Part shown: piece after piece, positions 1 to 64,000 of the stretch | Layout of the letters: the number at the start of each line of letters is the position of its first letter | How positions within the stretch are numbered: position 1 is the stretch's first letter | Assembly: GCF_030063305.1 (NCBI RefSeq) | Contig: NZ_JASISV010000001.1 | Coordinates: forward strand, 434,001 to 498,000 | Length of the DNA: 64,000 nt | From: Salinibacterium sp. G-O1 | GTDB lineage: Bacteria; Actinomycetota; Actinomycetes; Actinomycetales; Microbacteriaceae | Reading direction: 5' to 3' | The notes under the pieces: model-generated | The model's input: only the letters and a program-made list of their open reading frames with translations | Database searches by the model: none | What the model was told of the DNA's origin: nothing | Position numbers and translations under genes: made by a program

Positions 1-30
1 ACACAGCAATCCTCGGCCTCCCTCAGCGAG

Positions 31-1389
31 ATGGACCGCCAGCACCTCTTTCATCCGTTTACGGCTCTCAAGTCGTTCGACTCGACGGGCCCAGCTCTCA
101 CAATCGTCAGCGGCTCTGGTTCCACGCTCACGGACTCAAACGGGGGTACCTACCTGGATGCGATGGCCGGACTGTGGTGTGTGAACATCGGATACTCCCG
201 CCCCGAAATGGCAGAAGCACTCGCCCATCAGGCCATGACCTTGCCCTACTACCACGCCTTCTCCGGCATGGGCACGGACCTGCCCGCCCGTCTCGCCGCT
301 CGACTCACCGACATGGCACCGGTGCCGGTCTCCAGGGTCTTCTTTGGCAACAGCGGTTCTGACGCCAACGACACCCAGGCCAAACTTGTTTGGTACTACA
401 ACAACGTGCGTGGGCTGCCTGACAAGAAGAAGATCATCTCGCGCACACGCGGGTACCACGGCGTCACCGTGCTGAGTGCCGGGCTGACCGGCCTGACCAA
501 TTTGCACGACGGTTTTGACCTTCCGCTGCCGATGATCAGGCACGTTCGACCCCCGCATCGCCTCTGGGAAGCCGAGCCCGGCATGACGGACGCCGAGTTC
601 GTGGCAGTGCTCGCGGACGAGCTGGAGCAGCTCATTCTTGCCGAAGGTCCGGATACCGTCGCCGCGTTCATAGCCGAGCCCATGCAAGCTGCGGGTGGTG
701 TCATCATTCCTCCCACAGGCTACTTTGAAGCGATCCAGGCGGTTCTCAATAAGTACGACGTGCTGCTCATCGCCGACGAGGTGGTGTGCGGCTTTGGCCG
801 ACTTGGTGTCGACTTTGGCACCACCGCTTTTGGGATGAAGCCCGACCTGATCACCGTTGCCAAGGGCATCACCTCTGCCTACGTTCCACTCTCCGCGTGC
901 CTCGTTACGCCCAAGGTGTGGGATGTCGTGATGGCGGGTCAGGACCTGTACGGCGGATTCGGTCACGGATACACCTACTCTGCACACCCACTCGCAGCCG
1001 CCGCTGCCCTCACCAACCTCGACATCATCGAGAACGAGAATCTGACCGAGCGCGCAGCGACGATCGGAGCACACCTGCACCGCCGGCTGCAGGAGGAGTT
1101 CGCCGGGCACCCCAACGTGGCGGAGATTCGTGGACAGGGACTCGTCGGTGCTGTGGAGTTTGTGCAGAGCACCTCACCGATGACGGCGTTCGATCCAGCC
1201 ATGGGATTCGCTGCGAAGGTGACGAGACGCAGCCTCGCGCACGGCGTCATCACGCGAGCCCTTCCTGCGGCCGACACCATTTCATTCTCTCCACCGTTTA
1301 CAACAACTGAGGAAGAGATTGAAGCGATGGTCGCGGGAACGCGGCGCGCGCTGGACGACGTAGTGAAAGATGAAGGACTGATTGGCTAG
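31..1389 (+). CDS. Class III (omega) aminotransferase
   Basis: This is a PLP-dependent fold-type I class III aminotransferase, the family that moves amino groups from omega-amino acids or diamines to pyruvate or 2-oxoglutarate. From the ATG at 31, the PLP lysine is K278 in the VAKGITSAY segment, and the LIADEVVCGFGR block carries the cofactor aspartate. A length of 452 residues is normal for the family. The reading frame is open upstream to base 1, so the true start may lie outside the window. The gene overlaps the next one by 8 bp, which points to an operon with the ATP-NAD-kinase-like and GcvP genes. The substrate cannot be told from sequence. The family is certain; a role in deaminating an intermediate of the locus is inference. 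Confidence 0.9.
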   Translation: MDRQHLFHPFTALKSFDSTGPALTIVSGSGSTLTDSNGGTYLDAMAGLWCVNIGYSRPEMAEALAHQAMTLPYYHAFSGMGTDLPARLAARLTDMAPVPVSRVFFGNSGSDANDTQAKLVWYYNNVRGLPDKKKIISRTRGYHGVTVLSAGLTGLTNLHDGFDLPLPMIRHVRPPHRLWEAEPGMTDAEFVAVLADELEQLILAEGPDTVAAFIAEPMQAAGGVIIPPTGYFEAIQAVLNKYDVLLIADEVVCGFGRLGVDFGTTAFGMKPDLITVAKGITSAYVPLSACLVTPKVWDVVMAGQDLYGGFGHGYTYSAHPLAAAAALTNLDIIENENLTERAATIGAHLHRRLQEEFAGHPNVAEIRGQGLVGAVEFVQSTSPMTAFDPAMGFAAKVTRRSLAHGVITRALPAADTISFSPPFTTTEEEIEAMVAGTRRALDDVVKDEGLIG

Positions 1390-2509
1390 TGCCCAGGGCG
1401 GGATTCCTCGGGTTGGCGTGATTGTCAACCCGATCGCCGGCATGGGCGGAACCGTCGCGTTACACGGCACTGATGGCGATGCGCCCGCCCGCGCACGCGC
1501 ACTGGGGGCCTTGCCCGGATCAGAAGAGCGGATGCGCCGCACGCTGACAGTTCTGCGTCGGGAGCACCCCGGAAGTCTCGAGGTGGTCGCTGCCGACGGA
1601 GTTATGGGCGCCGACAGCGTTCGGGCAAGCGGGCTTATTGTCTCGACCACGGTCGAAATCGCGAGCGGCTGCACAACGGCCGAGGACACCCGTTCCGCTG
1701 CGCGTGCAATGTGCGACGCCGGCGTCGACCTCGTGCTGTTTGCGGGAGGCGACGGCACCGCGGCCGACATTGTTGGGATGCTCGGAACTAGCATCGCCTT
1801 GTTGGGGGCTCCCAGCGGCGTGAAGATGCACTCCGGCGTCTTCGCGCGAACCCCCGAACGGGCAGGTGAGATTGCCGCCGAGTATCTGCGAGCGGGTGAT
1901 CGGCGCAGCACCGAAGAGACCGAAGTTCTCGACGTCAGAGCGGGGGAGCACGACATCAGCAACATTGGAGTTGCCCGGGTGCCGCGCACAACCGCTGGCG
2001 TGCAAGGCCCCAAAGTGGCGCGCGCTGACAGCACGAGTGCAGACATTCGCGCGCTCGGGGCGCAGATCGCTGCGTCCATGCTTCCCGGCACCACCTACAT
2101 ACTCGGCCCAGGCACGACCGTGGGCAGCATTCTCTCGGCGCTTGGCCTCGAGGGCACCCGAAACGGTTTCGACATCGTCGTCGACGGCGCGATCGTGACC
2201 AGAGATGCGTCTGAGGGTGCGTTGTTCTCGCACCTCAGCGCTCACCCGAACAGCTTTCTGGTGCTGGGCGTTGTCGGCGGGCAGGGATTCCTCCTTGGTC
2301 GAGGCAACCAACAGATCAGCCCTCGAGTCCTCGCGCTTATCGATGATGCAAACATCGTTATCGTTGCGGCGCAAAACAAGGTGGATGCGCTGCAGCCGCC
2401 CATGCTTCACGTCGACCTCGGTCGGGCTGAGCCGCACATCGCGCTCCAGGGCTATCGCCGAGTCCGAACGTCTCCCACCCGCAGCACTGTCTTACGAATT
2501 GCCAACTAA
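1382..2509 (+). CDS. ATP-NAD kinase-like protein (AcoX/COG3199 type)
   Basis: The protein has 375 residues and starts at a TTG that overlaps the aminotransferase stop. It has the NAD-kinase/diacylglycerol-kinase fold: an N-terminal VIVNPIAGMGG strand-loop and the nucleotide-binding LFAGGDGTAADIVG motif around residue 120. The C-terminal half resembles the AcoX/COG3199 branch, which is often encoded beside catabolic dehydrogenases. True NAD kinase activity is not established for that branch. Its place inside a catabolic operon suggests it supplies or senses NADP for the neighbouring oxidoreductases, but this is inference. A start further downstream is possible because TTG is a weak start and no clear Shine-Dalgarno site is seen. 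Confidence 0.8.
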   Translation: MASAQGGIPRVGVIVNPIAGMGGTVALHGTDGDAPARARALGALPGSEERMRRTLTVLRREHPGSLEVVAADGVMGADSVRASGLIVSTTVEIASGCTTAEDTRSAARAMCDAGVDLVLFAGGDGTAADIVGMLGTSIALLGAPSGVKMHSGVFARTPERAGEIAAEYLRAGDRRSTEETEVLDVRAGEHDISNIGVARVPRTTAGVQGPKVARADSTSADIRALGAQIAASMLPGTTYILGPGTTVGSILSALGLEGTRNGFDIVVDGAIVTRDASEGALFSHLSAHPNSFLVLGVVGGQGFLLGRGNQQISPRVLALIDDANIVIVAAQNKVDALQPPMLHVDLGRAEPHIALQGYRRVRTSPTRSTVLRIAN

Positions 2510-2531
2510 TTCCCGCCGGAAGGAAGCGAAA

Positions 2532-3938
2532 ATGAGTCCGCTCACCCCTCATCCCTATATGGGGAATTCAACCGAAGCTGCCCACGAGAGAATGCTCTCT
2601 GCCGTCGGAGCCGCAGACGTGGAGGAACTGTTTGAGCAGATCCCCGCAGATCACTACGGGACGCAAGGCACCACGCTGCCGGACGGCATCGTCTCGGAGG
2701 CTGAGCTCGAGCGTCATGTCGACGGTATCCTCCGTTCGAATGCGAATACCCGTGATCACCTGAGCTTCCTCGGTGCGGGGAGCTGGCAGCACTATGTGCC
2801 TGCCGTATGCGATGAAATCGCGGGACGCAGCGAGTTCCTCACGTCAGTTTGGGGAACGCCGTCGTCGGATCACGGGCGTAACCAGGCGTGGTTCGAGTTC
2901 GCCTCCCAACTCGGAGAGCTCCTCGATCTCGAATTCGTTGGTCTGCCGGTGTACAGCTGGGGTTCGGCTGGCGGCAATGCGCTACGCATGGCGGCCCGGC
3001 TAACCGGACGCAGCCGGGTAATTGTCACCGCAGCCATCGACCCGGAGCGCCGAGCTGTCATCGAGAGCTACTGCGGTCAGCAGGGATCAGCCCGTGCACT
3101 GGAGATCATCGACCTCGGCTTCGACCCCGCGACGGGTCAGGTCGATCTAGAGGATCTCGCCGCAAAGCTGGATGACTCGATCGCGGCCGTCTACATTGAC
3201 ACCCCAAACTACCTCGGTGTCTTCGAGGCTCAGGCTGCGGAGATCACGGCGCTCGTCCACGCGGTGGGCGCCGAAATGATCGTGGGAACGGATCCCCTCA
3301 GTCTGGGGATCGTCGCACCCCCCGCGGCCTATGGGGCAGACATTGTCATTGGATCGACACAGCCGCTTGGCGTCCCCCTGAATGCGGGAGGAGGCGTCGG
3401 GGGGTTCATCGCGACGCGCGACGAGGAGAGGTACGCACGCGAATTCCCGACCCTTCAGGTCAGCATCACAGACACGTTGACCCCCGGTGAGCGTGCATTC
3501 GGGCTGACCCTGTTCGGGCAGAGCTCGTACGGATCGCGCGAAGAGGCAAATGACTGGACCGGCAACTCGGTCTACCTTTGGGCGATTCGCAACACTGTTT
3601 ATATGGCGCTGATGGGGCCGGCCGGTTTCGCCGAAATCGGCACGACGATCATCTCCAATGCGCACGAGGCGGCCCAACGGGTCGCCGGTATTGACGGGAT
3701 CACGGTGCGGTTCCCCTCGGGATATTTCAAAGAGTTCGTCGTCGACTTCAGCGACACAGGACTCACCGTCGCGGAGGTCAATCGACAGCTTTTGGCCGAG
3801 GGCATTTTCGGTGGCAAAGACCTCAGCGCCGACTTCCCGGAGCTTGGCCAGAGCGCCCTGTTCTGTGTAACCGAGGTGCACAACGAAAGTGACATTGATC
3901 GATTGATCAGTGCCCTCCGGAAGGCGGTACAGCGATGA
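2532..3938 (+). CDS. gcvPA: Glycine dehydrogenase subunit 1 (GcvPA-like)
   Basis: This 468-residue protein matches the N-terminal half of the glycine cleavage P-protein. In bacteria with a split enzyme the alpha subunit pairs with GcvPB to decarboxylate glycine with PLP and pass the aminomethyl group to lipoyl-H protein. Family landmarks include the N-terminal LSFLGAGSWQHYVPAVCDEI-like segment and the TPNYLGVFE block. I chose the ATG at 2532 because GGAAGGA lies just upstream; the frame itself is open further 5'. It overlaps gcvPB by 4 bp (ATGA). No gcvT, gcvH or lpd lies in this window, so the pair may work with H-protein made elsewhere or on a different amino acid. The homology is firm; the physiological substrate is open. 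Confidence 0.85.
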   Translation: MSPLTPHPYMGNSTEAAHERMLSAVGAADVEELFEQIPADHYGTQGTTLPDGIVSEAELERHVDGILRSNANTRDHLSFLGAGSWQHYVPAVCDEIAGRSEFLTSVWGTPSSDHGRNQAWFEFASQLGELLDLEFVGLPVYSWGSAGGNALRMAARLTGRSRVIVTAAIDPERRAVIESYCGQQGSARALEIIDLGFDPATGQVDLEDLAAKLDDSIAAVYIDTPNYLGVFEAQAAEITALVHAVGAEMIVGTDPLSLGIVAPPAAYGADIVIGSTQPLGVPLNAGGGVGGFIATRDEERYAREFPTLQVSITDTLTPGERAFGLTLFGQSSYGSREEANDWTGNSVYLWAIRNTVYMALMGPAGFAEIGTTIISNAHEAAQRVAGIDGITVRFPSGYFKEFVVDFSDTGLTVAEVNRQLLAEGIFGGKDLSADFPELGQSALFCVTEVHNESDIDRLISALRKAVQR

Positions 3939-5467
3939 CTCGCAGCGAAATTCGACCATTCCATTCCGCGCGGTGGAGCGAGCCCGTCATCATGGAGATG
4001 GGTGCCCCGGGCCGACGCGGAACAGTGCCACCAGCAGCGTGGGGTGCCAGAGGCGCGGCAGAGCTCGTGCCGTCAGCGCTGCGCCGGACCGAGGCCCCGG
4101 GCCTGCCCGAGATGTCTGAGCCTGACGTGCTCCGCCATTACCTCCACCTGTCTCAGCAGACCATGGGCATGGTGGGCATCAGCCTCTTCGGCACCTGCAC
4201 GATGAAGTACAACCCGCGAATCAGTGAGCGGATCATTGCGCGTCCCTATGTGGCAGATGTGCATCCCGCCCAGGACCCGTCCACGATGCAGGGCGTGCTT
4301 CAGATCGTCCACCAATTCTCGGAGGCGCTGACCGCCCTCTCGGGAATGCCAGCGTTCACCTTCCAGCCCGGGGGCGGAGCCGCAGCGGCTTTCACCCACG
4401 CGGCAGTGACGCGTGCCTATCACGCATCGCGGGGCGAGCAGGGGCAGCGAACCGAGATCATCACGACAGCACAGTCGCACCCATCCAGTCCGTCAACCGC
4501 TGCCGCGGCCGGGTTCGACGTGATCACGCTGCCGGTCGAAGAGAACGGGTATCCGTCAATCGAGGCGCTTCGGGCCGCGGTGAGCGACCGCACTGCTGCG
4601 TTGATGGTGAACAACCCTGACGACATGGGAATCTACAACCCCCATATAAAGGAGTGGGTCGACATCGTCCATGAGGCGGGCGGTCTGTGCTTCTACGACC
4701 ACGCCAACTTCAACGGCGTCATGACTCGCCTCCGCGCCGCAGAGCTGGGTTTCGACGCGTGCATGTTCATGCTGCATAAGACGTTCGGCGTGACGAAGGG
4801 CGGCGGCGGACCCGCCGTGGGTGCTTACGGATGCTCGGAAGAGCTGAGCAAGTTCCTGCCTGGGCCGCGCGTAGAGAAGCTGAACGATGGTTATGGCCTC
4901 GTTGAGTCTCCCTCGAGCCTCGGGCGCATCCGGGAGTATCTCGGCAATGTGCCCCAGGTGATTGCTGCCTACACGTGGTTGAAAGCGATGGGCGGCAACG
5001 GCCTGCGCGAGGCTGCCGACCTCTCGGTGCTCACCAACAACTACATGGAGAAACGGATTCTCGAGATCCAGGGGATCACCAAAGCGTTCCCCGGCGTGAC
5101 GAAGCGACGGCTGGAAATGACTCGCTTCAGCCTCGCTGAGATCACCGAGGAAACGGGTGTGACGGCGGTAGACATCCAGAACCGCATGACTGACTTTGGT
5201 ATCGACGCCTATTGGCTCAGCCACGAACCGTGGATTGTTCCTGAGCCGTTCACACCGGAAGCGGGCGAGGCGTGGTCGATCGAAGACATCGACTACTGGA
5301 TCGATGTGCTCGCACACGTGATCGACGAGGCCCGAAGCGACGCCGATCTTGTGAAGACATCACCTCACAACCAGGTCGTGGCCAGGGCGAATACGGCCGG
5401 ACTCGATGATCCTGAACGTTGGGCAACGACGTGGCGGGCATACCAGCGGAAAAGTGGAAAACACTAG
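3935..5467 (+). CDS. gcvPB: Glycine dehydrogenase subunit 2 (GcvPB-like)
   Basis: This 510-residue partner of the preceding gene corresponds to the C-terminal, PLP-carrying half of P-protein. The Schiff-base lysine is K282 in LHKTFGVTKGGGGP, close to the canonical HKTF motif followed by a glycine-rich loop, so the enzyme should be active. Translation is coupled to gcvPA through an ATGA overlap. The stop codon also overlaps the probable GTG start of the next flavoprotein by one base (TAGTG). No T- or H-protein gene accompanies the pair. Placement between an aminotransferase and a multi-cofactor oxidoreductase suggests a specialised paralogue rather than the housekeeping glycine cleavage system, but that is inference. 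Confidence 0.87.
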   Translation: MTRSEIRPFHSARWSEPVIMEMGAPGRRGTVPPAAWGARGAAELVPSALRRTEAPGLPEMSEPDVLRHYLHLSQQTMGMVGISLFGTCTMKYNPRISERIIARPYVADVHPAQDPSTMQGVLQIVHQFSEALTALSGMPAFTFQPGGGAAAAFTHAAVTRAYHASRGEQGQRTEIITTAQSHPSSPSTAAAAGFDVITLPVEENGYPSIEALRAAVSDRTAALMVNNPDDMGIYNPHIKEWVDIVHEAGGLCFYDHANFNGVMTRLRAAELGFDACMFMLHKTFGVTKGGGGPAVGAYGCSEELSKFLPGPRVEKLNDGYGLVESPSSLGRIREYLGNVPQVIAAYTWLKAMGGNGLREAADLSVLTNNYMEKRILEIQGITKAFPGVTKRRLEMTRFSLAEITEETGVTAVDIQNRMTDFGIDAYWLSHEPWIVPEPFTPEAGEAWSIEDIDYWIDVLAHVIDEARSDADLVKTSPHNQVVARANTAGLDDPERWATTWRAYQRKSGKH

Positions 5468-7200
5468 TGCGAATTCACAGTAAGGGCTTTGGCGCAGCGC
5501 CCGACGCGATCACGCTCAAATACAACGGCGCGAGCGTCGAAGCTCAGGCGAGCGACACTGTGGCGTCAGCGCTCATCGCGGCGGGTGACCCTGCTCTGCG
5601 CGTAGCCCGCGAGGACGACAAGCGTGGCGTCTTCTGCGGAATGGGAGTGTGTGCCGAATGCACGGTCATGATCGAGGGCAAGGGGGAGAGCCTCGCGTGC
5701 ATGACCCCGGCCACGGATGGCATGGTGGTGGAATCCGCCGAACCTCGCCTTGATTTGCCGAGCCTGGAAACGGGATCATCCCTGCCAGAGTCGACCCTCA
5801 CCCCGGATGTGGTCGTCATCGGAGCCGGCCCGTCAGGACTCGCGGCGGCAGCGGTTGCGGCGGAAAGCGGGCTCGATGTCGTGCTGCTCGACGAACGCGG
5901 CAAGCTTGGTGGCCAGTACTATAAGCAGCCGGCCCCTGACTTCGACCTTGACGAACATCAACTCGATGGCCAGTACCGACGGGGTCGCGCGCTCATCGGG
6001 CGGGCACGAGCATCCGGTGTCCACATCCTTGACCGCGCAAAAGTGTGGGGTGCGTTCGCTCCGGACCACATCGTCGCAGCGAGTCCGGTTGAACGATGGG
6101 TGATTCGCGCCAAACGTGTGGTGCTTGCCACGGGCGCCTACGAGCGCGGGGTGCCGATGCCGGGCTGGACTCTTCCCGGGGTCATGACGACCGGTGCAGC
6201 TCAAACGTTGTCCCGGTCATATCAGGTGTCGCCCGGACAGCGGGTGCTGGTCGCGGGTAACGGCCCTCTGAACATGCAGGTTGCGGCCGAACTGGCTGCG
6301 GCCGGAGCGACCGTGGTCGCCCTCGTTGAACTTGCCACTCCGGTGCGCGCGTCGAGCGTCCTCCAGAGCGCGACCATGGCGCTGTCGTCCCCCGGCCTCA
6401 TCGTTGACGGAGTTAAGTACGGCCTCGCTCTGGCTCGCGCGCGGGTGCCCATCATCACGGGCAGTGCCGTCGTGAGGATGACCGGCGACGAGAGCGGCGT
6501 GACCGGCGCTGTCGTGGCACGCCTGGATGGCGACGGCACGCCGGTTCCTGGCACTGAGCGGTCCTTCGAGGTTGACGCCGTGTGCATGGGGTATGGCTTT
6601 CTCCCCTCCAATGAGATTGCACGGATGCTCGGCTGCAGCCATCGGTGGGACGAGTCCCTCAAGTCGCTCGTGGTTGAGCGTGATGAGGATGGCCGCACCT
6701 CCGTGCCCGAGACATACGTCATTGGTGATTCGGCACAGGTTCATGGTGCGAAGGTTGCGCAAGCTCGCGGAGTTATTGCGGGTGCATCGATCAGCGCGGA
6801 TCTCACGGGAGCGGTGCCCGGCTCTCTCGAGCGAGAACTCGCAGCCGCTCGTCGCAACCTGGCGCGCAATATGCGCTTCCAGACAGCGCTGAACCGCATC
6901 TACGCGGCTCCCGTGCTGACCGTTGAGCTGGCCACGCCGGAAACGACGGTGTGTCGATGTGAGAGTCTCAGCTTCGACACGGTTTCGCGTGGTCTTGACG
7001 ACCTCACGTCAAGCGCCGGCGCGAGCAAGCGAGTGTCGCGCGTCGGTATGGGCAAGTGCCAGGGCCGCTATTGCGGACCCGTGGTCGTTGCCCTGTCGGC
7101 GTTGCGCAGCGGTGTCTCGGTGGACGAGCGCTCTGGATTCGCGCCGCAGGTACCGTTCAAGCCGACACCGATATCCGTTATCGCCTCGCCGGAACAATAG
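5467..7200 (+). CDS. Fused [2Fe-2S]/FAD/[2Fe-2S] oxidoreductase (HcnA-HcnB/SoxA-like)
   Basis: This 577-residue protein joins three modules. Residues about 1-90 form a small [2Fe-2S] ferredoxin domain with C57, C62, C65 and C78 (C-x4-C-x2-C-x12-C). A two-dinucleotide-binding FAD/NAD oxidoreductase follows (VVVIGAGPSGLAAAA near residue 118). The C-terminus holds a BFD-like [2Fe-2S] site (VCRCE and CQGRYCG). It looks like the gamma and alpha subunits of amino-acid dehydrogenases such as hydroxyproline dehydrogenase or hydrogen cyanide synthase fused together. It lacks the C-terminal GCV_T domain of sarcosine oxidase alpha. In-frame starts also exist at 5419 (TTG) and 5431 (GTG). I prefer GTG at 5467 because it overlaps the previous stop and follows GGAAAAGTGGAAA. 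No DAO-type beta subunit is adjacent, so the catalytic partner is unclear. Confidence 0.85.
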   Translation: MRIHSKGFGAAPDAITLKYNGASVEAQASDTVASALIAAGDPALRVAREDDKRGVFCGMGVCAECTVMIEGKGESLACMTPATDGMVVESAEPRLDLPSLETGSSLPESTLTPDVVVIGAGPSGLAAAAVAAESGLDVVLLDERGKLGGQYYKQPAPDFDLDEHQLDGQYRRGRALIGRARASGVHILDRAKVWGAFAPDHIVAASPVERWVIRAKRVVLATGAYERGVPMPGWTLPGVMTTGAAQTLSRSYQVSPGQRVLVAGNGPLNMQVAAELAAAGATVVALVELATPVRASSVLQSATMALSSPGLIVDGVKYGLALARARVPIITGSAVVRMTGDESGVTGAVVARLDGDGTPVPGTERSFEVDAVCMGYGFLPSNEIARMLGCSHRWDESLKSLVVERDEDGRTSVPETYVIGDSAQVHGAKVAQARGVIAGASISADLTGAVPGSLERELAAARRNLARNMRFQTALNRIYAAPVLTVELATPETTVCRCESLSFDTVSRGLDDLTSSAGASKRVSRVGMGKCQGRYCGPVVVALSALRSGVSVDERSGFAPQVPFKPTPISVIASPEQ

Positions 7201-7212
7201 GAGACTGATCTG

Positions 7213-8193
7213 GTGAGAGTTGTCGTTATTGGGGCCACGGGGCATGTCGGGGGATACCTGATTCCCGACCTCGTGGCTTCCGGCCACGAGGTCGTGGCTG
7301 TCAGCCGGAACGCGCGCCCTCGGTATCGTCAACACGATGCGTGGGACTCGGTGGAGCACGTCGTAATCGACCGCGACGCGGCCGAGCGCGCCGGCACTTT
7401 CGCGGAGGACATCGCGAGCCTCAACGGAGACGTCGTTGTGGACATGATCTGTTTCACCCCCGATTCGGCTCAACACCTTGTCGACGGACTTCGGGGCCGT
7501 GTTCTTCGGTTGATCATGTGCAGCACCATCTGGGTCAAGGGGCGTCTGGCATCGGTGCCGGCAGATGAAGACGTGGTGAGCGAACCATGGGGGGACTACG
7601 GCATCGACAAGGCCGCGATCGAGGAGATTCTGCGCCTCGAGTCACTGCGTCCAGGGGGGCTGCGAAGCACGGTCATTCGCCCCGGCCAGATCTGCGGGCC
7701 AGGATGGGCCGTCATCAATCCCCAGGGCCACGGTGGTCTCGAGGTATGGGAAACCATCGCTGCCGGGGAACCGGTGGCGTTGCCAAACTTCGGGTTGGAG
7801 ACCCTTCACCATGTACATGCGAGCGACGTAGCCCAGGCATTTCAGCTGGCCATCGAACGCGAAACCGCTCCCGCGTTCGACGTCTTCAATGCCGTCGCCG
7901 CGCGCGCCAGTAATCTCCGGGGCCTCGCCGCTGCGATTGCGACGCGATTTGGTCGCGAGGTGGCCTTTGAATTCGTGCCGTTCGAGGCTTTCCGTGAGCG
8001 AGTGTCGCCGACCCAGGCATCGACATCATTCGAGCACATTTCCCGGAGCCAGGTGATGAGCATCGAACGTGCGAGGACTGAGTTGGGTTACCGACCTCGC
8101 TACTCGGCAGAGGACGCGGTCGCTGAGTCAGTCGGCTGGCTCTGCGAATCGGGCATGCTCTCAGCGAAGGCCGCCTCACGATGGTTGGGCTAA
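7213..8193 (+). CDS. NAD-dependent epimerase/dehydratase family protein
   Basis: This 326-residue extended-SDR protein starts at GTG 7213, 12 bp after the flavoprotein. The N-terminal VVIGATGHVGGYL is the Rossmann NAD(P)-binding motif, and YGIDK (about residues 134-138) provides the Tyr-x3-Lys catalytic pair. It ends the plus-strand operon, facing the old-yellow-enzyme gene across a 47-bp gap with a hairpin. Family members act as sugar-nucleotide epimerases, dehydratases or reductases. Here a reductase or epimerase acting on a catabolic intermediate is more likely, but the sequence does not say which. Confidence 0.78.
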   Translation: MRVVVIGATGHVGGYLIPDLVASGHEVVAVSRNARPRYRQHDAWDSVEHVVIDRDAAERAGTFAEDIASLNGDVVVDMICFTPDSAQHLVDGLRGRVLRLIMCSTIWVKGRLASVPADEDVVSEPWGDYGIDKAAIEEILRLESLRPGGLRSTVIRPGQICGPGWAVINPQGHGGLEVWETIAAGEPVALPNFGLETLHHVHASDVAQAFQLAIERETAPAFDVFNAVAARASNLRGLAAAIATRFGREVAFEFVPFEAFRERVSPTQASTSFEHISRSQVMSIERARTELGYRPRYSAEDAVAESVGWLCESGMLSAKAASRWLG

Positions 8194-8206
8194 GAAACAA
8201 CGTGTG

Positions 8207-8235
8207 ACGGCCTGCGACTGAGTGGGCCAGGCCGT
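8207..8235. terminator. Hairpin between convergent operons
   Basis: An 8-bp perfect stem (ACGGCCTG / CAGGCCGT) with a 13-base loop lies in the 47-bp gap where two convergent operons end. There is no T-run on either strand, so a bidirectional terminator is plausible from position only. Confidence 0.45.
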
Positions 8236-8240
8236 GCGGT

Positions 8241-9323
8241 CTACGGGATGCTGTTCCAGTATTTGGCCCGGTTGTATTGCCATGCCCACTCGAGTTCGCC
8301 ACCCAGTTCTGACGCAGCACGAAGGGCAAAATGGGGTTCGCGCAGGAACTGACGCGCAACAAAGACGATGTCGGTGTCGCCGGTGACAATGGCAGCTTCT
8401 GCCTGCTGGGGCGATGTGATGAGACCGGCGACGGCAACAGGGATGTCGACCTCTGCGCGAATCTTGCGCGCCAGCGGCTGCTGGTAGCCGGGTCCGGGCA
8501 CGATGTGTTGGCCCGGGCTGTTGCCACCCGAAGACACGCTGATGAGGTCGACACCGACGAGGCCACGAATCACCGCGATGGTGTCGTCCACCGTGACGCC
8601 GCCGGGTACCCACTCCGTGGCGGACAGGCGCACGACGAGCGGCATGTCGGCGGGAATCACTTCGCGGACCGCTCCGATTACCTCGCGAAGAAGGCGCGAG
8701 CGTCCGGCGTCGTCCTTCCCATATTCGTCGGTACGAGTGTTCGAGGTCGGGGACAGGAACTGCCCCAGAAGGTACCCGTGCGCGGCATGAATCTCAACAA
8801 GATTGAAACCGGCTTCGACAGCTCGGCGGGCGGCGGCGCGGTAGTCATCGACAACCTTCTTGATGCCAGCGATGTCAAGGGCGATGGGCGCCGCAAACGG
8901 CTCGTACGGTAGGTCGGTCGGTCCGACCGTGGCCCAACCGCCCTCGGCGGGCGGAACGTATCCCCGACCGCGCGTCGGTGGAGCGGTCGAAGCCTTGCGC
9001 CCCGCGTGGGAGAGCTGCATGCCGATGAGCGAGTCCATGCTGTGCACGAAATCGACAACTCGACGCCACCCGGTGGTGTGATCGTCATTCCAAAATCCTG
9101 CGTCATCGGGAGAGATTCGTCCCTCGGGGGAGACTGCGGTTGCTTCGGTCATGATTAGGCCGGCGCGCCCAAGCGCGTACGAGCCGTAGTGTGCCACATG
9201 GAAGTCGGCCGGGTGGCCATCGATCGAGGAGTACATGCACATAGGGGCAACCCAGAGGCGATGCGGAACGGTGAGTCCATTGATGGTAATCGGCTCAAAC
9301 AGTTGAGACTTGGGGCTAGGCAT
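8241..9323 (-). CDS. NADH:flavin oxidoreductase, old yellow enzyme (YqjM-type)
   Basis: This 360-residue FMN TIM-barrel reductase shows the thermophilic-like/YqjM subgroup marks: C29 in APMCMYS, the substrate-binding HxxH (EIHAAHGYLL), and FLSPTSNTRTDEYG. Such enzymes reduce activated C=C bonds with NAD(P)H; relatives in amino-acid loci can act as demethylases or enoate reductases. It is the last gene of the minus-strand operon, 39 bp after the small ferredoxin, with AGAGGA seven bases before the ATG. The cytosolic location and FMN dependence follow from family knowledge. Its place beside a transporter and flavoprotein dehydrogenase suggests it reduces an unsaturated intermediate of the same pathway. 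Confidence 0.9.
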   Translation of the reverse strand: MPSPKSQLFEPITINGLTVPHRLWVAPMCMYSSIDGHPADFHVAHYGSYALGRAGLIMTEATAVSPEGRISPDDAGFWNDDHTTGWRRVVDFVHSMDSLIGMQLSHAGRKASTAPPTRGRGYVPPAEGGWATVGPTDLPYEPFAAPIALDIAGIKKVVDDYRAAARRAVEAGFNLVEIHAAHGYLLGQFLSPTSNTRTDEYGKDDAGRSRLLREVIGAVREVIPADMPLVVRLSATEWVPGGVTVDDTIAVIRGLVGVDLISVSSGGNSPGQHIVPGPGYQQPLARKIRAEVDIPVAVAGLITSPQQAEAAIVTGDTDIVFVARQFLREPHFALRAASELGGELEWAWQYNRAKYWNSIP

Positions 9324-9362
9324 ACAAGGTCCTCTCGATGGAAATCACTCTAAAACTTGGGT

Positions 9363-9674
9363 TCACGGCTGGTCCGAAGCAAGTCCGGCTCCACGTTGTC
9401 GTTCGACGGTCAGGCCGTCCCGCACCCACGTGACACAGGTGCGGGTGTTGGGCACTCCATCGATCGTCATCACGCAGTCGAAGCAAATTCCCATACCGCA
9501 GAAATAACCTCGTGGCTCGCCTGATTCGTCTTCGCGAAGGTCATTTTGGCCGCACGCCATGATCGCGGCGGCGACGCTCTCGCCCTCGAACGCATCCTGC
9601 GTTACGCCATCGACGACGATGCGCACGCGAGCTCCACGTTCCATGCCGTGACCAGTAGTGCGGCCCGAACTCAC
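9363..9674 (-). CDS. Small (2Fe-2S)-binding protein (HcnA/LhpE-like gamma subunit)
   Basis: This 103-residue ferredoxin-like protein has a C-x4-C-x2-C-x(n)-C cluster site (YFCGMGICFDC ... TCVTW), as in the gamma subunit of hydrogen cyanide synthase and D-hydroxyproline dehydrogenase. It starts at a GTG that overlaps the stop of the DHDPS-family gene (GTGA). The FAD/DAO fusion two genes upstream lacks an N-terminal ferredoxin, so this protein probably completes that enzyme. A later start at the internal ATG before ERGARVRI would also leave the whole domain intact. Confidence 0.85.
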   Translation of the reverse strand: MSSGRTTGHGMERGARVRIVVDGVTQDAFEGESVAAAIMACGQNDLREDESGEPRGYFCGMGICFDCVMTIDGVPNTRTCVTWVRDGLTVERQRGAGLASDQP

Positions 9675-10615
9675 GATTGACCCGCAGTGGGGGCGAGCAA
9701 GCCTTCGTCAACGAGAACGGCCCGCATAGCCGAAAGAGCCTCCGGGTCATTCACCGGCAGCCGGGGACGGCGAACGTGTCCGGCAGGCTGGTCCAGCATG
9801 TGCATCAACGCTTTCAGCTGTGACTGGTAGCCACCGTAGATTCCGGCCCAGCCGCCCGGAAGCCACAGCTTCGGGAAGAGACGATCCTGGATCGCCGCAT
9901 ACCGCTCCATGGATTCAAAGTCGCCTGCCCAGTAGCTCTCCCAGAACGCCGGGTCCGGAGCCCCGAAGAGGGAGCCCCCACCTACGGTGCCGTCGCCACC
10001 CTCTGTGCGAAGCACCTCCACACCACGAGCGGACATATACGGGCCGAAGACGCGCACGCGGTCACGCACGCGACGCGACGTCTCGAAGAACTGGTCGGCG
10101 TTCGGCGTGCTGTCCTTGATCGCGACGATCGAGTCGATGTCTGCCAGGCGGTCTGCGAGGTCAGAGTCGATATCGATGCCGGTGCCGTGCGGCCAGTTGT
10201 AGACGACTGTGGGCCCCTTGACTGCGGCACTGACCTCTTCGTACCAGGTCACCACTTCGTTGGGGAACAGTTTGATGTAGGGCGGCGGGGACACGAGCAC
10301 ACCGTCGGCGCCGGCGTCGAGAGCGTGACGTGCCAGCACCTGCACGTTCTCTACGGTGTTCGAGGTGCAGCCCACGAGCACCCGCATTCTTCCATTCGCT
10401 GCACCGACGGCCGTTTCGGCGACAGTTTTTCGTTCGTCGACACTTTGCGAGAACCACTCGCCGCACGTGCCATTGACTACGGCACCGTGCATCCCGCGTT
10501 CTACGTACTGTTCGATCAGTGCGTGCATCGTTTCGGTGTCGAGCGCGCCGGACTCAGTGAACGGGGTCACTACCGCGGGCAGGTACCCAGCCCAATCGAT
10601 GTCATCACGATTCAT
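9671..10615 (-). CDS. Dihydrodipicolinate synthase/N-acetylneuraminate lyase family protein
   Basis: This 314-residue class I aldolase-fold lyase has the Schiff-base lysine in IVAIKDST and the family tyrosine in VVYNWPHG. An early VTPFTESGALD segment and GTCGEWFSQS match the pyruvate-binding GTTGE region, with C in place of the second T. GGAGCTGAGAA precedes the ATG. In hydroxyproline degradation a member of this family deaminates pyrroline-4-hydroxy-2-carboxylate to 2-oxoglutarate semialdehyde. Its position between the flavoprotein dehydrogenase and its ferredoxin makes an analogous deaminase or lyase step likely. True lysine-biosynthetic DapA is unlikely in this context. Confidence 0.85.
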   Translation of the reverse strand: MNRDDIDWAGYLPAVVTPFTESGALDTETMHALIEQYVERGMHGAVVNGTCGEWFSQSVDERKTVAETAVGAANGRMRVLVGCTSNTVENVQVLARHALDAGADGVLVSPPPYIKLFPNEVVTWYEEVSAAVKGPTVVYNWPHGTGIDIDSDLADRLADIDSIVAIKDSTPNADQFFETSRRVRDRVRVFGPYMSARGVEVLRTEGGDGTVGGGSLFGAPDPAFWESYWAGDFESMERYAAIQDRLFPKLWLPGGWAGIYGGYQSQLKALMHMLDQPAGHVRRPRLPVNDPEALSAMRAVLVDEGLLAPTAGQS

Positions 10616-10672
10616 TTCTCAGCTCCTATTATCTGGTTTTGCATAGCTTTGGTGGATTCTGTGGCGAACGTC

Positions 10673-13342
10673 TTACGACATCCGGTCAAGGGAGAAACGC
10701 TCGTGGAAGGGTGACGATCCCGTGTGCTGATTCAGGATCTGTTCAGACACCTGGTACGCGAAGATGGGGGAAAACGTGAACCCCGTAGTCGCAACGCAGG
10801 CGAAGTAACCAGGCACTTTCGCGGACTCGCCGACAATGGGTGACTTGTCTTCAGTAAAAGCGATCACCCCAGACCACGTGCGGATTACTCTGACATCGTC
10901 GAGAGCGGGAATGATCTCTCGGGCGACGTTGAGATTTCCGGAAGCGCTCTGCCACGTGGTGGGGTACCGGGTCGGGTAGGCGGACTCGCCCGTCGGCCAA
11001 CCTCCACCCACAATGAACCCGCCGTGGGAGGTCTGCTTCAGTGTGAGCCGGCGGCCGATGTGCTGCACCATGGAGGGGAGCAAGTGCGGTCGGGCTTCGG
11101 TCACATTGACGTGCAGGCCTTCGCGCCTGATCGGGAAGTTGAGTCCCACCATTTCGGCGAGTTCGCCGGCCCAGGCCGCGGCACAATTGACGACACGGCG
11201 GGCGTAGAAGGTGCCCTGCGAGGTGTGCACAGTGAAACGTCGAGATGGGGATGCGTCGTTGACTTCGATGCCCAGCACCTCAGTGTGAGTCCTAATGGTG
11301 GCACCAGCCTCCGCAGCGCGCTGCGCGTAGAGCGGCGCGGTGGTGAGTGGATTGGCGTGCCCTTCCAGGCCACAGTACGTTGCCCCCAGGACCCTGTCCG
11401 AAAAGTACGGAGCCCGATCGCGGAGTTCCGCGCCCGTGAGCACTTCGGTTTCTATTCCGGCTTCGGCTTCGAGAAGGTGTTTTTCGTGCAGGATCTGCAG
11501 CTGTTCCGCAGTCTCGGCGACCATCCAGCCGCCGGTCTGGTGAAGACCAACGTCGGCTCCAAGTTCCTTGCTGAGGCCCTTCCACAGCTCATAGGCTCGG
11601 ACGCTGTCACGGGCATCGCCGAGCAGGCGGTCCCTGTCTGCCGTGGTTCCTGCGCCCGAGAGCTGGTGGATGGCAAGTTGAAAGTGAAAGCTTCCGGCAT
11701 TGGTGCCCGAGGCTTCCCGATTCAGCTCCCCTCGTTCGAGGAGCGTCACCTCCACGCCCTCTTTCGCGAGGTAATAGGTGACAGCCGCGCCGGCGATCCC
11801 ACCGCCGATGACCAGGACGTCGACCTCTTCAGCGTTCTCCGGGGCCTCAGAGAACAGCCGCTCAGCGCGCACAGGTTTGGTCGAGTCGGCCTTGGTGTCG
11901 AAAAGGCCGGGGTCTGAAACGTTCGCGTTTGCGATCGCGCTGATCGGTGTTGGTCGCACAGGCATTCGGGGAGTCGTCGGCGCAACTTCGGAGATCGACA
12001 CTCCTCGGTTCTCGGCAATCATCGATGCAATATGGCGGCCGCACATCCGCCCCTGGCACGGGCCCATTCCTGCGCGAGTCAGCCCCTTCACCGCACTCAC
12101 GTCGGGAGCCTGATCGATCGCCTCCGCGATCGCGGAGAGCTTTATGCCCTCGCAGCGACAGACCGTGGTGTCGTGCGTGGCGAGCTCGAAGATGCCATCG
12201 CCGACGTGGTACATGCGTTCAGCGGCCGCGGTGAGGGCCCGGCGGCGCTTGAGCGCTGAGAGAAGCCGAGATGCGCGAGCCGCGGCTTCCTCGTCGGTGA
12301 GCGCGTCGGCGTCGGTGGCCACAGCCAACGCCGCCAACCGTCCTTCGTCTGCAGCGACCGCGGAGCCTTCGACTCCGGTTCCGTCGCCAGCCGCGTAGAT
12401 ACCGGCAACGCCGGTGCGACACCACTCGTCTCGGCGGACAACGGGTCCGCCGAGATCCTCGTTGTCGTCGAATTCGCAGCCGACCAGCCGGAGGAGTTCG
12501 GTGGCGGGGGAGAATCCGTAGCCGACGCAGAGCACGTCGGCGTCGATGATCTCTTCTGTGCCCGGCAGCACCCGCCAATGCTCATCTACCGCCGCGTGAA
12601 CGACGCGTTCGACGTGCCCCTCGCCTTCTGCGCGCACGACAATGCGACCGTACCTCAGGGGAATCCTGTGCTTAAGAAGGGAAGCTCGATACTTCGCCGC
12701 GTCACGGAGAAGCCCGACGTTGCCGGGCGCGGCCAGGGCAACCCGTGCGAGATCTGTGATGCAGGGAGCGGGGCCCGACTCGAGAGCTGTCACGATATTT
12801 GCCCCATAGCCGGCGAGCTGGGCGGGGAATGCGAGAGCTACGGGGCCGGACCCGGCGAAGACGATGCGGTCGCCGGGAATTACAGCCTGTGTCTTTGCCA
12901 ATGTTTGGAGGCCGCCAGCGGTGATAACCCCGGGAAGCGTCCAACCCGGAAACACCACGGGCCGGTCGTTGGCGCCCGCGGCGATAACGACCCGGGCAGC
13001 CGACATCCGCTCGACGGTCTGACCCTCTCGCTGCACCATCGCGGTCCAACCGTGCGGGGAGGGTTCGACGCTGACCACACTCGCCCGCAGGACGATCTCG
13101 GCGCCGCTCCGCGCCGCCTCGTCGATGAGGCGGCGGCCAGCGCGGTACTGCGCACCCATTGCTCGAGGGTCTGTAACCCGCATCCCGGGGCCAGGTTGTT
13201 TGTATACCTGGCCCCCGAGAGTTGGGCGTTCATCGATGAGCGCTGTCTTCAGGCCTGCGGCCGCTGCCGTGGAGGCAGCAGCCATTCCGGCGGGACCGCC
13301 CCCCACCACGAGGACATCGAAAACACGCTCATCTTCTTGCAT
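10673..13342 (-). CDS. Fused FAD/NAD oxidoreductase-BFD-DAO amino acid dehydrogenase
   Basis: This 889-residue protein fuses two subunits that are usually separate. Residues about 8-350 form a two-dinucleotide-binding flavoprotein (VLVVGGGPAGMAAAS). Residues about 390-440 hold a BFD-like [2Fe-2S] site with C395, C397, C429 and C434. From about residue 507 a DAO domain begins (VLVIGGGIAGAAVTYYL) and runs to the end. The order matches LhpF-LhpB or HcnB-HcnC type dehydrogenases, with the ferredoxin gamma subunit encoded two genes downstream. The enzyme should oxidise an imino or D-amino acid and pass electrons through two FADs and the clusters. It starts 3 bp after the solute-binding protein stop, so uptake and oxidation are co-expressed. 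The substrate is inferred, not shown. Confidence 0.88.
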   Translation of the reverse strand: MQEDERVFDVLVVGGGPAGMAAASTAAAAGLKTALIDERPTLGGQVYKQPGPGMRVTDPRAMGAQYRAGRRLIDEAARSGAEIVLRASVVSVEPSPHGWTAMVQREGQTVERMSAARVVIAAGANDRPVVFPGWTLPGVITAGGLQTLAKTQAVIPGDRIVFAGSGPVALAFPAQLAGYGANIVTALESGPAPCITDLARVALAAPGNVGLLRDAAKYRASLLKHRIPLRYGRIVVRAEGEGHVERVVHAAVDEHWRVLPGTEEIIDADVLCVGYGFSPATELLRLVGCEFDDNEDLGGPVVRRDEWCRTGVAGIYAAGDGTGVEGSAVAADEGRLAALAVATDADALTDEEAAARASRLLSALKRRRALTAAAERMYHVGDGIFELATHDTTVCRCEGIKLSAIAEAIDQAPDVSAVKGLTRAGMGPCQGRMCGRHIASMIAENRGVSISEVAPTTPRMPVRPTPISAIANANVSDPGLFDTKADSTKPVRAERLFSEAPENAEEVDVLVIGGGIAGAAVTYYLAKEGVEVTLLERGELNREASGTNAGSFHFQLAIHQLSGAGTTADRDRLLGDARDSVRAYELWKGLSKELGADVGLHQTGGWMVAETAEQLQILHEKHLLEAEAGIETEVLTGAELRDRAPYFSDRVLGATYCGLEGHANPLTTAPLYAQRAAEAGATIRTHTEVLGIEVNDASPSRRFTVHTSQGTFYARRVVNCAAAWAGELAEMVGLNFPIRREGLHVNVTEARPHLLPSMVQHIGRRLTLKQTSHGGFIVGGGWPTGESAYPTRYPTTWQSASGNLNVAREIIPALDDVRVIRTWSGVIAFTEDKSPIVGESAKVPGYFACVATTGFTFSPIFAYQVSEQILNQHTGSSPFHERFSLDRMS

Positions 13343-13345
13343 TGG

Positions 13346-14203
13346 TTAGCAGCCACCCGGCATGTCGGGCATTTCGGGTGCCATGATCGAGCGGTACAGG
13401 TCGGCGAGTGTGCCGTCGTTCTGCACCTTGCAGAGGAACGCGTCAAGCTTTGACACCAGGGCGCTGTTGTCCTTCTGAACTCCCCACGAGCCGTAGTAGA
13501 GGCTCAACGGACCATCCACCTTGGCCTGTGCCAGCTGGTTGGGGTTGGCAATGCTGAACTGGGCGAGAATATAGTCCTCGACGACGACCGCAGCCGCACG
13601 ACCGGTGGCAACCTCAAGAAGCGCTGCATTCTGGTCGGGGAATCCGCTGACGGTGGCGTTGGGGAAGTTGTCGCGGATCAGCTGTTCGTTGCTCGAACCC
13701 TGAAGGGCCGTGATGATCACACCCTCCTTATTGAGCTCATCGATCGTCAAGCTCGTGCTGTCCCCTTCGGGCACAGCGAGAATGCTGCTGTAGGGAATGT
13801 AGCCGCGGGAGAAGTCGATAACTTTCTTCCGCTCATCGGTGGCACTAAGGCCGACGGAGACCATGTCGAACTGCTTGGCCTGCAGCCCTGGAATCAGGCC
13901 AGCAAAGTCCAGGTTCTTGATCTCGAGTTCAACTCCCATCTCTTCGGCGAGTGCGTTGAGAAGCTCGACGTCGTAGCCAGTGGGCTTGTCGCCCTCGAGG
14001 TACATCTGCGGCTTGTACTGAAGGTTCATTCCGACGACGAGAACTCCTGGCGTCATCAGTCCGTCGTTCTCCGGGGCGGCGGATTCTTCAGTGGCGCCTC
14101 CGCTGGCGCCCCCGCTGGCGCACGCTGAAAGCACTAACGCTGCAGCTGCCATTGTCGCAACGAGCGGCAACTTCAGGGCCTTCCTGACGGATCGTGTCTT
14201 CAT
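13346..14203 (-). CDS. Amino-acid ABC transporter substrate-binding lipoprotein
   Basis: This 285-residue family 3 (PAAT) binding protein has a lipoprotein signal peptide with lipobox LSAC (C28), so it should be anchored outside the membrane. GYDVELLNALAEEMGVELEI and FDMVSVGLSATDERKKVIDFS are typical of HisJ/GlnH-like proteins. Nothing in the sequence fixes the ligand. It lies 58 bp after its permease and 3 bp before the fused dehydrogenase, so the ligand is probably that enzyme's substrate or a precursor. The protein ends in a cysteine; C257 in FLCKVQ could pair with it. Confidence 0.92.
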   Translation of the reverse strand: MKTRSVRKALKLPLVATMAAAALVLSACASGGASGGATEESAAPENDGLMTPGVLVVGMNLQYKPQMYLEGDKPTGYDVELLNALAEEMGVELEIKNLDFAGLIPGLQAKQFDMVSVGLSATDERKKVIDFSRGYIPYSSILAVPEGDSTSLTIDELNKEGVIITALQGSSNEQLIRDNFPNATVSGFPDQNAALLEVATGRAAAVVVEDYILAQFSIANPNQLAQAKVDGPLSLYYGSWGVQKDNSALVSKLDAFLCKVQNDGTLADLYRSIMAPEMPDMPGGC

Positions 14204-14261
14204 GCTGTTCTCCTTCTGGTTGTTTGTTGAGGTGTGATTGGGCGACGGGTTGAGGTCTGCG

Positions 14262-15038
14262 CTACTTCACAAAGAGCTGCGCGGTGGCAAGGGAGCTGGC
14301 CCTGGTTTTGGCAACGATCTTGTCGATGTTGCGACGTTGACGGGCCCTGATCGCGCGCCCGAGAAGGGCCTTGGGTGGGCGAACGTAGACGCCCTCGACG
14401 AGCCTGAAGACCAGGTCGATCGCGAATGCGGCGATCACGTAGATGATCGCCGCTGCCGTGTACAGCACGAAGGGCTGGAATGTCGTCGCAACCAGGTTCT
14501 GTGTGACGCGGACGACCTCGAGCAGGCCGATCACCGTGAACGTGGAGGTGTCTTTGACCATCCCGATGTACATGCTGCCGATGTTTGGCAGTGCAATCTT
14601 GATCGCCTGAGGAAGGGAAACCGAGAAGAAGATCTGGCTCGTACGCATCCCCAACGCCCAGCCGGCTTCCGTATGTCCGTGCGGGACAGCGGTGAGTGCA
14701 GAGCGGAAGATCTCCGCAAGGAAGGCGCTGTAAAGCATCGACAGCGCGATCACGCCTGCCTGGAACACGCTGAAGCTGATACCGAGTACCAACGAGAGGC
14801 CAAAGTAGACCCAGATGACACTCACGAGGGCTGGAACGCCACGGAACACGTTGATGTAACCGACGGCAATCCAGCTAACGGACCTGGGGCCGTTTCGCAG
14901 GACCGCCAGCAGCAGCCCAACCACTGTCGAGATCAGGAGGGCGACTGTGGACACCGACAACGCCGTCCACATTCCGTTGATCAGGGCCCCGCGGTTGTCC
15001 CAGATGAGTCCCCAGTCAAAGTCGAACAGGCTCATCAC
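14262..15038 (-). CDS. Amino-acid ABC transporter permease (HisM/GlnP family)
   Basis: This 258-residue membrane protein has about five hydrophobic segments and the EAA-type loop (EAGWALGMRTSQIFFSVSLPQAIKIALP) that docks on the ATPase. Start codons GTG (15038) and ATG (15035) are adjacent and overlap the ATPase stop, so translation is coupled. There is a single permease, so a homodimer is expected. The C-terminus is unusually long and basic (RAIRARQRRNIDKIVAKTRA). Confidence 0.92.
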   Translation of the reverse strand: MMSLFDFDWGLIWDNRGALINGMWTALSVSTVALLISTVVGLLLAVLRNGPRSVSWIAVGYINVFRGVPALVSVIWVYFGLSLVLGISFSVFQAGVIALSMLYSAFLAEIFRSALTAVPHGHTEAGWALGMRTSQIFFSVSLPQAIKIALPNIGSMYIGMVKDTSTFTVIGLLEVVRVTQNLVATTFQPFVLYTAAAIIYVIAAFAIDLVFRLVEGVYVRPPKALLGRAIRARQRRNIDKIVAKTRASSLATAQLFVK

Positions 15039-15832
15039 TTCACCGCTTTCAGGAATTCTTTGGCTCGTTCGGTTGTGCAGTTGTCGTAGAAGCCGCGCGG
15101 CCCCGATTCAACGATTCGTCCGTTTTCCATGAACACGTTGAGATCGCCAATTTCCCGAGCGAAACCAAACTCGTGAGTGACGACCACAATGGTCATCCCC
15201 GTCTCCGCAACCTCGCGCATGCTCTTCAGCACCTCGCCAACGAGCTCAGGGTCAAGCGCGGAGGTCGGTTCATCGAAAAGGATCACATCCGGATCCAGCG
15301 CCAGGGCTCGCGCGATGGCAACGCGCTGCTGTTGACCACCAGATAGCTCAGATGGGTAGTGCCCGGCTCGCTCAAGGAGGCCCACCTTTCGCAAGGCTTC
15401 CGCTGCATGTTCGCGCGCGTCGCTCATGCTCTTTCCCTGCGCTTTGCGCTGTGGCAGCGCGACATTATCAAGAGCGCACAGGTGGGGGAATAGGTTGAAT
15501 TGCTGGAAGACCATTCCCACTTTGCGCCGCAACTGCAGCTTTGTTCCGCGCTTCAGGTTCTCATCGGCAAACCCGGGGCCGTACTCGACTCCATCAACCT
15601 TCAGCGAGCCCTTGGTGGGTTCTTCGAGAAGGTTGATGCTGCGCAGCACGGTGGACTTTCCCGAGCCCGAGGGGCCGAAAAGCACGACGTGCTCGCCCTG
15701 ATGAATATCGAGGTTGATTCCGTGCAGAACTTCCGTCTGCCCGAAGGATTTGTGGAGTCCCCGAATCTGAACGATGGGGGTTTTGACAGCGTTGCCGCCG
15801 GCGGGTCGCATTTCGTCGACACGGGTACTCAT
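15035..15832 (-). CDS. Amino-acid ABC transporter ATP-binding protein
   Basis: This 265-residue ATPase has Walker A (GPSGSGKST), the LSGGQQQR signature, Walker B with D-loop (VILFDEPTSALDPE) and the H-loop histidine (VVVTHEFG). It belongs to the polar amino acid uptake family (GlnQ/HisP). I chose the ATG at 15832, which overlaps the VOC gene stop (ATGA); the longer frame upstream is the VOC gene's shadow. With the permease and binding protein this makes a complete importer. Confidence 0.94.
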   Translation of the reverse strand: MSTRVDEMRPAGGNAVKTPIVQIRGLHKSFGQTEVLHGINLDIHQGEHVVLFGPSGSGKSTVLRSINLLEEPTKGSLKVDGVEYGPGFADENLKRGTKLQLRRKVGMVFQQFNLFPHLCALDNVALPQRKAQGKSMSDAREHAAEALRKVGLLERAGHYPSELSGGQQQRVAIARALALDPDVILFDEPTSALDPELVGEVLKSMREVAETGMTIVVVTHEFGFAREIGDLNVFMENGRIVESGPRGFYDNCTTERAKEFLKAVK

Positions 15833-16794
15833 GCGCGGACCTCCGTAATAGAGACATAAAGGCCGGCTGGATCCTGGAAGTACGCGTAGCGCCACACCTG
15901 GCCGTCCGTCATCGTGATCTCGACGGGCTCGCCAACGAGGGGGATGTCCATGGCCTTCAAATAGGCGAGTGCAAGGTCGAGGTTCCGGGCGCCGATGGCG
16001 AATTCGAAGGTGCCGAGGTGGCCCCATTCACCGCGCATGTCTGCGCCAGGTGGGTCCTGTTCGACGGGTTCAAGTGCCCCACCGTGCGGGCTCGTCAGCA
16101 GCATCATCCGCTGGACTGGTGGTACCCGGCCAACTGATTCGAACCATGGGTTCATCGGCGTGTTCACCCCGCTGGCATCGAATAGTTTGCCGGTGAAACC
16201 CAGTTTTCGGTAGAAAGCCTCGGTTTGCTCGATATCGGTGACCCCGAAAGCGACGTGATTTACCCCTTGAGGGCCGCTCGGATGCGGCCACCCTGATTCG
16301 AGCGTTGACCATTCGATGAGCTCGATCTTTGCGCCATCGGGATCTTCGACATACGAGAGCCCGCAATGCGTCTGGTACGGATCGAGAACCTGCTCGTCGG
16401 GCTCCATCAGGCTTGTATGGCCCGATGCGACTAGTGATTGGTAGAACTCGGCCTGGCCCTTGACGTGCAGGCACACCTCGCAGATGCCCGGCTCGCCATA
16501 GGCGAATCCCTCCGGGAGTGGCCCCTGCTCGCGGCTCGTGATCTGAACCAGCTTCACACCGGATCGGCCTAAGACGGTGGGGTTGATGCTGCGCAAGTAA
16601 ACGACGCGGGCTTCCGTTGAATCGTGTCCTGTTGCCTCCTGAAGGCCGCCCAGGGGTCCGGCGTAGTCGAACACGACGTCCGAGAAGCCCAGTTGCGCAT
16701 AGAACTCGAGCGATGAATCCATGTCGGAGACGCCCACGCCGATGTGATCAAGGCCTATCAACGAACCAAAACCATGGGTGGCCTGACTGGTCAT
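15829..16794 (-). CDS. Two-domain VOC (glyoxalase/dioxygenase fold) protein
   Basis: This 321-residue protein has two vicinal-oxygen-chelate domains, at about residues 13-160 (LIGLDHIGVGVSDMDSSLEFY) and 180-320 (GVNHVAFGVTDIEQTEAFYRKLGF). Both carry HIxxxVxD/HVxxxVxD starts, and the metal-ligand histidines appear to be kept. VOC proteins include glyoxalases, epimerases, extradiol dioxygenases and resistance proteins; I cannot pick one. It is the first gene of the importer/dehydrogenase operon and lies next to the palindromic operator, so it probably works early in this pathway, for example as an epimerase. Confidence 0.82.
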   Translation of the reverse strand: MTSQATHGFGSLIGLDHIGVGVSDMDSSLEFYAQLGFSDVVFDYAGPLGGLQEATGHDSTEARVVYLRSINPTVLGRSGVKLVQITSREQGPLPEGFAYGEPGICEVCLHVKGQAEFYQSLVASGHTSLMEPDEQVLDPYQTHCGLSYVEDPDGAKIELIEWSTLESGWPHPSGPQGVNHVAFGVTDIEQTEAFYRKLGFTGKLFDASGVNTPMNPWFESVGRVPPVQRMMLLTSPHGGALEPVEQDPPGADMRGEWGHLGTFEFAIGARNLDLALAYLKAMDIPLVGEPVEITMTDGQVWRYAYFQDPAGLYVSITEVRA

Positions 16795-16910
16795 CCGAAT
16801 CCTCCGGTGCTCATGTGACGGCTACCCGGCGCCGGCACCAACTCGGGGTTAGGTGCCTGATCCAGGATGACGGCGTGGTCGCCTAGGGGAAAAGGTTTGC
16901 ACACCGAACG

Positions 16911-16952
16911 TTTGAACGCAAGGCGAACATAAAAGTTCGCCTTGCGTTCAAA
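16911..16952. promoter_or_regulatory. Perfect 18-bp inverted repeat operator between divergent operons
   Basis: The arm TTTGAACGCAAGGCGAAC (16911-16928) is repeated exactly inverted at 16935-16952 around the spacer ATAAAA. Further GAAC-type half-sites flank it outside (CGAACG at about 16906, GGTTCGC at about 16953), extending the symmetry with mismatches. Each arm contains TTGCGT reading outward, usable as a -35. On the plus side TACAGT follows after 18 bases. The site sits between the VOC operon and the SDR operon, so one dimeric or tetrameric repressor/activator could control both. There is no T-run, so it is not a terminator. Confidence 0.8.
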
Positions 16953-17084
16953 GGTTCGCATATCGTACAGTTTTGGGATGCGGCCCCCGTATTTCCCACG
17001 GGTGCATCGTCAGTGTCATATGGCGAGGTTTGCCCCGCGGAACGCAGAACCGCACTTGCCCGCCGACGAAGCGTTGTAGGAGAA

Positions 17085-17867
17085 ATGGACGAATCAGCAG
17101 ATGCACGCGGATCGACCGACTCACCAACGGAATTTGTGTCGCGCCGTTTTCTCGTGACCGGCGGAGCCCGGGGTATCGGGGCCGCGGTCGTCCGGCGTCT
17201 GTCGAGTGCGGGCGCCTCCGGACTCATCGTTGATCAGACGGTGGATCCTGCGGCACCCACCGCATGGCCGGCAGTAGCGGTAGATGTCACAGATGAAGCC
17301 GCCGTGCGCGATGCCATCCAGGCAGACGTTGAAGAAAATGGCCCATTTGATGGGCTTGTCGCGGCGGCGGGAGTTGTGCCCAGTTGGCATAGCCCAACCG
17401 ACGTTGACCTCGAGATGTTGAATCGAACCCTCGCTGTAAACGTCACCGGGTTCGTCGCAGCCATGAAGTACGCTGCACGCGACATGCCTCGGGGGTCAAC
17501 CATCGTCGCTATCGGGTCGCTCAATTCATGGCGTGGAGACCCGAACCTGCTCGCATACGCGGCAAGCAAACATGCAGTCCTAGGAGTCGTCCGTTCGGCT
17601 GCGCAGTCGCTCGGTCCCCGGGGCATCCGAGTGAATGCCGTCGCCCCCGGACCTGTCGCGACCGACGCACTGCTGGAGCGAATGGAATCCAGAAGCGCGA
17701 TCACGGGAATGACCCAGACCGAGGCGCTGATGGCCGCTGAACGACTTACCGCATTGGGGTCACTCGCGACGCCTGACGACATCGCTGACGCGGTGATGTT
17801 CCTGTCCGGCCGCAGTTCCGCCGCGATTACTGGGCAGATTGTCGCTGTCGACGGAGGGCTGCTCTAG
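17085..17867 (+). CDS. Short-chain dehydrogenase/reductase (SDR) A
   Basis: This 260-residue classical SDR has VTGGARGIG for NAD(P) binding, the catalytic serine region IGSLNSW, and YAASK with the Tyr-Lys pair. The start is ATG 17085 after TAGGAG; the frame extends upstream but without a good ribosome site. The ending AVDGGLL is typical of 3-oxoacyl-ACP reductase-like SDRs. It is the first gene downstream of the inverted-repeat operator. The next SDR begins at the base after its stop codon, so they are co-translated. Confidence 0.85.
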   Translation: MDESADARGSTDSPTEFVSRRFLVTGGARGIGAAVVRRLSSAGASGLIVDQTVDPAAPTAWPAVAVDVTDEAAVRDAIQADVEENGPFDGLVAAAGVVPSWHSPTDVDLEMLNRTLAVNVTGFVAAMKYAARDMPRGSTIVAIGSLNSWRGDPNLLAYAASKHAVLGVVRSAAQSLGPRGIRVNAVAPGPVATDALLERMESRSAITGMTQTEALMAAERLTALGSLATPDDIADAVMFLSGRSSAAITGQIVAVDGGLL

Positions 17868-18644
17868 ATGCACACGACAAGTGGCTTGGATCTTGACGGC
17901 CGTTCCGCATTGATCACCGGGGTTTCAGGCGCGATTGGATCCCTTATCGCCTCTACATTCGTCGAGCGTGGCGCGCGAGTGGCTGGCACCTATCGAAGCC
18001 GTGAGGCGGCAGCAGAAGGTGCGCTGGCAGCAGCGCTCCCCGGGCGCTCGACTCTCTTCCGCGCAGAGCTGGATTCTGCGCCATCCGCCCGGGAGCTATG
18101 GCGTCGCGTCGAAGAGTGGCACGACATGGACACCCTTGTCGTCAACGCAGCCGCGATGACCCACGCTCCGTTGGCCGGCGACGATACCGACGCCTGGGAC
18201 AGCAGCTGGGAGCGCTCATTCCAGGTCAACGTGCTTGGCGCGGCGACACTCATGCGCGAGGCCGCTTTGTCGTTCTCGCAACGAGGGTTCGGAAGCATCA
18301 TCGCGATTTCGAGTTGGGCCGCCGAGCAGGGCTCCCGCCTGCCCGATGCCAACGCTTATGCGGCCTCGAAAGCGGCGCTTCGTAACTTCGGGCAAACGTT
18401 GGCACGCTCGTATGCCCGCGATGGCGTACGCGTGTACGTCGTGGCGCCAGGTGTTGTTGGCGGCGGGATGGGAACTTCCGGTTTAAGTCCCGACGAAATT
18501 CAGGCAGCAGCGGACGGACTGGCGATGGGACACCATGTAGACCCTCGCGAGGTGGCGGAGCTGACAGCTTTTCTGGCAACCGATCGATGTCCGAGCCTGA
18601 CGGGTTCGACCATCGACCTCAACGGCGCGTCGTACATCCGCTAG
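17868..18644 (+). CDS. Short-chain dehydrogenase/reductase (SDR) B
   Basis: This 258-residue SDR begins immediately after the SDR A stop. It has ITGVSGAIG, the ISSWAAEQG serine block and YAASKAALRNFG with the catalytic Tyr and Lys. It shares limited sequence with SDR A, so the pair is not a recent duplication. Possible roles are oxidation of a hydroxyl group on the transported compound, or two consecutive redox steps with SDR A. The exact reaction is unknown. Confidence 0.83.
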   Translation: MHTTSGLDLDGRSALITGVSGAIGSLIASTFVERGARVAGTYRSREAAAEGALAAALPGRSTLFRAELDSAPSARELWRRVEEWHDMDTLVVNAAAMTHAPLAGDDTDAWDSSWERSFQVNVLGAATLMREAALSFSQRGFGSIIAISSWAAEQGSRLPDANAYAASKAALRNFGQTLARSYARDGVRVYVVAPGVVGGGMGTSGLSPDEIQAAADGLAMGHHVDPREVAELTAFLATDRCPSLTGSTIDLNGASYIR

Positions 18645-18702
18645 TGACCAGCGTCACGCCCGCGCCACGCGCGCTTCAACCTCTCGAACGGGCCACACTC
18701 AT

Positions 18703-19701
18703 ATGACAATTTATTCGACCTCCAACCTCGAACAACCTGACTCCGAGATCCAGTCGGTCGCAATTGTCGGCGCTGGCAGCATCGGAATCGCGTGGTGCAT
18801 CGTCTTCGCGAGTGCCGGTGTTGACGTTCGGATCTTCGAGCTCGATGAGACCCGACGGGAGTCGGCCCTGGCGGCAGCGGAGTCATTGCTGCACGAAATG
18901 CATGGCGCTGGACTGCTCTCGGAGCCGGTTGACGACATCCTCGTGCGGATGAGCGTGTGGGAGACGCTGGCCGAGGTTGTTTCCGGAGTCGGGTACGTGC
19001 AGGAGTGCGTCGTCGAGAATATCGATGTGAAGCGCGAACTCTTCCACCAGCTGGATCAGTTGACGCCAAAAGAGGTCGTGCTTGCAAGCTCGACGTCTGC
19101 AATTCCGTCCTCGAAATTTGCGGGCGAACTTGAAGGCCGTGATCGTTGCCTCGTGGTTCACCCGGCGAACCCGCCATACTTCCTCCGCGTCGCTGAGATC
19201 GTTCCCGCCGAGTTCACCTCGTCCGCGACGGTTGCAGCGACAGCCGCAATCCTCAGGCGCGTGAGGATCTCACCCGTCCTTCTCAACACCGAGATAGAAG
19301 GATTCGCTTTCAACCGCCTGCAGGGAGCGCTCCTACGAGAGGCCTACTGCCTGGTGCGGGACGGAGTAATTTCAGCGGTTGACCTCGACACGCTCGTGAG
19401 GGAAGGGCTCGGGAGGCGATGGTCAGTCGTCGGCCCTTTTGCCACGAGCGAACTAAACACTCGCGGTGGCCTTCGCCAACACTCCGAGGTTCTGGGTGCG
19501 GTGTACGCCCGATTCGGCCTCGAACGCGGTCTCGAGAACCCATGGACGCCCGCCACCATCAATACGGTCGCCAACGCGATCGAGCAGGATTTGCCCTTCG
19601 GTAACTGGGAAGAGAACGTGCGCGAGCGTGACCACGCGATGATCAAGGTCGCGTCACTTCTTAAGGGCTTCGAGAACCCGCTGGTGCGGGGCGAATCCTA
19701 G
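18703..19701 (+). CDS. 3-hydroxyacyl-CoA dehydrogenase family protein (lambda-crystallin/L-gulonate 3-dehydrogenase type)
   Basis: This 332-residue NAD-dependent dehydrogenase has an N-terminal Rossmann motif (VAIVGAGSIGIAW), the catalytic histidine segment VVHPANPPYFLRVAEIVPA and a helical C-terminal domain with NRLQGALLREAYCLV. The HPANPP block is the mark of lambda-crystallin, L-gulonate 3-dehydrogenase and L-carnitine dehydrogenase relatives rather than fatty-acid FadB. It follows SDR B by 58 bp on the same strand with a weak ribosome site. It probably oxidises a 3-hydroxy carboxylate or 3-hydroxy amine intermediate. Confidence 0.84.
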   Translation: MTIYSTSNLEQPDSEIQSVAIVGAGSIGIAWCIVFASAGVDVRIFELDETRRESALAAAESLLHEMHGAGLLSEPVDDILVRMSVWETLAEVVSGVGYVQECVVENIDVKRELFHQLDQLTPKEVVLASSTSAIPSSKFAGELEGRDRCLVVHPANPPYFLRVAEIVPAEFTSSATVAATAAILRRVRISPVLLNTEIEGFAFNRLQGALLREAYCLVRDGVISAVDLDTLVREGLGRRWSVVGPFATSELNTRGGLRQHSEVLGAVYARFGLERGLENPWTPATINTVANAIEQDLPFGNWEENVRERDHAMIKVASLLKGFENPLVRGES

Positions 19702-19732
19702 GAGCCCACTACCGCGCGCCGATCCGAAGCTC

Positions 19733-20650
19733 TCACGAGGGTTCCGGTTCGACGATCGCGCGATGCAGGTCCTGAACGGCGAGGGCGACGTCGAGTGGCG
19801 CGTCAAAAGGCTGATTGTGCCCGCTCGCGCTGAGCCGGTGATCGATCAGACGCGTGAAGCGAGCGGTGTGCTCGTCGCGGGTGCGCGGCGTGATCATGGG
19901 GTCCTGGGTGGGGTCGATGACGATCGCGGGGACGTCGATGGTGGGAAGTTGCGCGAGGAGGTGTTCATCCTCGTCGTATTCCGGGGCGCCCGGCGCGAGC
20001 CCGAAGCGGTGGCGGTATGAGTGGATTACCACCTCCACAAAGTCAGGATTGTCGAACGACCCGGCTGCTCGCTCGAAGTCGGCGCCGGAGATGGCGCGTT
20101 CTGGTGACCACTCGCTCCACAACTGCATGGCTAGCTCGCGTCGATACCGGGTCAGTCCTGCCCGCCCGCGCTCGCCGTGGAAGTAATACTGATACCAGTC
20201 CAAGTTCTCATCCCAGGGTGGTGCTGGTTCGCTAGAAGAGGCAATGTCCTGGATGGAATCACCACCGAGCGCGACCACGCCACCGATGTGTCCCGGGCTG
20301 AGCGCGGCCGCCACGCAGGCAGCGCGGCCTCCCCAGTCGAAGCCGACGACGATGGGTGCCTTCAGCGACAGCGTGTCGATCAGCTGCAACACGTCGCGCC
20401 CGATCGCGGCCTGTTGACCGGACCGTTGAGTCGCCGCCGAGGTGAACCGGGTTGGTCCGAATCCGCGGAGGTAGGGAACGAGAACCCTGGCCCCGGCCGA
20501 GGCTAGTGTCACAGCGACGGCAGAGTAAGAATGCGGGTCGTAAGGAAACCCGTGTAGAAGCAGAACGGGCCACCCGTCCTGCGGGCCGGCGGTTTCGATG
20601 CCGACCTCCAACGGGCCGCTGGTCACCGATAGGTACGAGTACATCGTCAT
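19733..20650 (-). CDS. Alpha/beta hydrolase
   Basis: This 305-residue alpha/beta hydrolase has LLLHGFPYD (oxyanion hole), the nucleophile-elbow position in VGFDWGG (D in place of Ser, as in epoxide hydrolases and haloalkane dehalogenases) and a late SGHNQPF holding the catalytic histidine. The GFDWGG elbow with HGFP is typical of the epoxide hydrolase/dehalogenase group. I chose ATG 20650, preceded by GGAGA, although the frame is open further upstream. It is convergent with the dehydrogenase gene and is not clearly part of the catabolic locus. Confidence 0.85.
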   Translation of the reverse strand: MTMYSYLSVTSGPLEVGIETAGPQDGWPVLLLHGFPYDPHSYSAVAVTLASAGARVLVPYLRGFGPTRFTSAATQRSGQQAAIGRDVLQLIDTLSLKAPIVVGFDWGGRAACVAAALSPGHIGGVVALGGDSIQDIASSSEPAPPWDENLDWYQYYFHGERGRAGLTRYRRELAMQLWSEWSPERAISGADFERAAGSFDNPDFVEVVIHSYRHRFGLAPGAPEYDEDEHLLAQLPTIDVPAIVIDPTQDPMITPRTRDEHTARFTRLIDHRLSASGHNQPFDAPLDVALAVQDLHRAIVEPEPS

Positions 20651-20687
20651 GAAATGTCTCCTGGTTCGTGCCCCCGACCGCCCTGAA

Positions 20688-21899
20688 TTACGAGACGAGG
20701 ACGGCGAGCTCTCGTTCAATTCTGAAGGCGAGTTCCCTGAGGAAGCTGAGCTGTTCGTCGGTGGGCGCGGGCCGCGGACGGCTGTCGAACACGCAGATGG
20801 CGCCGATGCGCACCCCGTCTGGAGCCTTGATCGGGTAGCCAGCGTAGAAACGAACATCGGTGGACGGCACGGCCCGATCGTCGTGGCGCGCGTCCGGGAC
20901 GACGAAGTGGGTGGCCGACTGGACGGTGGTGGCGCAAAAGGACTGGTCGAGCGGCGATTCCGAGTGTGAGACACCCACGGCGGACTTATGCCACTGCCGA
21001 CCCTCGTCGATGAGCGTAAAAGCGGCACTCTCGGTGCCGAACATGGTGCGCGCCATCCGCACGATGCGATCGAAACGTTCTTCCGGAGGAGAGTCGAGGA
21101 TGCCCGTCCGGCGGAGGGCAGCCAGTCGGTCATCCTCGGTTTGAGCGGTTCCCCTAACAGTGTGGTCGCGACGCGACTCGTCTGAGCGCAGGAGCGGCAC
21201 GAGCACATGGGCGACGTTAAGGGCGGCCTGACGGTATTCCTCAGGTCCTCGGTATCGATCGTCTGATGGTTCCAGTGGCACCGGGAGCAGGTCCGCCCTC
21301 GACACCGGGGATACGTAGATGGTGGAGCTTCGTTTTTCGCAGAGGCTTTGGGTGACGCTGTTGAGACGTTCGGCCCATCGATCGATCAGCCCGCCGGGAC
21401 GGGTTCCGAAGAACGGTATTCCGCTGGGGGATGACACCCCGACTATCACCACGGGATGCACGCCCATCGCATCTTCGAGAGCATCGAGGAGTCCGTCCAT
21501 ATGGCGTCTCCAGCGCCGCACCGAGATCAGCTGGAACGCATCACTCGCGCCGACAAAGACGATGACGGCGTCACAGGCACCCATCGGCACTGCGGATAGC
21601 GATCTCACGGCGGTCGCTATCGTCATGCTTGGGTCGGCGTGGATGCGGACTTCCGACCCGCGCCCGGTGGCGACGCTGAGCGCCCGAGCCAACTGCCCGG
21701 GCACGGCGAGGTCGTGGGTGAGCACTCCCCATCCGACAGCGAGGCCGTTGCCGACGACGAACACGCAGTCCGGGTCAACGCCCGATGCGTGAGCGACGGG
21801 CGTATCCAGGGGGCGGACCGGCAGGTCGTCGACGAGGTTGCGCCATCGATAGACGTGTCTCATCCACAGCCCGCCCACAGCGGAGATCAGTCTTGGCAC
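20688..21899 (-). CDS. Degenerate SGNH-hydrolase domain fused to GAF domain
   Basis: This 403-residue protein has an SGNH/GDSL-hydrolase-like region at about residues 40-240 and a GAF domain at about 250-400 (RTGILDSPPEERFDRI, GRQWHKSAVG, SFCATTV, VRFYAGYPI, IGAICVFD). The hydrolase blocks are present but altered: the GDS position reads G50-N51-G52, the block-III asparagine reads VGASD, and the DxxH site reads D214-x-x-R217. It is therefore likely a binding or sensory domain, not an esterase. No output domain follows the GAF, so signalling would need a partner. It is divergent from the heliorhodopsin gene, 134 bp apart. Confidence 0.8.
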   Translation of the reverse strand: MPRLISAVGGLWMRHVYRWRNLVDDLPVRPLDTPVAHASGVDPDCVFVVGNGLAVGWGVLTHDLAVPGQLARALSVATGRGSEVRIHADPSMTIATAVRSLSAVPMGACDAVIVFVGASDAFQLISVRRWRRHMDGLLDALEDAMGVHPVVIVGVSSPSGIPFFGTRPGGLIDRWAERLNSVTQSLCEKRSSTIYVSPVSRADLLPVPLEPSDDRYRGPEEYRQAALNVAHVLVPLLRSDESRRDHTVRGTAQTEDDRLAALRRTGILDSPPEERFDRIVRMARTMFGTESAAFTLIDEGRQWHKSAVGVSHSESPLDQSFCATTVQSATHFVVPDARHDDRAVPSTDVRFYAGYPIKAPDGVRIGAICVFDSRPRPAPTDEQLSFLRELAFRIERELAVLVS

Positions 21900-21970
21900 T
21901 GATACACCGTAAGTAAATTCATCGCCATTCAGCAGACCGCCACTCCGAATGACGGGATCCCGACCCCGCT

Positions 21971-22019
21971 ACTCGGGGCCGAGTTGCGGCAGCGATGCTA
22001 CGGTCGGGATTCACCCGAC
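21971..22019 (+). promoter_or_regulatory. Two small inverted repeats upstream of heliorhodopsin
   Basis: ACTCGG-GG-CCGAGT (21971-21984) and GTCGGG-ATTCA-CCCGAC (22003-22019) lie between the divergent starts. The second ends one base before the AAGGAG ribosome site. They could be an operator and a leader hairpin. No convincing promoter hexamers are seen. Confidence 0.35.
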
Positions 22020-22033
22020 AAAGGAGTTGGATT

Positions 22034-22837
22034 ATGGCAAGGAAGGTCTACACCCCTGATCAGCAAGTAACCCGGTTGCGGATTTACAACATGGTGGCTG
22101 GAAGTGTGCACCTGGTGCAGGCCATCGGCTTCGCCATTGTGCTCACGATGCTCAGCTCTCAGGTTCTCTTCGCCGTTACTGCCGACTATCTGGCGGGCCC
22201 TCCCGGAGTGCCCGTGCCTCCCGAGCGTGTGACCCTTTTCGAGGTGAACATCGGCGTCGGCGTTGTTGCCTTCCTTGCGCTCAGCGCCTTCTTCCACTTC
22301 CTCATCTCAAGCCCCGCGTTTTTCGGCCGATACAAGAACGGGCTTCAGCACAACCGCAATTACTTCCGCTGGGTTGAGTATTCGCTGAGCTCGTCGATCA
22401 TGATCTGGCTCATCCTTGCGATCAATGGTGTCACCGACATCGGTGCGCTGTTCGCAGTGTTCGCCGTCAACGCCGCCATGATCCTGTTCGGTGCGCTTCA
22501 GGAGAAGTACGAGCAGCCCGGTTCCGGCGGCATGCTGCCCTTCATCTTCGGATCGATGGTCGGCATCGTTCCGTGGATCCTCATCCTTATCTATTTCCTG
22601 CGACCAGGCAGCGCAAGCGATGTTGCGGCACCTGGCTTTGTGGTGGGCATCGTCATCTCGCTGTTCGTGTTCTTCAACACGTTCGCCATCAACCAGTGGC
22701 TGCAGTACAAGCAGGTCGGTAAGTGGAAGAGCTACCTGCAGGGTGAACGCACCTACATCACCCTGAGCCTTGTCGCTAAGACGGCGCTGGCCTGGCAGGT
22801 GTTCTCGGGCGCCATCATTCCGGCTATCGCGAACTGA
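22034..22837 (+). CDS. Heliorhodopsin
   Basis: This 267-residue seven-helix membrane protein is a heliorhodopsin. The retinal Schiff-base lysine is K249 in SLVAKTALAWQVF of helix 7. The counterion is E115 in RWVEYSLSSSIMIW of helix 3. These match E107 and K241 of the type protein 48C12, with a constant offset of eight. The N-terminus is cytosolic in this family, inverted relative to type 1 rhodopsins. The ATG follows AAGGAG by seven bases. No retinal-forming Blh or carotenoid genes are nearby. The function of the family is not settled (light sensing or enzyme regulation); PPK2 and a lipid kinase lie convergently downstream. Confidence 0.93.
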   Translation: MARKVYTPDQQVTRLRIYNMVAGSVHLVQAIGFAIVLTMLSSQVLFAVTADYLAGPPGVPVPPERVTLFEVNIGVGVVAFLALSAFFHFLISSPAFFGRYKNGLQHNRNYFRWVEYSLSSSIMIWLILAINGVTDIGALFAVFAVNAAMILFGALQEKYEQPGSGGMLPFIFGSMVGIVPWILILIYFLRPGSASDVAAPGFVVGIVISLFVFFNTFAINQWLQYKQVGKWKSYLQGERTYITLSLVAKTALAWQVFSGAIIPAIAN

Positions 22838-22850
22838 CCGCCGGACGCCG

Positions 22851-23660
22851 CTACTTCAGCGTCGAGGCGTGGTCAGGCACGTACCGAAATTCGTCTTTGT
22901 CGGGTCGCTCGTAGTCGTCGGCACTCGGGCGATCCGGGATCTTGACCTTCTCGGGCTCGAGGCGCTCATAGGGCACGCTCGAGAGCAAGTGGTTGAGGGT
23001 GTTGATTCGCGCGGTGCGCTTGTCGTCGCTCTCGATCGTCCACCATGGTGCTTCGTCGATATCGGTGCGCTCGAACATCTCGTCTTTGGCCCGGGAGTAG
23101 TCCTCCCACTTGGTGATGGATGCAACGTCGGTCTTCGAGAGCTTCCAGCGTCGCAGGGGATCCTTCTGCCGCGAACGGAAGCGCTTTTCCTGCTCGTCAT
23201 CCGAGACCGAGTACCAGTACTTGAGGAGGATGATCCCATCCTCGACGAGAAGGCGTTCGAGCACGGGCGTCTGCTCCAGGAAGCGTTCGTGTTCCTCGGG
23301 TGTGCAGAAACCCATGACCTTCTCGACCCCTGCCCGGTTGTACCAGGAGCGGTCCATGAGCACGATCTCGCCGGCCGTCGGCAGGCGCTCAATGTAGCGC
23401 TGGTAGTACCACTGGCCCTTCTCCGACTCGGTGGGCTGAGCGAGAGCTACAACTCGGGCCGAGCGTGGGTTGAGGTACTGCATGACCCGTTTGATCGAGC
23501 CACCCTTGCCGGCGGCATCCCGACCTTCGAAGATCACGAGCACCCGGGTTCCGGTCTCGACGACCCAACGCTGCATATCAACGAGCTCGGCCTGAAGGCG
23601 CTCAAGTTCCTTCTCATAGGCCTTCTTGGGCATCTTCTTGGCGTACTTGGGCTTACTCAT
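22851..23660 (-). CDS. ppk2: Polyphosphate kinase 2 (PPK2)
   Basis: This 269-residue class I PPK2 has Walker A EGRDAAGKGG (residues 45-54), the lid module and Walker B LMDRSWYNRAGVE (D103). PPK2 enzymes phosphorylate nucleoside diphosphates from polyphosphate, or the reverse. The single PPK2 domain and normal length suggest an active cytosolic enzyme. The gene overlaps the end of the lipid-kinase gene by 8 bp, so the two are co-transcribed. Together with the VTC gene at 27 kb it gives this region a polyphosphate theme. Confidence 0.93.
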   Translation of the reverse strand: MSKPKYAKKMPKKAYEKELERLQAELVDMQRWVVETGTRVLVIFEGRDAAGKGGSIKRVMQYLNPRSARVVALAQPTESEKGQWYYQRYIERLPTAGEIVLMDRSWYNRAGVEKVMGFCTPEEHERFLEQTPVLERLLVEDGIILLKYWYSVSDDEQEKRFRSRQKDPLRRWKLSKTDVASITKWEDYSRAKDEMFERTDIDEAPWWTIESDDKRTARINTLNHLLSSVPYERLEPEKVKIPDRPSADDYERPDKDEFRYVPDHASTLK

Positions 23661-24657
23661 CGACAGGTGCTTTCAGTTTCAGGGCGCCGGGCGACACTCG
23701 CGCGGTGAACGCCACGGCCTCGCCGAACGGATCGCCGTCCAGTTCAATTTCCGCCGCCCGGCTCAGGCGAACCTCGAATTCCGTGAGTTGGGCGATGTCA
23801 ACAGCGTCGACATCGACGTCAGTCATCTTGCGGCCAATTTTCGTGCGTTTGACCACCCCGTTTTCCCAGAACACCTTGAACACAAGCTGGAACCAGCCCC
23901 GGATCGATTCCGGTTTCAAGACGACGATGTCGAGCATGCCGTCGTCCACCACGGCTTCCGGCAACAGCAGGATGTTGGCCGGCAGCGAACCGCAGTTGCC
24001 CACGATCACGGCCTGTGCGCTGCCACCTCGGCGACTCTTCGGCTTGTCAGAGCGATATTGGATGCGCAGCTGATCCTTCTGGCGGAGCACGCGAAAGAGC
24101 GCGTGCGAGTAGGCCAGCCATCCGACCTTCTTCTTCAGGTCCGGATCGGTGTTGTTCATGATCTTGGCATCCAACCCCACGCCCGCCATCACAAGGAAGG
24201 TGAGGGTTTCGGACTTGCCGCCCGGCCTCTTGATGTCGATGACGGCGACGTCGATGTTGCGATCGGTGCCGGAGTACGCGGTCCGGATCGAGTGCTCGAT
24301 GTCGTCGAGCGTGAGCTCCAGGTTTCGGGCGAGCAGGTTGCCGGTGCCTGAGGGCAGCAGCGAGATCGCGGTATCCGTTCCGGCGAGCACCTCGGCGACC
24401 GCGCGAACGGTGCCGTCGCCTCCGGCCGCGATCACCAGAGTGGCGCCGGCTTCGAGCGCTTCCTTCGCCTGGCCTCCGCCCGGATCCTCCTCGGAGGTTT
24501 CAAACCAGAGGGTGTTCCAGTCGTGCGACGCCTGCTCTGCGGCGATAGCCGCTTTGATCTCGTCGATATCGACCTTGATGGGGTTGTAGATGACGGCCGC
24601 AGTTGCGCGGGCGACGGGAATTGTGCCGCTCGAAGACGGACTCACGACGGATGACAT
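23653..24657 (-). CDS. Diacylglycerol kinase-family lipid kinase
   Basis: This 334-residue protein of the DAGK_cat family has AAVIYNPIKVD at the start, the AAGGDGTVRAVAE nucleotide motif, LPSGTGNLLARNL and the later VDDGMLDIVVL and IELDGDPFGE segments. Bacterial members (DgkB, YegS, BmrU) phosphorylate diacylglycerol or related lipids at the membrane surface. It starts at ATG 24657 and is followed by PPK2 with an overlap. It is divergent from the DUF1206 gene. Confidence 0.88.
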   Translation of the reverse strand: MSSVVSPSSSGTIPVARATAAVIYNPIKVDIDEIKAAIAAEQASHDWNTLWFETSEEDPGGGQAKEALEAGATLVIAAGGDGTVRAVAEVLAGTDTAISLLPSGTGNLLARNLELTLDDIEHSIRTAYSGTDRNIDVAVIDIKRPGGKSETLTFLVMAGVGLDAKIMNNTDPDLKKKVGWLAYSHALFRVLRQKDQLRIQYRSDKPKSRRGGSAQAVIVGNCGSLPANILLLPEAVVDDGMLDIVVLKPESIRGWFQLVFKVFWENGVVKRTKIGRKMTDVDVDAVDIAQLTEFEVRLSRAAEIELDGDPFGEAVAFTARVSPGALKLKAPVDE

Positions 24658-24696
24658 GGAGCGATCCTAGGGCGGTCTGAGGCTCAGGATAGGGGG

Positions 24697-24727
24697 TTGA
24701 CATTGTGGGCGACGTGAACGGTACGCT
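24697..24727 (+). promoter_or_regulatory. Candidate promoter of a leaderless DUF1206 transcript
   Basis: A consensus -35 TTGACA (24697-24702) is followed by TACGCT (24722-24727), whose distance to the ATG at 24734 would place transcription at or next to the start codon. The 19-base spacer is long and there is no Shine-Dalgarno site, which fits a leaderless mRNA. These are common in actinobacteria. Confidence 0.45.
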
Positions 24728-24733
24728 GCCGCA

Positions 24734-25540
24734 ATGAATACACGTCCAGCCAAAAAGGTCGCACGCGACACCCGGAGTTCAGACGCGCTTCACTTCCTGG
24801 CTCGAGCTGGCTTCGCCGTCAACGGCCTCGTCCACATCATGATTGGCCTCATCGCCTTCGGCGTGGCCACCGGAACAGGAGGGCAGGCCGACCAGTCGGG
24901 TGCCCTAAGTCAAATCGCGGCGAACCCTGGCGGAACAGCCATCCTCTGGGTGGCCGCAGTCGCGCTCGCTGCCCTCGGTTTCTGGTTGATTCTCGGCGCC
25001 TTCCTGCTGCCCAGTTCCGACCCCAAGAAGAAGGTTGTGCATTTCCTTTCTGAGGCGGGCAAAGGCGTTGCCTATTTGGCGGTTGCTGGCACGGCCGTGA
25101 CGTTCGCCCTTGGGGGGTCATCCAGCAGCGAAAGAGACGTCGACACCTTGAGTGCGCAACTCATCGCTGCACCGGGCGGAATTCTTGTCTTGTGGGCCAT
25201 TGCACTGGTCGTCTTCGGCGTCGGGGTGTACTTCGTGACGAAAGGCGTCAAGCGCCGCTTCATCGACGACATCGACCTGCCCAGCGGCAAGGCGGGCAAG
25301 CCGATCGTCATCCTGGGCGTCGTCGGGTACGTCGCCAAGGGGATCGCGCTCGCATTCATGGGAATCCTGTTGGGGATCGCCGCCTTCCGCACAGATCCCT
25401 CTCAGGCGGCGGGCCTCGACGGCTCGCTCAAGACGCTCGCTGAGCTGCCGCTCGGCCAGGTCATTCTCGGAATCATCGGCCTGGGATTCATGGCCTACGG
25501 CGTCTACTGCTTCGTGCGCGCACGCATCGCGCGCCTCTAG
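24734..25540 (+). CDS. DUF1206 domain-containing membrane protein
   Basis: This 268-residue integral membrane protein carries three repeats of a paired-helix DUF1206 unit (FLARAGFAVNGLVHIMIGLIAFGVA, FLSEAGKGVAYLAVAGTAVTF, VGYVAKGIALAFMGILLGIAAF), giving about six membrane segments. The family is widespread in actinobacteria and cyanobacteria and has no known function. It has no ribosome binding site and a promoter-like sequence close upstream. It overlaps the convergent PAP2 gene by four bases. Confidence 0.85.
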   Translation: MNTRPAKKVARDTRSSDALHFLARAGFAVNGLVHIMIGLIAFGVATGTGGQADQSGALSQIAANPGGTAILWVAAVALAALGFWLILGAFLLPSSDPKKKVVHFLSEAGKGVAYLAVAGTAVTFALGGSSSSERDVDTLSAQLIAAPGGILVLWAIALVVFGVGVYFVTKGVKRRFIDDIDLPSGKAGKPIVILGVVGYVAKGIALAFMGILLGIAAFRTDPSQAAGLDGSLKTLAELPLGQVILGIIGLGFMAYGVYCFVRARIARL

Positions 25541-26277
25541 CGTTTCTCACCCGTCACGCGCATCGTGCGGTGGGTATCGAGAGCGATGATCCCGCCGAGC
25601 ACGGTCAGCGACAGGAACACCGAGGCCAGCGCGTCCGACGGCCAGTGGTATCCGAGATAGATGCGGCTGATGCCGGCAATGAAGATGAGGATCACCGCGA
25701 CAGTGAAGGAAATCGCAGCGATGCGTGGCCTCTCCCGACGGGAGAAGACCAGGTAAGCGATCAGAAGCATGAAGTCTGCAGCACCGGCCACGTGACCGGA
25801 GGGGAACGACGGGGTCATGTCTGAGCCGAAGAGCATCTGATCGAGGGGCGGTCGTTCCCTGCCCACGAGTCGGGTGACCACCTGCACGACGATGAGTCCG
25901 GCAAGAAGCCCGATAATCAGCAGGAGCGGGCGCCAGAAATGCTTCGAGAAGAAGCTCCACGCGATGACGACGACCAGGGCGATAATCGGCAACGACACCG
26001 GCCCAAAGATCACCGCCAGCCAGATCATCACGGAGGTCACGGTGCCGGATTGAGTGCTGATGAGCCATTCGTGGAACGGCTTATCGAGCCCAGGGACCTC
26101 GCCCTGGCTGGCCACGAGCACCAGTAGCGTCACGAACCCGGTTACGCCCACGGCAATCAGCACGGCCGACCACGTGTACAACTTGCGTTTCGTTGACGCT
26201 GGGACTTCACGGACTTCGACGAGGAACTTCTCGTGGAATGCGCGCAGCCGCGACTGCTTTTCTGTGGCCTGGGTCAT
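25537..26277 (-). CDS. PAP2-family membrane phosphatase
   Basis: This 246-residue phosphatidic-acid-phosphatase type 2 membrane protein has all three motifs: the Arg-Pro of RLVGRERPP, PSFPSGHV, and SRIYLGYHWPSDALA. Five or six hydrophobic segments are present. Substrates in the family are undecaprenyl diphosphate, phosphatidic acid or similar lipids. The ATG at 26277 follows GGAG; the longer upstream frame lacks support. The gene is divergent from the DUF4956 operon. Confidence 0.9.
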   Translation of the reverse strand: MTQATEKQSRLRAFHEKFLVEVREVPASTKRKLYTWSAVLIAVGVTGFVTLLVLVASQGEVPGLDKPFHEWLISTQSGTVTSVMIWLAVIFGPVSLPIIALVVVIAWSFFSKHFWRPLLLIIGLLAGLIVVQVVTRLVGRERPPLDQMLFGSDMTPSFPSGHVAGAADFMLLIAYLVFSRRERPRIAAISFTVAVILIFIAGISRIYLGYHWPSDALASVFLSLTVLGGIIALDTHRTMRVTGEKR

Positions 26278-26418
26278 CTCGACTCCGTTTCGTGCGGCAG
26301 TGGTGCCATGATCGTGTCCGGTCAGAATATGGGAGCCGCGCAAAACCCAGCTACCCGTTGTCTCCGGCGGCCGAGTATGAGTAGCGGGCGATCTGCCTCT
26401 CGCACACTCACACACCGC

Positions 26419-26451
26419 TCATGGGATCGTCATAGGAAGCTCATAGGGATT
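26419..26451 (+). repeat. Three tandem 11-bp direct repeats, TCATrGG-type
   Basis: TCATGGGATCG, TCATAGGAAGC and TCATAGGGATT follow one another with exact 11-bp spacing, 42 bp upstream of the DUF4956 start. Tandem 11-bp units, one helical turn each, are typical of OmpR/PhoB-family response-regulator sites. No OmpR-type regulator is encoded in this window. Confidence 0.6.
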
Positions 26452-26457
26452 GCCGGT

Positions 26458-26492
26458 GGGATGTTCCTTGTCACCACAGACAGGAGCATCCC
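26458..26492 (+). promoter_or_regulatory. Hairpin that buries the DUF4956 ribosome site
   Basis: GGGATGTTCCTTGTC (26458-26472) pairs with GACAGGAGCATCCC (26479-26492) around the loop ACCACA, with one G-U pair and one bulged T. The right arm contains the AGGAG ribosome site and ends at the base before the ATG at 26493. Translation initiation would need the stem to open. Confidence 0.6.
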
Positions 26493-27077
26493 ATGGTTAC
26501 AGCAGTCATGATCGCCATCGATCTCGTCGCGATCGTCATCCTCATTTTCGGCCTCTACTTCCCGCGGCATCGTCGCAAGGATTTGGTCGTCGCCTTCCTG
26601 ACCGTGAACGTCGGGGTGCTGGCGGTCTCCCTGGTTCTGGCGAACATGACCGTGGGGTTGGGCGTCGGCCTCGGGCTGTTTGGGGTGCTGTCGATCATCC
26701 GGCTCCGGTCTTCTGAGATCAAGCAGCACGAGATCGCGTATTACTTTGCGGCTCTCGCCCTGGGCTTGCTTGCCGGCCTCTCGACCACTATCGACCCGCT
26801 GATCGTCGGTCTCATGGTGCTGATGCTGGCCGTCATGCTCGTCGGCGACCACCCGAGGCTGTTCGGAACGTACCGGATGCAGACGATGCAGCTCGACACC
26901 GCATACACCGACGAGGTGGCGCTCACCGCGGCCCTCGAAGGGATGCTCGGTGCGCGAGTGCACCACGTGACGGTGCGTCACGTCGACCTCATCAACGACT
27001 CGACACTCGTCGAGGTGCGCTACCAACTCGAACCTTCGTACCGAACCGTTGAAACACACGAGCGACTGGACGCCTGA
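26493..27077 (+). CDS. DUF4956 domain-containing membrane protein
   Basis: This 194-residue protein has about four hydrophobic segments in the first 120 residues and a soluble C-terminal tail rich in beta-strand-like sequence (ARVHHVTVRHVDLINDSTLVEVRYQL). DUF4956 proteins occur in conserved operons with VTC polyphosphate polymerase domains, as here. The function is unknown, but a membrane partner of the VTC protein is likely. The stop overlaps the next start by one base. Confidence 0.85.
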   Translation: MVTAVMIAIDLVAIVILIFGLYFPRHRRKDLVVAFLTVNVGVLAVSLVLANMTVGLGVGLGLFGVLSIIRLRSSEIKQHEIAYYFAALALGLLAGLSTTIDPLIVGLMVLMLAVMLVGDHPRLFGTYRMQTMQLDTAYTDEVALTAALEGMLGARVHHVTVRHVDLINDSTLVEVRYQLEPSYRTVETHERLDA

Positions 27078-27841
27078 TGACAACCGCAACTACGATCACC
27101 GGACTGACTCCCATCTCGCTGGTGGAGCTCAACGAGAAGGCGGCCCTGCAGACCAGGGTTGATCGCAAGTACGCGCTCAGCCGAGTGGACGCCGCCATGG
27201 TGCTGTCGGCAGTGGATGCCTCGACCAGGGTTCTCGAGATCGACGGCCAGCGCGCCAGTTCGTACGAATCCGTCTACTTCGACACCCCCGACCTGCTGAG
27301 TTATCGGATGGCGGCGCACGCCCGTCGACGCCGGTTCAAGCTGCGCACCCGGTCGTACCTCGACTCCCAGCAGACGTGGCTGGAGGTCAAGACCCGTGGC
27401 GCACGCAGCACGACGGTGAAAGACCGGATCGAGCACGAGTTGGAGCACCGCGACCGGCTCACGGGCTCAGCGAGGGACTATGCCGACAGTGCCCTGGAGT
27501 CTGTCGGCATCGATAGTCCGGCCGGGCTGGAGCTGGTGCCGACCCTGGTCACCCGCTACGACCGCACGACCCTTTTCATCGAGTCGAGCCTCAGCCGCGC
27601 CACGATCGACAACAACCTCAGCTGGGAGGGCAGCGACGGCCGGATCATGCATCGCCCCGACCTCGTGATCATCGAGTCGAAGTCGGGCTCGCGCACCTCC
27701 GAAATCGACCGGCTGCTCTGGCGGTGGGGCCACCGGCCCGTCAACATCTCCAAGTTCGGAACCGGACTTGCCGCCATCAGACCAGACCTTCCATCCAACA
27801 AATGGGCGCGAGTGTTGCGCCGCCACTTCTCAGGAGCTTGA
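27077..27841 (+). CDS. VTC-domain polyphosphate polymerase-like protein
   Basis: This 254-residue protein carries a VTC domain, the triphosphate-tunnel fold that in yeast Vtc4 makes polyphosphate from ATP. Tunnel-lining basic and acidic residues are present: RVDRKYAL, YFDTPDL, RRRRFKLRTRSY, WLEVKTRG, TVKDRIE, and the late IIESKSG. Coupling to DUF4956 by overlapping codons suggests a membrane-linked polymer synthase. The substrate and whether polyphosphate is exported are unknown. Confidence 0.87.
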   Translation: MTTATTITGLTPISLVELNEKAALQTRVDRKYALSRVDAAMVLSAVDASTRVLEIDGQRASSYESVYFDTPDLLSYRMAAHARRRRFKLRTRSYLDSQQTWLEVKTRGARSTTVKDRIEHELEHRDRLTGSARDYADSALESVGIDSPAGLELVPTLVTRYDRTTLFIESSLSRATIDNNLSWEGSDGRIMHRPDLVIIESKSGSRTSEIDRLLWRWGHRPVNISKFGTGLAAIRPDLPSNKWARVLRRHFSGA

Positions 27842-27843
27842 TC

Positions 27844-29406
27844 ATGAAGAGCAGGAAATTCACCCTTACCGCCGTCGCCAGCACGCTGTTCATCGGCGGC
27901 ATGCTTCTTGCCGGATGCTCGGCCACCGTCGCGACGGGCACCGCATCCGATGCCACCGTCGCAGAGAGCACCGTCGCGTCGACCGTCGAGCTGGGCGCGG
28001 CCGCCACGGCGGTGCTCGCCGCTAACGCGAATTCGACGACCGTGAACGACGACGAGTGGTCGATGGAGGGGGCGGTGAGCATCGCGCTCAGCGGCACATC
28101 CGCCACGGCCGACGGCGCCGGCGTGTCCGTCGACGGCACCACCGTGACGATCACCGAGGCTGGCACCTACGTGCTGTCAGGAACGCTCGACGGTCAGGTC
28201 GTCGTGAACACCGACCAGGAGGGGGTCGTTGCCCTCGTGCTCGACGGGGCACAGATCTCCAGTTCGACCAGTGCCGCGATCGCCGTTCTGAACGCCGAAG
28301 ACGTCGCCGTGTCGCTCAGCGGGAGCAACATCCTCTCCTCCACTGGTGCCGACGAAGAGGCGAATGCGGCGCTGTTCAGTGACGCAGACCTGACTATCTC
28401 CGGCGACGGATCGCTTGAGGTGACCAGCGGCGCGAATGACGGGATCACGAGCCTCGACGACCTCATGGTTCTCTCGGGTGAGATCACCGTCACCGCGGCG
28501 GACGACGGGCTCCGAGGCAAGGATTCGCTGACCATCGAGGGCGGGACCGTGACGGTCAACGCCGGCGGAGATGCTCTCAAGTCAGACAACGAGGAGGATG
28601 CCACGCGCGGGTACGTCCACATCGCGGGCGGCACCCTCACGCTGGTCGCGGGCGACGACGGGGTGCAGGCGCACACCGACCTCGTCATCACCGGCGGATC
28701 GACCACCATCGACGCGACGGATGATGGTCTCAAGGCGGAGGTCGACCTGGTCGTCTCGGGAGGCGCGACCTCGGTGTTGAACTCCTACGAAGGAGTCGAG
28801 TCGTATTACATCACCATCGAGGGCGGCAGCCTCGACGTTCATGCCAGTGATGACGGGATCAACGCCACCAGCGGAACCAGCACCACCACCGACGTCGGGG
28901 GAATCGTCGAGGCCGATGATGGCGCCCTGGTTTTGATCACCGGCGGAGAGCTCACGGTCGAGGCGGAGGGTGACGGTCTCGACACCAATGGTTCGGCCCT
29001 GATCACCGGCGGCACGACGACAGTGTTCGGCTCATCGAGCGACCGCGAGGGAGCTCTCGACACCAACGGCACCATCGTCGTGGATGGCGGCACCGTGCTG
29101 GCTGTCGGCACGACCGGCATGGCAACCTCGCCCGACGACACGTCGGCGCAGGGCTGGTTGAGCGCCGCGCTCGACCAGACCTACGTGGCCGGTCAGAGCG
29201 TGCAGGTGCTCGACGCTGACGGAACGGTGGTCGCTGAGTTCACCTCGGTGAAGTCGTTCCAGTCGGTCGTGCTCTCCGCGGCAGCCCTGGTCAACGGCTC
29301 CACCTATACGGTCACCGTCGACGGACAAACCGCCGGAACGGTGACGGCGGGAGTCGCGGCCGCAAGCATGGAGGGCGGCATGGGAGGCCCGCCGGCTCGC
29401 GGCTAG
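27844..29406 (+). CDS. Cthe_2159-like beta-helix lipoprotein
   Basis: This 520-residue lipoprotein has signal LAGC (C25) and starts two bases after the VTC gene. Residues about 130-430 consist of repeats of roughly 24 residues with the pattern I-x-GG-x-L-x-V-x-A-x-DDG-L, a right-handed beta-helix as in the polygalacturonate- and calcium-binding Cthe_2159 family (DUF4353). The many Asp-Asp-Gly turns are probable calcium sites. It should be displayed on the outer face of the membrane. The DUF4956-VTC-Cthe_2159 order is recurrent in Gram-positive genomes, often with a CotH kinase, which is absent here. Confidence 0.85.
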   Translation: MKSRKFTLTAVASTLFIGGMLLAGCSATVATGTASDATVAESTVASTVELGAAATAVLAANANSTTVNDDEWSMEGAVSIALSGTSATADGAGVSVDGTTVTITEAGTYVLSGTLDGQVVVNTDQEGVVALVLDGAQISSSTSAAIAVLNAEDVAVSLSGSNILSSTGADEEANAALFSDADLTISGDGSLEVTSGANDGITSLDDLMVLSGEITVTAADDGLRGKDSLTIEGGTVTVNAGGDALKSDNEEDATRGYVHIAGGTLTLVAGDDGVQAHTDLVITGGSTTIDATDDGLKAEVDLVVSGGATSVLNSYEGVESYYITIEGGSLDVHASDDGINATSGTSTTTDVGGIVEADDGALVLITGGELTVEAEGDGLDTNGSALITGGTTTVFGSSSDREGALDTNGTIVVDGGTVLAVGTTGMATSPDDTSAQGWLSAALDQTYVAGQSVQVLDADGTVVAEFTSVKSFQSVVLSAAALVNGSTYTVTVDGQTAGTVTAGVAAASMEGGMGGPPARG

Positions 29407-29423
29407 CGACTCGTGGCATCTCA

Positions 29424-29453
29424 GAAGACCCCGTCAGGTGTGACGGGGTCTTC
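29424..29453 (+). terminator. Intrinsic terminator after the beta-helix gene
   Basis: A perfect 13-bp stem, GAAGACCCCGTCA / TGACGGGGTCTTC with loop GGTG, lies 18 bp after the stop codon. It is symmetrical enough to serve the convergent DUF4386 gene as well. Confidence 0.85.
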
Positions 29454-29460
29454 TTGTCGG

Positions 29461-30168
29461 CTATCGCGCGCTCTGCATGGTGGGCACGTGCGTGGCCGGT
29501 GCCGGTCGGATTGCCCAGATGAGCAGGTAGGCAATGGTCCACAGTTCCCCGACCGTCGCAGGCACGAGCAGCGTGTCCCTGATGATGCTCGGAAGCGCGG
29601 GGAGCGCTGCGCCGATGAGGGCGCTCAGGATGAAGCCGCCGCCGCCAACGATGAGCACCCAGCCGAGCGATACGGGCATCCGCCGGGTCGAAATCATGAA
29701 CCATCCCATGGGCAGCAGCCACAGCCCGAAGAACACCGGCCCTGCGGCCCAGAGCGAGTCGTAGATTGAGAACAGTAGTGCCACGCCGGCGGCCGCGTCG
29801 CCTGCGGGCGCAAGCGCTGCCGTGCTCGCGCCGTGAGTGGCCGCGGAGAGCATCGCCGAGCTTGCGAGAAGAACCAGGCTATTTGCTACCCCAAATGTGG
29901 CGACAGCGTATGCGGCGACGGGGCGCTCCCGATGAAACAGAGCAAAGAACCCGAGTGCAACGAGGGCCTGAGTGAGCACCAAGAACAGTTCAAGCGCGAC
30001 GGCGGCGTTAGCGACTTCAGATCGTTCCAGGATGTTCGCAAGTGTCGCGACCGGATCATCCATCACTTCGAGTTGTGGGCGGATGACGAGCTGGCTCAGC
30101 AGCCCGGTGATGAGGAAGGTGAGGTAAGCAACGCCGGTAAGACGAGCGATGCGGGCGGACGGGTTCAT
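29461..30168 (-). CDS. DUF4386-like membrane protein
   Basis: This 235-residue protein has about six hydrophobic segments and resembles the DUF4386 family (ARIARLTGVAYLTFLITGL at the start, ALVALGFFALFHRE, DSLWAAGPVFFGLWLLPMGWFMI). Its function is unknown. I chose ATG 30168 with GGGAGAA upstream. It lies 122 bp downstream of the response regulator on the same strand and could be its target or a separate unit; I see no operator in the gap. Confidence 0.8.
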   Translation of the reverse strand: MNPSARIARLTGVAYLTFLITGLLSQLVIRPQLEVMDDPVATLANILERSEVANAAVALELFLVLTQALVALGFFALFHRERPVAAYAVATFGVANSLVLLASSAMLSAATHGASTAALAPAGDAAAGVALLFSIYDSLWAAGPVFFGLWLLPMGWFMISTRRMPVSLGWVLIVGGGGFILSALIGAALPALPSIIRDTLLVPATVGELWTIAYLLIWAIRPAPATHVPTMQSAR

Positions 30169-30290
30169 CGTTTCTCCCAACAAGGGTGTCAAGTGCAGAT
30201 CGAGATATTCAGCCGGGTGGTGCGGGACGGGCTACCCGGTCGTTCGGCCCATCCGTTCATGGCCAGGGTGACCATGTCGCCTCTCCTTCG

Positions 30291-30950
30291 TCAGTTGTTT
30301 CGGCGGCGCCCGAGCGCCCAGATCGCGATCTCGACGCGATTGCGCACGCCGAGCTTTGTCATGAGGCTCGTGAGGTGTGTCTTCACGGTGCTGAGTGTGA
30401 TGTGCAGCTCCGACGCGATCTCGAGGTTGCTGAGGCCGCGGGCCACGGTGGCGAGTACATCCTCTTCGCGGGAGGTTAAGGGCTCGATCGGCTGAGCCGG
30501 AGCTAGCGGGAGCCGCTGCTCCTGATGAACAAACGCTTCAAGCAGCCGCACAGTGACTTTCGGAGCGATGAGCGCCTCGCCGTCGGCAGCGGCACGGATC
30601 GCCTGAGCGAGCAGGGCCGACCCCGCGTCCTTGAGCAGGAAACCGCGGGCGCCCGCGCGCAGGGCCGCGTACACGTATTCGTCCAGGTCGAATGTTGTGA
30701 TCACGACGACTGACATCGGATTCTCGACGCCGGGCCCAGCAAGGAGCCGTGTCGCCTCGAGGCCGTCGACTCGCGGCATCCGGATATCGAAGAGACACAC
30801 GTCGGGACGCAAGGACCGAGCGAGGCTCACGGCTTCCTGTCCGTCGACGGCCTCGCCGACAACCTCGATGCCATCCTGCGCGTCGAGGATCGTGCGCAGC
30901 CCGGTTCGCACCAGCTCCTGGTCGTCGGCGACGAGCACTCGGATCGTCAT
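30291..30950 (-). CDS. NarL/LuxR-family response regulator
   Basis: This 219-residue regulator has a receiver domain with phospho-acceptor D55 (LFDIRMP) and a C-terminal LuxR-type helix-turn-helix (LTSREEDVLATVARGLSNLEIASELHITLSTVKTHL). It starts at ATG 30950 and overlaps the kinase stop by four bases, so the two are a cognate pair. Its targets are unknown; the DUF4386 and DUF2306 genes are the nearest candidates. Confidence 0.92.
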   Translation of the reverse strand: MTIRVLVADDQELVRTGLRTILDAQDGIEVVGEAVDGQEAVSLARSLRPDVCLFDIRMPRVDGLEATRLLAGPGVENPMSVVVITTFDLDEYVYAALRAGARGFLLKDAGSALLAQAIRAAADGEALIAPKVTVRLLEAFVHQEQRLPLAPAQPIEPLTSREEDVLATVARGLSNLEIASELHITLSTVKTHLTSLMTKLGVRNRVEIAIWALGRRRNN

Positions 30951-32086
30951 GAGCCAGCTCCCGCGCGCGGGAGGTTGGCGGCGACGGTCCAGCCACCCTC
31001 GGGGTCGCGACCTGCACTGCACGTGCCGCCCAGAAGCTCGGCGCGCTCGGTCATCCCCGCGATTCCGTAGCCGGCAGGCGCGGCCATTCCAGTCGCCCCG
31101 TCGTCGTGCACGGTCAGGCGCACGCTTTCGGCATCAGCCGCGACGTGAACATCAATGCGGGTCGCGCCGCGCGCGTGTCTGCGGGCATTGGTGACGGACT
31201 CCTGAGCGATCCGGTACACGGCAGCCGCGACCGGAGCTGGCAGGCCGTCGACATCGCCGCTGATATGAACGGCGACGGCCGGAACCGCACTCTCGCCGCC
31301 CACCAGCTGCCAAAGGTCGGCGATCGTGGCGGCCGGTGCAAGATCCACCGAGTCGTCGCTGCGCAGAACGCGCACCATGGAGCGCATCTCGGCCAGCGTG
31401 CGTGATGCCTCGGCTTCGATAACCCTGAGCGCGGCGGTCGCGGCATCGGGATTGGTGCCAACGGTCGCGAGGCCGGCCTGCGCCTGGATCGCGATCGCCG
31501 AGACGTGATGCGCGACGGTGTCGTGCAGATCGCGGGCCAGTTCCTCGCGCTCACGCGATTTCACGCGATCAAGCTCCCGCAGCCGGGAACCCGCCCTAAG
31601 TCGGAACAACAGCCCGACGGTAACCGTAAAGAGCACGATCCCGAAGCCGCTGATCGCGTCGGCAAGCACGAACGGTCCGAGCAGGGTTGACGCGGCGGTG
31701 GACGCGAGCATGATGGCCAGCCCGATGACGACCGAGCGTCCCGACCCCCAGCGCGACACCGCGTACACGAGCAGCAAGACGTAAGCGACGGTGTAGAGCT
31801 GGATGTCGGCGCCGGTCGCCAGCCGGAACGTCTCGATTGCTCCCAACACGAGCACGAGCATGAGAAGCGGCCGGGTGCGACGCCAGAGTAGCGTCGGTAC
31901 CCCGGCGATAGCGATGACGGCCGCCGGCACGATTTGCGGCACGTCGCTTCGCAGCATCGCCTCGATCACGGCGAGCGGCGGGATCACGGCGACGAGCAAC
32001 CAGTCGCGCCAGACCCGTTTCGGCGGCGCCGGATACGCGGGGGGCGCGGTCCACGCCGAACGTAGTAGCCCGATCATGCCCCTCAT
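30947..32086 (-). CDS. Two-component sensor histidine kinase (HisKA_3 type)
   Basis: This 379-residue kinase has about five or six membrane segments in the first 165 residues with no large extracellular loop. The dimerisation/phospho-acceptor motif ARDLHDTVAHHVSAIAIQ follows with H188, then a HATPase domain (VHDDGATGMAAPAGYGIAGM). The sensor has the NarX/DesK-like architecture that detects membrane or small hydrophobic signals. The start overlaps the DUF2306 gene by ATGA, which suggests that DUF2306 is part of the sensing unit. Confidence 0.9.
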   Translation of the reverse strand: MRGMIGLLRSAWTAPPAYPAPPKRVWRDWLLVAVIPPLAVIEAMLRSDVPQIVPAAVIAIAGVPTLLWRRTRPLLMLVLVLGAIETFRLATGADIQLYTVAYVLLLVYAVSRWGSGRSVVIGLAIMLASTAASTLLGPFVLADAISGFGIVLFTVTVGLLFRLRAGSRLRELDRVKSREREELARDLHDTVAHHVSAIAIQAQAGLATVGTNPDAATAALRVIEAEASRTLAEMRSMVRVLRSDDSVDLAPAATIADLWQLVGGESAVPAVAVHISGDVDGLPAPVAAAVYRIAQESVTNARRHARGATRIDVHVAADAESVRLTVHDDGATGMAAPAGYGIAGMTERAELLGGTCSAGRDPEGGWTVAANLPRAGAGS

Positions 32087-32742
32087 GTTACGGACCGACG
32101 AATCACGATCTCGGCGATCGCGAGGTTGATGATCCAGCCCGCGGTCAGGAGGGCGACCTCGGTGGGGCCGTCGACGGGTGCGCCCCCGCTGATGGGCACC
32201 CAAGCGAGAAATACGAGAACCTGCGTGCCGGCGCCGATTCCGACGGCGTAGCCGCGGATCATCCAGGCGCGGTGTGAGCGGATGTCGCGCCGCAGGACCG
32301 CGCGGAGGCCCAGCAGGATGCTCATGACCATCAGGGCGGCAAAGCCCACGCGGACTATCGTGTCGTATTCGGGACGCGGGTAGAACACGGCCATCCACAT
32401 CCCGGAGAGGCCCGTGATGACGCCCGCTGGAGCGAGGATGCGCCCGGAGACACGATGCCAGCTGGGGCGGCCGCGCCGCAGTTGCGGCACGAACTGGAAG
32501 GCTCCGAGCAGCAGGTAGATTGTGGCGGCGACAACGTGCGCGACCACTGGGACAGGCGAGTTGAAGAACCGGGCATTGGTGTCCGTGACCTCGGCCCCGA
32601 CCGTCAGTTCGGTGAGCCGGAAGGCGCCGGCGATCACGGGCACAAGGCTCAGCAGAATGAGGCCGGTGGGGACGAGCCAGATGGGGCGCCCTTTGAGGCG
32701 TGGGCGCCGGGATGCCGGGGCCGAAGTCTGTTGAGTAGTCAC
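32083..32742 (-). CDS. DUF2306 membrane protein
   Basis: This protein of about 219 residues has six hydrophobic segments (WLVPTGLILLSLVPVIAGAFRL, VVAHVVAATIYLLLGAFQF, RILAPAGVITGLSGMWMAVF and others) and a HxxSGR-type segment (SWHRVSGRI) typical of DUF2306. The start is uncertain: GTG 32742 is chosen, but AGAAGG abuts it, and a TTG at 32829 would add 29 residues. It is the first gene of the kinase/regulator operon, coupled by ATGA to the kinase. A role as co-sensor or target is inference. Confidence 0.78.
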   Translation of the reverse strand: MTTQQTSAPASRRPRLKGRPIWLVPTGLILLSLVPVIAGAFRLTELTVGAEVTDTNARFFNSPVPVVAHVVAATIYLLLGAFQFVPQLRRGRPSWHRVSGRILAPAGVITGLSGMWMAVFYPRPEYDTIVRVGFAALMVMSILLGLRAVLRRDIRSHRAWMIRGYAVGIGAGTQVLVFLAWVPISGGAPVDGPTEVALLTAGWIINLAIAEIVIRRSVT

Positions 32743-32844
32743 CTTCTCAGACTGGCGCGGCAGCGGGCGCAGCACATGGGGCAGAAGTACGGGATTCGAG
32801 TCAGTCTTATGGCTGGGTCGAACGGGCAAGCAGGAGGGTGCCGA

Positions 32845-33177
32845 TTACTCGACCTCGAGACGCGGGAGGCTTTCGGCGATCGCCTTGATCGCCGAAAGTC
32901 GACGGTCCCACTCGGCACCAATGGCGTCAAGCTTTCGTGCCGTCACGCTGAGTTCCGCCCCGACGGCACGGAAGCGCAGCTCCCGCCCCACGCGCACCGA
33001 CTCCACAAGGCCGACCTGCTGCAGCACGCCAAGATGCTTCGCGATCGCCTGCCGTGAGACCGGCAGGCGATCGGCGAGCGCCGAGGCCGACGCATCCCCT
33101 TCGCCCAGAGCCGCGAGGATGCTCCAGCGGGTCTCGTCCCCGAGCGCGGCGAACACCGGCACCAGCATCGCGGTCAT
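32845..33177 (-). CDS. ArsR-family transcriptional regulator
   Basis: This 110-residue winged-helix protein has FAALGDETRWSILAALGEGDASASALADRLPVSRQAIAKHLGVLQQVGLVE, the ArsR fold without the metal-binding CxC of SmtB/ArsR sensors. It belongs to the ArsR subgroup paired with SRPBCC proteins. Its ATG overlaps the SRPBCC stop by one base. A perfect TGTGCAA-N8-TTGCACA repeat upstream of the pair is the probable autoregulatory operator. Confidence 0.9.
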   Translation of the reverse strand: MTAMLVPVFAALGDETRWSILAALGEGDASASALADRLPVSRQAIAKHLGVLQQVGLVESVRVGRELRFRAVGAELSVTARKLDAIGAEWDRRLSAIKAIAESLPRLEVE

Positions 33178-33656
33178 CAGGAGGTGCGCTCCAACAGCGC
33201 GACGAGCTTGTCGAGCTCCGCGTCCCAGCCGCCGCGGTGGTCTTCCATGTCGGCAATGGGATCTGAGGCCGTATCGAAGCCGGTCTCTACGACTGTGAGC
33301 CGGGTGCCACCCTCGTACTCTTCGAGGGTGAAGGTGAAGACCGTCGAGTGTTCTTCATCCATTTGTTGAGGCGTGACCTCGCGTTGTCCGTCGCCGCACC
33401 AGCGGTACGCGATCATCCGTGGCGCGTCCAGGGCCTCGATGCGCAGGGCTAGCGGTGCGCGCTCCGGCCACGTGATGGTTCCGGTTGCGCAAATGCTGAC
33501 GGGGCTCAGTTCAACGCGGCCGAACCATTGAGAGATGTGTTCAGGCACGGTGACGGCAGACCACACCGAGTCGATGGGGGCAGCAATAGTGATGGTGCGG
33601 CGTACCGTAAGCGCGGTCGTGTCGATGACGGATGCTTCGTTATTGGTCGTGCGCAT
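33177..33656 (-). CDS. SRPBCC (AHSA1-like) domain protein
   Basis: This 159-residue START/AHSA1-fold protein has VRRTITIAAPIDSVWSAVTVPEHISQWFG at the start and GGWDAELDKLVALLE at the end, typical of the hydrophobic-cavity SRPBCC family. The ligand is unknown. It is the first gene of a two-gene unit with the ArsR regulator, a common arrangement in which the SRPBCC protein may bind the signal or work on the inducer. Confidence 0.87.
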   Translation of the reverse strand: MRTTNNEASVIDTTALTVRRTITIAAPIDSVWSAVTVPEHISQWFGRVELSPVSICATGTITWPERAPLALRIEALDAPRMIAYRWCGDGQREVTPQQMDEEHSTVFTFTLEEYEGGTRLTVVETGFDTASDPIADMEDHRGGWDAELDKLVALLERTS

Positions 33657-33681
33657 GGTGTTCGTTCCCTTTCGTCACGTT

Positions 33682-33713
33682 TTCTCTGTGCAATCACATG
33701 GTTGCACAAAGAA
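33682..33713. promoter_or_regulatory. Probable ArsR operator
   Basis: TGTGCAA (33687-33693) and TTGCACA (33702-33708) form a perfect repeat with an 8-base spacer. The symmetry extends to 12-base arms with one mismatch. It lies about 30-60 bp upstream of the SRPBCC start. Confidence 0.65.
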
Positions 33714-33869
33714 TCGGCTACCGCAACCCCTCAGTTGCAATTGCGCTCACGGCAGGCGAGGATCGGGCCGGAGCCGACACGCGGCGCTAGGCTCGCCTCG
33801 GTAGGCGGGGTCGCAGACCCCGGACCCGACCGCAGACCTCAGGCGCAGACACCTCCTCGAAGGGCGAAC

Positions 33870-34475
33870 ATGACACCTCGACGGGCACCCCACTACCGGG
33901 CACACGAGTTTGCTGCCATCAGCACGCCGCGGTTGCTCCTGAGAGCGATGACCTCCGGCGATGTCGACGACGTGCACGCCTACATGTCGAACCCGGACGT
34001 GTGTCGATTCCTGCTGCACGAACCGCGCTCGCGCGAGACGGTGGCACTGAAGATCGAGGAGTGGTCAACGATGGGCCGGCTCGCGGTGCCGGGTGACGAC
34101 CTGCAGCTCGCCATGGAATTCACGACCGACGACCCGGAGGCCGGGAGAGTAATCGGACACACCTATTTCAAGTTGACGAGCGTCGACGACGTCACGGCCG
34201 AGATTGGTTGGACCCTCCACCCGGGCTTCGAGGGCAAGGGATACGCCACCGAGGCGGCCGCAGCGATGCTGGCCTATGCCTTTACAACCCTTGGACTCAA
34301 TCGCGTGTACGCAGAACTAGACCCTCGCAATATCGCGTCAGTCGCGCTGTGTGGCCGGCTGGGGATGCGGGAGGAGGCGCACTTTCGGGAACACATGTGG
34401 CTGAAGGGCGAGTGGAGCGATACCGGCATCCACGCAATTCTTCGATCCGAGTGGTCGGCGCGCCAGAGCGGTTAG
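33870..34475 (+). CDS. GNAT-family N-acetyltransferase (RimJ/RimL-like)
   Basis: This 201-residue acetyltransferase has RLLLRAMTSGDVDDV at the start, IGWTLHPGFEGKGYATEAAAAML as the acetyl-CoA pyrophosphate loop and NIASVALCGRLGMREEAH near the end, the RimJ/RimL ribosomal-protein or small-molecule type. ATG 33870 is chosen because homology begins soon after; the frame is open upstream. It ends in a 4-bp overlap with the convergent AarF gene. The substrate is unknown. Confidence 0.86.
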   Translation: MTPRRAPHYRAHEFAAISTPRLLLRAMTSGDVDDVHAYMSNPDVCRFLLHEPRSRETVALKIEEWSTMGRLAVPGDDLQLAMEFTTDDPEAGRVIGHTYFKLTSVDDVTAEIGWTLHPGFEGKGYATEAAAAMLAYAFTTLGLNRVYAELDPRNIASVALCGRLGMREEAHFREHMWLKGEWSDTGIHAILRSEWSARQSG

Positions 34476-36166
34476 AGGGGTCCGCGGCGCGCGATGGTCC
34501 CGGCAAACAGCGCGTGCAGCAGCGGGAGCAGCGACGCGACCATCATGACCGTCCCGAAGACAGCATCCTGAGGTCGAAGTACGATGCCGCCGATCAACAG
34601 AGCGGCGAAGAGGATGGCCGAGATCAACTGTCGGCCGAGGCGTTCGAGCGCTCCGAGCCGACGGTCGAGCTTGGGGGTCTGCACCGCGATCCTGCCCTCA
34701 TCGATGCGGGTCGTGAGGTCGTCGACGCGCTGTGGCAGTCGCGCGAGAATGCTCGCCATCGACACCACCTTCTTCGCGGCATCCTGCACCAGCTTTCCGC
34801 CCTCGCTGCGGATCAGCTGAGCGGAGTAGGGTTCGACGGCGTCCCAGATGTTGAAGGCCGGATTGAGGGAGCTCGCCATGCCCGAGGTCATCGACATCGC
34901 GCGCACGATCAGCAGGAAGTTCTCGGGAAGCTGGAACGGCTGCGTGCGCACCAGGTCTCCGAATTCGAGGGCGAACGCCCGGAACTCGCGCGGGTCGACC
35001 TCCTGCAGCTCGGCGAAACCCATGCCGCCGAAGCGGGCGAAGGCGGTGGTCATCGCTCGCTCGAGCTCGACCGTGTCTGCTGAGGGGAGAAGCACACCAA
35101 CATCCCGGATGCCGTCGACCATACCCTTGCCGTCGCGGGACGCCGCCGCGATGAGGAGGTTTCTCAGGCCCTTCCGGAGCCCCTCCGGCACCTCGCCCAT
35201 CATCCCGAAGTCGATGAAAGTGAACTTCCAGGAACGACCGGCACCGTCCGGGTTGGCGAGAGGGGTGACGAAGATGTTGCCGGGATGCGGATCTGCGTGG
35301 AAGAAACCGTGGAAGAACAGTTGGTCGAACATCACCGCGGCAAACTCCGCGGCCACCTCGACCGGGTCGATGCCGGCGGCCCGCAGGCCGTCGACGTCAT
35401 TGATCTTGATCGCCGTGACATCCTGCGACGTCAGCACTCGCCGGGTGGTGCGTTCCCACACCAGCTCGGGTACGCCGACCCTGTCGTCGTCGGCGAAGTC
35501 CTGGCCGAATCGCTCGCCGCTGGCCGCCTCGTGCAGGTAGTCGATCTCTTCGAGGCTCGTGGCCGCGAACTCCTCGACGAGAGCCGGCATGTCGACGCGA
35601 TTGGAGACGAGTCGAATCCGACTGAGCCACTGGGCGACACGGCGAAGCGCCATGAGGTCCACATCGACGATCTTGTCGATACCCGGCCGCTGCACCTTCA
35701 CCACGACGTCGCGCAGTCCGGTGTCTTCCGCATCGATATTCGACAGCCGGGCGCGATGAGCCTGGCCGAGGGATGCCGCAGCGAGAGGTACGGGGTCGAC
35801 GAAGGAGAAGGCGCGCTCGAGCGGCACCCCGAGCTCGGCTTCGGCGAACACCCGAATCTCATCAAACGGGACGGCGGGAACCTCATCCTGCAGCCCCTCG
35901 AGTTCTTTAGTGATCTCGGGCGGCAGCACGTCGAGCCGGGACGACATGAACTGGCCAACCTTGATCATCAGACCGCCCAGATCGACAGCGAGCACATGAA
36001 ATCTGCGCGCGATGTGTTGCAGGCGTGCCGGCCGACCTCGTGCCACGAACCCGGCGAGACCAAACCGGGGAAGGAAAAGCTCGAACCACCACGCCTGAGC
36101 CAGGTAACGTGCCGCGAATCGCAAAATCTTGCGGTAGCGGGCGCGCATGGCGCGGGTCTCGGTCAT
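34472..36166 (-). CDS. AarF/ABC1/UbiB-family kinase-like protein
   Basis: This 564-residue protein has the ABC1 hallmarks: KVGQFMSSR (KxGQ), the Ala-rich loop AAASLGQAHRA in place of a glycine loop, VVVKVQRPG, HADPHPGNIF (catalytic loop) and IDFGMMG. Two hydrophobic helices at the extreme C-terminus anchor it in the membrane. The family supports isoprenoid-quinone metabolism as an atypical ATPase/kinase. In a menaquinone-using actinobacterium the client is uncertain. The next gene upstream is the PadR regulator, 37 bp away on the same strand. Confidence 0.9.
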   Translation of the reverse strand: MTETRAMRARYRKILRFAARYLAQAWWFELFLPRFGLAGFVARGRPARLQHIARRFHVLAVDLGGLMIKVGQFMSSRLDVLPPEITKELEGLQDEVPAVPFDEIRVFAEAELGVPLERAFSFVDPVPLAAASLGQAHRARLSNIDAEDTGLRDVVVKVQRPGIDKIVDVDLMALRRVAQWLSRIRLVSNRVDMPALVEEFAATSLEEIDYLHEAASGERFGQDFADDDRVGVPELVWERTTRRVLTSQDVTAIKINDVDGLRAAGIDPVEVAAEFAAVMFDQLFFHGFFHADPHPGNIFVTPLANPDGAGRSWKFTFIDFGMMGEVPEGLRKGLRNLLIAAASRDGKGMVDGIRDVGVLLPSADTVELERAMTTAFARFGGMGFAELQEVDPREFRAFALEFGDLVRTQPFQLPENFLLIVRAMSMTSGMASSLNPAFNIWDAVEPYSAQLIRSEGGKLVQDAAKKVVSMASILARLPQRVDDLTTRIDEGRIAVQTPKLDRRLGALERLGRQLISAILFAALLIGGIVLRPQDAVFGTVMMVASLLPLLHALFAGTIARRGPL

Positions 36167-36203
36167 CTAATCTCCCTGATGCAGCGGCGCTGCCGGCACC
36201 CGT

Positions 36204-36773
36204 TTAGTCCTGCGCGAGGATGGTGTAGAGCTTACGGCGAGCGTCTTCGAGCACGCCAACAGCCTGCTTCACCTGCTCAGCACTCCCGGATCGCCCGACC
36301 TGCGTCGCTGCCTGGGCGAGCTCGAAGCCGGCCTTGGTCAGCGCTCCAGTCCGCCCGCTTTCGCGAGCGCCCTGCGTGTCCCATGGCGCTTTGGTGTCGG
36401 CCGCAGCGCCTGCCACCTGTCGTCCCTCCTCCGTAAGGGAGTAGGTCTTTCGACCGTTTGATTCCTCGGCAACGATGAGACCCTCGTCGGCCAGCAACTG
36501 AAGCGTGGGGTAGACCGAGCCTGGGCTTGGCTTCCACGCGCCGCTGCTGCGTTCGTCGATCTCGTGAATGATTTGATAGCCGTGCATCGGCTTCTCTGCC
36601 AGCAATGCGAGTACCGCGGCGCGCACGTCGCCTCGACCCATTCTCGGGCCGACTTTCTTCTCGAATTGACCGCGCAACTGCTCCATTGCTTCCCATACGG
36701 CGCCGCCTGGCCAGCTGTCGCCCGCCCCGCCGCGGTGTCCGGTGAACCCGCCACCCATAGATGAATTGCTCAT
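36204..36773 (-). CDS. PadR-family transcriptional regulator
   Basis: This 189-residue regulator has the PadR winged helix LLAEKPMHGYQIIHEIDERSSGAWKPSPGSVYPTLQLLADEGLI followed by a helical C-terminal dimer domain. The N-terminus is glycine-rich (SSMGGGFTGHRGG). ATG 36773 follows GGAGGAC. A perfect palindrome 44 bp upstream is the likely autoregulatory site. It may also control the AarF gene downstream. Confidence 0.9.
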   Translation of the reverse strand: MSNSSMGGGFTGHRGGAGDSWPGGAVWEAMEQLRGQFEKKVGPRMGRGDVRAAVLALLAEKPMHGYQIIHEIDERSSGAWKPSPGSVYPTLQLLADEGLIVAEESNGRKTYSLTEEGRQVAGAAADTKAPWDTQGARESGRTGALTKAGFELAQAATQVGRSGSAEQVKQAVGVLEDARRKLYTILAQD

Positions 36774-36816
36774 GACGTCCTCCTTTGCGCCAGCACCCAA
36801 ACGCGCTCGGCGATAC

Positions 36817-36834
36817 TTAACGATATATCGTTAA
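36817..36834. promoter_or_regulatory. PadR operator palindrome
   Basis: TTAACGATATATCGTTAA is a perfect 18-bp palindrome upstream of the PadR gene. An AT-rich centre with ATAT is typical of PadR-type sites. Confidence 0.75.
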
Positions 36835-36931
36835 CCATCGTGTTGCCCGTGAACTTTGCCGAGTAGAAGTAGCGTCACTACGAAACCCGCGTAAATATCC
36901 GCTTTCGAGTGCCCACTTGGTCGATTTTCTC

Positions 36932-36954
36932 TGATATTCTGTAGCAGCACTACA
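36932..36954 (+). promoter_or_regulatory. Extended -10 promoter overlapping a RpiR-type operator
   Basis: TGATATTCT gives an extended -10 (36932-36940). TGTAGCAGCACTACA (36940-36954) matches the HexR/RpiR consensus TGTArTnnnAyTACA and covers the expected start of transcription. No good -35 is seen. Confidence 0.55.
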
Positions 36955-37050
36955 CAAGAAGCGATAGGCGCGCTGACGGCCCTTCGCGTTCCTTCTTTCC
37001 GTCAGCGCAGACGAAGGGCCCGATTCTGTGGTGGAAATCGGGCCCTTTTT
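36947..37050 (+). ncRNA. Candidate small RNA with switchable hairpins
   Basis: A short transcript from the promoter above would contain a perfect 10-bp hairpin (36970-36979 with 36999-37008) and end at the terminator at 37014-37050. The first loop holds CCCTTCG (36980-36986), which is complementary to CGAAGGG (37012-37018) at the base of the terminator, so an alternative fold is possible. No open reading frame with a start codon is present. It runs antisense toward the end of the RpiR gene. This is a structural inference only. Confidence 0.4.
37014..37050 (+). terminator. Intrinsic terminator
   Basis: AAGGGCCCGATT / AATCGGGCCCTT form a perfect 12-bp stem with a 10-base loop, followed by TTTTT on the plus strand. 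No plus-strand gene precedes it. On the minus strand, where the RpiR operon ends nearby, no T-run follows the stem. Confidence 0.75.
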
Positions 37051-37059
37051 CGCGCTCGG

Positions 37060-37929
37060 TTACTCGACGCGGCTGCGTCGGAATGATGCGAGCTGTTCTT
37101 TCATGCTGGCGAGCCGCGCCGCATGAGCGCTGCCACGGCGCAGCGACACCGCTGTGGCAAGGATGTCGACGACCACCAAACCTGCCAGTCGGCTCACCGA
37201 TGGCGTGAGGGTATCCGTGTCCTCGAACGTTCGCACGATGATCGGGATGTCGACTATCCCGACCAGGGAGCTGTCGGCCTCCCCGGTGATGCAGATCACC
37301 GTGGCTCCAGCGCCCTTGGCGGCTGTCGCTATGTCGAGAATTGACGAGGTCTCTCCGGTATTGGAGATCGCCACGAAAACATGCCCAGGCCCGGAAACGG
37401 CAGCCGCCATGAACTGCTGGTGAGGATCCCCGGGTGCGAGGCACGGGACACCGAAATGGGGTGACTTCTGGGCGGCATCTGCCGCGATGATGGCCGACGC
37501 GCCCAAGCCCAGGAACGTCACGGAGTTTGCGGCCAGAATCGCGACAACTGAGCGTTCGATCTGCTCCGGATCGAGGGCGCGGCGGGCGCGATCGAGGCTG
37601 CTGATCGTGTGATCGAACACCTTCGTCGAGAGCTCGCCGGCGGAATCTCTGGGCGAGATCGTCGACAGGGTCGCCGGCATTCCCAGCGCGAGGCTCTGTG
37701 CCAGCGCCAGGCGGAACTGCTGGAAACCGTCGAATCCCAGCGCCGTGGCGAACCGCATGACGGTCGGGTCGGTGACCCCTGCGGCGTCCGCGACGGCGGC
37801 CATTGTCGCGTTGACGACGAATGCCGGATCGCTGGCGACGAGCTCGGCGACCTTGCGCTCGGAACGTCGAAGCTCCGGCAGGCGGGCAGCGAGGTGCTCG
37901 ATGAGCGGAATTCCGGGGTCGTGGGCCAT
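37060..37929 (-). CDS. RpiR/HexR-family transcriptional regulator with SIS domain
   Basis: This 289-residue regulator has an N-terminal RpiR helix-turn-helix (RRSERKVAELVASDPAFVVNATMAAVADAAGVTDPTVMRFA) and a C-terminal SIS sugar-phosphate-binding domain (VTFLGLGASAIIAADAAQK, HVFVAISNTGETSSILDIA). HexR-type proteins sense phosphorylated sugar acids such as KDPG and bind TGTArTnnnAyTACA sites. Matching sites lie on both sides of this operon, at 36940 and 41112. It is the last gene of the block with the KDPG-type aldolase, which fits direct feedback. GAGGAG precedes the ATG. Confidence 0.9.
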   Translation of the reverse strand: MAHDPGIPLIEHLAARLPELRRSERKVAELVASDPAFVVNATMAAVADAAGVTDPTVMRFATALGFDGFQQFRLALAQSLALGMPATLSTISPRDSAGELSTKVFDHTISSLDRARRALDPEQIERSVVAILAANSVTFLGLGASAIIAADAAQKSPHFGVPCLAPGDPHQQFMAAAVSGPGHVFVAISNTGETSSILDIATAAKGAGATVICITGEADSSLVGIVDIPIIVRTFEDTDTLTPSVSRLAGLVVVDILATAVSLRRGSAHAARLASMKEQLASFRRSRVE

Positions 37930-37941
37930 GGCGTTAGCTCC

Positions 37942-38889
37942 TCAGTGGGCTGTAGTCGACCCCGAAGCAAGAGTAACCAGAAGGTTGGCTACCGCGAACT
38001 CGACAGCACGGCGAGTGCTTGCGTCGGTATACGCGCCCAGGTGGGCGGTGAGAGTGACATTCGGATGGCTCAACAGTGGATGCGCGACGGGCGGCTCTTC
38101 GGCGAACGCATCGACCGCGTATGCACCGAGTTGCCCGCTGTTCAGGGCCGCAAGGGCCGCGCCGGGATCGACAAGGCCCCACCTCGCGGTGTTCACCAGA
38201 GTGGAACCGGATGGCATCGTGGCGAGCAACGCCGCGTCGACGAGTGCCGATCCGTCGGGAGCTGGTGGGCTGTGCAACGTGATCGCGTCAGACGAAGCGA
38301 ACAGTTCTGCCAGTGAGACCTGCCGAGCGGGTCCGTCGCCGACTGTGGCGAAGGGGTCGCTCACCAACACCTGCGCGCCCAGAGCAAGACAGAACTCGGC
38401 GACGAGGCGGCCGATGGCGCCGTAACCGACGACGCCGATCGTGAGGTCGGGGAACTCCCGCCCGAGAGTCCGGCTCCAGCGACCGTTGCGCAGCGCCTCA
38501 TGCGATGAGGCAATTCCACGGATTCCCCCCAGCAGATGGGCGAGGGCAAGCTCCGCCACGCCGCGAGCGTTTGCTCCACGGGCCGTCAGAACCTCGACGC
38601 CGCGGGCTGCGGCCGCATCGAGGTTGACTGTGTCCGAGCCAGCACCATTGCGGCTGATGACGCGCAGGTCGGGGAACAGGTCGAGCTCAGCCGCCCCGAT
38701 CCTCTCGACCCCCGCAAGCCAACCCACGATGTCGCGGGGAAGGCGTTCGAGGTCAGAGAGCACGGGGGCGACCCCGGCGGGGCCGGCAACGAGCTCGTAG
38801 CCCGCCTCCGTGAGGGGTCGGAGCTCAGCCGTGTTGAGATGGCCTGCCGCCGTCAGTGACCGGGGGGTGATGAGCACGCGCCCGGTCAT
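37942..38889 (-). CDS. D-2-hydroxyacid dehydrogenase (NAD-binding)
   Basis: This 315-residue protein has the catalytic arginine in ISRNGAGSD, the NAD motif VGYGAIGRL, NTARWGLVD, the glutamate in DAFAEEPP and the histidine in LTAHLGAYT. This is a complete active site of the phosphoglycerate/2-hydroxyacid dehydrogenase family. It starts one base after the shikimate-dehydrogenase-like gene. In this sugar-acid block it may reduce a 2-keto acid or oxidise a sugar acid. It is distinct from the second member at 56086. Confidence 0.88.
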   Translation of the reverse strand: MTGRVLITPRSLTAAGHLNTAELRPLTEAGYELVAGPAGVAPVLSDLERLPRDIVGWLAGVERIGAAELDLFPDLRVISRNGAGSDTVNLDAAAARGVEVLTARGANARGVAELALAHLLGGIRGIASSHEALRNGRWSRTLGREFPDLTIGVVGYGAIGRLVAEFCLALGAQVLVSDPFATVGDGPARQVSLAELFASSDAITLHSPPAPDGSALVDAALLATMPSGSTLVNTARWGLVDPGAALAALNSGQLGAYAVDAFAEEPPVAHPLLSHPNVTLTAHLGAYTDASTRRAVEFAVANLLVTLASGSTTAH

Positions 38890-38890
38890 G

Positions 38891-39856
38891 TCAGGCGCGC
38901 GTTCCGCCGGCGAGGCGCGAGAGCTCGTCGAAGCCAGCTCCGGAGGTGGGGATCTCGATGTCGAAGACCTCGGCGATCACCTGGGTCCAGCCGTGGATGA
39001 AGTACTCCCAGCCGTCGACCACGGTGATGACCCGCTCCGCGGCGTGGGCGCGAGCCTGGTCGAGGAACACGAGATCACCGCGATAGTTGAGATCCCAGGC
39101 GTACGACTCGCGCGGGAATGAGGCGGCGTTGCTCAGGGGCGAGCCCGGTGCATCCTTGCCCAGCCCCGTTGCATTAACCACGACGGCGCCCGCGGACAGG
39201 CCCGCGAGGATCCGATCGTTTTCCGCGGCGGTGGCCACCGCAACGGTCGTGAGTGGAACGTCGGAAGCTGTAGTCTCGTGAACCCGCCGCAGGATGTCGA
39301 GCCGGTCTGCGCTGCGGTTGGTGACGATGACGGCGGTCGGCCTGGCGGCGCGCTCCGGCCGGCTGAGGTGCCAGTCCATTGCGATCGCCGATCCGCCGGC
39401 GCCCATGATGAAGAGTTCACGCGGTGTCGCCCACAGCTCGGGGGCGATGAAGGAATCGAGGGCGAGCCCGGATGAGAATGGATCCTTGGCCGACGCTCGA
39501 AGGCCACCATTCCGCTTCGACAGGGCGCTTACTTCGGTCATGAGAGACGCGAGGGGGTCGATCTCGTCGAACAGGTCGGATGCCGCCGCGTACAGGTCCA
39601 TCTTGTGAGTTGTCACCAGGGCGCCAAGGCTCAGCGGGTCGCCGGCGATGAACTGCACGACCGCGCGATACTGCTCAGCGGGAGCGTGAATCGGCAGGTC
39701 GATGCCGACAAGTTCCACCTCTCCCAGGCCGAGGTGCTCGGCCCAGCGCGGGAACACCGTGCGTATGGATGAGGAACCGGTCGAGACACCGATGAAATAG
39801 AAGGTGCGTACTGCTGCGGGCTCGAGGGTGTCTGCGGTGAACGTGCGCGGCGTCAT
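38891..39856 (-). CDS. Shikimate dehydrogenase-like protein
   Basis: This 321-residue protein resembles AroE-fold dehydrogenases: FIGVSTGSSSI replaces the GxPxxHS start, VTTHKMDLY holds the equivalent of the catalytic lysine of VTxPxK, AKDPFSSGLAL aligns with the TDxxG block, and FIMGAGGSAIAM binds NAD(P). Substitutions at substrate positions suggest a ligand other than shikimate. Coupled ATGA overlap with the aldolase gene ties it to sugar-acid catabolism. This is unusual for the family and its reaction is unknown. Confidence 0.78.
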   Translation of the reverse strand: MTPRTFTADTLEPAAVRTFYFIGVSTGSSSIRTVFPRWAEHLGLGEVELVGIDLPIHAPAEQYRAVVQFIAGDPLSLGALVTTHKMDLYAAASDLFDEIDPLASLMTEVSALSKRNGGLRASAKDPFSSGLALDSFIAPELWATPRELFIMGAGGSAIAMDWHLSRPERAARPTAVIVTNRSADRLDILRRVHETTASDVPLTTVAVATAAENDRILAGLSAGAVVVNATGLGKDAPGSPLSNAASFPRESYAWDLNYRGDLVFLDQARAHAAERVITVVDGWEYFIHGWTQVIAEVFDIEIPTSGAGFDELSRLAGGTRA

Positions 39857-40488
39857 GAGTGGTCATTGTTGGTGAGGGCTCTCGCGCGAGCAGTGATCCC
39901 GTCCCAATCCTGGGAGTTGATCGATGCGGTGTCGGCGATCCACGTGCCACCGACCGCGATGACCGCGGGGATGTCCAGATAGTCCTGAAGGGTGTTGGCG
40001 CGGATCCCGCCGGTCGGCATGAACCTCACGCCGGCGCCGCCGAGTGGTGCTGCCAGAGCCGAGATGGCTGCGGGGCCTCCCGAGGCGGCCGCGGGGAAGA
40101 ACTTGAGCACGTTGAATCCGGCATCAATGGCAGCCATGGCCTCGGAGGCGGTGACCGCTCCGGGGATGAAGGGAAGACCGGATGCGCGGGCAGCGTCGCC
40201 GAGAGAAGGAGTGAGCCCGGGTGAGACCAGGAAGCGCGCGCCCGCGGCGACGGCCTGGTCGAGCATGCCGGCGTCGAGCAGGGTGCCAGCTCCGACGAGT
40301 ACATCCGGTCGCGCCTCAGCGATGGCGCGGATCGCGTCCAGCGCTGCGGGGGTGCGCAGGGTCACCTCAAGGGCGGGCAGGCCTCCGGCCGTCAGGGCGT
40401 CGGCGAGGGCGACGGCAGTGGAGGCGTCGGCGATCTCCACCACGGGGACGACTCCAAGTTTCGCGAGCGTGAGGAATGCGTCGTTCAT
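39853..40488 (-). CDS. eda: KDPG/KHG-type aldolase
   Basis: This 211-residue class I aldolase has the Schiff-base lysine K129 in GFNVLKFFPA and E41/R45 in LEVTLRTP, both as in E. coli Eda. It should split a 2-keto-3-deoxy-6-phospho sugar acid to pyruvate plus a triose phosphate or similar. ATG 40488 overlaps the cupin isomerase stop (ATGA). No dehydratase or sugar-acid kinase is in the block, so the 2-keto-3-deoxy substrate must come from another enzyme, possibly one of the neighbours of unknown function. Confidence 0.9.
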   Translation of the reverse strand: MNDAFLTLAKLGVVPVVEIADASTAVALADALTAGGLPALEVTLRTPAALDAIRAIAEARPDVLVGAGTLLDAGMLDQAVAAGARFLVSPGLTPSLGDAARASGLPFIPGAVTASEAMAAIDAGFNVLKFFPAAASGGPAAISALAAPLGGAGVRFMPTGGIRANTLQDYLDIPAVIAVGGTWIADTASINSQDWDGITARARALTNNDHS

Positions 40489-41093
40489 TTTGTTCCTGTC
40501 AGTTGGTAACCGGTGTGATCGGGGTTTGAGCGTGTCGTCCAGCCGTCGCCATCCGTGACGATGAGGTCTCGCATGCCGTTGGCGTCGGCGATGATCTCGT
40601 AGTTCTGGCCAGCGTCCGCGGCGTAGCAGAACAGGGTGACGAACGGCACATCTCCCGTGTTGACGCTGCGGTGAATCCATTCGCCGGGCACGTTCACGGC
40701 ATCTCCCGGCGAGAGTGGGACAGCCTCACTGCGACCGTCGACGGTCTCGAGCAGCATGACCCCGGTGCCAGACAGGCAGTAGTAGAGCTCAGCCCGGTCG
40801 GAGACTTCGTGGAGGTGCCCGCGCGTGACGGCGAATTCGTCCCCGTAGCGTCCGGGAAGAACGCAGCTCGTGCCGACGATGAGCGAGCCGGGGCCGGAGT
40901 TGTAGCGCTGTTCGTCTACGGAGTACACGAGGTGCTCGGCACCCTGAGTGTCGAGGGCATGAGCATAGGCCGCGGAGTCACGGTAAACACCGCCCATGTC
41001 GCCGAGCGTCTTGCGGTACGACCGAGTGCTGCCCGTGAGCTTTCCTTCGGCGTGAACCCGCAACAGGGTGGGGGCGTCAATGGACTCCGTCAT
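40485..41093 (-). CDS. Cupin-type phosphoglucose isomerase-like protein
   Basis: This 202-residue cupin matches the archaeal-type glucose-6-phosphate isomerase family: DEFAVTRGHLHEVSDRAELYYCLSGTGVMLLE and VNVPGEWIHRSVNTGDVPFVTLFCYAADAGQNYEII. The two histidines of GHLH, a glutamate and the H of WIHR are the metal ligands. It is the first gene of the RpiR block, with GGAGGAC before the ATG and the operator TGTAGTATTACTACC about 20 bp further upstream. It may isomerise a sugar phosphate other than glucose 6-phosphate. Confidence 0.85.
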   Translation of the reverse strand: MTESIDAPTLLRVHAEGKLTGSTRSYRKTLGDMGGVYRDSAAYAHALDTQGAEHLVYSVDEQRYNSGPGSLIVGTSCVLPGRYGDEFAVTRGHLHEVSDRAELYYCLSGTGVMLLETVDGRSEAVPLSPGDAVNVPGEWIHRSVNTGDVPFVTLFCYAADAGQNYEIIADANGMRDLIVTDGDGWTTRSNPDHTGYQLTGTK

Positions 41094-41111
41094 TCGTCCT
41101 CCTGGCTCATT

Positions 41112-41126
41112 TGGTAGTAATACTAC
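41112..41126 (-). promoter_or_regulatory. RpiR-type operator at the cupin promoter
   Basis: On the minus strand the site reads TGTAGTATTACTACC, near-perfect to TGTArTnnnAyTACA. It lies just upstream of the ribosome site of the cupin isomerase gene. Confidence 0.7.
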
Positions 41127-41185
41127 ACAAAGTCCGCCAAGATGGGGTTAAATCTCGGGATTCGGCGCATCCCCGGGGTGTGCTT

Positions 41186-41200
41186 TGTAGTATTTCTAAC
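41186..41200. promoter_or_regulatory. Second, weaker RpiR-type site
   Basis: TGTAGTATTTCTAAC differs from the site at 41112 (minus-strand reading) at two positions and lies 74 bp from it. The spacing is close to seven helical turns, so DNA looping is possible. Confidence 0.5.
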
Positions 41201-41221
41201 GGAGTGTGGGTCGCGACGACG

Positions 41222-42268
41222 TCAGCGTTGTGGAGTGCTTTCGCGCAACAACACCTCGAGGATGATCGTCTCCCCGGAAACCCACGAGTCGTCGAGCACC
41301 GCTCGGAGCGCTTCGTGCCCGACCTGAGTCAGCGGCACGTGCACGGTCGTGAGCGCGGGAGTGACATCCTTTCCCGTAGGAATATCGTCGAACCCGGCTA
41401 CCGCGATATCGGCACCGACCTCACGTCCGGCTTTTCGGATGGCTGACACCGCGCCGAGCGCGATGACATCGCTGATGCCGAAGACGACGGCGCCGGGCGC
41501 GACGCCTCCGGCGAGCGCCTCATCCATTGCGCTCGTTCCACCCTCACGGTCGAACCCTCCGCGAATCACCCGGCTGATGTCGCCGCCGCCCGACCGGAAG
41601 CCCTCGCTGAACCCTTCGATGCGGTCGTCGGACGTGCGCACGCCCTCCAGTGCACCGAGAACGATCGCCGAGCGATATCCGCGGGCGGCCAACGCGACCC
41701 CCAGCGCTCGCGCTCCGCCGCGGTTGTCGATGAGCACGGCGGGGAAGTCGCCTCCGCCGGGGCCGACAGTGACAATGCGTCCCCCTCCGGCGGTCAGGGC
41801 ATCCAGCTCATGTTTCAGGCGGGGGTCGGTCGTCTCGGCTCGGCGTGATGCCGCGAGGATGAGGCCGCGCGGTCGCTGACCGCGCAACGCTCGGACCAGC
41901 CGGATCTCCCGCTCAGCGTCCCGCTCGGTGATGGCAATCGTGACGACAAGTCCGGCCTCGTCAGCACCGTGCGCGACGCCGGAGGCGAGCAGACCGAAAT
42001 AGGGGTCCGCGATGTCGGCAACGAGCAGCGCAATGATGGCGGAGGTTCCCTTGGCGGTGGCCTGGGCTGACAGGTTCGCGCTGTATCCGAGCAGCTCCGC
42101 GGAGCTCCGCACGCGGTCGCCGTACGACTCGGCGACCTTGCGGGTCGAGCCGTTGAGCACCCGGGACGCGGTTGCCAGCGAGACTCCGGCGTGGCGCGCT
42201 ACGTCGTGCAGCGTGGGCGACGCGCTACGAGGGCGATCGCGGCCGGGGTCGGCGGTGATATCGGTCAT
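41222..42268 (-). CDS. LacI-family transcriptional regulator (1)
   Basis: This 348-residue LacI/GalR protein has the helix-turn-helix and hinge LHDVARHAGVSLATASRVLNGSTRKV and a periplasmic-binding-protein-like sensor domain. It ends with GFDDIPTGKDVTPALTTVHVPLTQVG, typical of the family. It follows the TIM-barrel gene by 10 bp on the same strand, so it is made with the Gfo/Idh operon. It could bind the GGnAAnCGnTTnCC sites at 45605 and 47335, but the second LacI at 57126 is an equal candidate. Confidence 0.9.
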   Translation of the reverse strand: MTDITADPGRDRPRSASPTLHDVARHAGVSLATASRVLNGSTRKVAESYGDRVRSSAELLGYSANLSAQATAKGTSAIIALLVADIADPYFGLLASGVAHGADEAGLVVTIAITERDAEREIRLVRALRGQRPRGLILAASRRAETTDPRLKHELDALTAGGGRIVTVGPGGGDFPAVLIDNRGGARALGVALAARGYRSAIVLGALEGVRTSDDRIEGFSEGFRSGGGDISRVIRGGFDREGGTSAMDEALAGGVAPGAVVFGISDVIALGAVSAIRKAGREVGADIAVAGFDDIPTGKDVTPALTTVHVPLTQVGHEALRAVLDDSWVSGETIILEVLLRESTPQR

Positions 42269-42278
42269 CCCCGCAATA

Positions 42279-43151
42279 CTACGGACGGGCGAGGTGCGGC
42301 GAGACTGTCGCGCCGAAGCTCGTCGCCGTGCGTCGGATGGTCTCGCCCGGCTCGGTGGCCCACACGTCGGCGTTGAAGATCTCCACCTCGATGTCCCGGT
42401 CGTAACCGGTGTCGATCACCGCTCGCGTCAGGGTGTCAAAATCGATGATTCCCTCGCCGGGGTAATGACGCGAGAGCAGCACGTCGACGGGCAGCGGCGT
42501 CTTCCAGTCGCAGACCTGATACGTCGCGATGCGCCCCTCCTCACCCGCTCGGGCAATCTGGCCGAGAACATCCGGATCCCACCAGATGTGAAATGTGTCG
42601 ACGGCCACCCCGACAACTGCCGGATCGAAGTCGGCGGCCATGTCCAGTGCCTGACCGAGCGTCGAGACGACCGCGCGGTCCGACGCGAACATCGGATGTA
42701 GCGGCTCGATCGCGAGCGTGACACCCGCCGCCGCGGCACCCGGAGCCAGCTCGCCCAGAGCATCGCGCACGCGCTCGCGGGCACCGATCAGATCGCGTGA
42801 ACCGTCGGGCAGCCCCCCGGCGACCAGCACCAAAACCGCGGTCGATCCTTCGGCCCCTGCGCTCGCGAGGGCTGCGGTCTCCTCGATGGCGACGCGGTTG
42901 TCATCGATCGATGCGCGGCGCGCGGCGCCCTCAGGCATCGTGAAAAAGCCGCCGCGGCACAGGGTGGTGAACCGCAGCCCCGAATCCGTCAGCATCGCTG
43001 ATGCCGTGGCGAGGCCCACCTCCTGCACGGGCTCGCGCCAGAGGCCGATCGCCTGGACTCCGCCAGCGCGCGTGACCTGCAGCGCTGTGGCGAGGTCGGC
43101 GTGTTTGATGGTGGCCTGGTTGATCGACAGGCGCGGATCCGGGGCGCTCAC
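42279..43151 (-). CDS. Sugar phosphate isomerase/epimerase (xylose-isomerase-like TIM barrel)
   Basis: This 290-residue TIM-barrel protein has the metal-binding residues of the AP_endonuc_2 family: the glutamate in LAIEPLHP, VAVDTFHIWWDPD, YQVCDWK and VEIFNADVW. GTG 43151 overlaps the DUF993 stop (GTGA). Relatives are 3-keto-sugar or hydroxypyruvate isomerases and inosose dehydratases. With DUF993 and Gfo/Idh it makes a three-gene set likely to transform an oxidised sugar. Confidence 0.85.
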   Translation of the reverse strand: MSAPDPRLSINQATIKHADLATALQVTRAGGVQAIGLWREPVQEVGLATASAMLTDSGLRFTTLCRGGFFTMPEGAARRASIDDNRVAIEETAALASAGAEGSTAVLVLVAGGLPDGSRDLIGARERVRDALGELAPGAAAAGVTLAIEPLHPMFASDRAVVSTLGQALDMAADFDPAVVGVAVDTFHIWWDPDVLGQIARAGEEGRIATYQVCDWKTPLPVDVLLSRHYPGEGIIDFDTLTRAVIDTGYDRDIEVEIFNADVWATEPGETIRRTATSFGATVSPHLARP

Positions 43152-44350
43152 GCGTCGACTCCGTTCAGGCGCAGCATCCCATGCCATCGGTGCGCGGCCA
43201 ATTCTGGCTGTTCGAGGGCGTTCGCGGCGTTCGCGAGCTCCACAATGCGTGACAGATGCGGAAGGCTGCGCGCCGAGTGCAATCCGCCCACCATCTGGAA
43301 CGCGCTCTGATGCCCGTTCAGCCACGCGAGGAACGCAACGCCGGTCTTGTAATAGAAGGTAGGCGCCGCGAAAATCTGGCGGCTGAGTGCTTCGGTCGGG
43401 GCGAGGATCTCGAGGTATCGGGCAGAGTCGCCGGCATCCAACGCCTGGACCGCGGCCGATGCGACCGGCGTGATGGCCGCGAATGCACCGAGCAACGCGT
43501 CGGAGTGCTGCCTCGGGCTGCGCGGGTCGCGCTCCGGCTGAGGAGCATCCGGAACATCCGCCCCGCCGATCAAGCCGACGTAGTTGAAGTCGTCGCCGGT
43601 GAACATACGAACGCCCTCCGGGAGGCGTTCACGCACCGACACTTCGGATGCGGCATCCAGCAGGCTCATCTTCACGCCGGCGACCTTGCCGGGGTTCTCC
43701 TGGATGACGTCGAGCAGCACAGTCGCTGCCTCGCTCCAGTCGGCACTGCCGAAGTAGCCGGTGAGCATCGGGTCGAAGGCGGGGCCGAGCCAGTGCAGCA
43801 CGACCGGCGTCGTTGCTGCTGCCAGCACCTCGCGATACACCCTTCGGTAGTCGTCCGCAGACTGGGCCGCGCGGGCGAGGTGACGGCTGGCCATGAGAAC
43901 GGGGCCGGCGCCCTGTTCCTCGGTGAAGTGGAGCTGCTCCTTGTAGGCGTCGATCACCTCGTTCAGCGAGACGACCTCGGCGTCGAGGTGGTCGGTGTTG
44001 ACCCCGACCACGACCGAGCCGCCCTCCTCGCGCGCGGTCTGGGCAGAGCGAGCAATCAGTTCACGCGTTGCGGCAGCATCCAGCCCCATATTGCGCTGAG
44101 CCGTGTCCATCGCATCGGCCACACCGAGGCCCCACGAGTACACTGCGCGACGGAACGCCAGCGTGGCATCCCAGTCGATATCGGCGGGCTGGCCGGGAGT
44201 GTTGTCTGCGTGAATTTTCGGCACCACGTGGGCAGCCGCATAGGCAACGCGACTGCGCAGCGGGGCGTCGGGCTTGGAGTACCCGGGGGAGTCGGCGAGG
44301 TCGACGGTCGATGTCGCACCGGACGCCGCGAGGAGGGTGAGGTGTGGCAT
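43148..44350 (-). CDS. DUF993 family protein
   Basis: This 400-residue protein belongs to DUF993, a TIM-barrel family distantly like dihydrodipicolinate synthase. GAGPVLMASRHLARA, TTPVVLHWLGPAFDPMLTGYFG and KVAGVKMSLLDAASEVSVRERLP are the conserved blocks. The lysine in VAGVKMSLLD takes the place of the Schiff-base lysine of that superfamily. The function is unknown. A retro-aldol role in the same pathway as the neighbouring Gfo/Idh and isomerase genes is a reasonable guess. Confidence 0.82.
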   Translation of the reverse strand: MPHLTLLAASGATSTVDLADSPGYSKPDAPLRSRVAYAAAHVVPKIHADNTPGQPADIDWDATLAFRRAVYSWGLGVADAMDTAQRNMGLDAAATRELIARSAQTAREEGGSVVVGVNTDHLDAEVVSLNEVIDAYKEQLHFTEEQGAGPVLMASRHLARAAQSADDYRRVYREVLAAATTPVVLHWLGPAFDPMLTGYFGSADWSEAATVLLDVIQENPGKVAGVKMSLLDAASEVSVRERLPEGVRMFTGDDFNYVGLIGGADVPDAPQPERDPRSPRQHSDALLGAFAAITPVASAAVQALDAGDSARYLEILAPTEALSRQIFAAPTFYYKTGVAFLAWLNGHQSAFQMVGGLHSARSLPHLSRIVELANAANALEQPELAAHRWHGMLRLNGVDA

Positions 44351-44356
44351 CCGGGG

Positions 44357-45568
44357 TCAGTCCAGCGTCAGCGACGGAAGCTCGATCTTGCGACCCTCGC
44401 GGCTTGACTGCAGACCGGCCTCGGCGAGCAGAACACCTCGCGCGCCGGCGAGCAGGTCGAACTCGTAGGGCGTCTCGAGCACGTACGACTCCAGGAACTC
44501 CTCCCACTGCTGGCGGAATCCGTTCTGGAAAACGTCGTTGACCGGAACCCCTGCCCAGTCGCCGTCGTAGTTGTGGTCGTCTGCCAAGTCGGGGTTCCAA
44601 ACCGGCTTCGGCGTCGCGTTGCGGCTCTGGATCTTTGCGCCGAACAGACCGACGACGGCAGAGCCGTGTGTGCCGTCGACGTGGAACTCGACGAGCTCAT
44701 CGCGATTGACGCGGACGGTCCAGGAGGAGTTGATCTGCGCGACGACGTCTCCGTCGAGTTCGAAGATTCCGTACGCGGCGTCTTCGGCAGTGGCGGTGTA
44801 CGGCTCGCCATTCTCGTCCCAACGGGTCGGGATATGGGTCGAGGCCTGTGCGTACACAGAGTTGACCTTCCCGAAGAGGTTCTCGAGCACGTAGTTCCAG
44901 TGCGGGAACATGTCGACGATGATGCCGCCGCCATCTTCTGCGCGGTAGTTCCAGCTCGGACGCTGGGCGGGCTGCCAGTCGCCTTCGAACACCCAGTAGC
45001 CGAACTCTCCGCGAACGGACAGGATGCGGCCGAAGAAGCCCGAGTCGATGAGGCGCTTGAGCTTCTGCAGCCCAGGAAGGTAGAGCTTGTCGTGCACGAC
45101 GCCGGTCTTGACCCCGGCAGCCTTCGCGAGACGAGCAAGTTCAAGCGCCTCCTCGACGTTCTCGGCGGTGGGCTTCTCGGTGTAGATCGTTTTGCCGGCC
45201 GCGATCGCCTTACGCAGCGCGGTCGACCGCGCCTTCGTCACCAGGAAATCCGCGTAGATCTCCCAGCGGGGGTCGGCGAGCGCTGCGTCCAGATCGCTCG
45301 TGTAATCCTCGATGCCGTGCCGGGCGGCGAGCTCGGCAAGCTTCGCCTCGCTGCGCCCGACGAGAATCGGCTTGACGGTGATCTTCGTGCCGTCGGACAG
45401 CTCGATTCCGCCCTGATCGCGGATGGCGAGGATCGAGCGCATCAGGTGCTGGCGGTATCCCATGCGCCCCGTTGCGCCGTTCATGATGATGCCGATCTCG
45501 CGGACCTGCGGTCCGGTCGACGTCGCCGCCACCGTTGGGGAAACTGATTCTGCCATTGTGCAATCCAT
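44357..45568 (-). CDS. Gfo/Idh/MocA-family oxidoreductase
   Basis: This protein of about 400 residues has the N-terminal Rossmann fold (IGIIMNGATGRMGYRQHL) and the family EKP motif (IYTEKPTAE) with the catalytic lysine, followed by a beta-sheet substrate domain. ATGs at 45568 and 45556 are both possible; neither has a strong ribosome site. It oxidises or epimerises a sugar or cyclitol with NAD(P). It heads the operon with DUF993, the TIM-barrel isomerase and LacI. A LacI-type operator lies 37 bp upstream. Confidence 0.86.
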   Translation of the reverse strand: MDCTMAESVSPTVAATSTGPQVREIGIIMNGATGRMGYRQHLMRSILAIRDQGGIELSDGTKITVKPILVGRSEAKLAELAARHGIEDYTSDLDAALADPRWEIYADFLVTKARSTALRKAIAAGKTIYTEKPTAENVEEALELARLAKAAGVKTGVVHDKLYLPGLQKLKRLIDSGFFGRILSVRGEFGYWVFEGDWQPAQRPSWNYRAEDGGGIIVDMFPHWNYVLENLFGKVNSVYAQASTHIPTRWDENGEPYTATAEDAAYGIFELDGDVVAQINSSWTVRVNRDELVEFHVDGTHGSAVVGLFGAKIQSRNATPKPVWNPDLADDHNYDGDWAGVPVNDVFQNGFRQQWEEFLESYVLETPYEFDLLAGARGVLLAEAGLQSSREGRKIELPSLTLD

Positions 45569-45604
45569 TCGGTTGTGTCCGTTAAGACGGGAAGTCGGGA
45601 TGCG

Positions 45605-45618
45605 GGTAAACGCTTTCC
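45605..45618. promoter_or_regulatory. LacI-type operator copy 1
   Basis: GGTAAACGCTTTCC, symmetrical around a central CG, lies upstream of the Gfo/Idh operon. Four more copies of the same 14-bp pattern occur in this island. Confidence 0.75.
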
Positions 45619-45702
45619 CAGAGTATGCCATGAGCTTGGATGCCCCGCAACCGGTCTCCCGCAAATCGTCGGGGGCGCGAGAACCTGCGCGCAGAGCCGC
45701 GG

Positions 45703-47307
45703 CTACAGCTGCGTGAGCAAGGCAAAGCTCCAGGGCTGCAGGGTTATGTCGAGTGTGAGGGCGCCCTCCGAGGCCGCGTACTCCTCGACGCGCAGTGCGC
45801 GCGCGCTCTCGTCGATCGCGGCCTGATCTGCGCGACTGAGGTTCGCGGGCGACCCGCGGTCCGTCCACGCAGCGATCGCGTTCCCTGACGACTCATCGAC
45901 GACCTCGAGGCGGAATCGGGCATCGGGGGCAAGCCCATCGATGCGCACCGAAACTGCTCGAGGGGTGCCGGTGGCGAGCGTGGCCCTGGCGATGTCGCGG
46001 GAATCGATCGATGCCGGAACCGTCAGCGTTACCTCGGCGGGGTAGTGAAAGAGTGCTCCGACGAGCTTTCCGTCCTCGCTTCGGCGGGTCAGTGCCCCGA
46101 CGTCGGTCGTGGCAAGCAGCTCGTCACCGAGTTCGGCCAGAAAACGGTAGGCGTGATAGGTCGGTTTCGGAATGCCGTGGTGGGTAAGCAGCCCAAAGCC
46201 TCCATGGAATGGCTCCTGGCCTCCGCCCTCTTCCTCGAAAATGTCAGTGAAGGCCCAGTATGCGAGCGAGTCGACGAGGCCGATGGTGTCAAGGTTCGCC
46301 TTGAGCACGAACGTCCCCGCCTGCAGATGGTCGTGCGTGTGGTCTCGCGAGCTGGACGACGACGACCATTCGGTGAGGTGGATTTCAGCATCCGGGTAGT
46401 GGCTCTCGTTGACGAGCGTGCGCAGCAGGCGGAGGTCGCGCGCGGTGGCGTTGACATCACGGGTCAGCTTCGCGCCCTGCCCGTGCCCGTCGAGAGCCCA
46501 ATCAGTCGGGTACGGATGCACGGAAATGAAGTCGACCGGAAGGCTCTCCTGTTCAGTGAACGCGAGGAACTCGGCGAGCCAGACGGGCTTCCACTCGAGC
46601 GCCGAAAGGTCTTCTGCTGCGAGCACCATCGCGTGCTGAGATGTGTCTTCGGTTTCTCCATCGAAACGGGCATCGGGCACGAAGTTGCTGGTGGCAGGGC
46701 CGCCCACGCGAAGCGCGGTGTCGACGCTCTTGACGGCGCGAGCGGCGCGCTTGTACATCTCGAGGTACTCCGCGCGTGTGCCGCGGAAGAAGGGTGCAAG
46801 ATTTGGTTCGTTCCACACTTCGAAGTACCACGTGCGGATCTCGTCGATTCCGTAGCGGTCCCGCCAGTGTTCCACTGTGCGAAGAACCAGCTGCTCCCAT
46901 TTGTCGAAGTCGGTGGGAGGACTGCCGTTGGCGCGCCACCAGAACCCGGTGGCAGTGTGGACAGCGATCTCGCTGGGCATGAACCCAAACTCGACGAACG
47001 GGCGGATGCCGCTTTCCAGCAGCGCGTCGAACAGCACATCCATGTACTGGAACGATGGAGCGACCTGGCCGGACTCATCCTCGCGATAGACGAACATGTC
47101 GTCGTGGAACAGGCCGTGGAAGCGCAGGTACCTGAAGCCCTGCACCTCGATAACCTCACGAAGCTGGCGCTGCCAGTCTGCTCGAAGTCCCTCATTTGCT
47201 CGGCCAGCACCCGCGACGAGGTTCCAGTGATGCCGAAACGGGGTTCCATCGCCGCCAACGTGGGCACTCAGAATTGAGGGGTCTGAGGTGGGTTCTGTGG
47301 GGGCCAT
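45703..47307 (-). CDS. GH39 family glycoside hydrolase (beta-xylosidase-like)
   Basis: This 534-residue protein has the GH39 clan-A barrel: acid/base E167 in WNEPN and nucleophile E313 in HLTEWSSSS, with FGFMPSE between. GH39 contains beta-xylosidases and alpha-L-iduronidases. There is no signal peptide, so it acts on imported oligosaccharide in the cytosol. ATG 47307 is chosen because GGAGA lies six bases upstream and the operator at 47335 would overlap longer starts. It is divergent from the SGNH esterase gene. Confidence 0.88.
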   Translation of the reverse strand: MAPTEPTSDPSILSAHVGGDGTPFRHHWNLVAGAGRANEGLRADWQRQLREVIEVQGFRYLRFHGLFHDDMFVYREDESGQVAPSFQYMDVLFDALLESGIRPFVEFGFMPSEIAVHTATGFWWRANGSPPTDFDKWEQLVLRTVEHWRDRYGIDEIRTWYFEVWNEPNLAPFFRGTRAEYLEMYKRAARAVKSVDTALRVGGPATSNFVPDARFDGETEDTSQHAMVLAAEDLSALEWKPVWLAEFLAFTEQESLPVDFISVHPYPTDWALDGHGQGAKLTRDVNATARDLRLLRTLVNESHYPDAEIHLTEWSSSSSSRDHTHDHLQAGTFVLKANLDTIGLVDSLAYWAFTDIFEEEGGGQEPFHGGFGLLTHHGIPKPTYHAYRFLAELGDELLATTDVGALTRRSEDGKLVGALFHYPAEVTLTVPASIDSRDIARATLATGTPRAVSVRIDGLAPDARFRLEVVDESSGNAIAAWTDRGSPANLSRADQAAIDESARALRVEEYAASEGALTLDITLQPWSFALLTQL

Positions 47308-47334
47308 GACGAGTCTCCGATCGCTTTTCATCAT

Positions 47335-47348
47335 GGTAACCGCTTTCC
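47335..47348. promoter_or_regulatory. LacI-type operator copy 2
   Basis: GGTAACCGCTTTCC lies between the divergent GH39 and SGNH genes and differs at one base from copy 1. It probably controls both genes. Confidence 0.78.
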
Positions 47349-47415
47349 GCAATGGCGTATGCTGCTCAGCTACGGCCATCCTTCTCGCGGGCCGGAATTG
47401 ACTGAGGGGATGACG

Positions 47416-48645
47416 ATGACGTCAACGTCAACGACAACGGCTCCGGCGGGCGCGATCCACCCGGACGCCACCCGGGCGGCCAGCGGTTTGGTCGACATCC
47501 CACTCGTCGGGGGACCCCTGACCATCCGGGGCGCAGTGTGGATCGAACCCACAGAACGGGGCATTTTTCCCCGGCGCTACCTGCCTCCCGCAGCCCACCG
47601 GTTCGTCGATGAATTCATGCGCGCAACGATGAGTCAATCGGCTGGCATTCGCATCGCGTTCCGCACGGCGGCGCGGCAGATCGAGCTACGGGTGTTGAGT
47701 ACGAGACTTGCGGACTTCGTCGACGCGCCCCCGACCATGGCGACCTACGACATCTGTGCGAACGGCGAAGTAGTGAGCACGGCTTCCTCAGACATCGGGA
47801 CCCGGCTGGTCCTCGTCGATCGAAATCTGAGCGCGGTGGTCGCCGGCGGGGAGGCGATTCTAAACTTCGCGCTCGATGGGCAGGAGCGGGAGTACGAGTT
47901 GTGGTTGCCGTATGCCGACGAGGTGGAGTTGCGCGGATTTCGGGCGGACGCGCCGGTGCTGGCATCCAGCGCGCCGAGCCGGCCTCGATGGGTGCATCAC
48001 GGCAGCTCGATCAGCCATGGGTACGTCGCATCGAGAACCACCCGCACCTGGCCGACTATGGTCGCGCAGGCCAGCGATCTCGAGCTGGTCAACCTGTCGT
48101 ATGCCGGCAACGCAATGCTCGACCAGTCGACGGCGCGCACCATCCGCGACACCCCCGCCGCCGTCATCTCGGTGAAGCTCGGCATCAACGTCGTCAATGG
48201 CGACGTCATGCGCCTGCGAGCATTTCGAAGTGCCGTTCACGGATTTCTCGACACCATTCGCGACGGTCATCCGGACACCCCGCTGCTGGTCATCTCGCCC
48301 GTGTGCTGCCCGCCGGTCGAGACGACGCCCGGTCCGACGGTGCGCACGGGAAGCGGCGACACCGCGTGGTTCGAATCGGCCGGGAGTGTCGATGACGTCG
48401 CTGCGGGAAAGCTCAGCCTGCAGGTCATCCGCCGCGAACTGGCTGACATCGTCGCTCACCGTTTCAGGCACGACCCGCACATCGGATACCTGGACGGGTC
48501 TGACCTGTACGGCACGTCCGACAACCTCCGACAGCCCATGCCCGACAACCTGCATCCGGCCGACGATGTCAACGAACTGATTGCCGAACGATTCGCAGCG
48601 GCCGCCTTCGGCGCCAACGGATGGACGCCGAGGTCTTCGCTGTGA
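47416..48645 (+). CDS. SGNH-fold carbohydrate esterase
   Basis: This 409-residue protein has an N-terminal beta-sandwich of about 190 residues and a C-terminal SGNH hydrolase. The catalytic serine is S198 in HHGSSISHG, the block-III asparagine is in LGINVVNGD, and D377 and H380 lie in DNLHPADD. This is the layout of two-domain deacetylases of the CE2/SsfX3 kind. It has no signal peptide. ATG 47416 is chosen for its spacing from GAGGGG. It likely removes acyl groups from imported oligosaccharide. The stop overlaps the next start. Confidence 0.85.
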   Translation: MTSTSTTTAPAGAIHPDATRAASGLVDIPLVGGPLTIRGAVWIEPTERGIFPRRYLPPAAHRFVDEFMRATMSQSAGIRIAFRTAARQIELRVLSTRLADFVDAPPTMATYDICANGEVVSTASSDIGTRLVLVDRNLSAVVAGGEAILNFALDGQEREYELWLPYADEVELRGFRADAPVLASSAPSRPRWVHHGSSISHGYVASRTTRTWPTMVAQASDLELVNLSYAGNAMLDQSTARTIRDTPAAVISVKLGINVVNGDVMRLRAFRSAVHGFLDTIRDGHPDTPLLVISPVCCPPVETTPGPTVRTGSGDTAWFESAGSVDDVAAGKLSLQVIRRELADIVAHRFRHDPHIGYLDGSDLYGTSDNLRQPMPDNLHPADDVNELIAERFAAAAFGANGWTPRSSL

Positions 48646-50648
48646 CCGCGATCACCACACCTGAGCCGTTCCTTGCCCGCCGATCCATCCATCTCGACTT
48701 CCACACATCACCTCTCATCCAACCGATCGGCACCGCGTTCGACGCGGCGGAGTTCGCGGACAGGTTCGAAGCACTGAGGGTCGACTCGGTCACTCTCTTT
48801 GCCAAGTGCCATCACGGCCAGCTCTACTACGACACCGACCGCGCCGAGCGGCATCCCGGCCTAGGGGAGCTTGACCTCTTGCGGGAACAGGTCGAGGCGC
48901 TGCGCGGCAAGGGCATCCGCAGTCCGCTGTACCTGAGCGTGCTGTTCGACGAGCATGCCGCCGCACTCCACCCCGAGTGGGTCGCCGTCGACGAGCGCCG
49001 CAACCCCGTCCGGGTGGATTCTCACGGGGTCCCCGGCTGGCACATCCTCGACATGACAAGCCCTTACCGTGACTACCTTGCCGAGCAGATCACCGATGTT
49101 CTCGAGCGGTTCCCCGATGCCGATGGATTCTTCTACGACATCTGCTTCGACCAGCCAGGGTTCTCATCGACATTTCGCGCGACAGCGCAGGCGATGGGAC
49201 TCGATCCCGACCGGGAGGCGGATCGCGCTACCGCTGCGCAGGGAGTGTCGCACGAGTACATGGCGCGCTACCGCGACCTGGTGCAAGGCACCGGGCGCGA
49301 TGGCACTCCGCGCTCCGTGTTCTTCAACTCCCGGCCGCGACTGCACCTCGCCGCCGAGAAGGAGTTCTGCACCCACGACGAGGTCGAGGCGTTGCCGACC
49401 GGCGGCTGGGGCTACACGTATGCCCCCTATGTCGCACGCAACGTTCTGCCCATTCAGCCCCGCGCGCTGGGCATGACCGGCCGCTTCTTCGGCAGCTGGG
49501 GAGACAGCGCCAGCCTGCACCCGGAAGCCGCACTCGTGTATGAGGCGCTGCAGATGGTCTCGCTCGGCATGGGGATCTGCATCGGCGACTCGCTTCCCGC
49601 TTCTGGTCGCTCTCATCCGGCGGTCACCGATCGGCTCACGGGGCCGTTCGCCTATGTCGAGAAGGTTCAGGATGTCGCGAAGGGGTACCAGCGCGTCGTC
49701 GAGGTGGGCGTCATCCGGCCCGTTCCTTCGGGAGCGGACGTTCACGATGTCGACGCCCCTGGCGCAGGAGAGCTCGGCGCGCTTCGGCTTCTCACCTCGA
49801 TGGGGCTGAGTTTCGATTTCGTGGCTCCCGGTCATGACCTGACTGACTACAGGGCGGTCGTCATCCTCTCCGGAGTTGTGCTCGATCCCGCTATGCGCCT
49901 GGAGCTTGAGAGGTTCATCGCGGGTGGGGGCTCGGTGTTTTTCTCGGGCATTCTGGCGGGCGACGAAGATTGGGTTGCCGACGTTCAGGGGTTGCGTCCG
50001 ATTGACGCACCCGCGTTCGAGCGTGAGTTCTTCCGTCCCGTGCCGCAACACACGGGGCTTCCCGACTTCGACTTTGTCACCCCTGGGTCGATCCGTCGGA
50101 TGCAACCACACCCGGACGCACTCGTTCTCGCGACCGTCACCGAGCCATTCTTCGACAGGACTGCGCAGTCGTTCAGCGGCCATGAGTACACGCCCGCAGG
50201 TGCCGCGACCGAGCATCCGGCAATGCTGGTTCACCACGCTGTGGCGACCTCACTGTTCCCCGTGCTCGAGGCGTATGGGCGCCTCGGCGTGCCCGAGTAC
50301 GCCGATCTCGCGGCCGCGGCCATCCGCACGATCATGCCGACTCCCGCCGTGCGGCTGGCGGGTCCGAGCCACCTCGAGGTTGCCCTGCACAGTGCGCCGG
50401 ATTCGGCGCTGCTGCACCTCATCAGCTTCCTTCCGTCACGTCGCGCGATGTCAGACGTGGAGACAGTGCTCGAGCCGATACCGGTTGTTGAGCTCGTCGT
50501 CGAGCTACGGTCGGATCGTGCCCCGAGTGCCGTCACGCGACCACTCGAGGGCGACGCCGTGCCCTTCACCTACGCCGACGGGTACGTCAGGTGCGAAGTA
50601 TCGTTTGCAACCGGCCACACGATGCTGGTCGTGCAGTACCCCGTGTGA
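48642..50648 (+). CDS. Putative glycoside hydrolase (GHL6-like barrel with beta-galactosidase trimerisation-like domain)
   Basis: This 668-residue protein begins with a TIM-barrel region (SIHLDFHTSPLIQPIG, VTLFAKCHHGQLYYDT, GFFYDICFDQPG) like the hypothetical glycosyl hydrolase family GHL6. A middle domain (LRLLTSMGLSFDFVAPGHDLTDYRAVVILSG) resembles the beta-galactosidase trimerisation domain. A beta-rich C-terminus follows. The aspartate in FFYDICFD is a candidate catalytic residue. No signal peptide is seen. GTG 48642 overlaps the esterase stop (GTGA). The exact sugar specificity is unknown; alpha-L-fucosidase-type activity has been suggested for similar folds, but I cannot confirm it. Confidence 0.78.
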   Translation: MTAITTPEPFLARRSIHLDFHTSPLIQPIGTAFDAAEFADRFEALRVDSVTLFAKCHHGQLYYDTDRAERHPGLGELDLLREQVEALRGKGIRSPLYLSVLFDEHAAALHPEWVAVDERRNPVRVDSHGVPGWHILDMTSPYRDYLAEQITDVLERFPDADGFFYDICFDQPGFSSTFRATAQAMGLDPDREADRATAAQGVSHEYMARYRDLVQGTGRDGTPRSVFFNSRPRLHLAAEKEFCTHDEVEALPTGGWGYTYAPYVARNVLPIQPRALGMTGRFFGSWGDSASLHPEAALVYEALQMVSLGMGICIGDSLPASGRSHPAVTDRLTGPFAYVEKVQDVAKGYQRVVEVGVIRPVPSGADVHDVDAPGAGELGALRLLTSMGLSFDFVAPGHDLTDYRAVVILSGVVLDPAMRLELERFIAGGGSVFFSGILAGDEDWVADVQGLRPIDAPAFEREFFRPVPQHTGLPDFDFVTPGSIRRMQPHPDALVLATVTEPFFDRTAQSFSGHEYTPAGAATEHPAMLVHHAVATSLFPVLEAYGRLGVPEYADLAAAAIRTIMPTPAVRLAGPSHLEVALHSAPDSALLHLISFLPSRRAMSDVETVLEPIPVVELVVELRSDRAPSAVTRPLEGDAVPFTYADGYVRCEVSFATGHTMLVVQYPV

Positions 50649-50657
50649 TGCACGCCA

Positions 50658-50673
50658 GACGGCCGATGCCGTC
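50658..50673. terminator. Small hairpin between convergent genes
   Basis: GACGGC-CGAT-GCCGTC lies in the 23-bp gap between the glycosidase and sulfatase genes and overlaps the sulfatase stop. Weak terminator by position only. Confidence 0.35.
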
Positions 50674-52057
50674 AGGGCGCTGAGGACGCTTGCAAACGAT
50701 CGAGCCGGGTACCTTCCACATCGTTGAACCAGGCATGTAGCGCGTTCGACATCGACCGCACACGGCCGGGCTGAGCGTCCGCGAGATCGATTGTCTCGTG
50801 CGGATCAGAGCGCAGGTTGAAGAGCAACGGTGTGGATGTCGCCGGCGCACTGAAGAGGGGGATCGGGCCGACGTCGATGTCCTGCGGTTCAGTCACTTTG
50901 ATCTCGGCGTCGCGATCAAGATCGCTCTGCAGCGCGTCCAGTGTTCGCTCCCAGGCAGGCCAGACGAGCTTCCAATCGCCGTCACGCATCGCGGAGTTGG
51001 ATTCGGCGAGCGGGGTGTAGCGCGTCCACTGCCAGAAGCGTGTCGAAGGCTCGTCTCGTTCGCCCCGGAGCGCGGCGAGCCGGCTCGCGCCATCGAGCCT
51101 GGGGATCGTGCGGCGTCCACCGGCCGCATCGATCAGCGTCGGCATCCAATCGACGAAGTGCACAAGACCGTCGTGGGTGGAGCGGCCAGGTAGACCGTCG
51201 GGCCAGCGCACCATCATCGGTACCTTGATTCCACCCTCGAAGACGACAGTCTTGGAGCCGCGTAGCCCACTGTTGAAACGGTGCGTGGACTCTTCGCCCT
51301 CACCGTGGAAGTCAGGACCGTTGTCGCTGGTGAACATCACAATCGTGTTGTCGGCGATGCCCAAGTCGTCCAGCAGCTGGAGCAGGGCGCCAACGCCGTC
51401 GTCGACCATCGCGAGCATCGCGTAGATCGTTGCTACCGCTCGCGACACGACCTCGTTTCGGTGGAACCTCTCCACGAGTTCCGCCGGTGCCTGCAGTGGG
51501 AAGTGGGGTGCGTTGTACGCAAGGTGCAAATAGAACGGCTCGCCAGCGTTTCGTCTGACAAAATCCAGCGCCTCCGCGGTGAAAACGTCTGTCAGATGTC
51601 GGCCGTCACCGCTCATGCGCGCTCCGCCCTTCTCGATGCGCCAATCCCAGTAGTCCTGCCATCCGCCCTGAAATCCGACAAACTCGGTGAATCCGCGGTG
51701 CGTCGGGTGGAAGGCAGGATCGAAGGCGCCGTTGTGCCATTTCCCCACGAGACCTGTCGCGTATCCGAGCTCGGACAACTCGTCTGCTTGCGTCCGTTCA
51801 CCGACCGCGAGTCGATCAAGCCCGCGTGCCTCCATCGTGTCGATAACACCGGTGCGGTGGGGGTACCGCCCCGTCAGCAGCGCGGCTCGGGCCGGCGCGC
51901 ACACCGGGGATCCCGAGTAGTGCTGCGAGAGCGACACCCCGTCCGCCGCGAGCTGGTCAAGCACGGGCGTCGACGACAGGCCGCCGTTGACGCTCGACAG
52001 GTCGCCGGAACCCATATCGTCGACGACGATCTGGATGATGTTGGGGCGGGTGGCCAC
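50672..52057 (-). CDS. Type I sulfatase
   Basis: This 461-residue sulfatase has the formylglycine site C53-A-P-A-R57 followed by AALLTGR, metal ligands in VVDDMG and MFTSDNGPD, and GKWHNG. It should hydrolyse sulfate esters once C53 is converted to formylglycine by an FGE-type enzyme not encoded here. There is no signal peptide, so it acts on imported sugars. GTG 52057 follows AAAGGAGC. A LacI-type operator lies upstream at 52141. Its presence shows that the island handles a sulfated glycan. Confidence 0.9.
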   Translation of the reverse strand: MATRPNIIQIVVDDMGSGDLSSVNGGLSSTPVLDQLAADGVSLSQHYSGSPVCAPARAALLTGRYPHRTGVIDTMEARGLDRLAVGERTQADELSELGYATGLVGKWHNGAFDPAFHPTHRGFTEFVGFQGGWQDYWDWRIEKGGARMSGDGRHLTDVFTAEALDFVRRNAGEPFYLHLAYNAPHFPLQAPAELVERFHRNEVVSRAVATIYAMLAMVDDGVGALLQLLDDLGIADNTIVMFTSDNGPDFHGEGEESTHRFNSGLRGSKTVVFEGGIKVPMMVRWPDGLPGRSTHDGLVHFVDWMPTLIDAAGGRRTIPRLDGASRLAALRGERDEPSTRFWQWTRYTPLAESNSAMRDGDWKLVWPAWERTLDALQSDLDRDAEIKVTEPQDIDVGPIPLFSAPATSTPLLFNLRSDPHETIDLADAQPGRVRSMSNALHAWFNDVEGTRLDRLQASSAP

Positions 52058-52140
52058 GTTGCTCCTTTCCCGGGACGGCGCCGGCACAGGGCGCTCTTAA
52101 TCATCGGGATGCTCCCAGAATGCCATGTTCTGGCAAATAG

Positions 52141-52154
52141 AGAAAGCGTTTGCC
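52141..52154. promoter_or_regulatory. LacI-type operator copy 3
   Basis: On the minus strand the site reads GGCAAACGCTTTCT, close to copies 1 and 2. It lies between the DUF624 gene and the sulfatase gene, giving the sulfatase its own controlled promoter. Confidence 0.7.
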
Positions 52155-52156
52155 GT

Positions 52157-52768
52157 TCAATCCCGCACCCTCGCGGTGGCACCCCACGCCCGCCAGGTGG
52201 TCTCGACAAGCAGTGCACCGATCGCGACGATCCCGATGGTGGGAATGTAGGTGGCGACAAGCACCCCCGCACCGATGGTGGCGAGGGCCAGAACGCTGAA
52301 GAAGGGGCGCGCTGCGACGAGTCGAGCCGCCCTGATCACCGTTGCGCGCAAGGTTTGCCCGGGCGATGCCGCACTCGGGATTGCCAGAATAACAAGCGTC
52401 AACACGGCTGTGACACAGAGCACCACTGCCAGCATCGCGACCCCGGCTGGCGGGGGAACACTGAGCCAAAATGCCGTGCCAATCCACGCAAATAGGCCGA
52501 TCAGGAGTGCAATCGGACCGATCGACCACAACGTTGAGAAGTGCTTCGCGGTACCGCTCAGCAGCGTGCGAATCGGGCGGGACGGGCCCTCAAGGCCAAT
52601 GGCGGCGCGTGCATCAATCGCGGCGGCGGAAGCTGGGCCGGCGGTGACCAGCCCGAGGGTCAGTACGAGCCATCCCAGGGAAAGGATGATCACGTCACCT
52701 GACACCGTGAGAGCGCCCAGCAAGGTGAGCCTGGGGCCGGAACCCCGAGGGGCGGATTGTTGGGGCAT
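52157..52768 (-). CDS. DUF624 (YesL-like) membrane protein
   Basis: This 203-residue protein has about five hydrophobic segments (DVIILSLGWLVLTLGLVTAGPASAAA, LWSIGPIALLIGLFAWIGTAFWLS and others) and the TAGPAS block typical of DUF624/YesL. These proteins accompany CUT1 sugar importers, but their role is unknown. ATG 52768 is chosen as the first codon with homology after it. It is divergent from the solute-binding protein, with operator copy 4 between them. Confidence 0.8.
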   Translation of the reverse strand: MPQQSAPRGSGPRLTLLGALTVSGDVIILSLGWLVLTLGLVTAGPASAAAIDARAAIGLEGPSRPIRTLLSGTAKHFSTLWSIGPIALLIGLFAWIGTAFWLSVPPPAGVAMLAVVLCVTAVLTLVILAIPSAASPGQTLRATVIRAARLVAARPFFSVLALATIGAGVLVATYIPTIGIVAIGALLVETTWRAWGATARVRD

Positions 52769-52813
52769 GGGACAAGTCTTACATCCCGAAATGGCAACGA
52801 GGGTTGACTCTTG

Positions 52814-52827
52814 GTATGCGCTTTCCG
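52814..52827. promoter_or_regulatory. LacI-type operator copy 4
   Basis: GGTATGCGCTTTCC lies between the divergent DUF624 and solute-binding protein genes, 47 bp upstream of the latter's start codon. Confidence 0.75.
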
Positions 52828-52873
52828 TATGGTGTGGAGATTGCATTCCCCACGAAGTTACAAGGAGGTTCTC

Positions 52874-54160
52874 GTGAAGAGGCGCTCAAGGTCCATTTCC
52901 GCAATCGCGGCCATCGGTGCGATAGCACTGGCCATCACAGGATGTTCAGGAAGCGACGGAGGCGGTGCAGCCGCACCCTCCGAAGATCCTGCAGACATGA
53001 CAGGAACGCTGCGGGTTCTCATCCCCAGCTTCCCCGCAAGCAATGAAGGCACCGCCGCGTGGGATGCAGTAGTCGCCACGTTCAACGAGGAGTACCCCGG
53101 GGTGACGGTCGAGCCAGACTTCGCCACCTTCGGCAACCTGAACGAGAAGATTTCGACCTCGCTCGCCGGCGGCAAGCCCTACGACATCCTGGTGACCGGC
53201 GTTGGCTGGGTTCCGCCATTCGCGTCTCAGGGCGCATACCTTGACCTCGAGCAGTTCGGCGTCACCGACAAGTCGCTGAGCGAAGACGCCGTCCCCGCGA
53301 TTGTTCCCGCCGTGACGTACGAGGGAGCTGTTTACGCATACCCGCTGATCATGGGAGCGAAGCCCATGGCATACAGCCGCGCAGCGTTCGAGGCTGCCGG
53401 ACTTGACCCTGATTCACCGCCGTCGACCCTCGCGGAGCTCACCGCCGCGGCGGAAAAGCTGACCGTGCAAGACGACAGCGGCAAGATCACCCGCGCTGGC
53501 TTCGACTTCTGGGCAGCGGCAAGCAACTACCGCCAGGCCTATGTCTCGGTGCTCGGTGCGCTCGGACGCGACCTGTACGAGGATGGCGAGCCCGGATTCG
53601 ACGGAGCCGAAGGTGCTGAGGCGCTTGACTGGATGTCGGACATGATCAACGTGTCGAAGGTGGAGGAGTTCGGCCAGAAGTCTGCGTCGGGCGCACCTCT
53701 GCTGCTCACCGGCGAGGCCGCCATCGGTTTCACCGGCGGCTACATCGACTGCGCGGCAGTGACACAGGAGCTTTGCGACGATCTGGAGTTCTTCAACCTG
53801 GAGGACTCAGACCAGGCAATGTTCTCCGGCGGACAGGTGGCATCGATCGGAGCCGGCAGCAAGCTGGCCGACGCGGCATGGGGCTTCATTCAGGCCCTCG
53901 CAACTCCTGAGGCCGTGGCCAGCATGTCCGAGCTGAACTTCGCCGTTCCCGCTGCATCGGGTGCCGGGGATTCAGAAATCGTTCAGTCCAACCCCGCGAG
54001 TGCCTTCGTCTACGACAACCTGCAGTTCGTCGTCTTCGAGGGTGGGGCGGCCAACTGGCTCGACCTGCGAGACTCCTTCAACACGGAGCTCGACAAGGCA
54101 TTGCTCGGTCAGGGGTCCTCCGCGGACATCCTGAAGGGCCTTGCCGAAAAATCCAAGTAG
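52874..54160 (+). CDS. Carbohydrate ABC transporter substrate-binding lipoprotein (CUT1)
   Basis: This 428-residue family 1 binding protein has a lipoprotein signal with lipobox ITGC (C24). GTG 52874 follows a strong AAGGAGG. TAAWDAVVATFNEEYPGVTVEPDF and GEAAIGFTGGYI are typical of the family. The ligand is probably the oligosaccharide degraded by the GH39, esterase and sulfatase products. A strong hairpin follows the gene. Confidence 0.92.
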   Translation: MKRRSRSISAIAAIGAIALAITGCSGSDGGGAAAPSEDPADMTGTLRVLIPSFPASNEGTAAWDAVVATFNEEYPGVTVEPDFATFGNLNEKISTSLAGGKPYDILVTGVGWVPPFASQGAYLDLEQFGVTDKSLSEDAVPAIVPAVTYEGAVYAYPLIMGAKPMAYSRAAFEAAGLDPDSPPSTLAELTAAAEKLTVQDDSGKITRAGFDFWAAASNYRQAYVSVLGALGRDLYEDGEPGFDGAEGAEALDWMSDMINVSKVEEFGQKSASGAPLLLTGEAAIGFTGGYIDCAAVTQELCDDLEFFNLEDSDQAMFSGGQVASIGAGSKLADAAWGFIQALATPEAVASMSELNFAVPAASGAGDSEIVQSNPASAFVYDNLQFVVFEGGAANWLDLRDSFNTELDKALLGQGSSADILKGLAEKSK

Positions 54161-54177
54161 TCCTTGACCGCAGTGTG

Positions 54178-54202
54178 GCGGGGTCGGCAAGCCCGACCCC
54201 GC
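54178..54202 (+). terminator. Strong hairpin between binding protein and permease
   Basis: GCGGGGTCGG-CAAGC-CCGACCCCGC is a perfect 10-bp GC-rich stem without a T-run, 18 bp after the binding-protein stop. It probably acts as a partial terminator or mRNA stabiliser that raises binding-protein levels above permease levels. Confidence 0.7.
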
Positions 54203-54240
54203 TCCACTGAATCGGATGACATGACAGAGAGGCTCCGACG

Positions 54241-55194
54241 ATGACGTTGAGCACCGAGGTGCAGTCGCCGGCACCCAAGGCCGACAAGCCGCCACTGAGC
54301 ACGAAAAAACGGCCCGCAAACGGGATGATCCGGGCGCAGCGGCGAGCTGCCTGGATTCTGATGGGGCCAGCGCTGCTGAACATCTCACTGTTCCTCGGGC
54401 TCCCGCTCATTCTTGCCTTCGCCCTCAGCTTCACCGACTACGGCTTCTTCGCAGCGCCGAAGTTCATCGGTATCGACAACTACCTCGAACTGTTCGCTGA
54501 CTCGGACTTCCATGTTTCCGTCGTCAACACGATCGTGTACACACTCATGGTCGTGCCGCTCGCCATGGCGCTGGCGTTGATTGTCGCGCTGGCGCTCAAC
54601 ATGCCGATCAGGGCCAGAAGCACGTTTCGGGTCATGTTCTACATCCCCGTTGTCACGGCAACGGTCTCGGTCGCCACGGTCTGGCTCTGGATCCTCAACC
54701 CGAACGTTGGTCTCGCGAACGAGATCCTTGGCCTCTTCGGGATGCCCCCCTCACGATGGCTGGACTCCCCAGACACCTCGCTGCCGAGCCTGGCCATGAT
54801 CGGTATCTGGCAGGGACTCGGCGCGAAGATGGTGATCTATCTCGCGGCTCTGCAGGGAGTGAATCCCGTGCTCGTCGAGGCGGCACGCCTGGACGGCGCA
54901 AACAAGTGGCAGATCTTCTGGAACGTGACGTGGCCGTCGCTCGGACCGGCACACTTCTTCGTGTTCGTCACGTCGATCATCGGTTCGTTCCAGGTTTTCG
55001 ACCTCGTCTATGTCACGACACAGGGCGGGCCCGCGAACTCCACCCGCGTGCTTGTCTACGACGTCTATCAGAACGCCTTCTCCGGGCTCCACCTGGGCTA
55101 TGCGTCCGCGGAATCCGTCTTCATGTTTATCCTCATCGCGGTGTTCATCGCCGCGGGCCTCCGGCTGCAAAGGAGCAAGTCCGATGACAACTGA
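54241..55194 (+). CDS. CUT1 ABC transporter permease (UgpA/MalF type)
   Basis: This 317-residue permease has six hydrophobic segments and the EAA loop EAARLDGANKWQIFWNVTWPSLGP that contacts the ATPase. It overlaps the second permease by 11 bp. Together they form a heterodimeric channel for the sugar bound by the preceding lipoprotein. Confidence 0.93.
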   Translation: MTLSTEVQSPAPKADKPPLSTKKRPANGMIRAQRRAAWILMGPALLNISLFLGLPLILAFALSFTDYGFFAAPKFIGIDNYLELFADSDFHVSVVNTIVYTLMVVPLAMALALIVALALNMPIRARSTFRVMFYIPVVTATVSVATVWLWILNPNVGLANEILGLFGMPPSRWLDSPDTSLPSLAMIGIWQGLGAKMVIYLAALQGVNPVLVEAARLDGANKWQIFWNVTWPSLGPAHFFVFVTSIIGSFQVFDLVYVTTQGGPANSTRVLVYDVYQNAFSGLHLGYASAESVFMFILIAVFIAAGLRLQRSKSDDN

Positions 55195-56089
55195 GGTCAT
55201 TCGCAATACCTCTACCGACGGCCGGTCGGCCGGCCGGATCACTCGCAGGGTGCTGTTCTATCTTGTGCTCTCGATCGCGGCGTTCGCGATGGTCGTGCCG
55301 TTCCTTTGGATGGTGCTGACATCGCTTAAGTCACCGGCGGAAGTGAACAGCTTCTCCTGGTTGCCCACGGAGCTGCACTGGGAGAACTACGGCGACGCGA
55401 TGTCTGCTGCGCCGTTTCTCGACTACTTCCGAAACAGTTTCATTTTGGCGGTCGGACAGACAGCCCTGACGTTGACCTTCGCCACCGCTGCTGGGTATGC
55501 CCTCGCCAAACTTCCCATCCGGGGCAAGAAGTACGTCATGTGGTACGTCATCGCCCTTCTGATGGTGCCGTTTCAGGTGGTCATTGTTCCGCTGTTTCTG
55601 GTGGTCAAGCAGATCCCGTTGTTCGGCGGCAACGACATCTTCGGCCAGGGCGGAAGCGGTTGGCTCGACTCCTGGTGGGGGCTCATCATCCCGCTGTCGA
55701 TGGGTCCGCTGTTCATCTTCCTGTCGCGCCAGTTCTTCACAACGCTCCCGGATGAGCTCGCGGAAGCGGCGCGAATCGACGGCGTCAGCGAATACGGGAT
55801 CTTCGTGCGCATCATGCTCCCGCTCGTCAAGCCTGCGCTCGTGACCATCGGGGTATTCCAGATCGAAGCGTCGTGGAACTCGTTCATCTGGCCGCTCATC
55901 GCGACGCGATCGCCCGATCTGCGTCCGCTGCAGCTCGGACTGGCGATCTTCTCGCAAGACGAACTTAACGTGCAGTGGAACTACCTGATGGCAGGTGCCA
56001 CGCTCGCGACCGTGCCCATGATCGTGCTCTTCATCCTCGCCCAGCGGTACTTCGTTGAGGGCCTCGCCAGCTCGGGGTTGAAAGGATGA
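55184..56089 (+). CDS. CUT1 ABC transporter permease (UgpE/MalG type)
   Basis: This 301-residue permease has six hydrophobic segments and the EAA loop EAARIDGVSEYGIFVRIMLPLVKP. ATG 55184 follows AGGAG. No ATPase gene follows; a shared MsiK/MsmK-type ATPase elsewhere in the genome is expected, as in many actinobacterial sugar importers. It overlaps the next gene by ATGA. Confidence 0.93.
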   Translation: MTTEVIRNTSTDGRSAGRITRRVLFYLVLSIAAFAMVVPFLWMVLTSLKSPAEVNSFSWLPTELHWENYGDAMSAAPFLDYFRNSFILAVGQTALTLTFATAAGYALAKLPIRGKKYVMWYVIALLMVPFQVVIVPLFLVVKQIPLFGGNDIFGQGGSGWLDSWWGLIIPLSMGPLFIFLSRQFFTTLPDELAEAARIDGVSEYGIFVRIMLPLVKPALVTIGVFQIEASWNSFIWPLIATRSPDLRPLQLGLAIFSQDELNVQWNYLMAGATLATVPMIVLFILAQRYFVEGLASSGLKG

Positions 56090-57114
56090 CCACCACGCGC
56101 GGCGCCGCATTCCAGCAGCATGGACCACAAGAACACGAGTCGCCGGCGGCCGGGGCGTCATATGGGATCCTCATCGGCTCCCAGCACCTGGCCGAAATGC
56201 TCTTCGGAGAAGGTCTCGAGATGCTCGCCGGTGTGCCGGGCCGGGCCGTGTCGCCCATCGTTACCCAATGGGATGACCGAGCGCTCGCTCAGCTTGAGAA
56301 TGTGGATGTGCTTGTCACGGGCTGGGGAGCCCCAAAGCTCACCGACGAGATAGTTGCGTCGCTTCCCCGTCTGCGAGCGATCATCCACGCCGGGGGTGCA
56401 ACCGAGTACTTCATCACCGCCGCGGCGCGGAGCACGATCAGTGTCGTCAGCGCTGGAGCCCTGAACGCAATTCCGGTCGCCGAATATTCGCTCGCCATGA
56501 TCCTGCTGGCCTGCAAGCAGGTGTTCCGGGCTGAACGGCACTACCGCGAGCACCGGACTCACATAGACAGGGAACTCGTCTTTCCGAACGCGGGAAACTA
56601 CGGGCAGACTGTCGGACTTGTGGGTGCGTCGCAGATAGGCCGGAATCTGGTTGGCCTCCTCAAGCCCTTTTCCCTCCGCGTCGTCGTTTTCGACCCATAT
56701 TTGACTGCGGATGACGCGGCAGCGCTCGGGGTGGAGCAGGTCTCGCTTGACGAACTTCTCGCCACGAGTGATGTGGTCTCGCTCCACGCTCCCCTCAACG
56801 CCGAGACGACCGGAATGATCGGCGCTCGCGAGCTGGCGCTGATGGCGCCCGGTTCAACTCTTCTCAACACCGCTCGGGGAGGCGTTGTCGACCATCCCGC
56901 TCTCGAGCGCGAGCTCGTTTCCGGCCGTATCGACGCGATCCTTGACGTAACCGATCCGTTCGAGCCGTTGCCCAGGGATTCGCCGTTGTGGGACTGCCCC
57001 AACGTCATCATCACCCCGCACGTTGCCGGCTCGATGGGAACCGAGCTGCGGCGGATGGGTGAATTCGTGGCGTCCGAGTTGTCGAGCGCCCTCCTCCGCG
57101 TGGATGCCCGCTGA
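56086..57114 (+). CDS. D-2-hydroxyacid dehydrogenase family protein
   Basis: This 342-residue protein has VGLVGASQIGRN as NAD site, NTARGGVVD with the arginine region, the acidic residue in DVTDPFEPLP and the histidine in ITPHVAGSMG. It differs much from the 37942 gene. It is coupled to the permease by ATGA and so belongs to the sugar-import operon. A substrate such as a sugar acid or keto acid from the imported glycan is likely, but not shown. Confidence 0.87.
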   Translation: MTTTRGAAFQQHGPQEHESPAAGASYGILIGSQHLAEMLFGEGLEMLAGVPGRAVSPIVTQWDDRALAQLENVDVLVTGWGAPKLTDEIVASLPRLRAIIHAGGATEYFITAAARSTISVVSAGALNAIPVAEYSLAMILLACKQVFRAERHYREHRTHIDRELVFPNAGNYGQTVGLVGASQIGRNLVGLLKPFSLRVVVFDPYLTADDAAALGVEQVSLDELLATSDVVSLHAPLNAETTGMIGARELALMAPGSTLLNTARGGVVDHPALERELVSGRIDAILDVTDPFEPLPRDSPLWDCPNVIITPHVAGSMGTELRRMGEFVASELSSALLRVDAR

Positions 57115-57130
57115 CGGGTCGATCGTCAGC
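57110..57130. terminator. Hairpin between convergent genes
   Basis: GCTGACG-GGTCGAT-CGTCAGC forms a perfect 7-bp stem across the 11-bp gap between the import operon and the convergent LacI gene. There is no T-run. Confidence 0.4.
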
Positions 57131-58148
57131 GTCGCGGGGGAGTGCTTTCGCGAATGACCACGTGAGCGCCGATGATGCTGTGACGTGGCGTGGCGGCTCG
57201 GTCTGACTGAGCGAGCCGCAACGCTTCCGTCGCAACCGCGTCCCACGGGAGATGAACGGTCGTCAATCCCGGGGTGATATCGCGCAGAGACGCGATGTCG
57301 TCGAACCCTGCGACGGCAATGCCCTTTCCCCGCTCGCCCGAATCACGCAAAAAGGTGAGCACTCCGAGCGCCATCGCATCGTTGACGGCGAAGATCGCGT
57401 CGAGCTTGATGCCTCGGCGCAGCAGATCGCCGGTGGCTGCGTACGCGCCATCCCGGGTGAATTCGCCGGTGATGATGCGATCCACTCCCAGCGTGACTCC
57501 CCCCTCGGCAAGACCCTCGACGAATCCCCGGGTCCGGTCCAGCTGCGTCATCCCGTCGGCGTATCCGGCGAGAATCGCAAAGTGCTCGTAGCCGAGTGCC
57601 AGCAGCTCAACCGCCAGATCGTGGGCGCCCGCTTGATTGTCGTATGACACGGTGTCGAAGGGGAGGCCAGCCTGCGTGATCATGACTACCCGGCCGCCCT
57701 CTGCCTCGTATTGCTGGAGCGCAGCGACAAGATCCGGAATTCCGCGGTCGTCGATAGTGCGCCCACCGATAGTCATGAGGATTTCGGCGCGTTGCGCGCG
57801 TGCGGCATGCACTTCGCGCACGAGGTCTGCAGATTTTTCGCCGACGACGACGAGGGTGATTCGGATTCCCGCGCGACGTGCGGCCTCGACAACTCCGACG
57901 ACCATCGGGTTCGCGTAATCGTTCGGCATCGACTTGACCAGAAGGGTTACGCCGCGATGGCGACCCCGAGCAACCGCCTGGGCCGCAACATTCGCCGTGT
58001 ATCCGAGTTCGTCGGCGGCAGCGAGCACTACGGCGCGGTTGCTTTCTTTGACAGACCGGGCGCTTCCATTCAGCGCGCGCGATGCCGTCGCGACAGAGAC
58101 ACCGGCCCGATGCGCAACGTCACTCAGACGCGCTGGTCGACGCTCCAT
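57126..58148 (-). CDS. LacI-family transcriptional regulator (2)
   Basis: This 340-residue LacI/GalR regulator has RLSDVAHRAGVSVATASRALNGSARSV and a sensor domain ending in GFDDIASLRDITPGLTTVHLPWDAV. AAGGAGC precedes the ATG. Operator copy 5 lies 53 bp upstream of its start, suggesting autoregulation, and the same motif precedes the importer, sulfatase, GH39, esterase and Gfo/Idh genes. It is therefore the best candidate master regulator of the island. Confidence 0.92.
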   Translation of the reverse strand: MERRPARLSDVAHRAGVSVATASRALNGSARSVKESNRAVVLAAADELGYTANVAAQAVARGRHRGVTLLVKSMPNDYANPMVVGVVEAARRAGIRITLVVVGEKSADLVREVHAARAQRAEILMTIGGRTIDDRGIPDLVAALQQYEAEGGRVVMITQAGLPFDTVSYDNQAGAHDLAVELLALGYEHFAILAGYADGMTQLDRTRGFVEGLAEGGVTLGVDRIITGEFTRDGAYAATGDLLRRGIKLDAIFAVNDAMALGVLTFLRDSGERGKGIAVAGFDDIASLRDITPGLTTVHLPWDAVATEALRLAQSDRAATPRHSIIGAHVVIRESTPPRR

Positions 58149-58200
58149 GTCGATGCGCTCCTTCCGATAGGTGGTCGAGCTAATCCAGCGTATCGCCTAT

Positions 58201-58214
58201 GGAAATCGCTTGCC
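58201..58214. promoter_or_regulatory. LacI-type operator copy 5
   Basis: GGAAATCGCTTGCC, with the central CG, lies between the ThuA-like gene and the LacI (2) gene, in position to control LacI itself. Confidence 0.7.
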
Positions 58215-58243
58215 GCTGGGCACGCTTGTTTTCCGCAATTCGG

Positions 58244-58897
58244 TCATCGGGGCTGCGCCGCCCAGCTCGCAAGCTGCCCGATCAGCGCGAGATGACCGGG
58301 GGAGGCATAAGCCCGCTCGTCATGCCCCAGCACGTCTACGGCGACTCGGGACGCGTCAAAATGGCGCACCCAGGCAGTTGGTTCCGTTGCGACGAGCCCT
58401 TCGTGTTCGGCAACGACGACGCTCCGCCCGAGAAACTGCAATCCGCAATAGCGTTCGTCGAAGAGCTCGAATCCGGCCACGGGAGTGCCGTCTGGCATCG
58501 TCAGCCCCTGAACGTGCGCGTCATCGGCAGGCGGATGCGACGAGAGAGTCGGCACCCACATCGCACCGATCGCCGGCGCCCACTCTGGATAGTCGCGAAG
58601 GGATGCCACGGCGCAGTGCATGGCGAGCACGCCGATTCCGCGCTCGAGCGCTGCCCGGAGACCCTCAATGGACGTCGCCGGTGGCTGGCTGCCCGGGTCG
58701 TTACGCCAGGGATCGCCTGCGTTGACGACCAGGAGATCGACGTCATCGAGCGACCGCATCGCGTGGTCGACATCGTCGTCGATCTGAACGATGAAACCCC
58801 GGTCTTCGAGTGCTGCCGCGAGGATCGGACTGGTGCGAGGAAACGGATGCCAGGGGTCGGCGTATCGACCCGTGCCGCTCGCGATCAAAGCTCTCAT
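58244..58897 (-). CDS. ThuA-like domain protein
   Basis: This 217-residue protein resembles the ThuA family (class I glutamine-amidotransferase-like fold). RALIASGTGRYADPWHPFPRTSPILAAALEDRG, LLVVNAGDPW and VLAMHCAVASLRDYPEWAPAIGAMW are the conserved blocks. ThuA proteins are linked to disaccharide (trehalose or keto-sugar) use. ATG 58897 follows AGGAGG. It is the first gene upstream of LacI (2) on the same strand. Confidence 0.78.
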   Translation of the reverse strand: MRALIASGTGRYADPWHPFPRTSPILAAALEDRGFIVQIDDDVDHAMRSLDDVDLLVVNAGDPWRNDPGSQPPATSIEGLRAALERGIGVLAMHCAVASLRDYPEWAPAIGAMWVPTLSSHPPADDAHVQGLTMPDGTPVAGFELFDERYCGLQFLGRSVVVAEHEGLVATEPTAWVRHFDASRVAVDVLGHDERAYASPGHLALIGQLASWAAQPR

Positions 58898-59112
58898 GCT
58901 GGTACCTCCTGAGGTAGCGAGGCGAGGTCGTTGCCTAACCCCCGTGGTCGCGCGACAGAGTCGCGGATGACGACATGCGTGACGAGCAAAACGTGCGCCG
59001 TGGTCAGTTGCAGGAAACCCCTGCGCTTCCCGCAAAATCCCTGATCGTGCTGCTGTGCCCCTGCATCTGCTCACTGTAACCGATGGTCTTCACGCAACCC
59101 GGATAGGCGGAC

Positions 59113-59131
59113 AATGGGCGACATGCCCATT
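59113..59131. promoter_or_regulatory. Inverted repeat upstream of the spermidine-synthase-like gene
   Basis: AATGGGC-GACAT-GCCCATT is a perfect 7-bp repeat, 38 bp before the GTG start. It is the only structure I see in the 272-bp gap at 58898-59169. It may be an operator. Confidence 0.4.
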
Positions 59132-59169
59132 CATTCTTCACGCACGCCCACGACCAATAAGGGTCACCG

Positions 59170-59868
59170 GTGATCCGCCGCTTCGAGGAGCTCGACTGGC
59201 AGAGCACGCCGATGGGCGACCTCACTCTTCGCCGCCGCACTGACGCGGAGTTGCGGGTGGAAATCTTCGAGGTGAAACTCGGGGAAGAGTTTTTGATGTC
59301 GAGCCTGTTCACGGTCGCGGAGGAAGAACTCGCCTCGCTCGGGCTCGCCGTCGCGGTCGGCGATGAACTCCAGGTGCTCGTCGGGGGATTGGGCCTCGGC
59401 TACACCGCCATCGCGGCGCTGCGCGATCCCAGGGTGAGCGCCATGACCGTCATCGACACGATGCCCGCCGTCATCGACTGGCACGAGCGCGGGCTCCTCC
59501 CGGTGTCTGAGGCGCTAACGAGCGATCCACGAACGAGGCTCGTACTCGACGACTTCTTCGAGGTCATGCGCGGCGAACCCGAATCGCCCGAAGCGCGCTA
59601 CGACGCCATCCTGCTGGATGTGGATCACTCGCCCCGGCACCAGCTGGACCCCAGCCACGCGGATCTGTACACCGAGGGCGGACTGTGGGCGCTCGCCCGC
59701 CACCTCAAGGATTCGGGGGTGTTCGCGCTGTGGTCGGATGACCCGCCCGACGAAGACTTCATGGCCACGATGCGTCTCGTGTTTGCCGAGTCACAGGCGC
59801 ACGTGGTCGACTTCGACAACCCGGTCACCGGCGGCGTCTCATCGAACACTGTCTACGTGGCACGGTGA
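59170..59868 (+). CDS. Spermidine-synthase-like methyltransferase-fold protein
   Basis: This 232-residue protein has the Rossmann-like nucleotide site QVLVGGLGLGYTAIAAL, VIDTMPAVIDWHERG and YDAILLDVDHSPRHQLDPSHADLY, as in the spermidine synthase superfamily. It is shorter than true spermidine synthases, and its amine-binding residues cannot be judged here. The start is GTG 59170. It overlaps the HAD gene by four bases, so it is the first gene of a three-gene operon. Confidence 0.8.
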   Translation: MIRRFEELDWQSTPMGDLTLRRRTDAELRVEIFEVKLGEEFLMSSLFTVAEEELASLGLAVAVGDELQVLVGGLGLGYTAIAALRDPRVSAMTVIDTMPAVIDWHERGLLPVSEALTSDPRTRLVLDDFFEVMRGEPESPEARYDAILLDVDHSPRHQLDPSHADLYTEGGLWALARHLKDSGVFALWSDDPPDEDFMATMRLVFAESQAHVVDFDNPVTGGVSSNTVYVAR

Positions 59869-60536
59869 TCATGCCCGCAGTGATCGTGTTCGATGTCAAC
59901 GAAACCCTCTCAGACATGTCGCCCATGGCGTCGAGGTTCGTCGAAGTTGGAGCTCCCGAGCATCTGGCTCGAGTCTGGTTTGCGGCGCTCCTTCGGGACG
60001 GTTTCGCGCTTGCCGCTGCGGGCGGCGACGCACAATTCGGGGTCGTCGGCTCCGAGGTTCTGCGGGACGTGCTTCGCGGGGTGGCGCTGAATCGCGACGT
60101 TGACGCTGCGGTGGCCCACGTTATGGACGGGATGGGTCAGCTGGCACTGCATCCGGACGTCGCCGACGGAGTTCGATCCTTGAAGGATGCTGGCCTCCGC
60201 CTCGTGACCCTGACGAACGGCTCTGCGCAACTGGCCCAGGCGATGTTCAGCGCCGCAGGGATCCGCGAGCACTTCGAGGCTCTTCTGACGGTCGAGGATG
60301 CCCCGGCGTGGAAGCCGGTTCGCTCGGCATATCAGTACGCGGCAGACACTTGCGGAACGCGGCCAGGCGACATGCTGCTGGTTGCAGTGCACCCATGGGA
60401 CATTCACGGAGCCTCCGAAGCAGGGCTGCGAACCGCATGGCTGAACCGAACCGGAGCGGTGTACCCCAGCTACTTTGCGGCGCCGGACTTCACAATAGAG
60501 ACCGTGGGCGACTTGGTAGCGGAGCTCACAGCATGA
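59865..60536 (+). CDS. HAD-family hydrolase, haloacid dehalogenase type II-like
   Basis: This 223-residue HAD protein has nucleophile D10 in VIVFDVNETL, LVTLTNGS, the lysine of AWKPVRSAY and the VHPWDIHGA acidic motif. The DVNETL start and HPWDIHGA are typical of (S)-2-haloacid dehalogenase relatives. GTG 59865 overlaps the previous stop; an ATG at 59871 is also possible. It is coupled to the next gene by ATGA. The natural substrate is unknown. Confidence 0.85.
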   Translation: MIMPAVIVFDVNETLSDMSPMASRFVEVGAPEHLARVWFAALLRDGFALAAAGGDAQFGVVGSEVLRDVLRGVALNRDVDAAVAHVMDGMGQLALHPDVADGVRSLKDAGLRLVTLTNGSAQLAQAMFSAAGIREHFEALLTVEDAPAWKPVRSAYQYAADTCGTRPGDMLLVAVHPWDIHGASEAGLRTAWLNRTGAVYPSYFAAPDFTIETVGDLVAELTA

Positions 60537-61528
60537 GAATTCTCACGGCAACCGAAGTTGGCGGCATCCTCTCCATGGAAGATGTTTTTGCCGCGACGAA
60601 ATCGGCGGCAATAGCTCACGTCGAAAACCGGACGCAGCGACCGGCGCGCAGCGTGCTGACACTCGATCAGGGACACGGTGAGTTCCTCGTGATGCCCGGT
60701 GTGGTCGGCACCTCCCAGTTCGGTGTCAAGACGTGGTTTACGTTCCACGATGCGATGGCCCCCTTGCCGGAGACGGCCGCCGTGATCCACGTCGTGGACT
60801 CGGCGACGAGGGAGGAGGTCATCATGGACGGGTCCCTCATCACAGAGCTCCGCACCGGCGCGATCACCGGGCTGGCCGCGGCAAGGCTGGCTCCGGCGTC
60901 CAGCAGCACCCTCGCCGTGATCGGGACGGGCCGCCACGCGCGCAGCCAGGCTCTCGCCCTGGTTTTCGCGCTTCCCGGGATCACCAGGATCAGCTTCTAC
61001 TCGCGCAACGAAACGGCTCGCACGACCTTGGCGAGGGACGTCGGTCTCGAACTCGCCGAAACCTACCCGGACCGGCGTATCGAGGTACGTGCTGCCTCGA
61101 CCGCCGCCGGGGCCTGCGACGGAGCCGAGGTCGTCGTCACGGCGACCAACGCCTCCCAGCCGGTGATTCAGGATGCCTGGGTCACCGACGCCGCACTTGT
61201 GTGCGGGATGGGCAGCCACTCCAGGGAGCAGTCTGAGATTGATCCCATCACGGTGGCGCGGGCCGACCGGATCGTCGTCGACACCATCGCGGGTGCCGTC
61301 GATACGGCTGGTGACATCGCCAACGCGATCGATTCCTGCGGTGTGGACCGCGGCGATGTCATGGAGTTGGGCACGCTCCTGGGCGACGAAGCGGTGACCG
61401 GGAACGACGGCCGGCTCGCGGTGTTCAAGAGCGTCGGCTTCAGCGCGGCAGACGTCGCGGTGGCGAGCTTCGTGGCCGAACGTGCCCTCGCGCTGCAACT
61501 CGGCACGATCATCGACATCCACCGCTAG
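60533..61528 (+). CDS. Ornithine cyclodeaminase/mu-crystallin family protein
   Basis: This 331-residue NAD(P)-binding protein has MRILTATEVGGILSMEDV, VMPGVVGTSQFGVKTWF, IMDGSLITELRTGAITGLAAARLA and the Rossmann motif VIGTGRHARSQALAL. Family members are ornithine cyclodeaminase, alanine dehydrogenase or ketimine reductase. ATG 60533 overlaps the HAD stop. The operon with a polyamine-synthase-like and a HAD gene suggests amino-acid or imine chemistry, still undefined. Confidence 0.86.
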   Translation: MRILTATEVGGILSMEDVFAATKSAAIAHVENRTQRPARSVLTLDQGHGEFLVMPGVVGTSQFGVKTWFTFHDAMAPLPETAAVIHVVDSATREEVIMDGSLITELRTGAITGLAAARLAPASSSTLAVIGTGRHARSQALALVFALPGITRISFYSRNETARTTLARDVGLELAETYPDRRIEVRAASTAAGACDGAEVVVTATNASQPVIQDAWVTDAALVCGMGSHSREQSEIDPITVARADRIVVDTIAGAVDTAGDIANAIDSCGVDRGDVMELGTLLGDEAVTGNDGRLAVFKSVGFSAADVAVASFVAERALALQLGTIIDIHR

Positions 61529-61540
61529 GGCGTCCGAGCC

Positions 61541-62368
61541 TCAGATGCTGCGGTGGTCTCTCACCGCAAGCTCGAGCGCCTCCAGGTTGGGCGCGAGTGC
61601 GTCATCGACGGCCAGCGGGTCGGTGAGGTTGAGCTGCTGCATTGCGCGGCGACTCTCGGGTGCCGTGTTGATCTCGTGTTCGCCAGACTGCAGCGCGGCG
61701 ATCAGGTCGGTGATGACATCCTCGAGCGACCGACGAGCCCACCCCAGATCAGCGCCGGCATTCTGAGACGACATCATCGCGGTGTCTGTGGCGCCCGGAT
61801 ATACGGTGGCGACGTGAACGCCGGTTCCGATCAGTTCGCGTCGCAGCGCCTCACCGAACTGCGCAAGGCCGCCCTTCGTTGCCGCGTACACCGAGTAGAA
61901 CGGCATGCCAACCAGTGCGATTCCGCTGGCGATGTTCAGCACGATGCTGCCGCGCTCGGTGCCGCTCTGTCGGAGCGCCGGCAGCAGGGCCTTGGTCAGC
62001 AGGATCGGGGCGGTCAGGTTCAAATCGATCATCGAGTGCACATCGGCATCGGTCGTCAGCTCCAGCCGCCCAGCGCGCACGTTGCCGGCGTTGTTGACGA
62101 GAAGATCGACGGTGCTCCAGGCGGCGACGGCCTCCGTGACCCGGTCGACGGCTCCGGGCTGGGTCAGGTCTTCGACCAGGATCTCCGTGGTGCCGCCGGC
62201 GTTGGCTACGAGGCTGGCCGTCTCGGTGAGGGTGTCGAGTTTGCGACCGACGAGCAGTAGGTGACCTCCCCGGCGCCCGAATTCGAGGGCGAGTGCGCGG
62301 CCGATGCCCTGCCCCGCGCCCGTGACGATTCCGCGGCGGTCGGTGAGGTCGAGGTTTTTGAGATCCAT
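61541..62368 (-). CDS. Short-chain dehydrogenase/reductase (SDR) C
   Basis: This 275-residue classical SDR has GIVTGAGQGIGRALA, NNAGNV, the serine of NIASGIALVG and YAATKGGLAQFG with the Tyr-Lys pair. ATG 62368 is preferred for GGAAAG spacing; a GTG at 62374 is possible. It is divergent from the copper ATPase and convergent with the cyclodeaminase gene. No specific substrate can be assigned. Confidence 0.85.
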   Translation of the reverse strand: MDLKNLDLTDRRGIVTGAGQGIGRALALEFGRRGGHLLLVGRKLDTLTETASLVANAGGTTEILVEDLTQPGAVDRVTEAVAAWSTVDLLVNNAGNVRAGRLELTTDADVHSMIDLNLTAPILLTKALLPALRQSGTERGSIVLNIASGIALVGMPFYSVYAATKGGLAQFGEALRRELIGTGVHVATVYPGATDTAMMSSQNAGADLGWARRSLEDVITDLIAALQSGEHEINTAPESRRAMQQLNLTDPLAVDDALAPNLEALELAVRDHRSI

Positions 62369-62456
62369 GTGCACATTCTTTCCGTTGGTTGCCCATCCGA
62401 CAACACGCAGCCGGTGAGGAACATTCCGGGGAAATTCTTTCCGCCACTACTTCACA

Positions 62457-62475
62457 TATACCCCTAGGGGGTATA
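62457..62475. promoter_or_regulatory. CsoR-type copper operator
   Basis: TATACCCCTAGGGGGTATA, a near-perfect palindrome, lies 11 bp before the copper ATPase start. Such C/G-tract repeats with flanking TATA are typical of CsoR sites. No CsoR gene is in the window. Confidence 0.7.
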
Positions 62476-62486
62476 CACTCGCTGAC

Positions 62487-64000
62487 ATGAGCGAACACAG
62501 TCACGACACGATGGCCGCTGATGAGATGGCCGACCACAGCGAAATGGCCAAGGGCGGCATGGATCACTCCGGCCACGGCGGGCACGGTGATCACGTCGCC
62601 CAATTCCGACGTCTGTTCTGGATCATGCTGATCATCGGCGTGCCCGTCGTCGTGTTCAACGACATGATGTCGATGATCCTGAACTATCCGCTGCCTGACC
62701 TGCCGTTCATCGCCTGGATCTCGCCCGTGCTCGGTACCGTCATGTACGTGTGGGGCGGTCGCCCCTTCCTCACCGGAGCCGTCTCAGAGCTGAAGACCCG
62801 CAAGCCGGGCATGATGCTGCTCATTTCGCTGGCCATCACCGTCGCGTTTCTCGCATCCTGGGGTTCCAGCCTCGGCCTGCTCGATCACCAGCTCAACTTC
62901 TGGTGGGAGCTCGCGCTGCTCATCGTCATCATGCTGCTCGGGCACTGGATCGAGATGCGGTCGCTTGCGCAGACATCGACGGCTCTCGAGTCACTTGCCG
63001 CCCTGCTTCCGGATGAGGCTGAGCGGGTCGACGGCGACACCACCGTCACGGTCGCCCCCGCAGACCTCGTCGTTGGCGACGTGGTCGTGGTGCGTCCCGG
63101 CGGCAGGGTGCCGGCCGACGGCGACGTCATTGAGGGAGTCGCCGAGGTCGACGAGTCGATGATCACCGGCGAGTCCAGGGCCGTGAGCCGCGGAGTCGGG
63201 GACCATGTCGTAGCCGGAACCGTCGCCACCGACAGCGCACTGCGGGTACGCGTGACGGCCGTCGGCGACGACACGGCGCTTGCTGGCATCCAGCGTCTCG
63301 TCAGTGAAGCCCAGGCCTCGACCTCTCGCGCCCAGCGGCTGGCAGATACTGCCGCGGCCTGGCTCTTCTGGTTCGCGCTCGGAGCCGCCGCCATCACCGC
63401 CGTGGTGTGGACGATCTTCGGATCCCCGGAAGACGCGATCATCCGCACGATCACAGTGCTCGTCATCGCGTGTCCCCACGCTCTGGGGCTGGCGATTCCG
63501 CTGGTCGTGTCCATCGCCACCGAGCGCGCGGCTAAGGCCGGGGTGCTCGTGAAGGATCGGCTCGCGCTCGAGGGCATGCGCACCGTAAGTTCGGTGCTTT
63601 TCGACAAGACGGGAACCCTGACCAAGGGGGAGCCGATCGTGTCGAGTATCGCCGTCGCCGAGGGTGTGTCTGAGGAAGACCTGCTGGCCATGGCGGCGTC
63701 CGTGGAAAGTGACAGCGAGCATCCCATAGCCAAAGCAATCGTCGCCGCGGCGGAGGCGCGGAGCCTGATCGTTCCCCGCGCATCCGACTTCAGGGCGTCT
63801 CCGGCGCTGGGTGTCACGGGCACGGTCGACGGCCACAGTGTCAGCGTCGGCGGGCCCGGAATGTTGAGCTCCCACGACGCCGCACCGCTGGCCGAGAGCT
63901 CGGCCTGGGAGCGCGACGGGGCGATCATCCTGCACGTGCTGCGTGACGGCGAGGTGATCGGCGCCTTCGGGCTGGCCGACGAGATCCGTCCGGAGTCGCG
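62487..64000 (+). CDS. copB: Heavy-metal P1B-type ATPase (CopB-like), partial
   Basis: The reading frame runs from ATG 62487 off the right edge, so 504 residues are seen and the ATP-binding domain is incomplete. The N-terminus is rich in His and Met (HSHDTMAADEMADHSEMAKGG..., HSGHGGHGDH), replacing a CxxC domain. The actuator TGES, CPH (C329-P330-H331), the phosphorylation site D373 in DKTGT and SEHP follow. CPH in place of CPC places it in the P1B-3 group, which exports copper ions. It sits behind a CsoR-type site. Export out of the cytosol is the expected role. Confidence 0.93.
   Translation, partial: MSEHSHDTMAADEMADHSEMAKGGMDHSGHGGHGDHVAQFRRLFWIMLIIGVPVVVFNDMMSMILNYPLPDLPFIAWISPVLGTVMYVWGGRPFLTGAVSELKTRKPGMMLLISLAITVAFLASWGSSLGLLDHQLNFWWELALLIVIMLLGHWIEMRSLAQTSTALESLAALLPDEAERVDGDTTVTVAPADLVVGDVVVVRPGGRVPADGDVIEGVAEVDESMITGESRAVSRGVGDHVVAGTVATDSALRVRVTAVGDDTALAGIQRLVSEAQASTSRAQRLADTAAAWLFWFALGAAAITAVVWTIFGSPEDAIIRTITVLVIACPHALGLAIPLVVSIATERAAKAGVLVKDRLALEGMRTVSSVLFDKTGTLTKGEPIVSSIAVAEGVSEEDLLAMAASVESDSEHPIAKAIVAAAEARSLIVPRASDFRASPALGVTGTVDGHSVSVGGPGMLSSHDAAPLAESSAWERDGAIILHVLRDGEVIGAFGLADEIRPES

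Follow-up and report, generated by a model that had tools for sequence, protein, structure and literature searches.

A candidate catabolic island for an amino-acid-like compound, with a fused flavin dehydrogenase, in Salinibacterium sp. G-O1

Closest described systems and extent of the locus

Two described bacterial systems most resemble the dehydrogenase end of the locus considered here. According to its published description, with which the comparison was made rather than with sequences, the Streptomyces coelicolor operon SCO6289-SCO6293 (PMC6608401) brings together alpha, beta and gamma dehydrogenase parts, with cofactor motifs like those reported below, and a DHDPS-family enzyme. The flavin-type opine dehydrogenase OdhABC (PMC4575208) is the same three-part flavo-iron-sulfur enzyme accompanied by ABC transporter genes. 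Two further likenesses, to GABA degradation by an aminotransferase and succinate-semialdehyde dehydrogenase (SSADH) and to the two-subunit GcvPA/GcvPB P-protein, concern genes at the other end of the locus.

The window, a 64,000-nucleotide stretch of the Salinibacterium sp. G-O1 genome, contains the genes listed in Table 1. The initial annotation had placed an importer, a two-flavin dehydrogenase, a ferredoxin, a DHDPS-family lyase, an OYE and a VOC protein between 8241 and 19701, and all were found near those positions, as was the divergence of two SDRs and a lambda-crystallin-like dehydrogenase (plus strand, 17013-19701) from the minus-strand run. The boundaries themselves had to be abandoned: the unit does not begin at 8241, much of what is conserved falls beyond these limits, and these genes form one end of a larger unit that also takes in window positions 1-8193, with a further six genes from the aminotransferase to an SDR, and some 20 kb upstream.

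Table 1. Features of the locus within the window
Feature	Position	Strand	Basis or remark
Class III (omega) aminotransferase, AT3	1..1389	+	Frame open at window edge, ATG at 31
AcoX-type ATP-NAD-kinase-like protein	1382..2509	+	NAD_kinase N and C domains above cut-off; alignment
GcvPA-like PLP-fold subunit	2529..3938	+	NF001696, 429 bits, cut-off 364
GcvPB-like PLP subunit	3935..5467	+	489.9 bits, cut-off 441; MLHKTFGVTK at PLP lysine
Second soxA-like flavoprotein	5419..7200	+	Fer2_4 and Pyr_redox_2; two [2Fe-2S] cysteine motifs
NAD-dependent epimerase/dehydratase-type (extended) SDR	7213..8193	+	Family matches
Old-yellow-enzyme (NamA-like) flavin reductase, OYE	8241..9323	-	Family matches
Fer2_4 [2Fe-2S] protein, gamma-subunit-like	9363..9674	-	Domain match
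DHDPS-family lyase/deaminase	9671..10615	-	Schiff-base Lys and Tyr retained
Fused dehydrogenase, alpha (FAD/NAD-type and BFD) plus beta (DAO)	10673..13342	-	Single 889-aa chain
Amino-acid-type binding protein	13346..14203	-	SBP_bac_3
Amino-acid ABC permease	14262..15038	-	Family matches
Amino-acid ABC ATPase	15035..15832	-	Longest frame from 16027; start 15832 overlaps VOC stop
Two-domain VOC protein	15829..16794	-	Domain match
SDR 1	17013..17867	+	Likely start 17085 or 17136
SDR 2	17868..18644	+	Family matches
Lambda-crystallin/carnitine-dehydrogenase-like 3HCDH (HCDH)	18703..19701	+	PRK06129, 361.4 bits, cut-off 347

Transcription of the minus-strand run would proceed from the VOC gene through ATPase, permease, binding protein, fused dehydrogenase, DHDPS-family enzyme and Fer2_4 protein to the OYE, and since the intervening gaps range from -4 to 58 bases (the ATPase ATG giving a 4-base overlap with the VOC gene), these genes are likely co-transcribed. 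The start of SDR 1 was revised because its family matches begin only at residue 44-52.

The reading we favour, at a probability of roughly 0.55, is that the window holds one end of a catabolic island of about 40 kb (perhaps near 60 kb) through which an amino-acid-like compound is imported and degraded. That compound is probably an amino acid with a secondary amine or a cyclic (imino) one, or else a small peptide or conjugate containing such an amino acid. What the sequences show directly is gene content, order and conservation, the cofactor motifs and the separate GcvP-like clade; every reaction and the substrate class are our inference. In the open-licence literature that was searched, no published description of the gene set was found. 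Were the favoured reading correct, the genes would give access to the so far undescribed breakdown of an amino-acid-type nutrient in several actinobacterial families and, more loosely, in Rhodobacterales.

The fused dehydrogenase, its importer and the hydroxyproline comparison

The 889-residue chain combines Pyr_redox_2, Fer2_BFD and DAO domains, with GxGxxG at 14 and 513, CxC at 395 together with a CQGRMC pair, and RTW at 821, while the cysteines of the small Fer2 protein follow the pattern C59-x4-C-x2-C-x12-C. The two ADP-binding, two [2Fe-2S] and one Arg-X-Trp motifs typical of a D-hydroxyproline dehydrogenase (D-HypDH) are thus all present, one spacing deviating in that the CxC...C interval of the alpha part is 31, as against 15-20 in the published account. 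The combination of a three-part flavin dehydrogenase and an ABC importer likewise agrees with flavin-type opine systems. The original proposal of a dedicated system that imports and oxidises an amino-acid-type compound is supported; the dehydrogenase at its core is of the D-hydroxyproline or opine type, and the gene order is conserved as described below.

By comparison with SCO6289-SCO6293 (PMC6608401), the alpha and beta parts of the island enzyme are fused, and an amino-acid ABC importer, AT3, AcoX, a GcvPAB-like pair, HCDH, SDRs, an OYE and a VOC protein are added. The proline racemase missing from the locus in the initial annotation is missing from the genome as a whole, which gave 0 matches to the family PF05544. 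Given this absence and the many extra conserved genes, plain hydroxyproline degradation was rejected as a full account, and the mismatch with the known pathway that had been pointed out earlier stands.

One alternative is a pathway for proline-type imino acids, hydroxyproline or 3-hydroxyproline, to which accessory genes have been added: the dehydrogenase would yield a pyrroline carboxylate, the DHDPS-family enzyme would deaminate it, an aldehyde dehydrogenase (ALDH) would finish the sequence, and an M24 peptidase and dipeptide transport would supply imino-acid dipeptides. The dehydrogenase architecture and motifs and the catalytic Lys and Tyr of the DHDPS-family enzyme fit such a scheme, as do the M24 peptidase and dipeptide-type ABC genes found upstream of the window and annotated also in Roseicitreum and Antarctobacter. 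A proline-racemase-family gene 16 bases past GcvPB in one relative (L050) and an enolase-family ORF in another (L106) scored best as trans- and cis-3-hydroxyproline dehydratases respectively, each under its cut-off. We nevertheless consider this pathway rather unlikely, as it leaves AT3, AcoX, GcvPAB, HCDH and the SDRs with no role in a genome that has no Pro_racemase. A weaker point against it came from the S. meliloti pSymB stretch that we take, by similarity, to be the hyp operon, its record being unannotated: the window dehydrogenase gave no match there at 1e-5, and the DHDPS-family enzyme was 27% identical over 170 residues to the presumed HypD. This null carries less weight because the three-part D-HypDH type is reported to have no significant homology to HypO (PMC6608401).

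In the favoured catabolic island, the ABC system would import the amino-acid-like compound, and an imine would arise as the fused alpha-beta enzyme, together with the [2Fe-2S] gamma protein, oxidises a C-N bond. The product would be opened, cleaved or deaminated by the DHDPS-family enzyme, and SDR, OYE and VOC steps would handle the leftover hydroxy or enone skeleton. The VOC protein could be either a lyase or a dioxygenase, since its structure model (pLDDT 77) had comparable TM-scores to two-domain glyoxalases, a dichlorohydroquinone dioxygenase and GLOD4. The degradation of ectoine, carnitine or pyridoxine was set aside, EhuB/EhuC-, carnitine- and FHMPC-dehydrogenase-like scores all falling under cut-offs; mycosporine, hydroxylysine, dihydroxyproline and other substrates were weighed in thought only, and none was adopted.

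Aminotransferase, aldehyde dehydrogenase and GcvP-like partners

AT3 scored 561.9 bits against PRK06105 (cut-off 517), and its best solved relatives are named as 4-aminobutyrate transaminases. The ALDHs of the two relatives tested exceeded the SSADH cut-off of 646.35 (L050, 681.4; L110, 696.2 bits), and alanine dehydrogenase lies near GcvPB in four loci, an assignment tested by HMM in L050 only. This much resembles GABA degradation, in contrast to which the island set is far larger and the ALDH of the genome itself falls under the SSADH cut-off. The latter enzyme, encoded at G000:C1:424434-425975 and thus some 8 kb ahead of the window start, had SSADH as its best model at 476.9 bits, reached 326.5 against 770 for one KGSADH model, and is only 39% identical to a relative's ALDH. 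The earlier statement that a 2-oxoglutarate-semialdehyde dehydrogenase was lacking is accurate inside the window, but this ALDH, which may be of either type, lies outside it. The argument built on a missing aldehyde dehydrogenase is not supported, as the cluster includes an ALDH in 9/9 relatives (for one of them, a second contig carries it) and the Salinibacterium genome has the gene just described.

CoA-transferase pairs adjoin HCDH in L110 and L112, PcaF-like thiolases under the pcaF cut-off occur in L110 and L111, and in the Salinibacterium genome the corresponding genes are found some 36 kb ahead of the window, separated from it by others. Taken together, the partner genes suggest an omega-amino branch and a branch from 3-hydroxy to 3-oxo acid: HCDH would yield a 3-oxo acid, which CoA transferase and thiolase would convert to acyl-CoAs, while the omega-amino part would be transaminated and the resultant semialdehyde oxidised by ALDH.

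A GABA-like amino acid could also be released, along with an oxo acid, were the system to cleave the secondary amine of an opine (an N-substituted amino acid). The GABA-transaminase-like AT3, the SSADH-type ALDH of relatives and the amino-acid importer accord with this, as does the alpha/beta/gamma architecture, which is shared with nopaline and octopine dehydrogenases. We find the proposal highly doubtful, however: the closest solved relatives of the DAO part are sarcosine and glycine oxidases with no opine enzyme among them (possibly none has been solved), and neither an opine synthase nor an ornithine cyclodeaminase was noticed among the genes examined. Relative to OdhABC (PMC4575208), the island, with no opine-synthase-like gene noticed, adds DHDPS, hydroxy-acid and omega-amino modules.

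The GcvPA- and GcvPB-like proteins both pass their NCBIfam whole-protein cut-offs, and the latter retains the HKTF motif at the PLP lysine, as in the two-subunit P-protein. They differ from it in their AcoX linkage, in that no GcvH or GcvT partner was noticed within the cluster, and in the residues flanking LHKTF, which are Met before and Lys after in 30/30 type-A rows (25 distinct genes) but Asn and His in 12/12 canonical and 8/8 type-B rows. In a midpoint-rooted GcvPB tree, subject to a long-branch warning and with canonical two-subunit rows not forming one group, the GcvP-like pair formed a clade of its own; five rows cut by locus ends were left out, the same genes being kept through longer loci. 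The sole GCV_H match in the genome (C1:903265) lies in a housekeeping gcvT-gcvH-gcvP run, with GcvT assigned by eye and place, and this separate run and the changed active-site neighbourhood led us to reject ordinary glycine cleavage.

The protein at 1382..2509 is presumably AcoX-type. In the literature acoX is described as a predicted NAD kinase; no PDB relative was found by sequence, and a structure search with its model yielded nothing clear (best E 9.6e-4). In the favoured pathway AcoX and the GcvPA/GcvPB-like pair would carry out one conserved step, and P-protein and AcoX homologues auto-annotated as glycine dehydrogenase and NAD kinase would thereby gain a new function. A tentative extension is that they constitute a new two-component module, in which an amino or hydroxy compound, once phosphorylated, might be passed by the kinase to a PLP enzyme that has lost glycine cleavage; several pathways for amines and amino acids in Actinobacteria and Alphaproteobacteria would share this module, with the island, its largest carrier among those examined, degrading an amino acid that has no described bacterial pathway.

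Conservation in Actinobacteria and on Rhodobacterales plasmids

The searches covered Actinobacteria genomes and plasmids. With the fused dehydrogenase alone as query, 68 stretches matched a pattern, 9 of which encode a relative. Genes were called with a codon-usage caller, the longest-ORF caller having given many false ORFs in high-GC DNA, except in the low-GC loci L110-L112, where the former failed and the latter was used. Importer, VOC, lyase, HCDH, aminotransferase, AcoX, GcvPA and ALDH genes were present in all nine loci (one completed on a second contig), each with the order VOC-ATPase-permease-SBP-dehydrogenase-DHDPS, an agreement beyond what chance would give. The gene order does reappear in other genomes, as the initial annotation had proposed checking. 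Much of the set recurred in further Actinobacteria (L109-L112), with a looser set further off. A carrier of the same genus (G012) has no importer, and no OYE was found near L043/L044.

The alternative that two or three unrelated operons (glycine-related GcvPAB, amine dehydrogenase, and SDR/HCDH) merely lie side by side bears on these arrangements. AcoX-GcvPAB also occurs alone in other contexts, and L106 has the AT3-AcoX-GcvPAB-HCDH-ALDH half with no dehydrogenase in the 19 kb examined, so the halves may be separable. Yet they remain together when rearranged across Actinobacteria, HCDH adjoining GcvPB in L043/L044 and SDRs following GcvPB in Plantibacter, and the same families assemble again on Rhodobacterales plasmids; chance juxtaposition is, we believe, improbable.

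Three such plasmids carry a set similar at the family level (AcoX-GcvPA-GcvPB, SDRs, a DHDPS-family enzyme, aminotransferase, HCDH, 2Fe-2S and FAD-dependent oxidoreductases, IclR and an annotated succinate-semialdehyde dehydrogenase). Identities to the island proteins were 28-34% for DHDPS, 36-40% for HCDH, 43-60% for AT3 and 59-64% for GcvPB. As several parts match at the family level only, the importer is different, the DHDPS active-site motifs differ and no VOC relative was found on the plasmids at 1e-10, the substrate of these sets may differ from that of the island. For the carrier plasmid pAMI4 of Paracoccus aminophilus JCM 7686, a derivative of the host strain that lacks it, along with the many other genes on it, has been published (PMC3925955). 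The Rhodobacterales record notes mention a diatom culture and intertidal sediment.

Extent and gene content of the island

The genes at window 8241-19701 which the initial annotation had assigned to a candidate system for the import and oxidation of imino or modified amino acids were all found there. As the eight minus-strand genes from VOC to OYE are separated by only -4 to 58 bases, they are likely to form one operon, and two SDRs (SDR1 and SDR2) plus a lambda-crystallin-like dehydrogenase (HCDH; 361.4 bits against PRK06129, cut-off 347) run in the opposite direction. The operon's two-flavin dehydrogenase is an 889-residue protein in which a Pyr_redox_2/BFD part is fused to a DAO part. The limits initially drawn proved too narrow: a second tight run (window 1-8193) and genes upstream of the window also belong to the unit. 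The window corresponds to G000:C1:434001-498000 of this 3.14 Mb genome. The 20 kb preceding it (stretch L045) contain dipeptide-type ABC genes (assigned from similarity and by eye), a DUF885 protein, SnoaL-like proteins, DAO, an aldehyde dehydrogenase (ALDH), an IclR-like regulator, DHDPS, a second amino-acid ABC set and an SDR, together with a second HCDH and a second OYE, respectively 54% and 50% identical to their window equivalents. Farther upstream, the top model for a thiolase accompanying a CoA-transferase pair was 3-oxoadipyl-CoA thiolase, at a score under its cut-off. The order in G025, another genome of the genus, is a CoA-transferase/thiolase set of like appearance (by eye), an IclR-like gene, a transporter, an M24 gene (Pfam) and dipeptide genes.

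Coordinates of the island features and of related genes
Feature	Coordinates	Strand	Remarks
AT3 (class III aminotransferase), AcoX-type kinase, GcvPA-like, GcvPB-like, second soxA-like flavoprotein, extended SDR	window 1-8193	plus	second tight run
GcvPA-like/GcvPB-like pair	window 2529-5467	plus	
VOC to OYE run	window 16794 to 8241	minus	eight genes
Fused two-flavin dehydrogenase	window 10673-13342	minus	
Heliorhodopsin	window 21995-22837		PF18761, 315.8 bits
PPK2-type polyphosphate kinase	window 22851-23660		
Diacylglycerol-kinase-like protein	window 23653-24657		
CoA-transferase pair and thiolase	own genome C1:395293-397900		other genes intervene
M24 peptidase	own genome C1:412329-413543		
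gcvT-gcvH-gcvP	own genome C1:902081-906515		
Second AcoX-GcvPA-GcvPB-SDR set	G000:C1:8497-15524 (L108 8497-15524)		GH42-like and sugar ABC genes adjoin (by eye)
DUF885 proteins	L053 5559-7259; L045 279-1940		

The two tabulated DUF885 proteins adjoin DHDPS/DAO dehydrogenase clusters and dipeptide-type transporters, and are possibly a peptidase or hydrolase of those clusters.

Conservation among Actinobacteria

Nine loci, collected with the fused dehydrogenase as sole query, came from Salinibacterium, Microbacterium (four), a record titled Planococcus, Plantibacter, Actinomadura and Nocardioides. VOC, ATPase, permease, binding protein and DHDPS occur in the same order in all nine (a contig end cuts DHDPS in L039, the Planococcus-titled locus). 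HCDH is also present in all nine, located before the SDR/VOC end in seven and immediately 3' of GcvPB in L043 and L044. SDR1 and SDR2 adjoin VOC in eight loci, and in Plantibacter follow GcvPB on a neighbouring stretch (L085); AT3-AcoX-GcvPA is likewise in the same locus in eight, and on a separate contig (L087) in the ninth genome. OYE was seen in six, L039 stopping short of its position, and a search of L043 and L044 found none. The dehydrogenase is divided into two parts in L043, L044 and L109. The cluster identities of L039 resemble those of the Microbacterium loci, and that record may be mislabelled or contaminated.

The island is accessory within its own genus, because only three of the 26 other genomes (G012, G013 and G025) have the full-length dehydrogenase. 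In G012 the importer genes are absent between VOC and the dehydrogenase, and the set can therefore persist without its own transporter; the soxA-like gene was seen there as two pieces. Two congeneric genomes read for comparison (G005 and G010) have DHDPS-DAO-Fer2-Nox genes at 35-45% identity, and AT3, AcoX, GcvPAB and HCDH had no match in the 20 kb read of each. Genome counts, with the own genome included, were 3/396 for GcvPB across the phylum (E 1e-120 or better) and 12/394 for AcoX across the class (1e-10). Three low-GC actinobacterial genomes (L110-L112) have ALDH, AT3, AcoX, GcvPA, GcvPB and HCDH; a CoA-transferase pair adjoins HCDH in L110 and L112, with none in the L111 stretch, and a thiolase is present in L110 and L111, with none in the L112 stretch.

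Relation to described systems and candidate reactions

No description of this gene set was found in the open-licence literature searched, and to our knowledge the closest described operon type is S. coelicolor SCO6289-6293. That operon has an epimerase, according to PMC6608401, whereas the own genome has no member of that family anywhere, in agreement with the reported lack of a proline racemase. Since the three-part dehydrogenase is in any case said there to be unlike HypO, the comparison with the S. meliloti stretch is weak evidence. The dehydrogenase and Fer2 have the motifs listed for D-hydroxyproline and opine dehydrogenases in PMC4575208, among them an Arg-X-Trp at position 821, but the cysteines of the alpha part are spaced by 31 where 15-20 is printed there. 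Lys and Tyr are retained in the DHDPS-family protein. The island is classed here as a variant among amino-acid catabolic clusters that have a dehydrogenase of the D-HypDH/opine type as their basis, and is placed outside the hydroxyproline pathway; a division of labour among its enzymes is plausible.

All nine cluster genomes have a second P-protein match (27-30% identity, frames of 966-1331 residues), and gcvT, gcvH and gcvP lie together in the own genome. GcvPB from AcoX-carrying loci formed a single branch (33 rows, 100/100 support), Natronosalvus being counted among them with AcoX elsewhere on the same plasmid. Within it, island-type GcvPB is a branch of its own (25 genes, 100/99), apart from eight genes found beside sugar-transport and mostly GH42-like genes (GH42 named by eye). 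Asn precedes and His follows the LHKTF motif (IHKTF in one row) in 12/12 canonical and 8/8 sugar-context rows, and Thermus 1wyt_B is the same around the PLP lysine; by contrast, Met and Lys take these two positions in all 30 island-type rows, which represent 25 genes, a substitution that may mean a changed reaction.

AT3 scored over the PRK06105 cut-off, and its best solved relatives bear the name 4-aminobutyrate transaminase. Alanine dehydrogenase near GcvPB (L050, L077, L079 and L109) would fit a pyruvate-dependent aminotransferase; by eye, the genes around it in L079 also resemble a protocatechuate (pca) cluster of the ordinary kind. The 2-oxoglutarate-semialdehyde dehydrogenase initially reported missing is indeed absent from the window, but an ALDH is present in the cluster in all nine loci (L039 credited via L087) and, in the own genome, within the 20 kb upstream. 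Both relatives' ALDHs tested (L050 and L110) passed the SSADH cut-off and the own-genome upstream enzyme fell under it; the latter is 39% identical to a relative's ALDH, and two other own-genome ALDHs are nearer (46-47%). HCDH, CoA transferase and thiolase together would fit a route from 3-hydroxy acid via 3-oxo acid to acyl-CoA.

Plasmid-borne and other AcoX-GcvPAB sets

The island is coherent, patchy within the genus and plasmid-borne in Rhodobacterales. By annotation, plasmids of Antarctobacter, Paracoccus aminophilus and Roseicitreum each carry AcoX-GcvPA-GcvPB, SDRs, a DHDPS-family protein, an aminotransferase, HCDH, 2Fe-2S/FAD-dependent oxidoreductases, IclR, succinate-semialdehyde dehydrogenase, a sugar-type ABC importer and a 'sugar phosphate isomerase/epimerase' (Pfam-tested in Paracoccus); two of these three stretches also show an annotated OYE-type gene, and two show an M24-type peptidase plus dipeptide ABC genes. 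Identities to the window proteins were 59-64% for GcvPB and 43-60% for AT3, and lower for DHDPS (28-34%) and HCDH (36-40%). Because of these low DHDPS and HCDH identities, and of DHDPS active-site motifs unlike those of the window version, the plasmid set resembles the island partly at family level, and its substrate may differ.

An arrangement similar to the own genome's second AcoX-GcvPA-GcvPB-SDR set recurs in L113-L119. On Rhodococcus and Gemmobacter plasmids (L121, L122 and L138), AcoX-GcvPA-GcvPB is accompanied by genes for an APC permease, an SDR and an AMP-binding/acyl-CoA synthetase, those of L138 being named by eye; L122 has in addition an annotated primary-amine oxidase, and L138 one named by eye. 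In the window itself, a heliorhodopsin gene lies ~2.3 kb past the HCDH gene, adjoined by the polyphosphate kinase and diacylglycerol-kinase-like genes.
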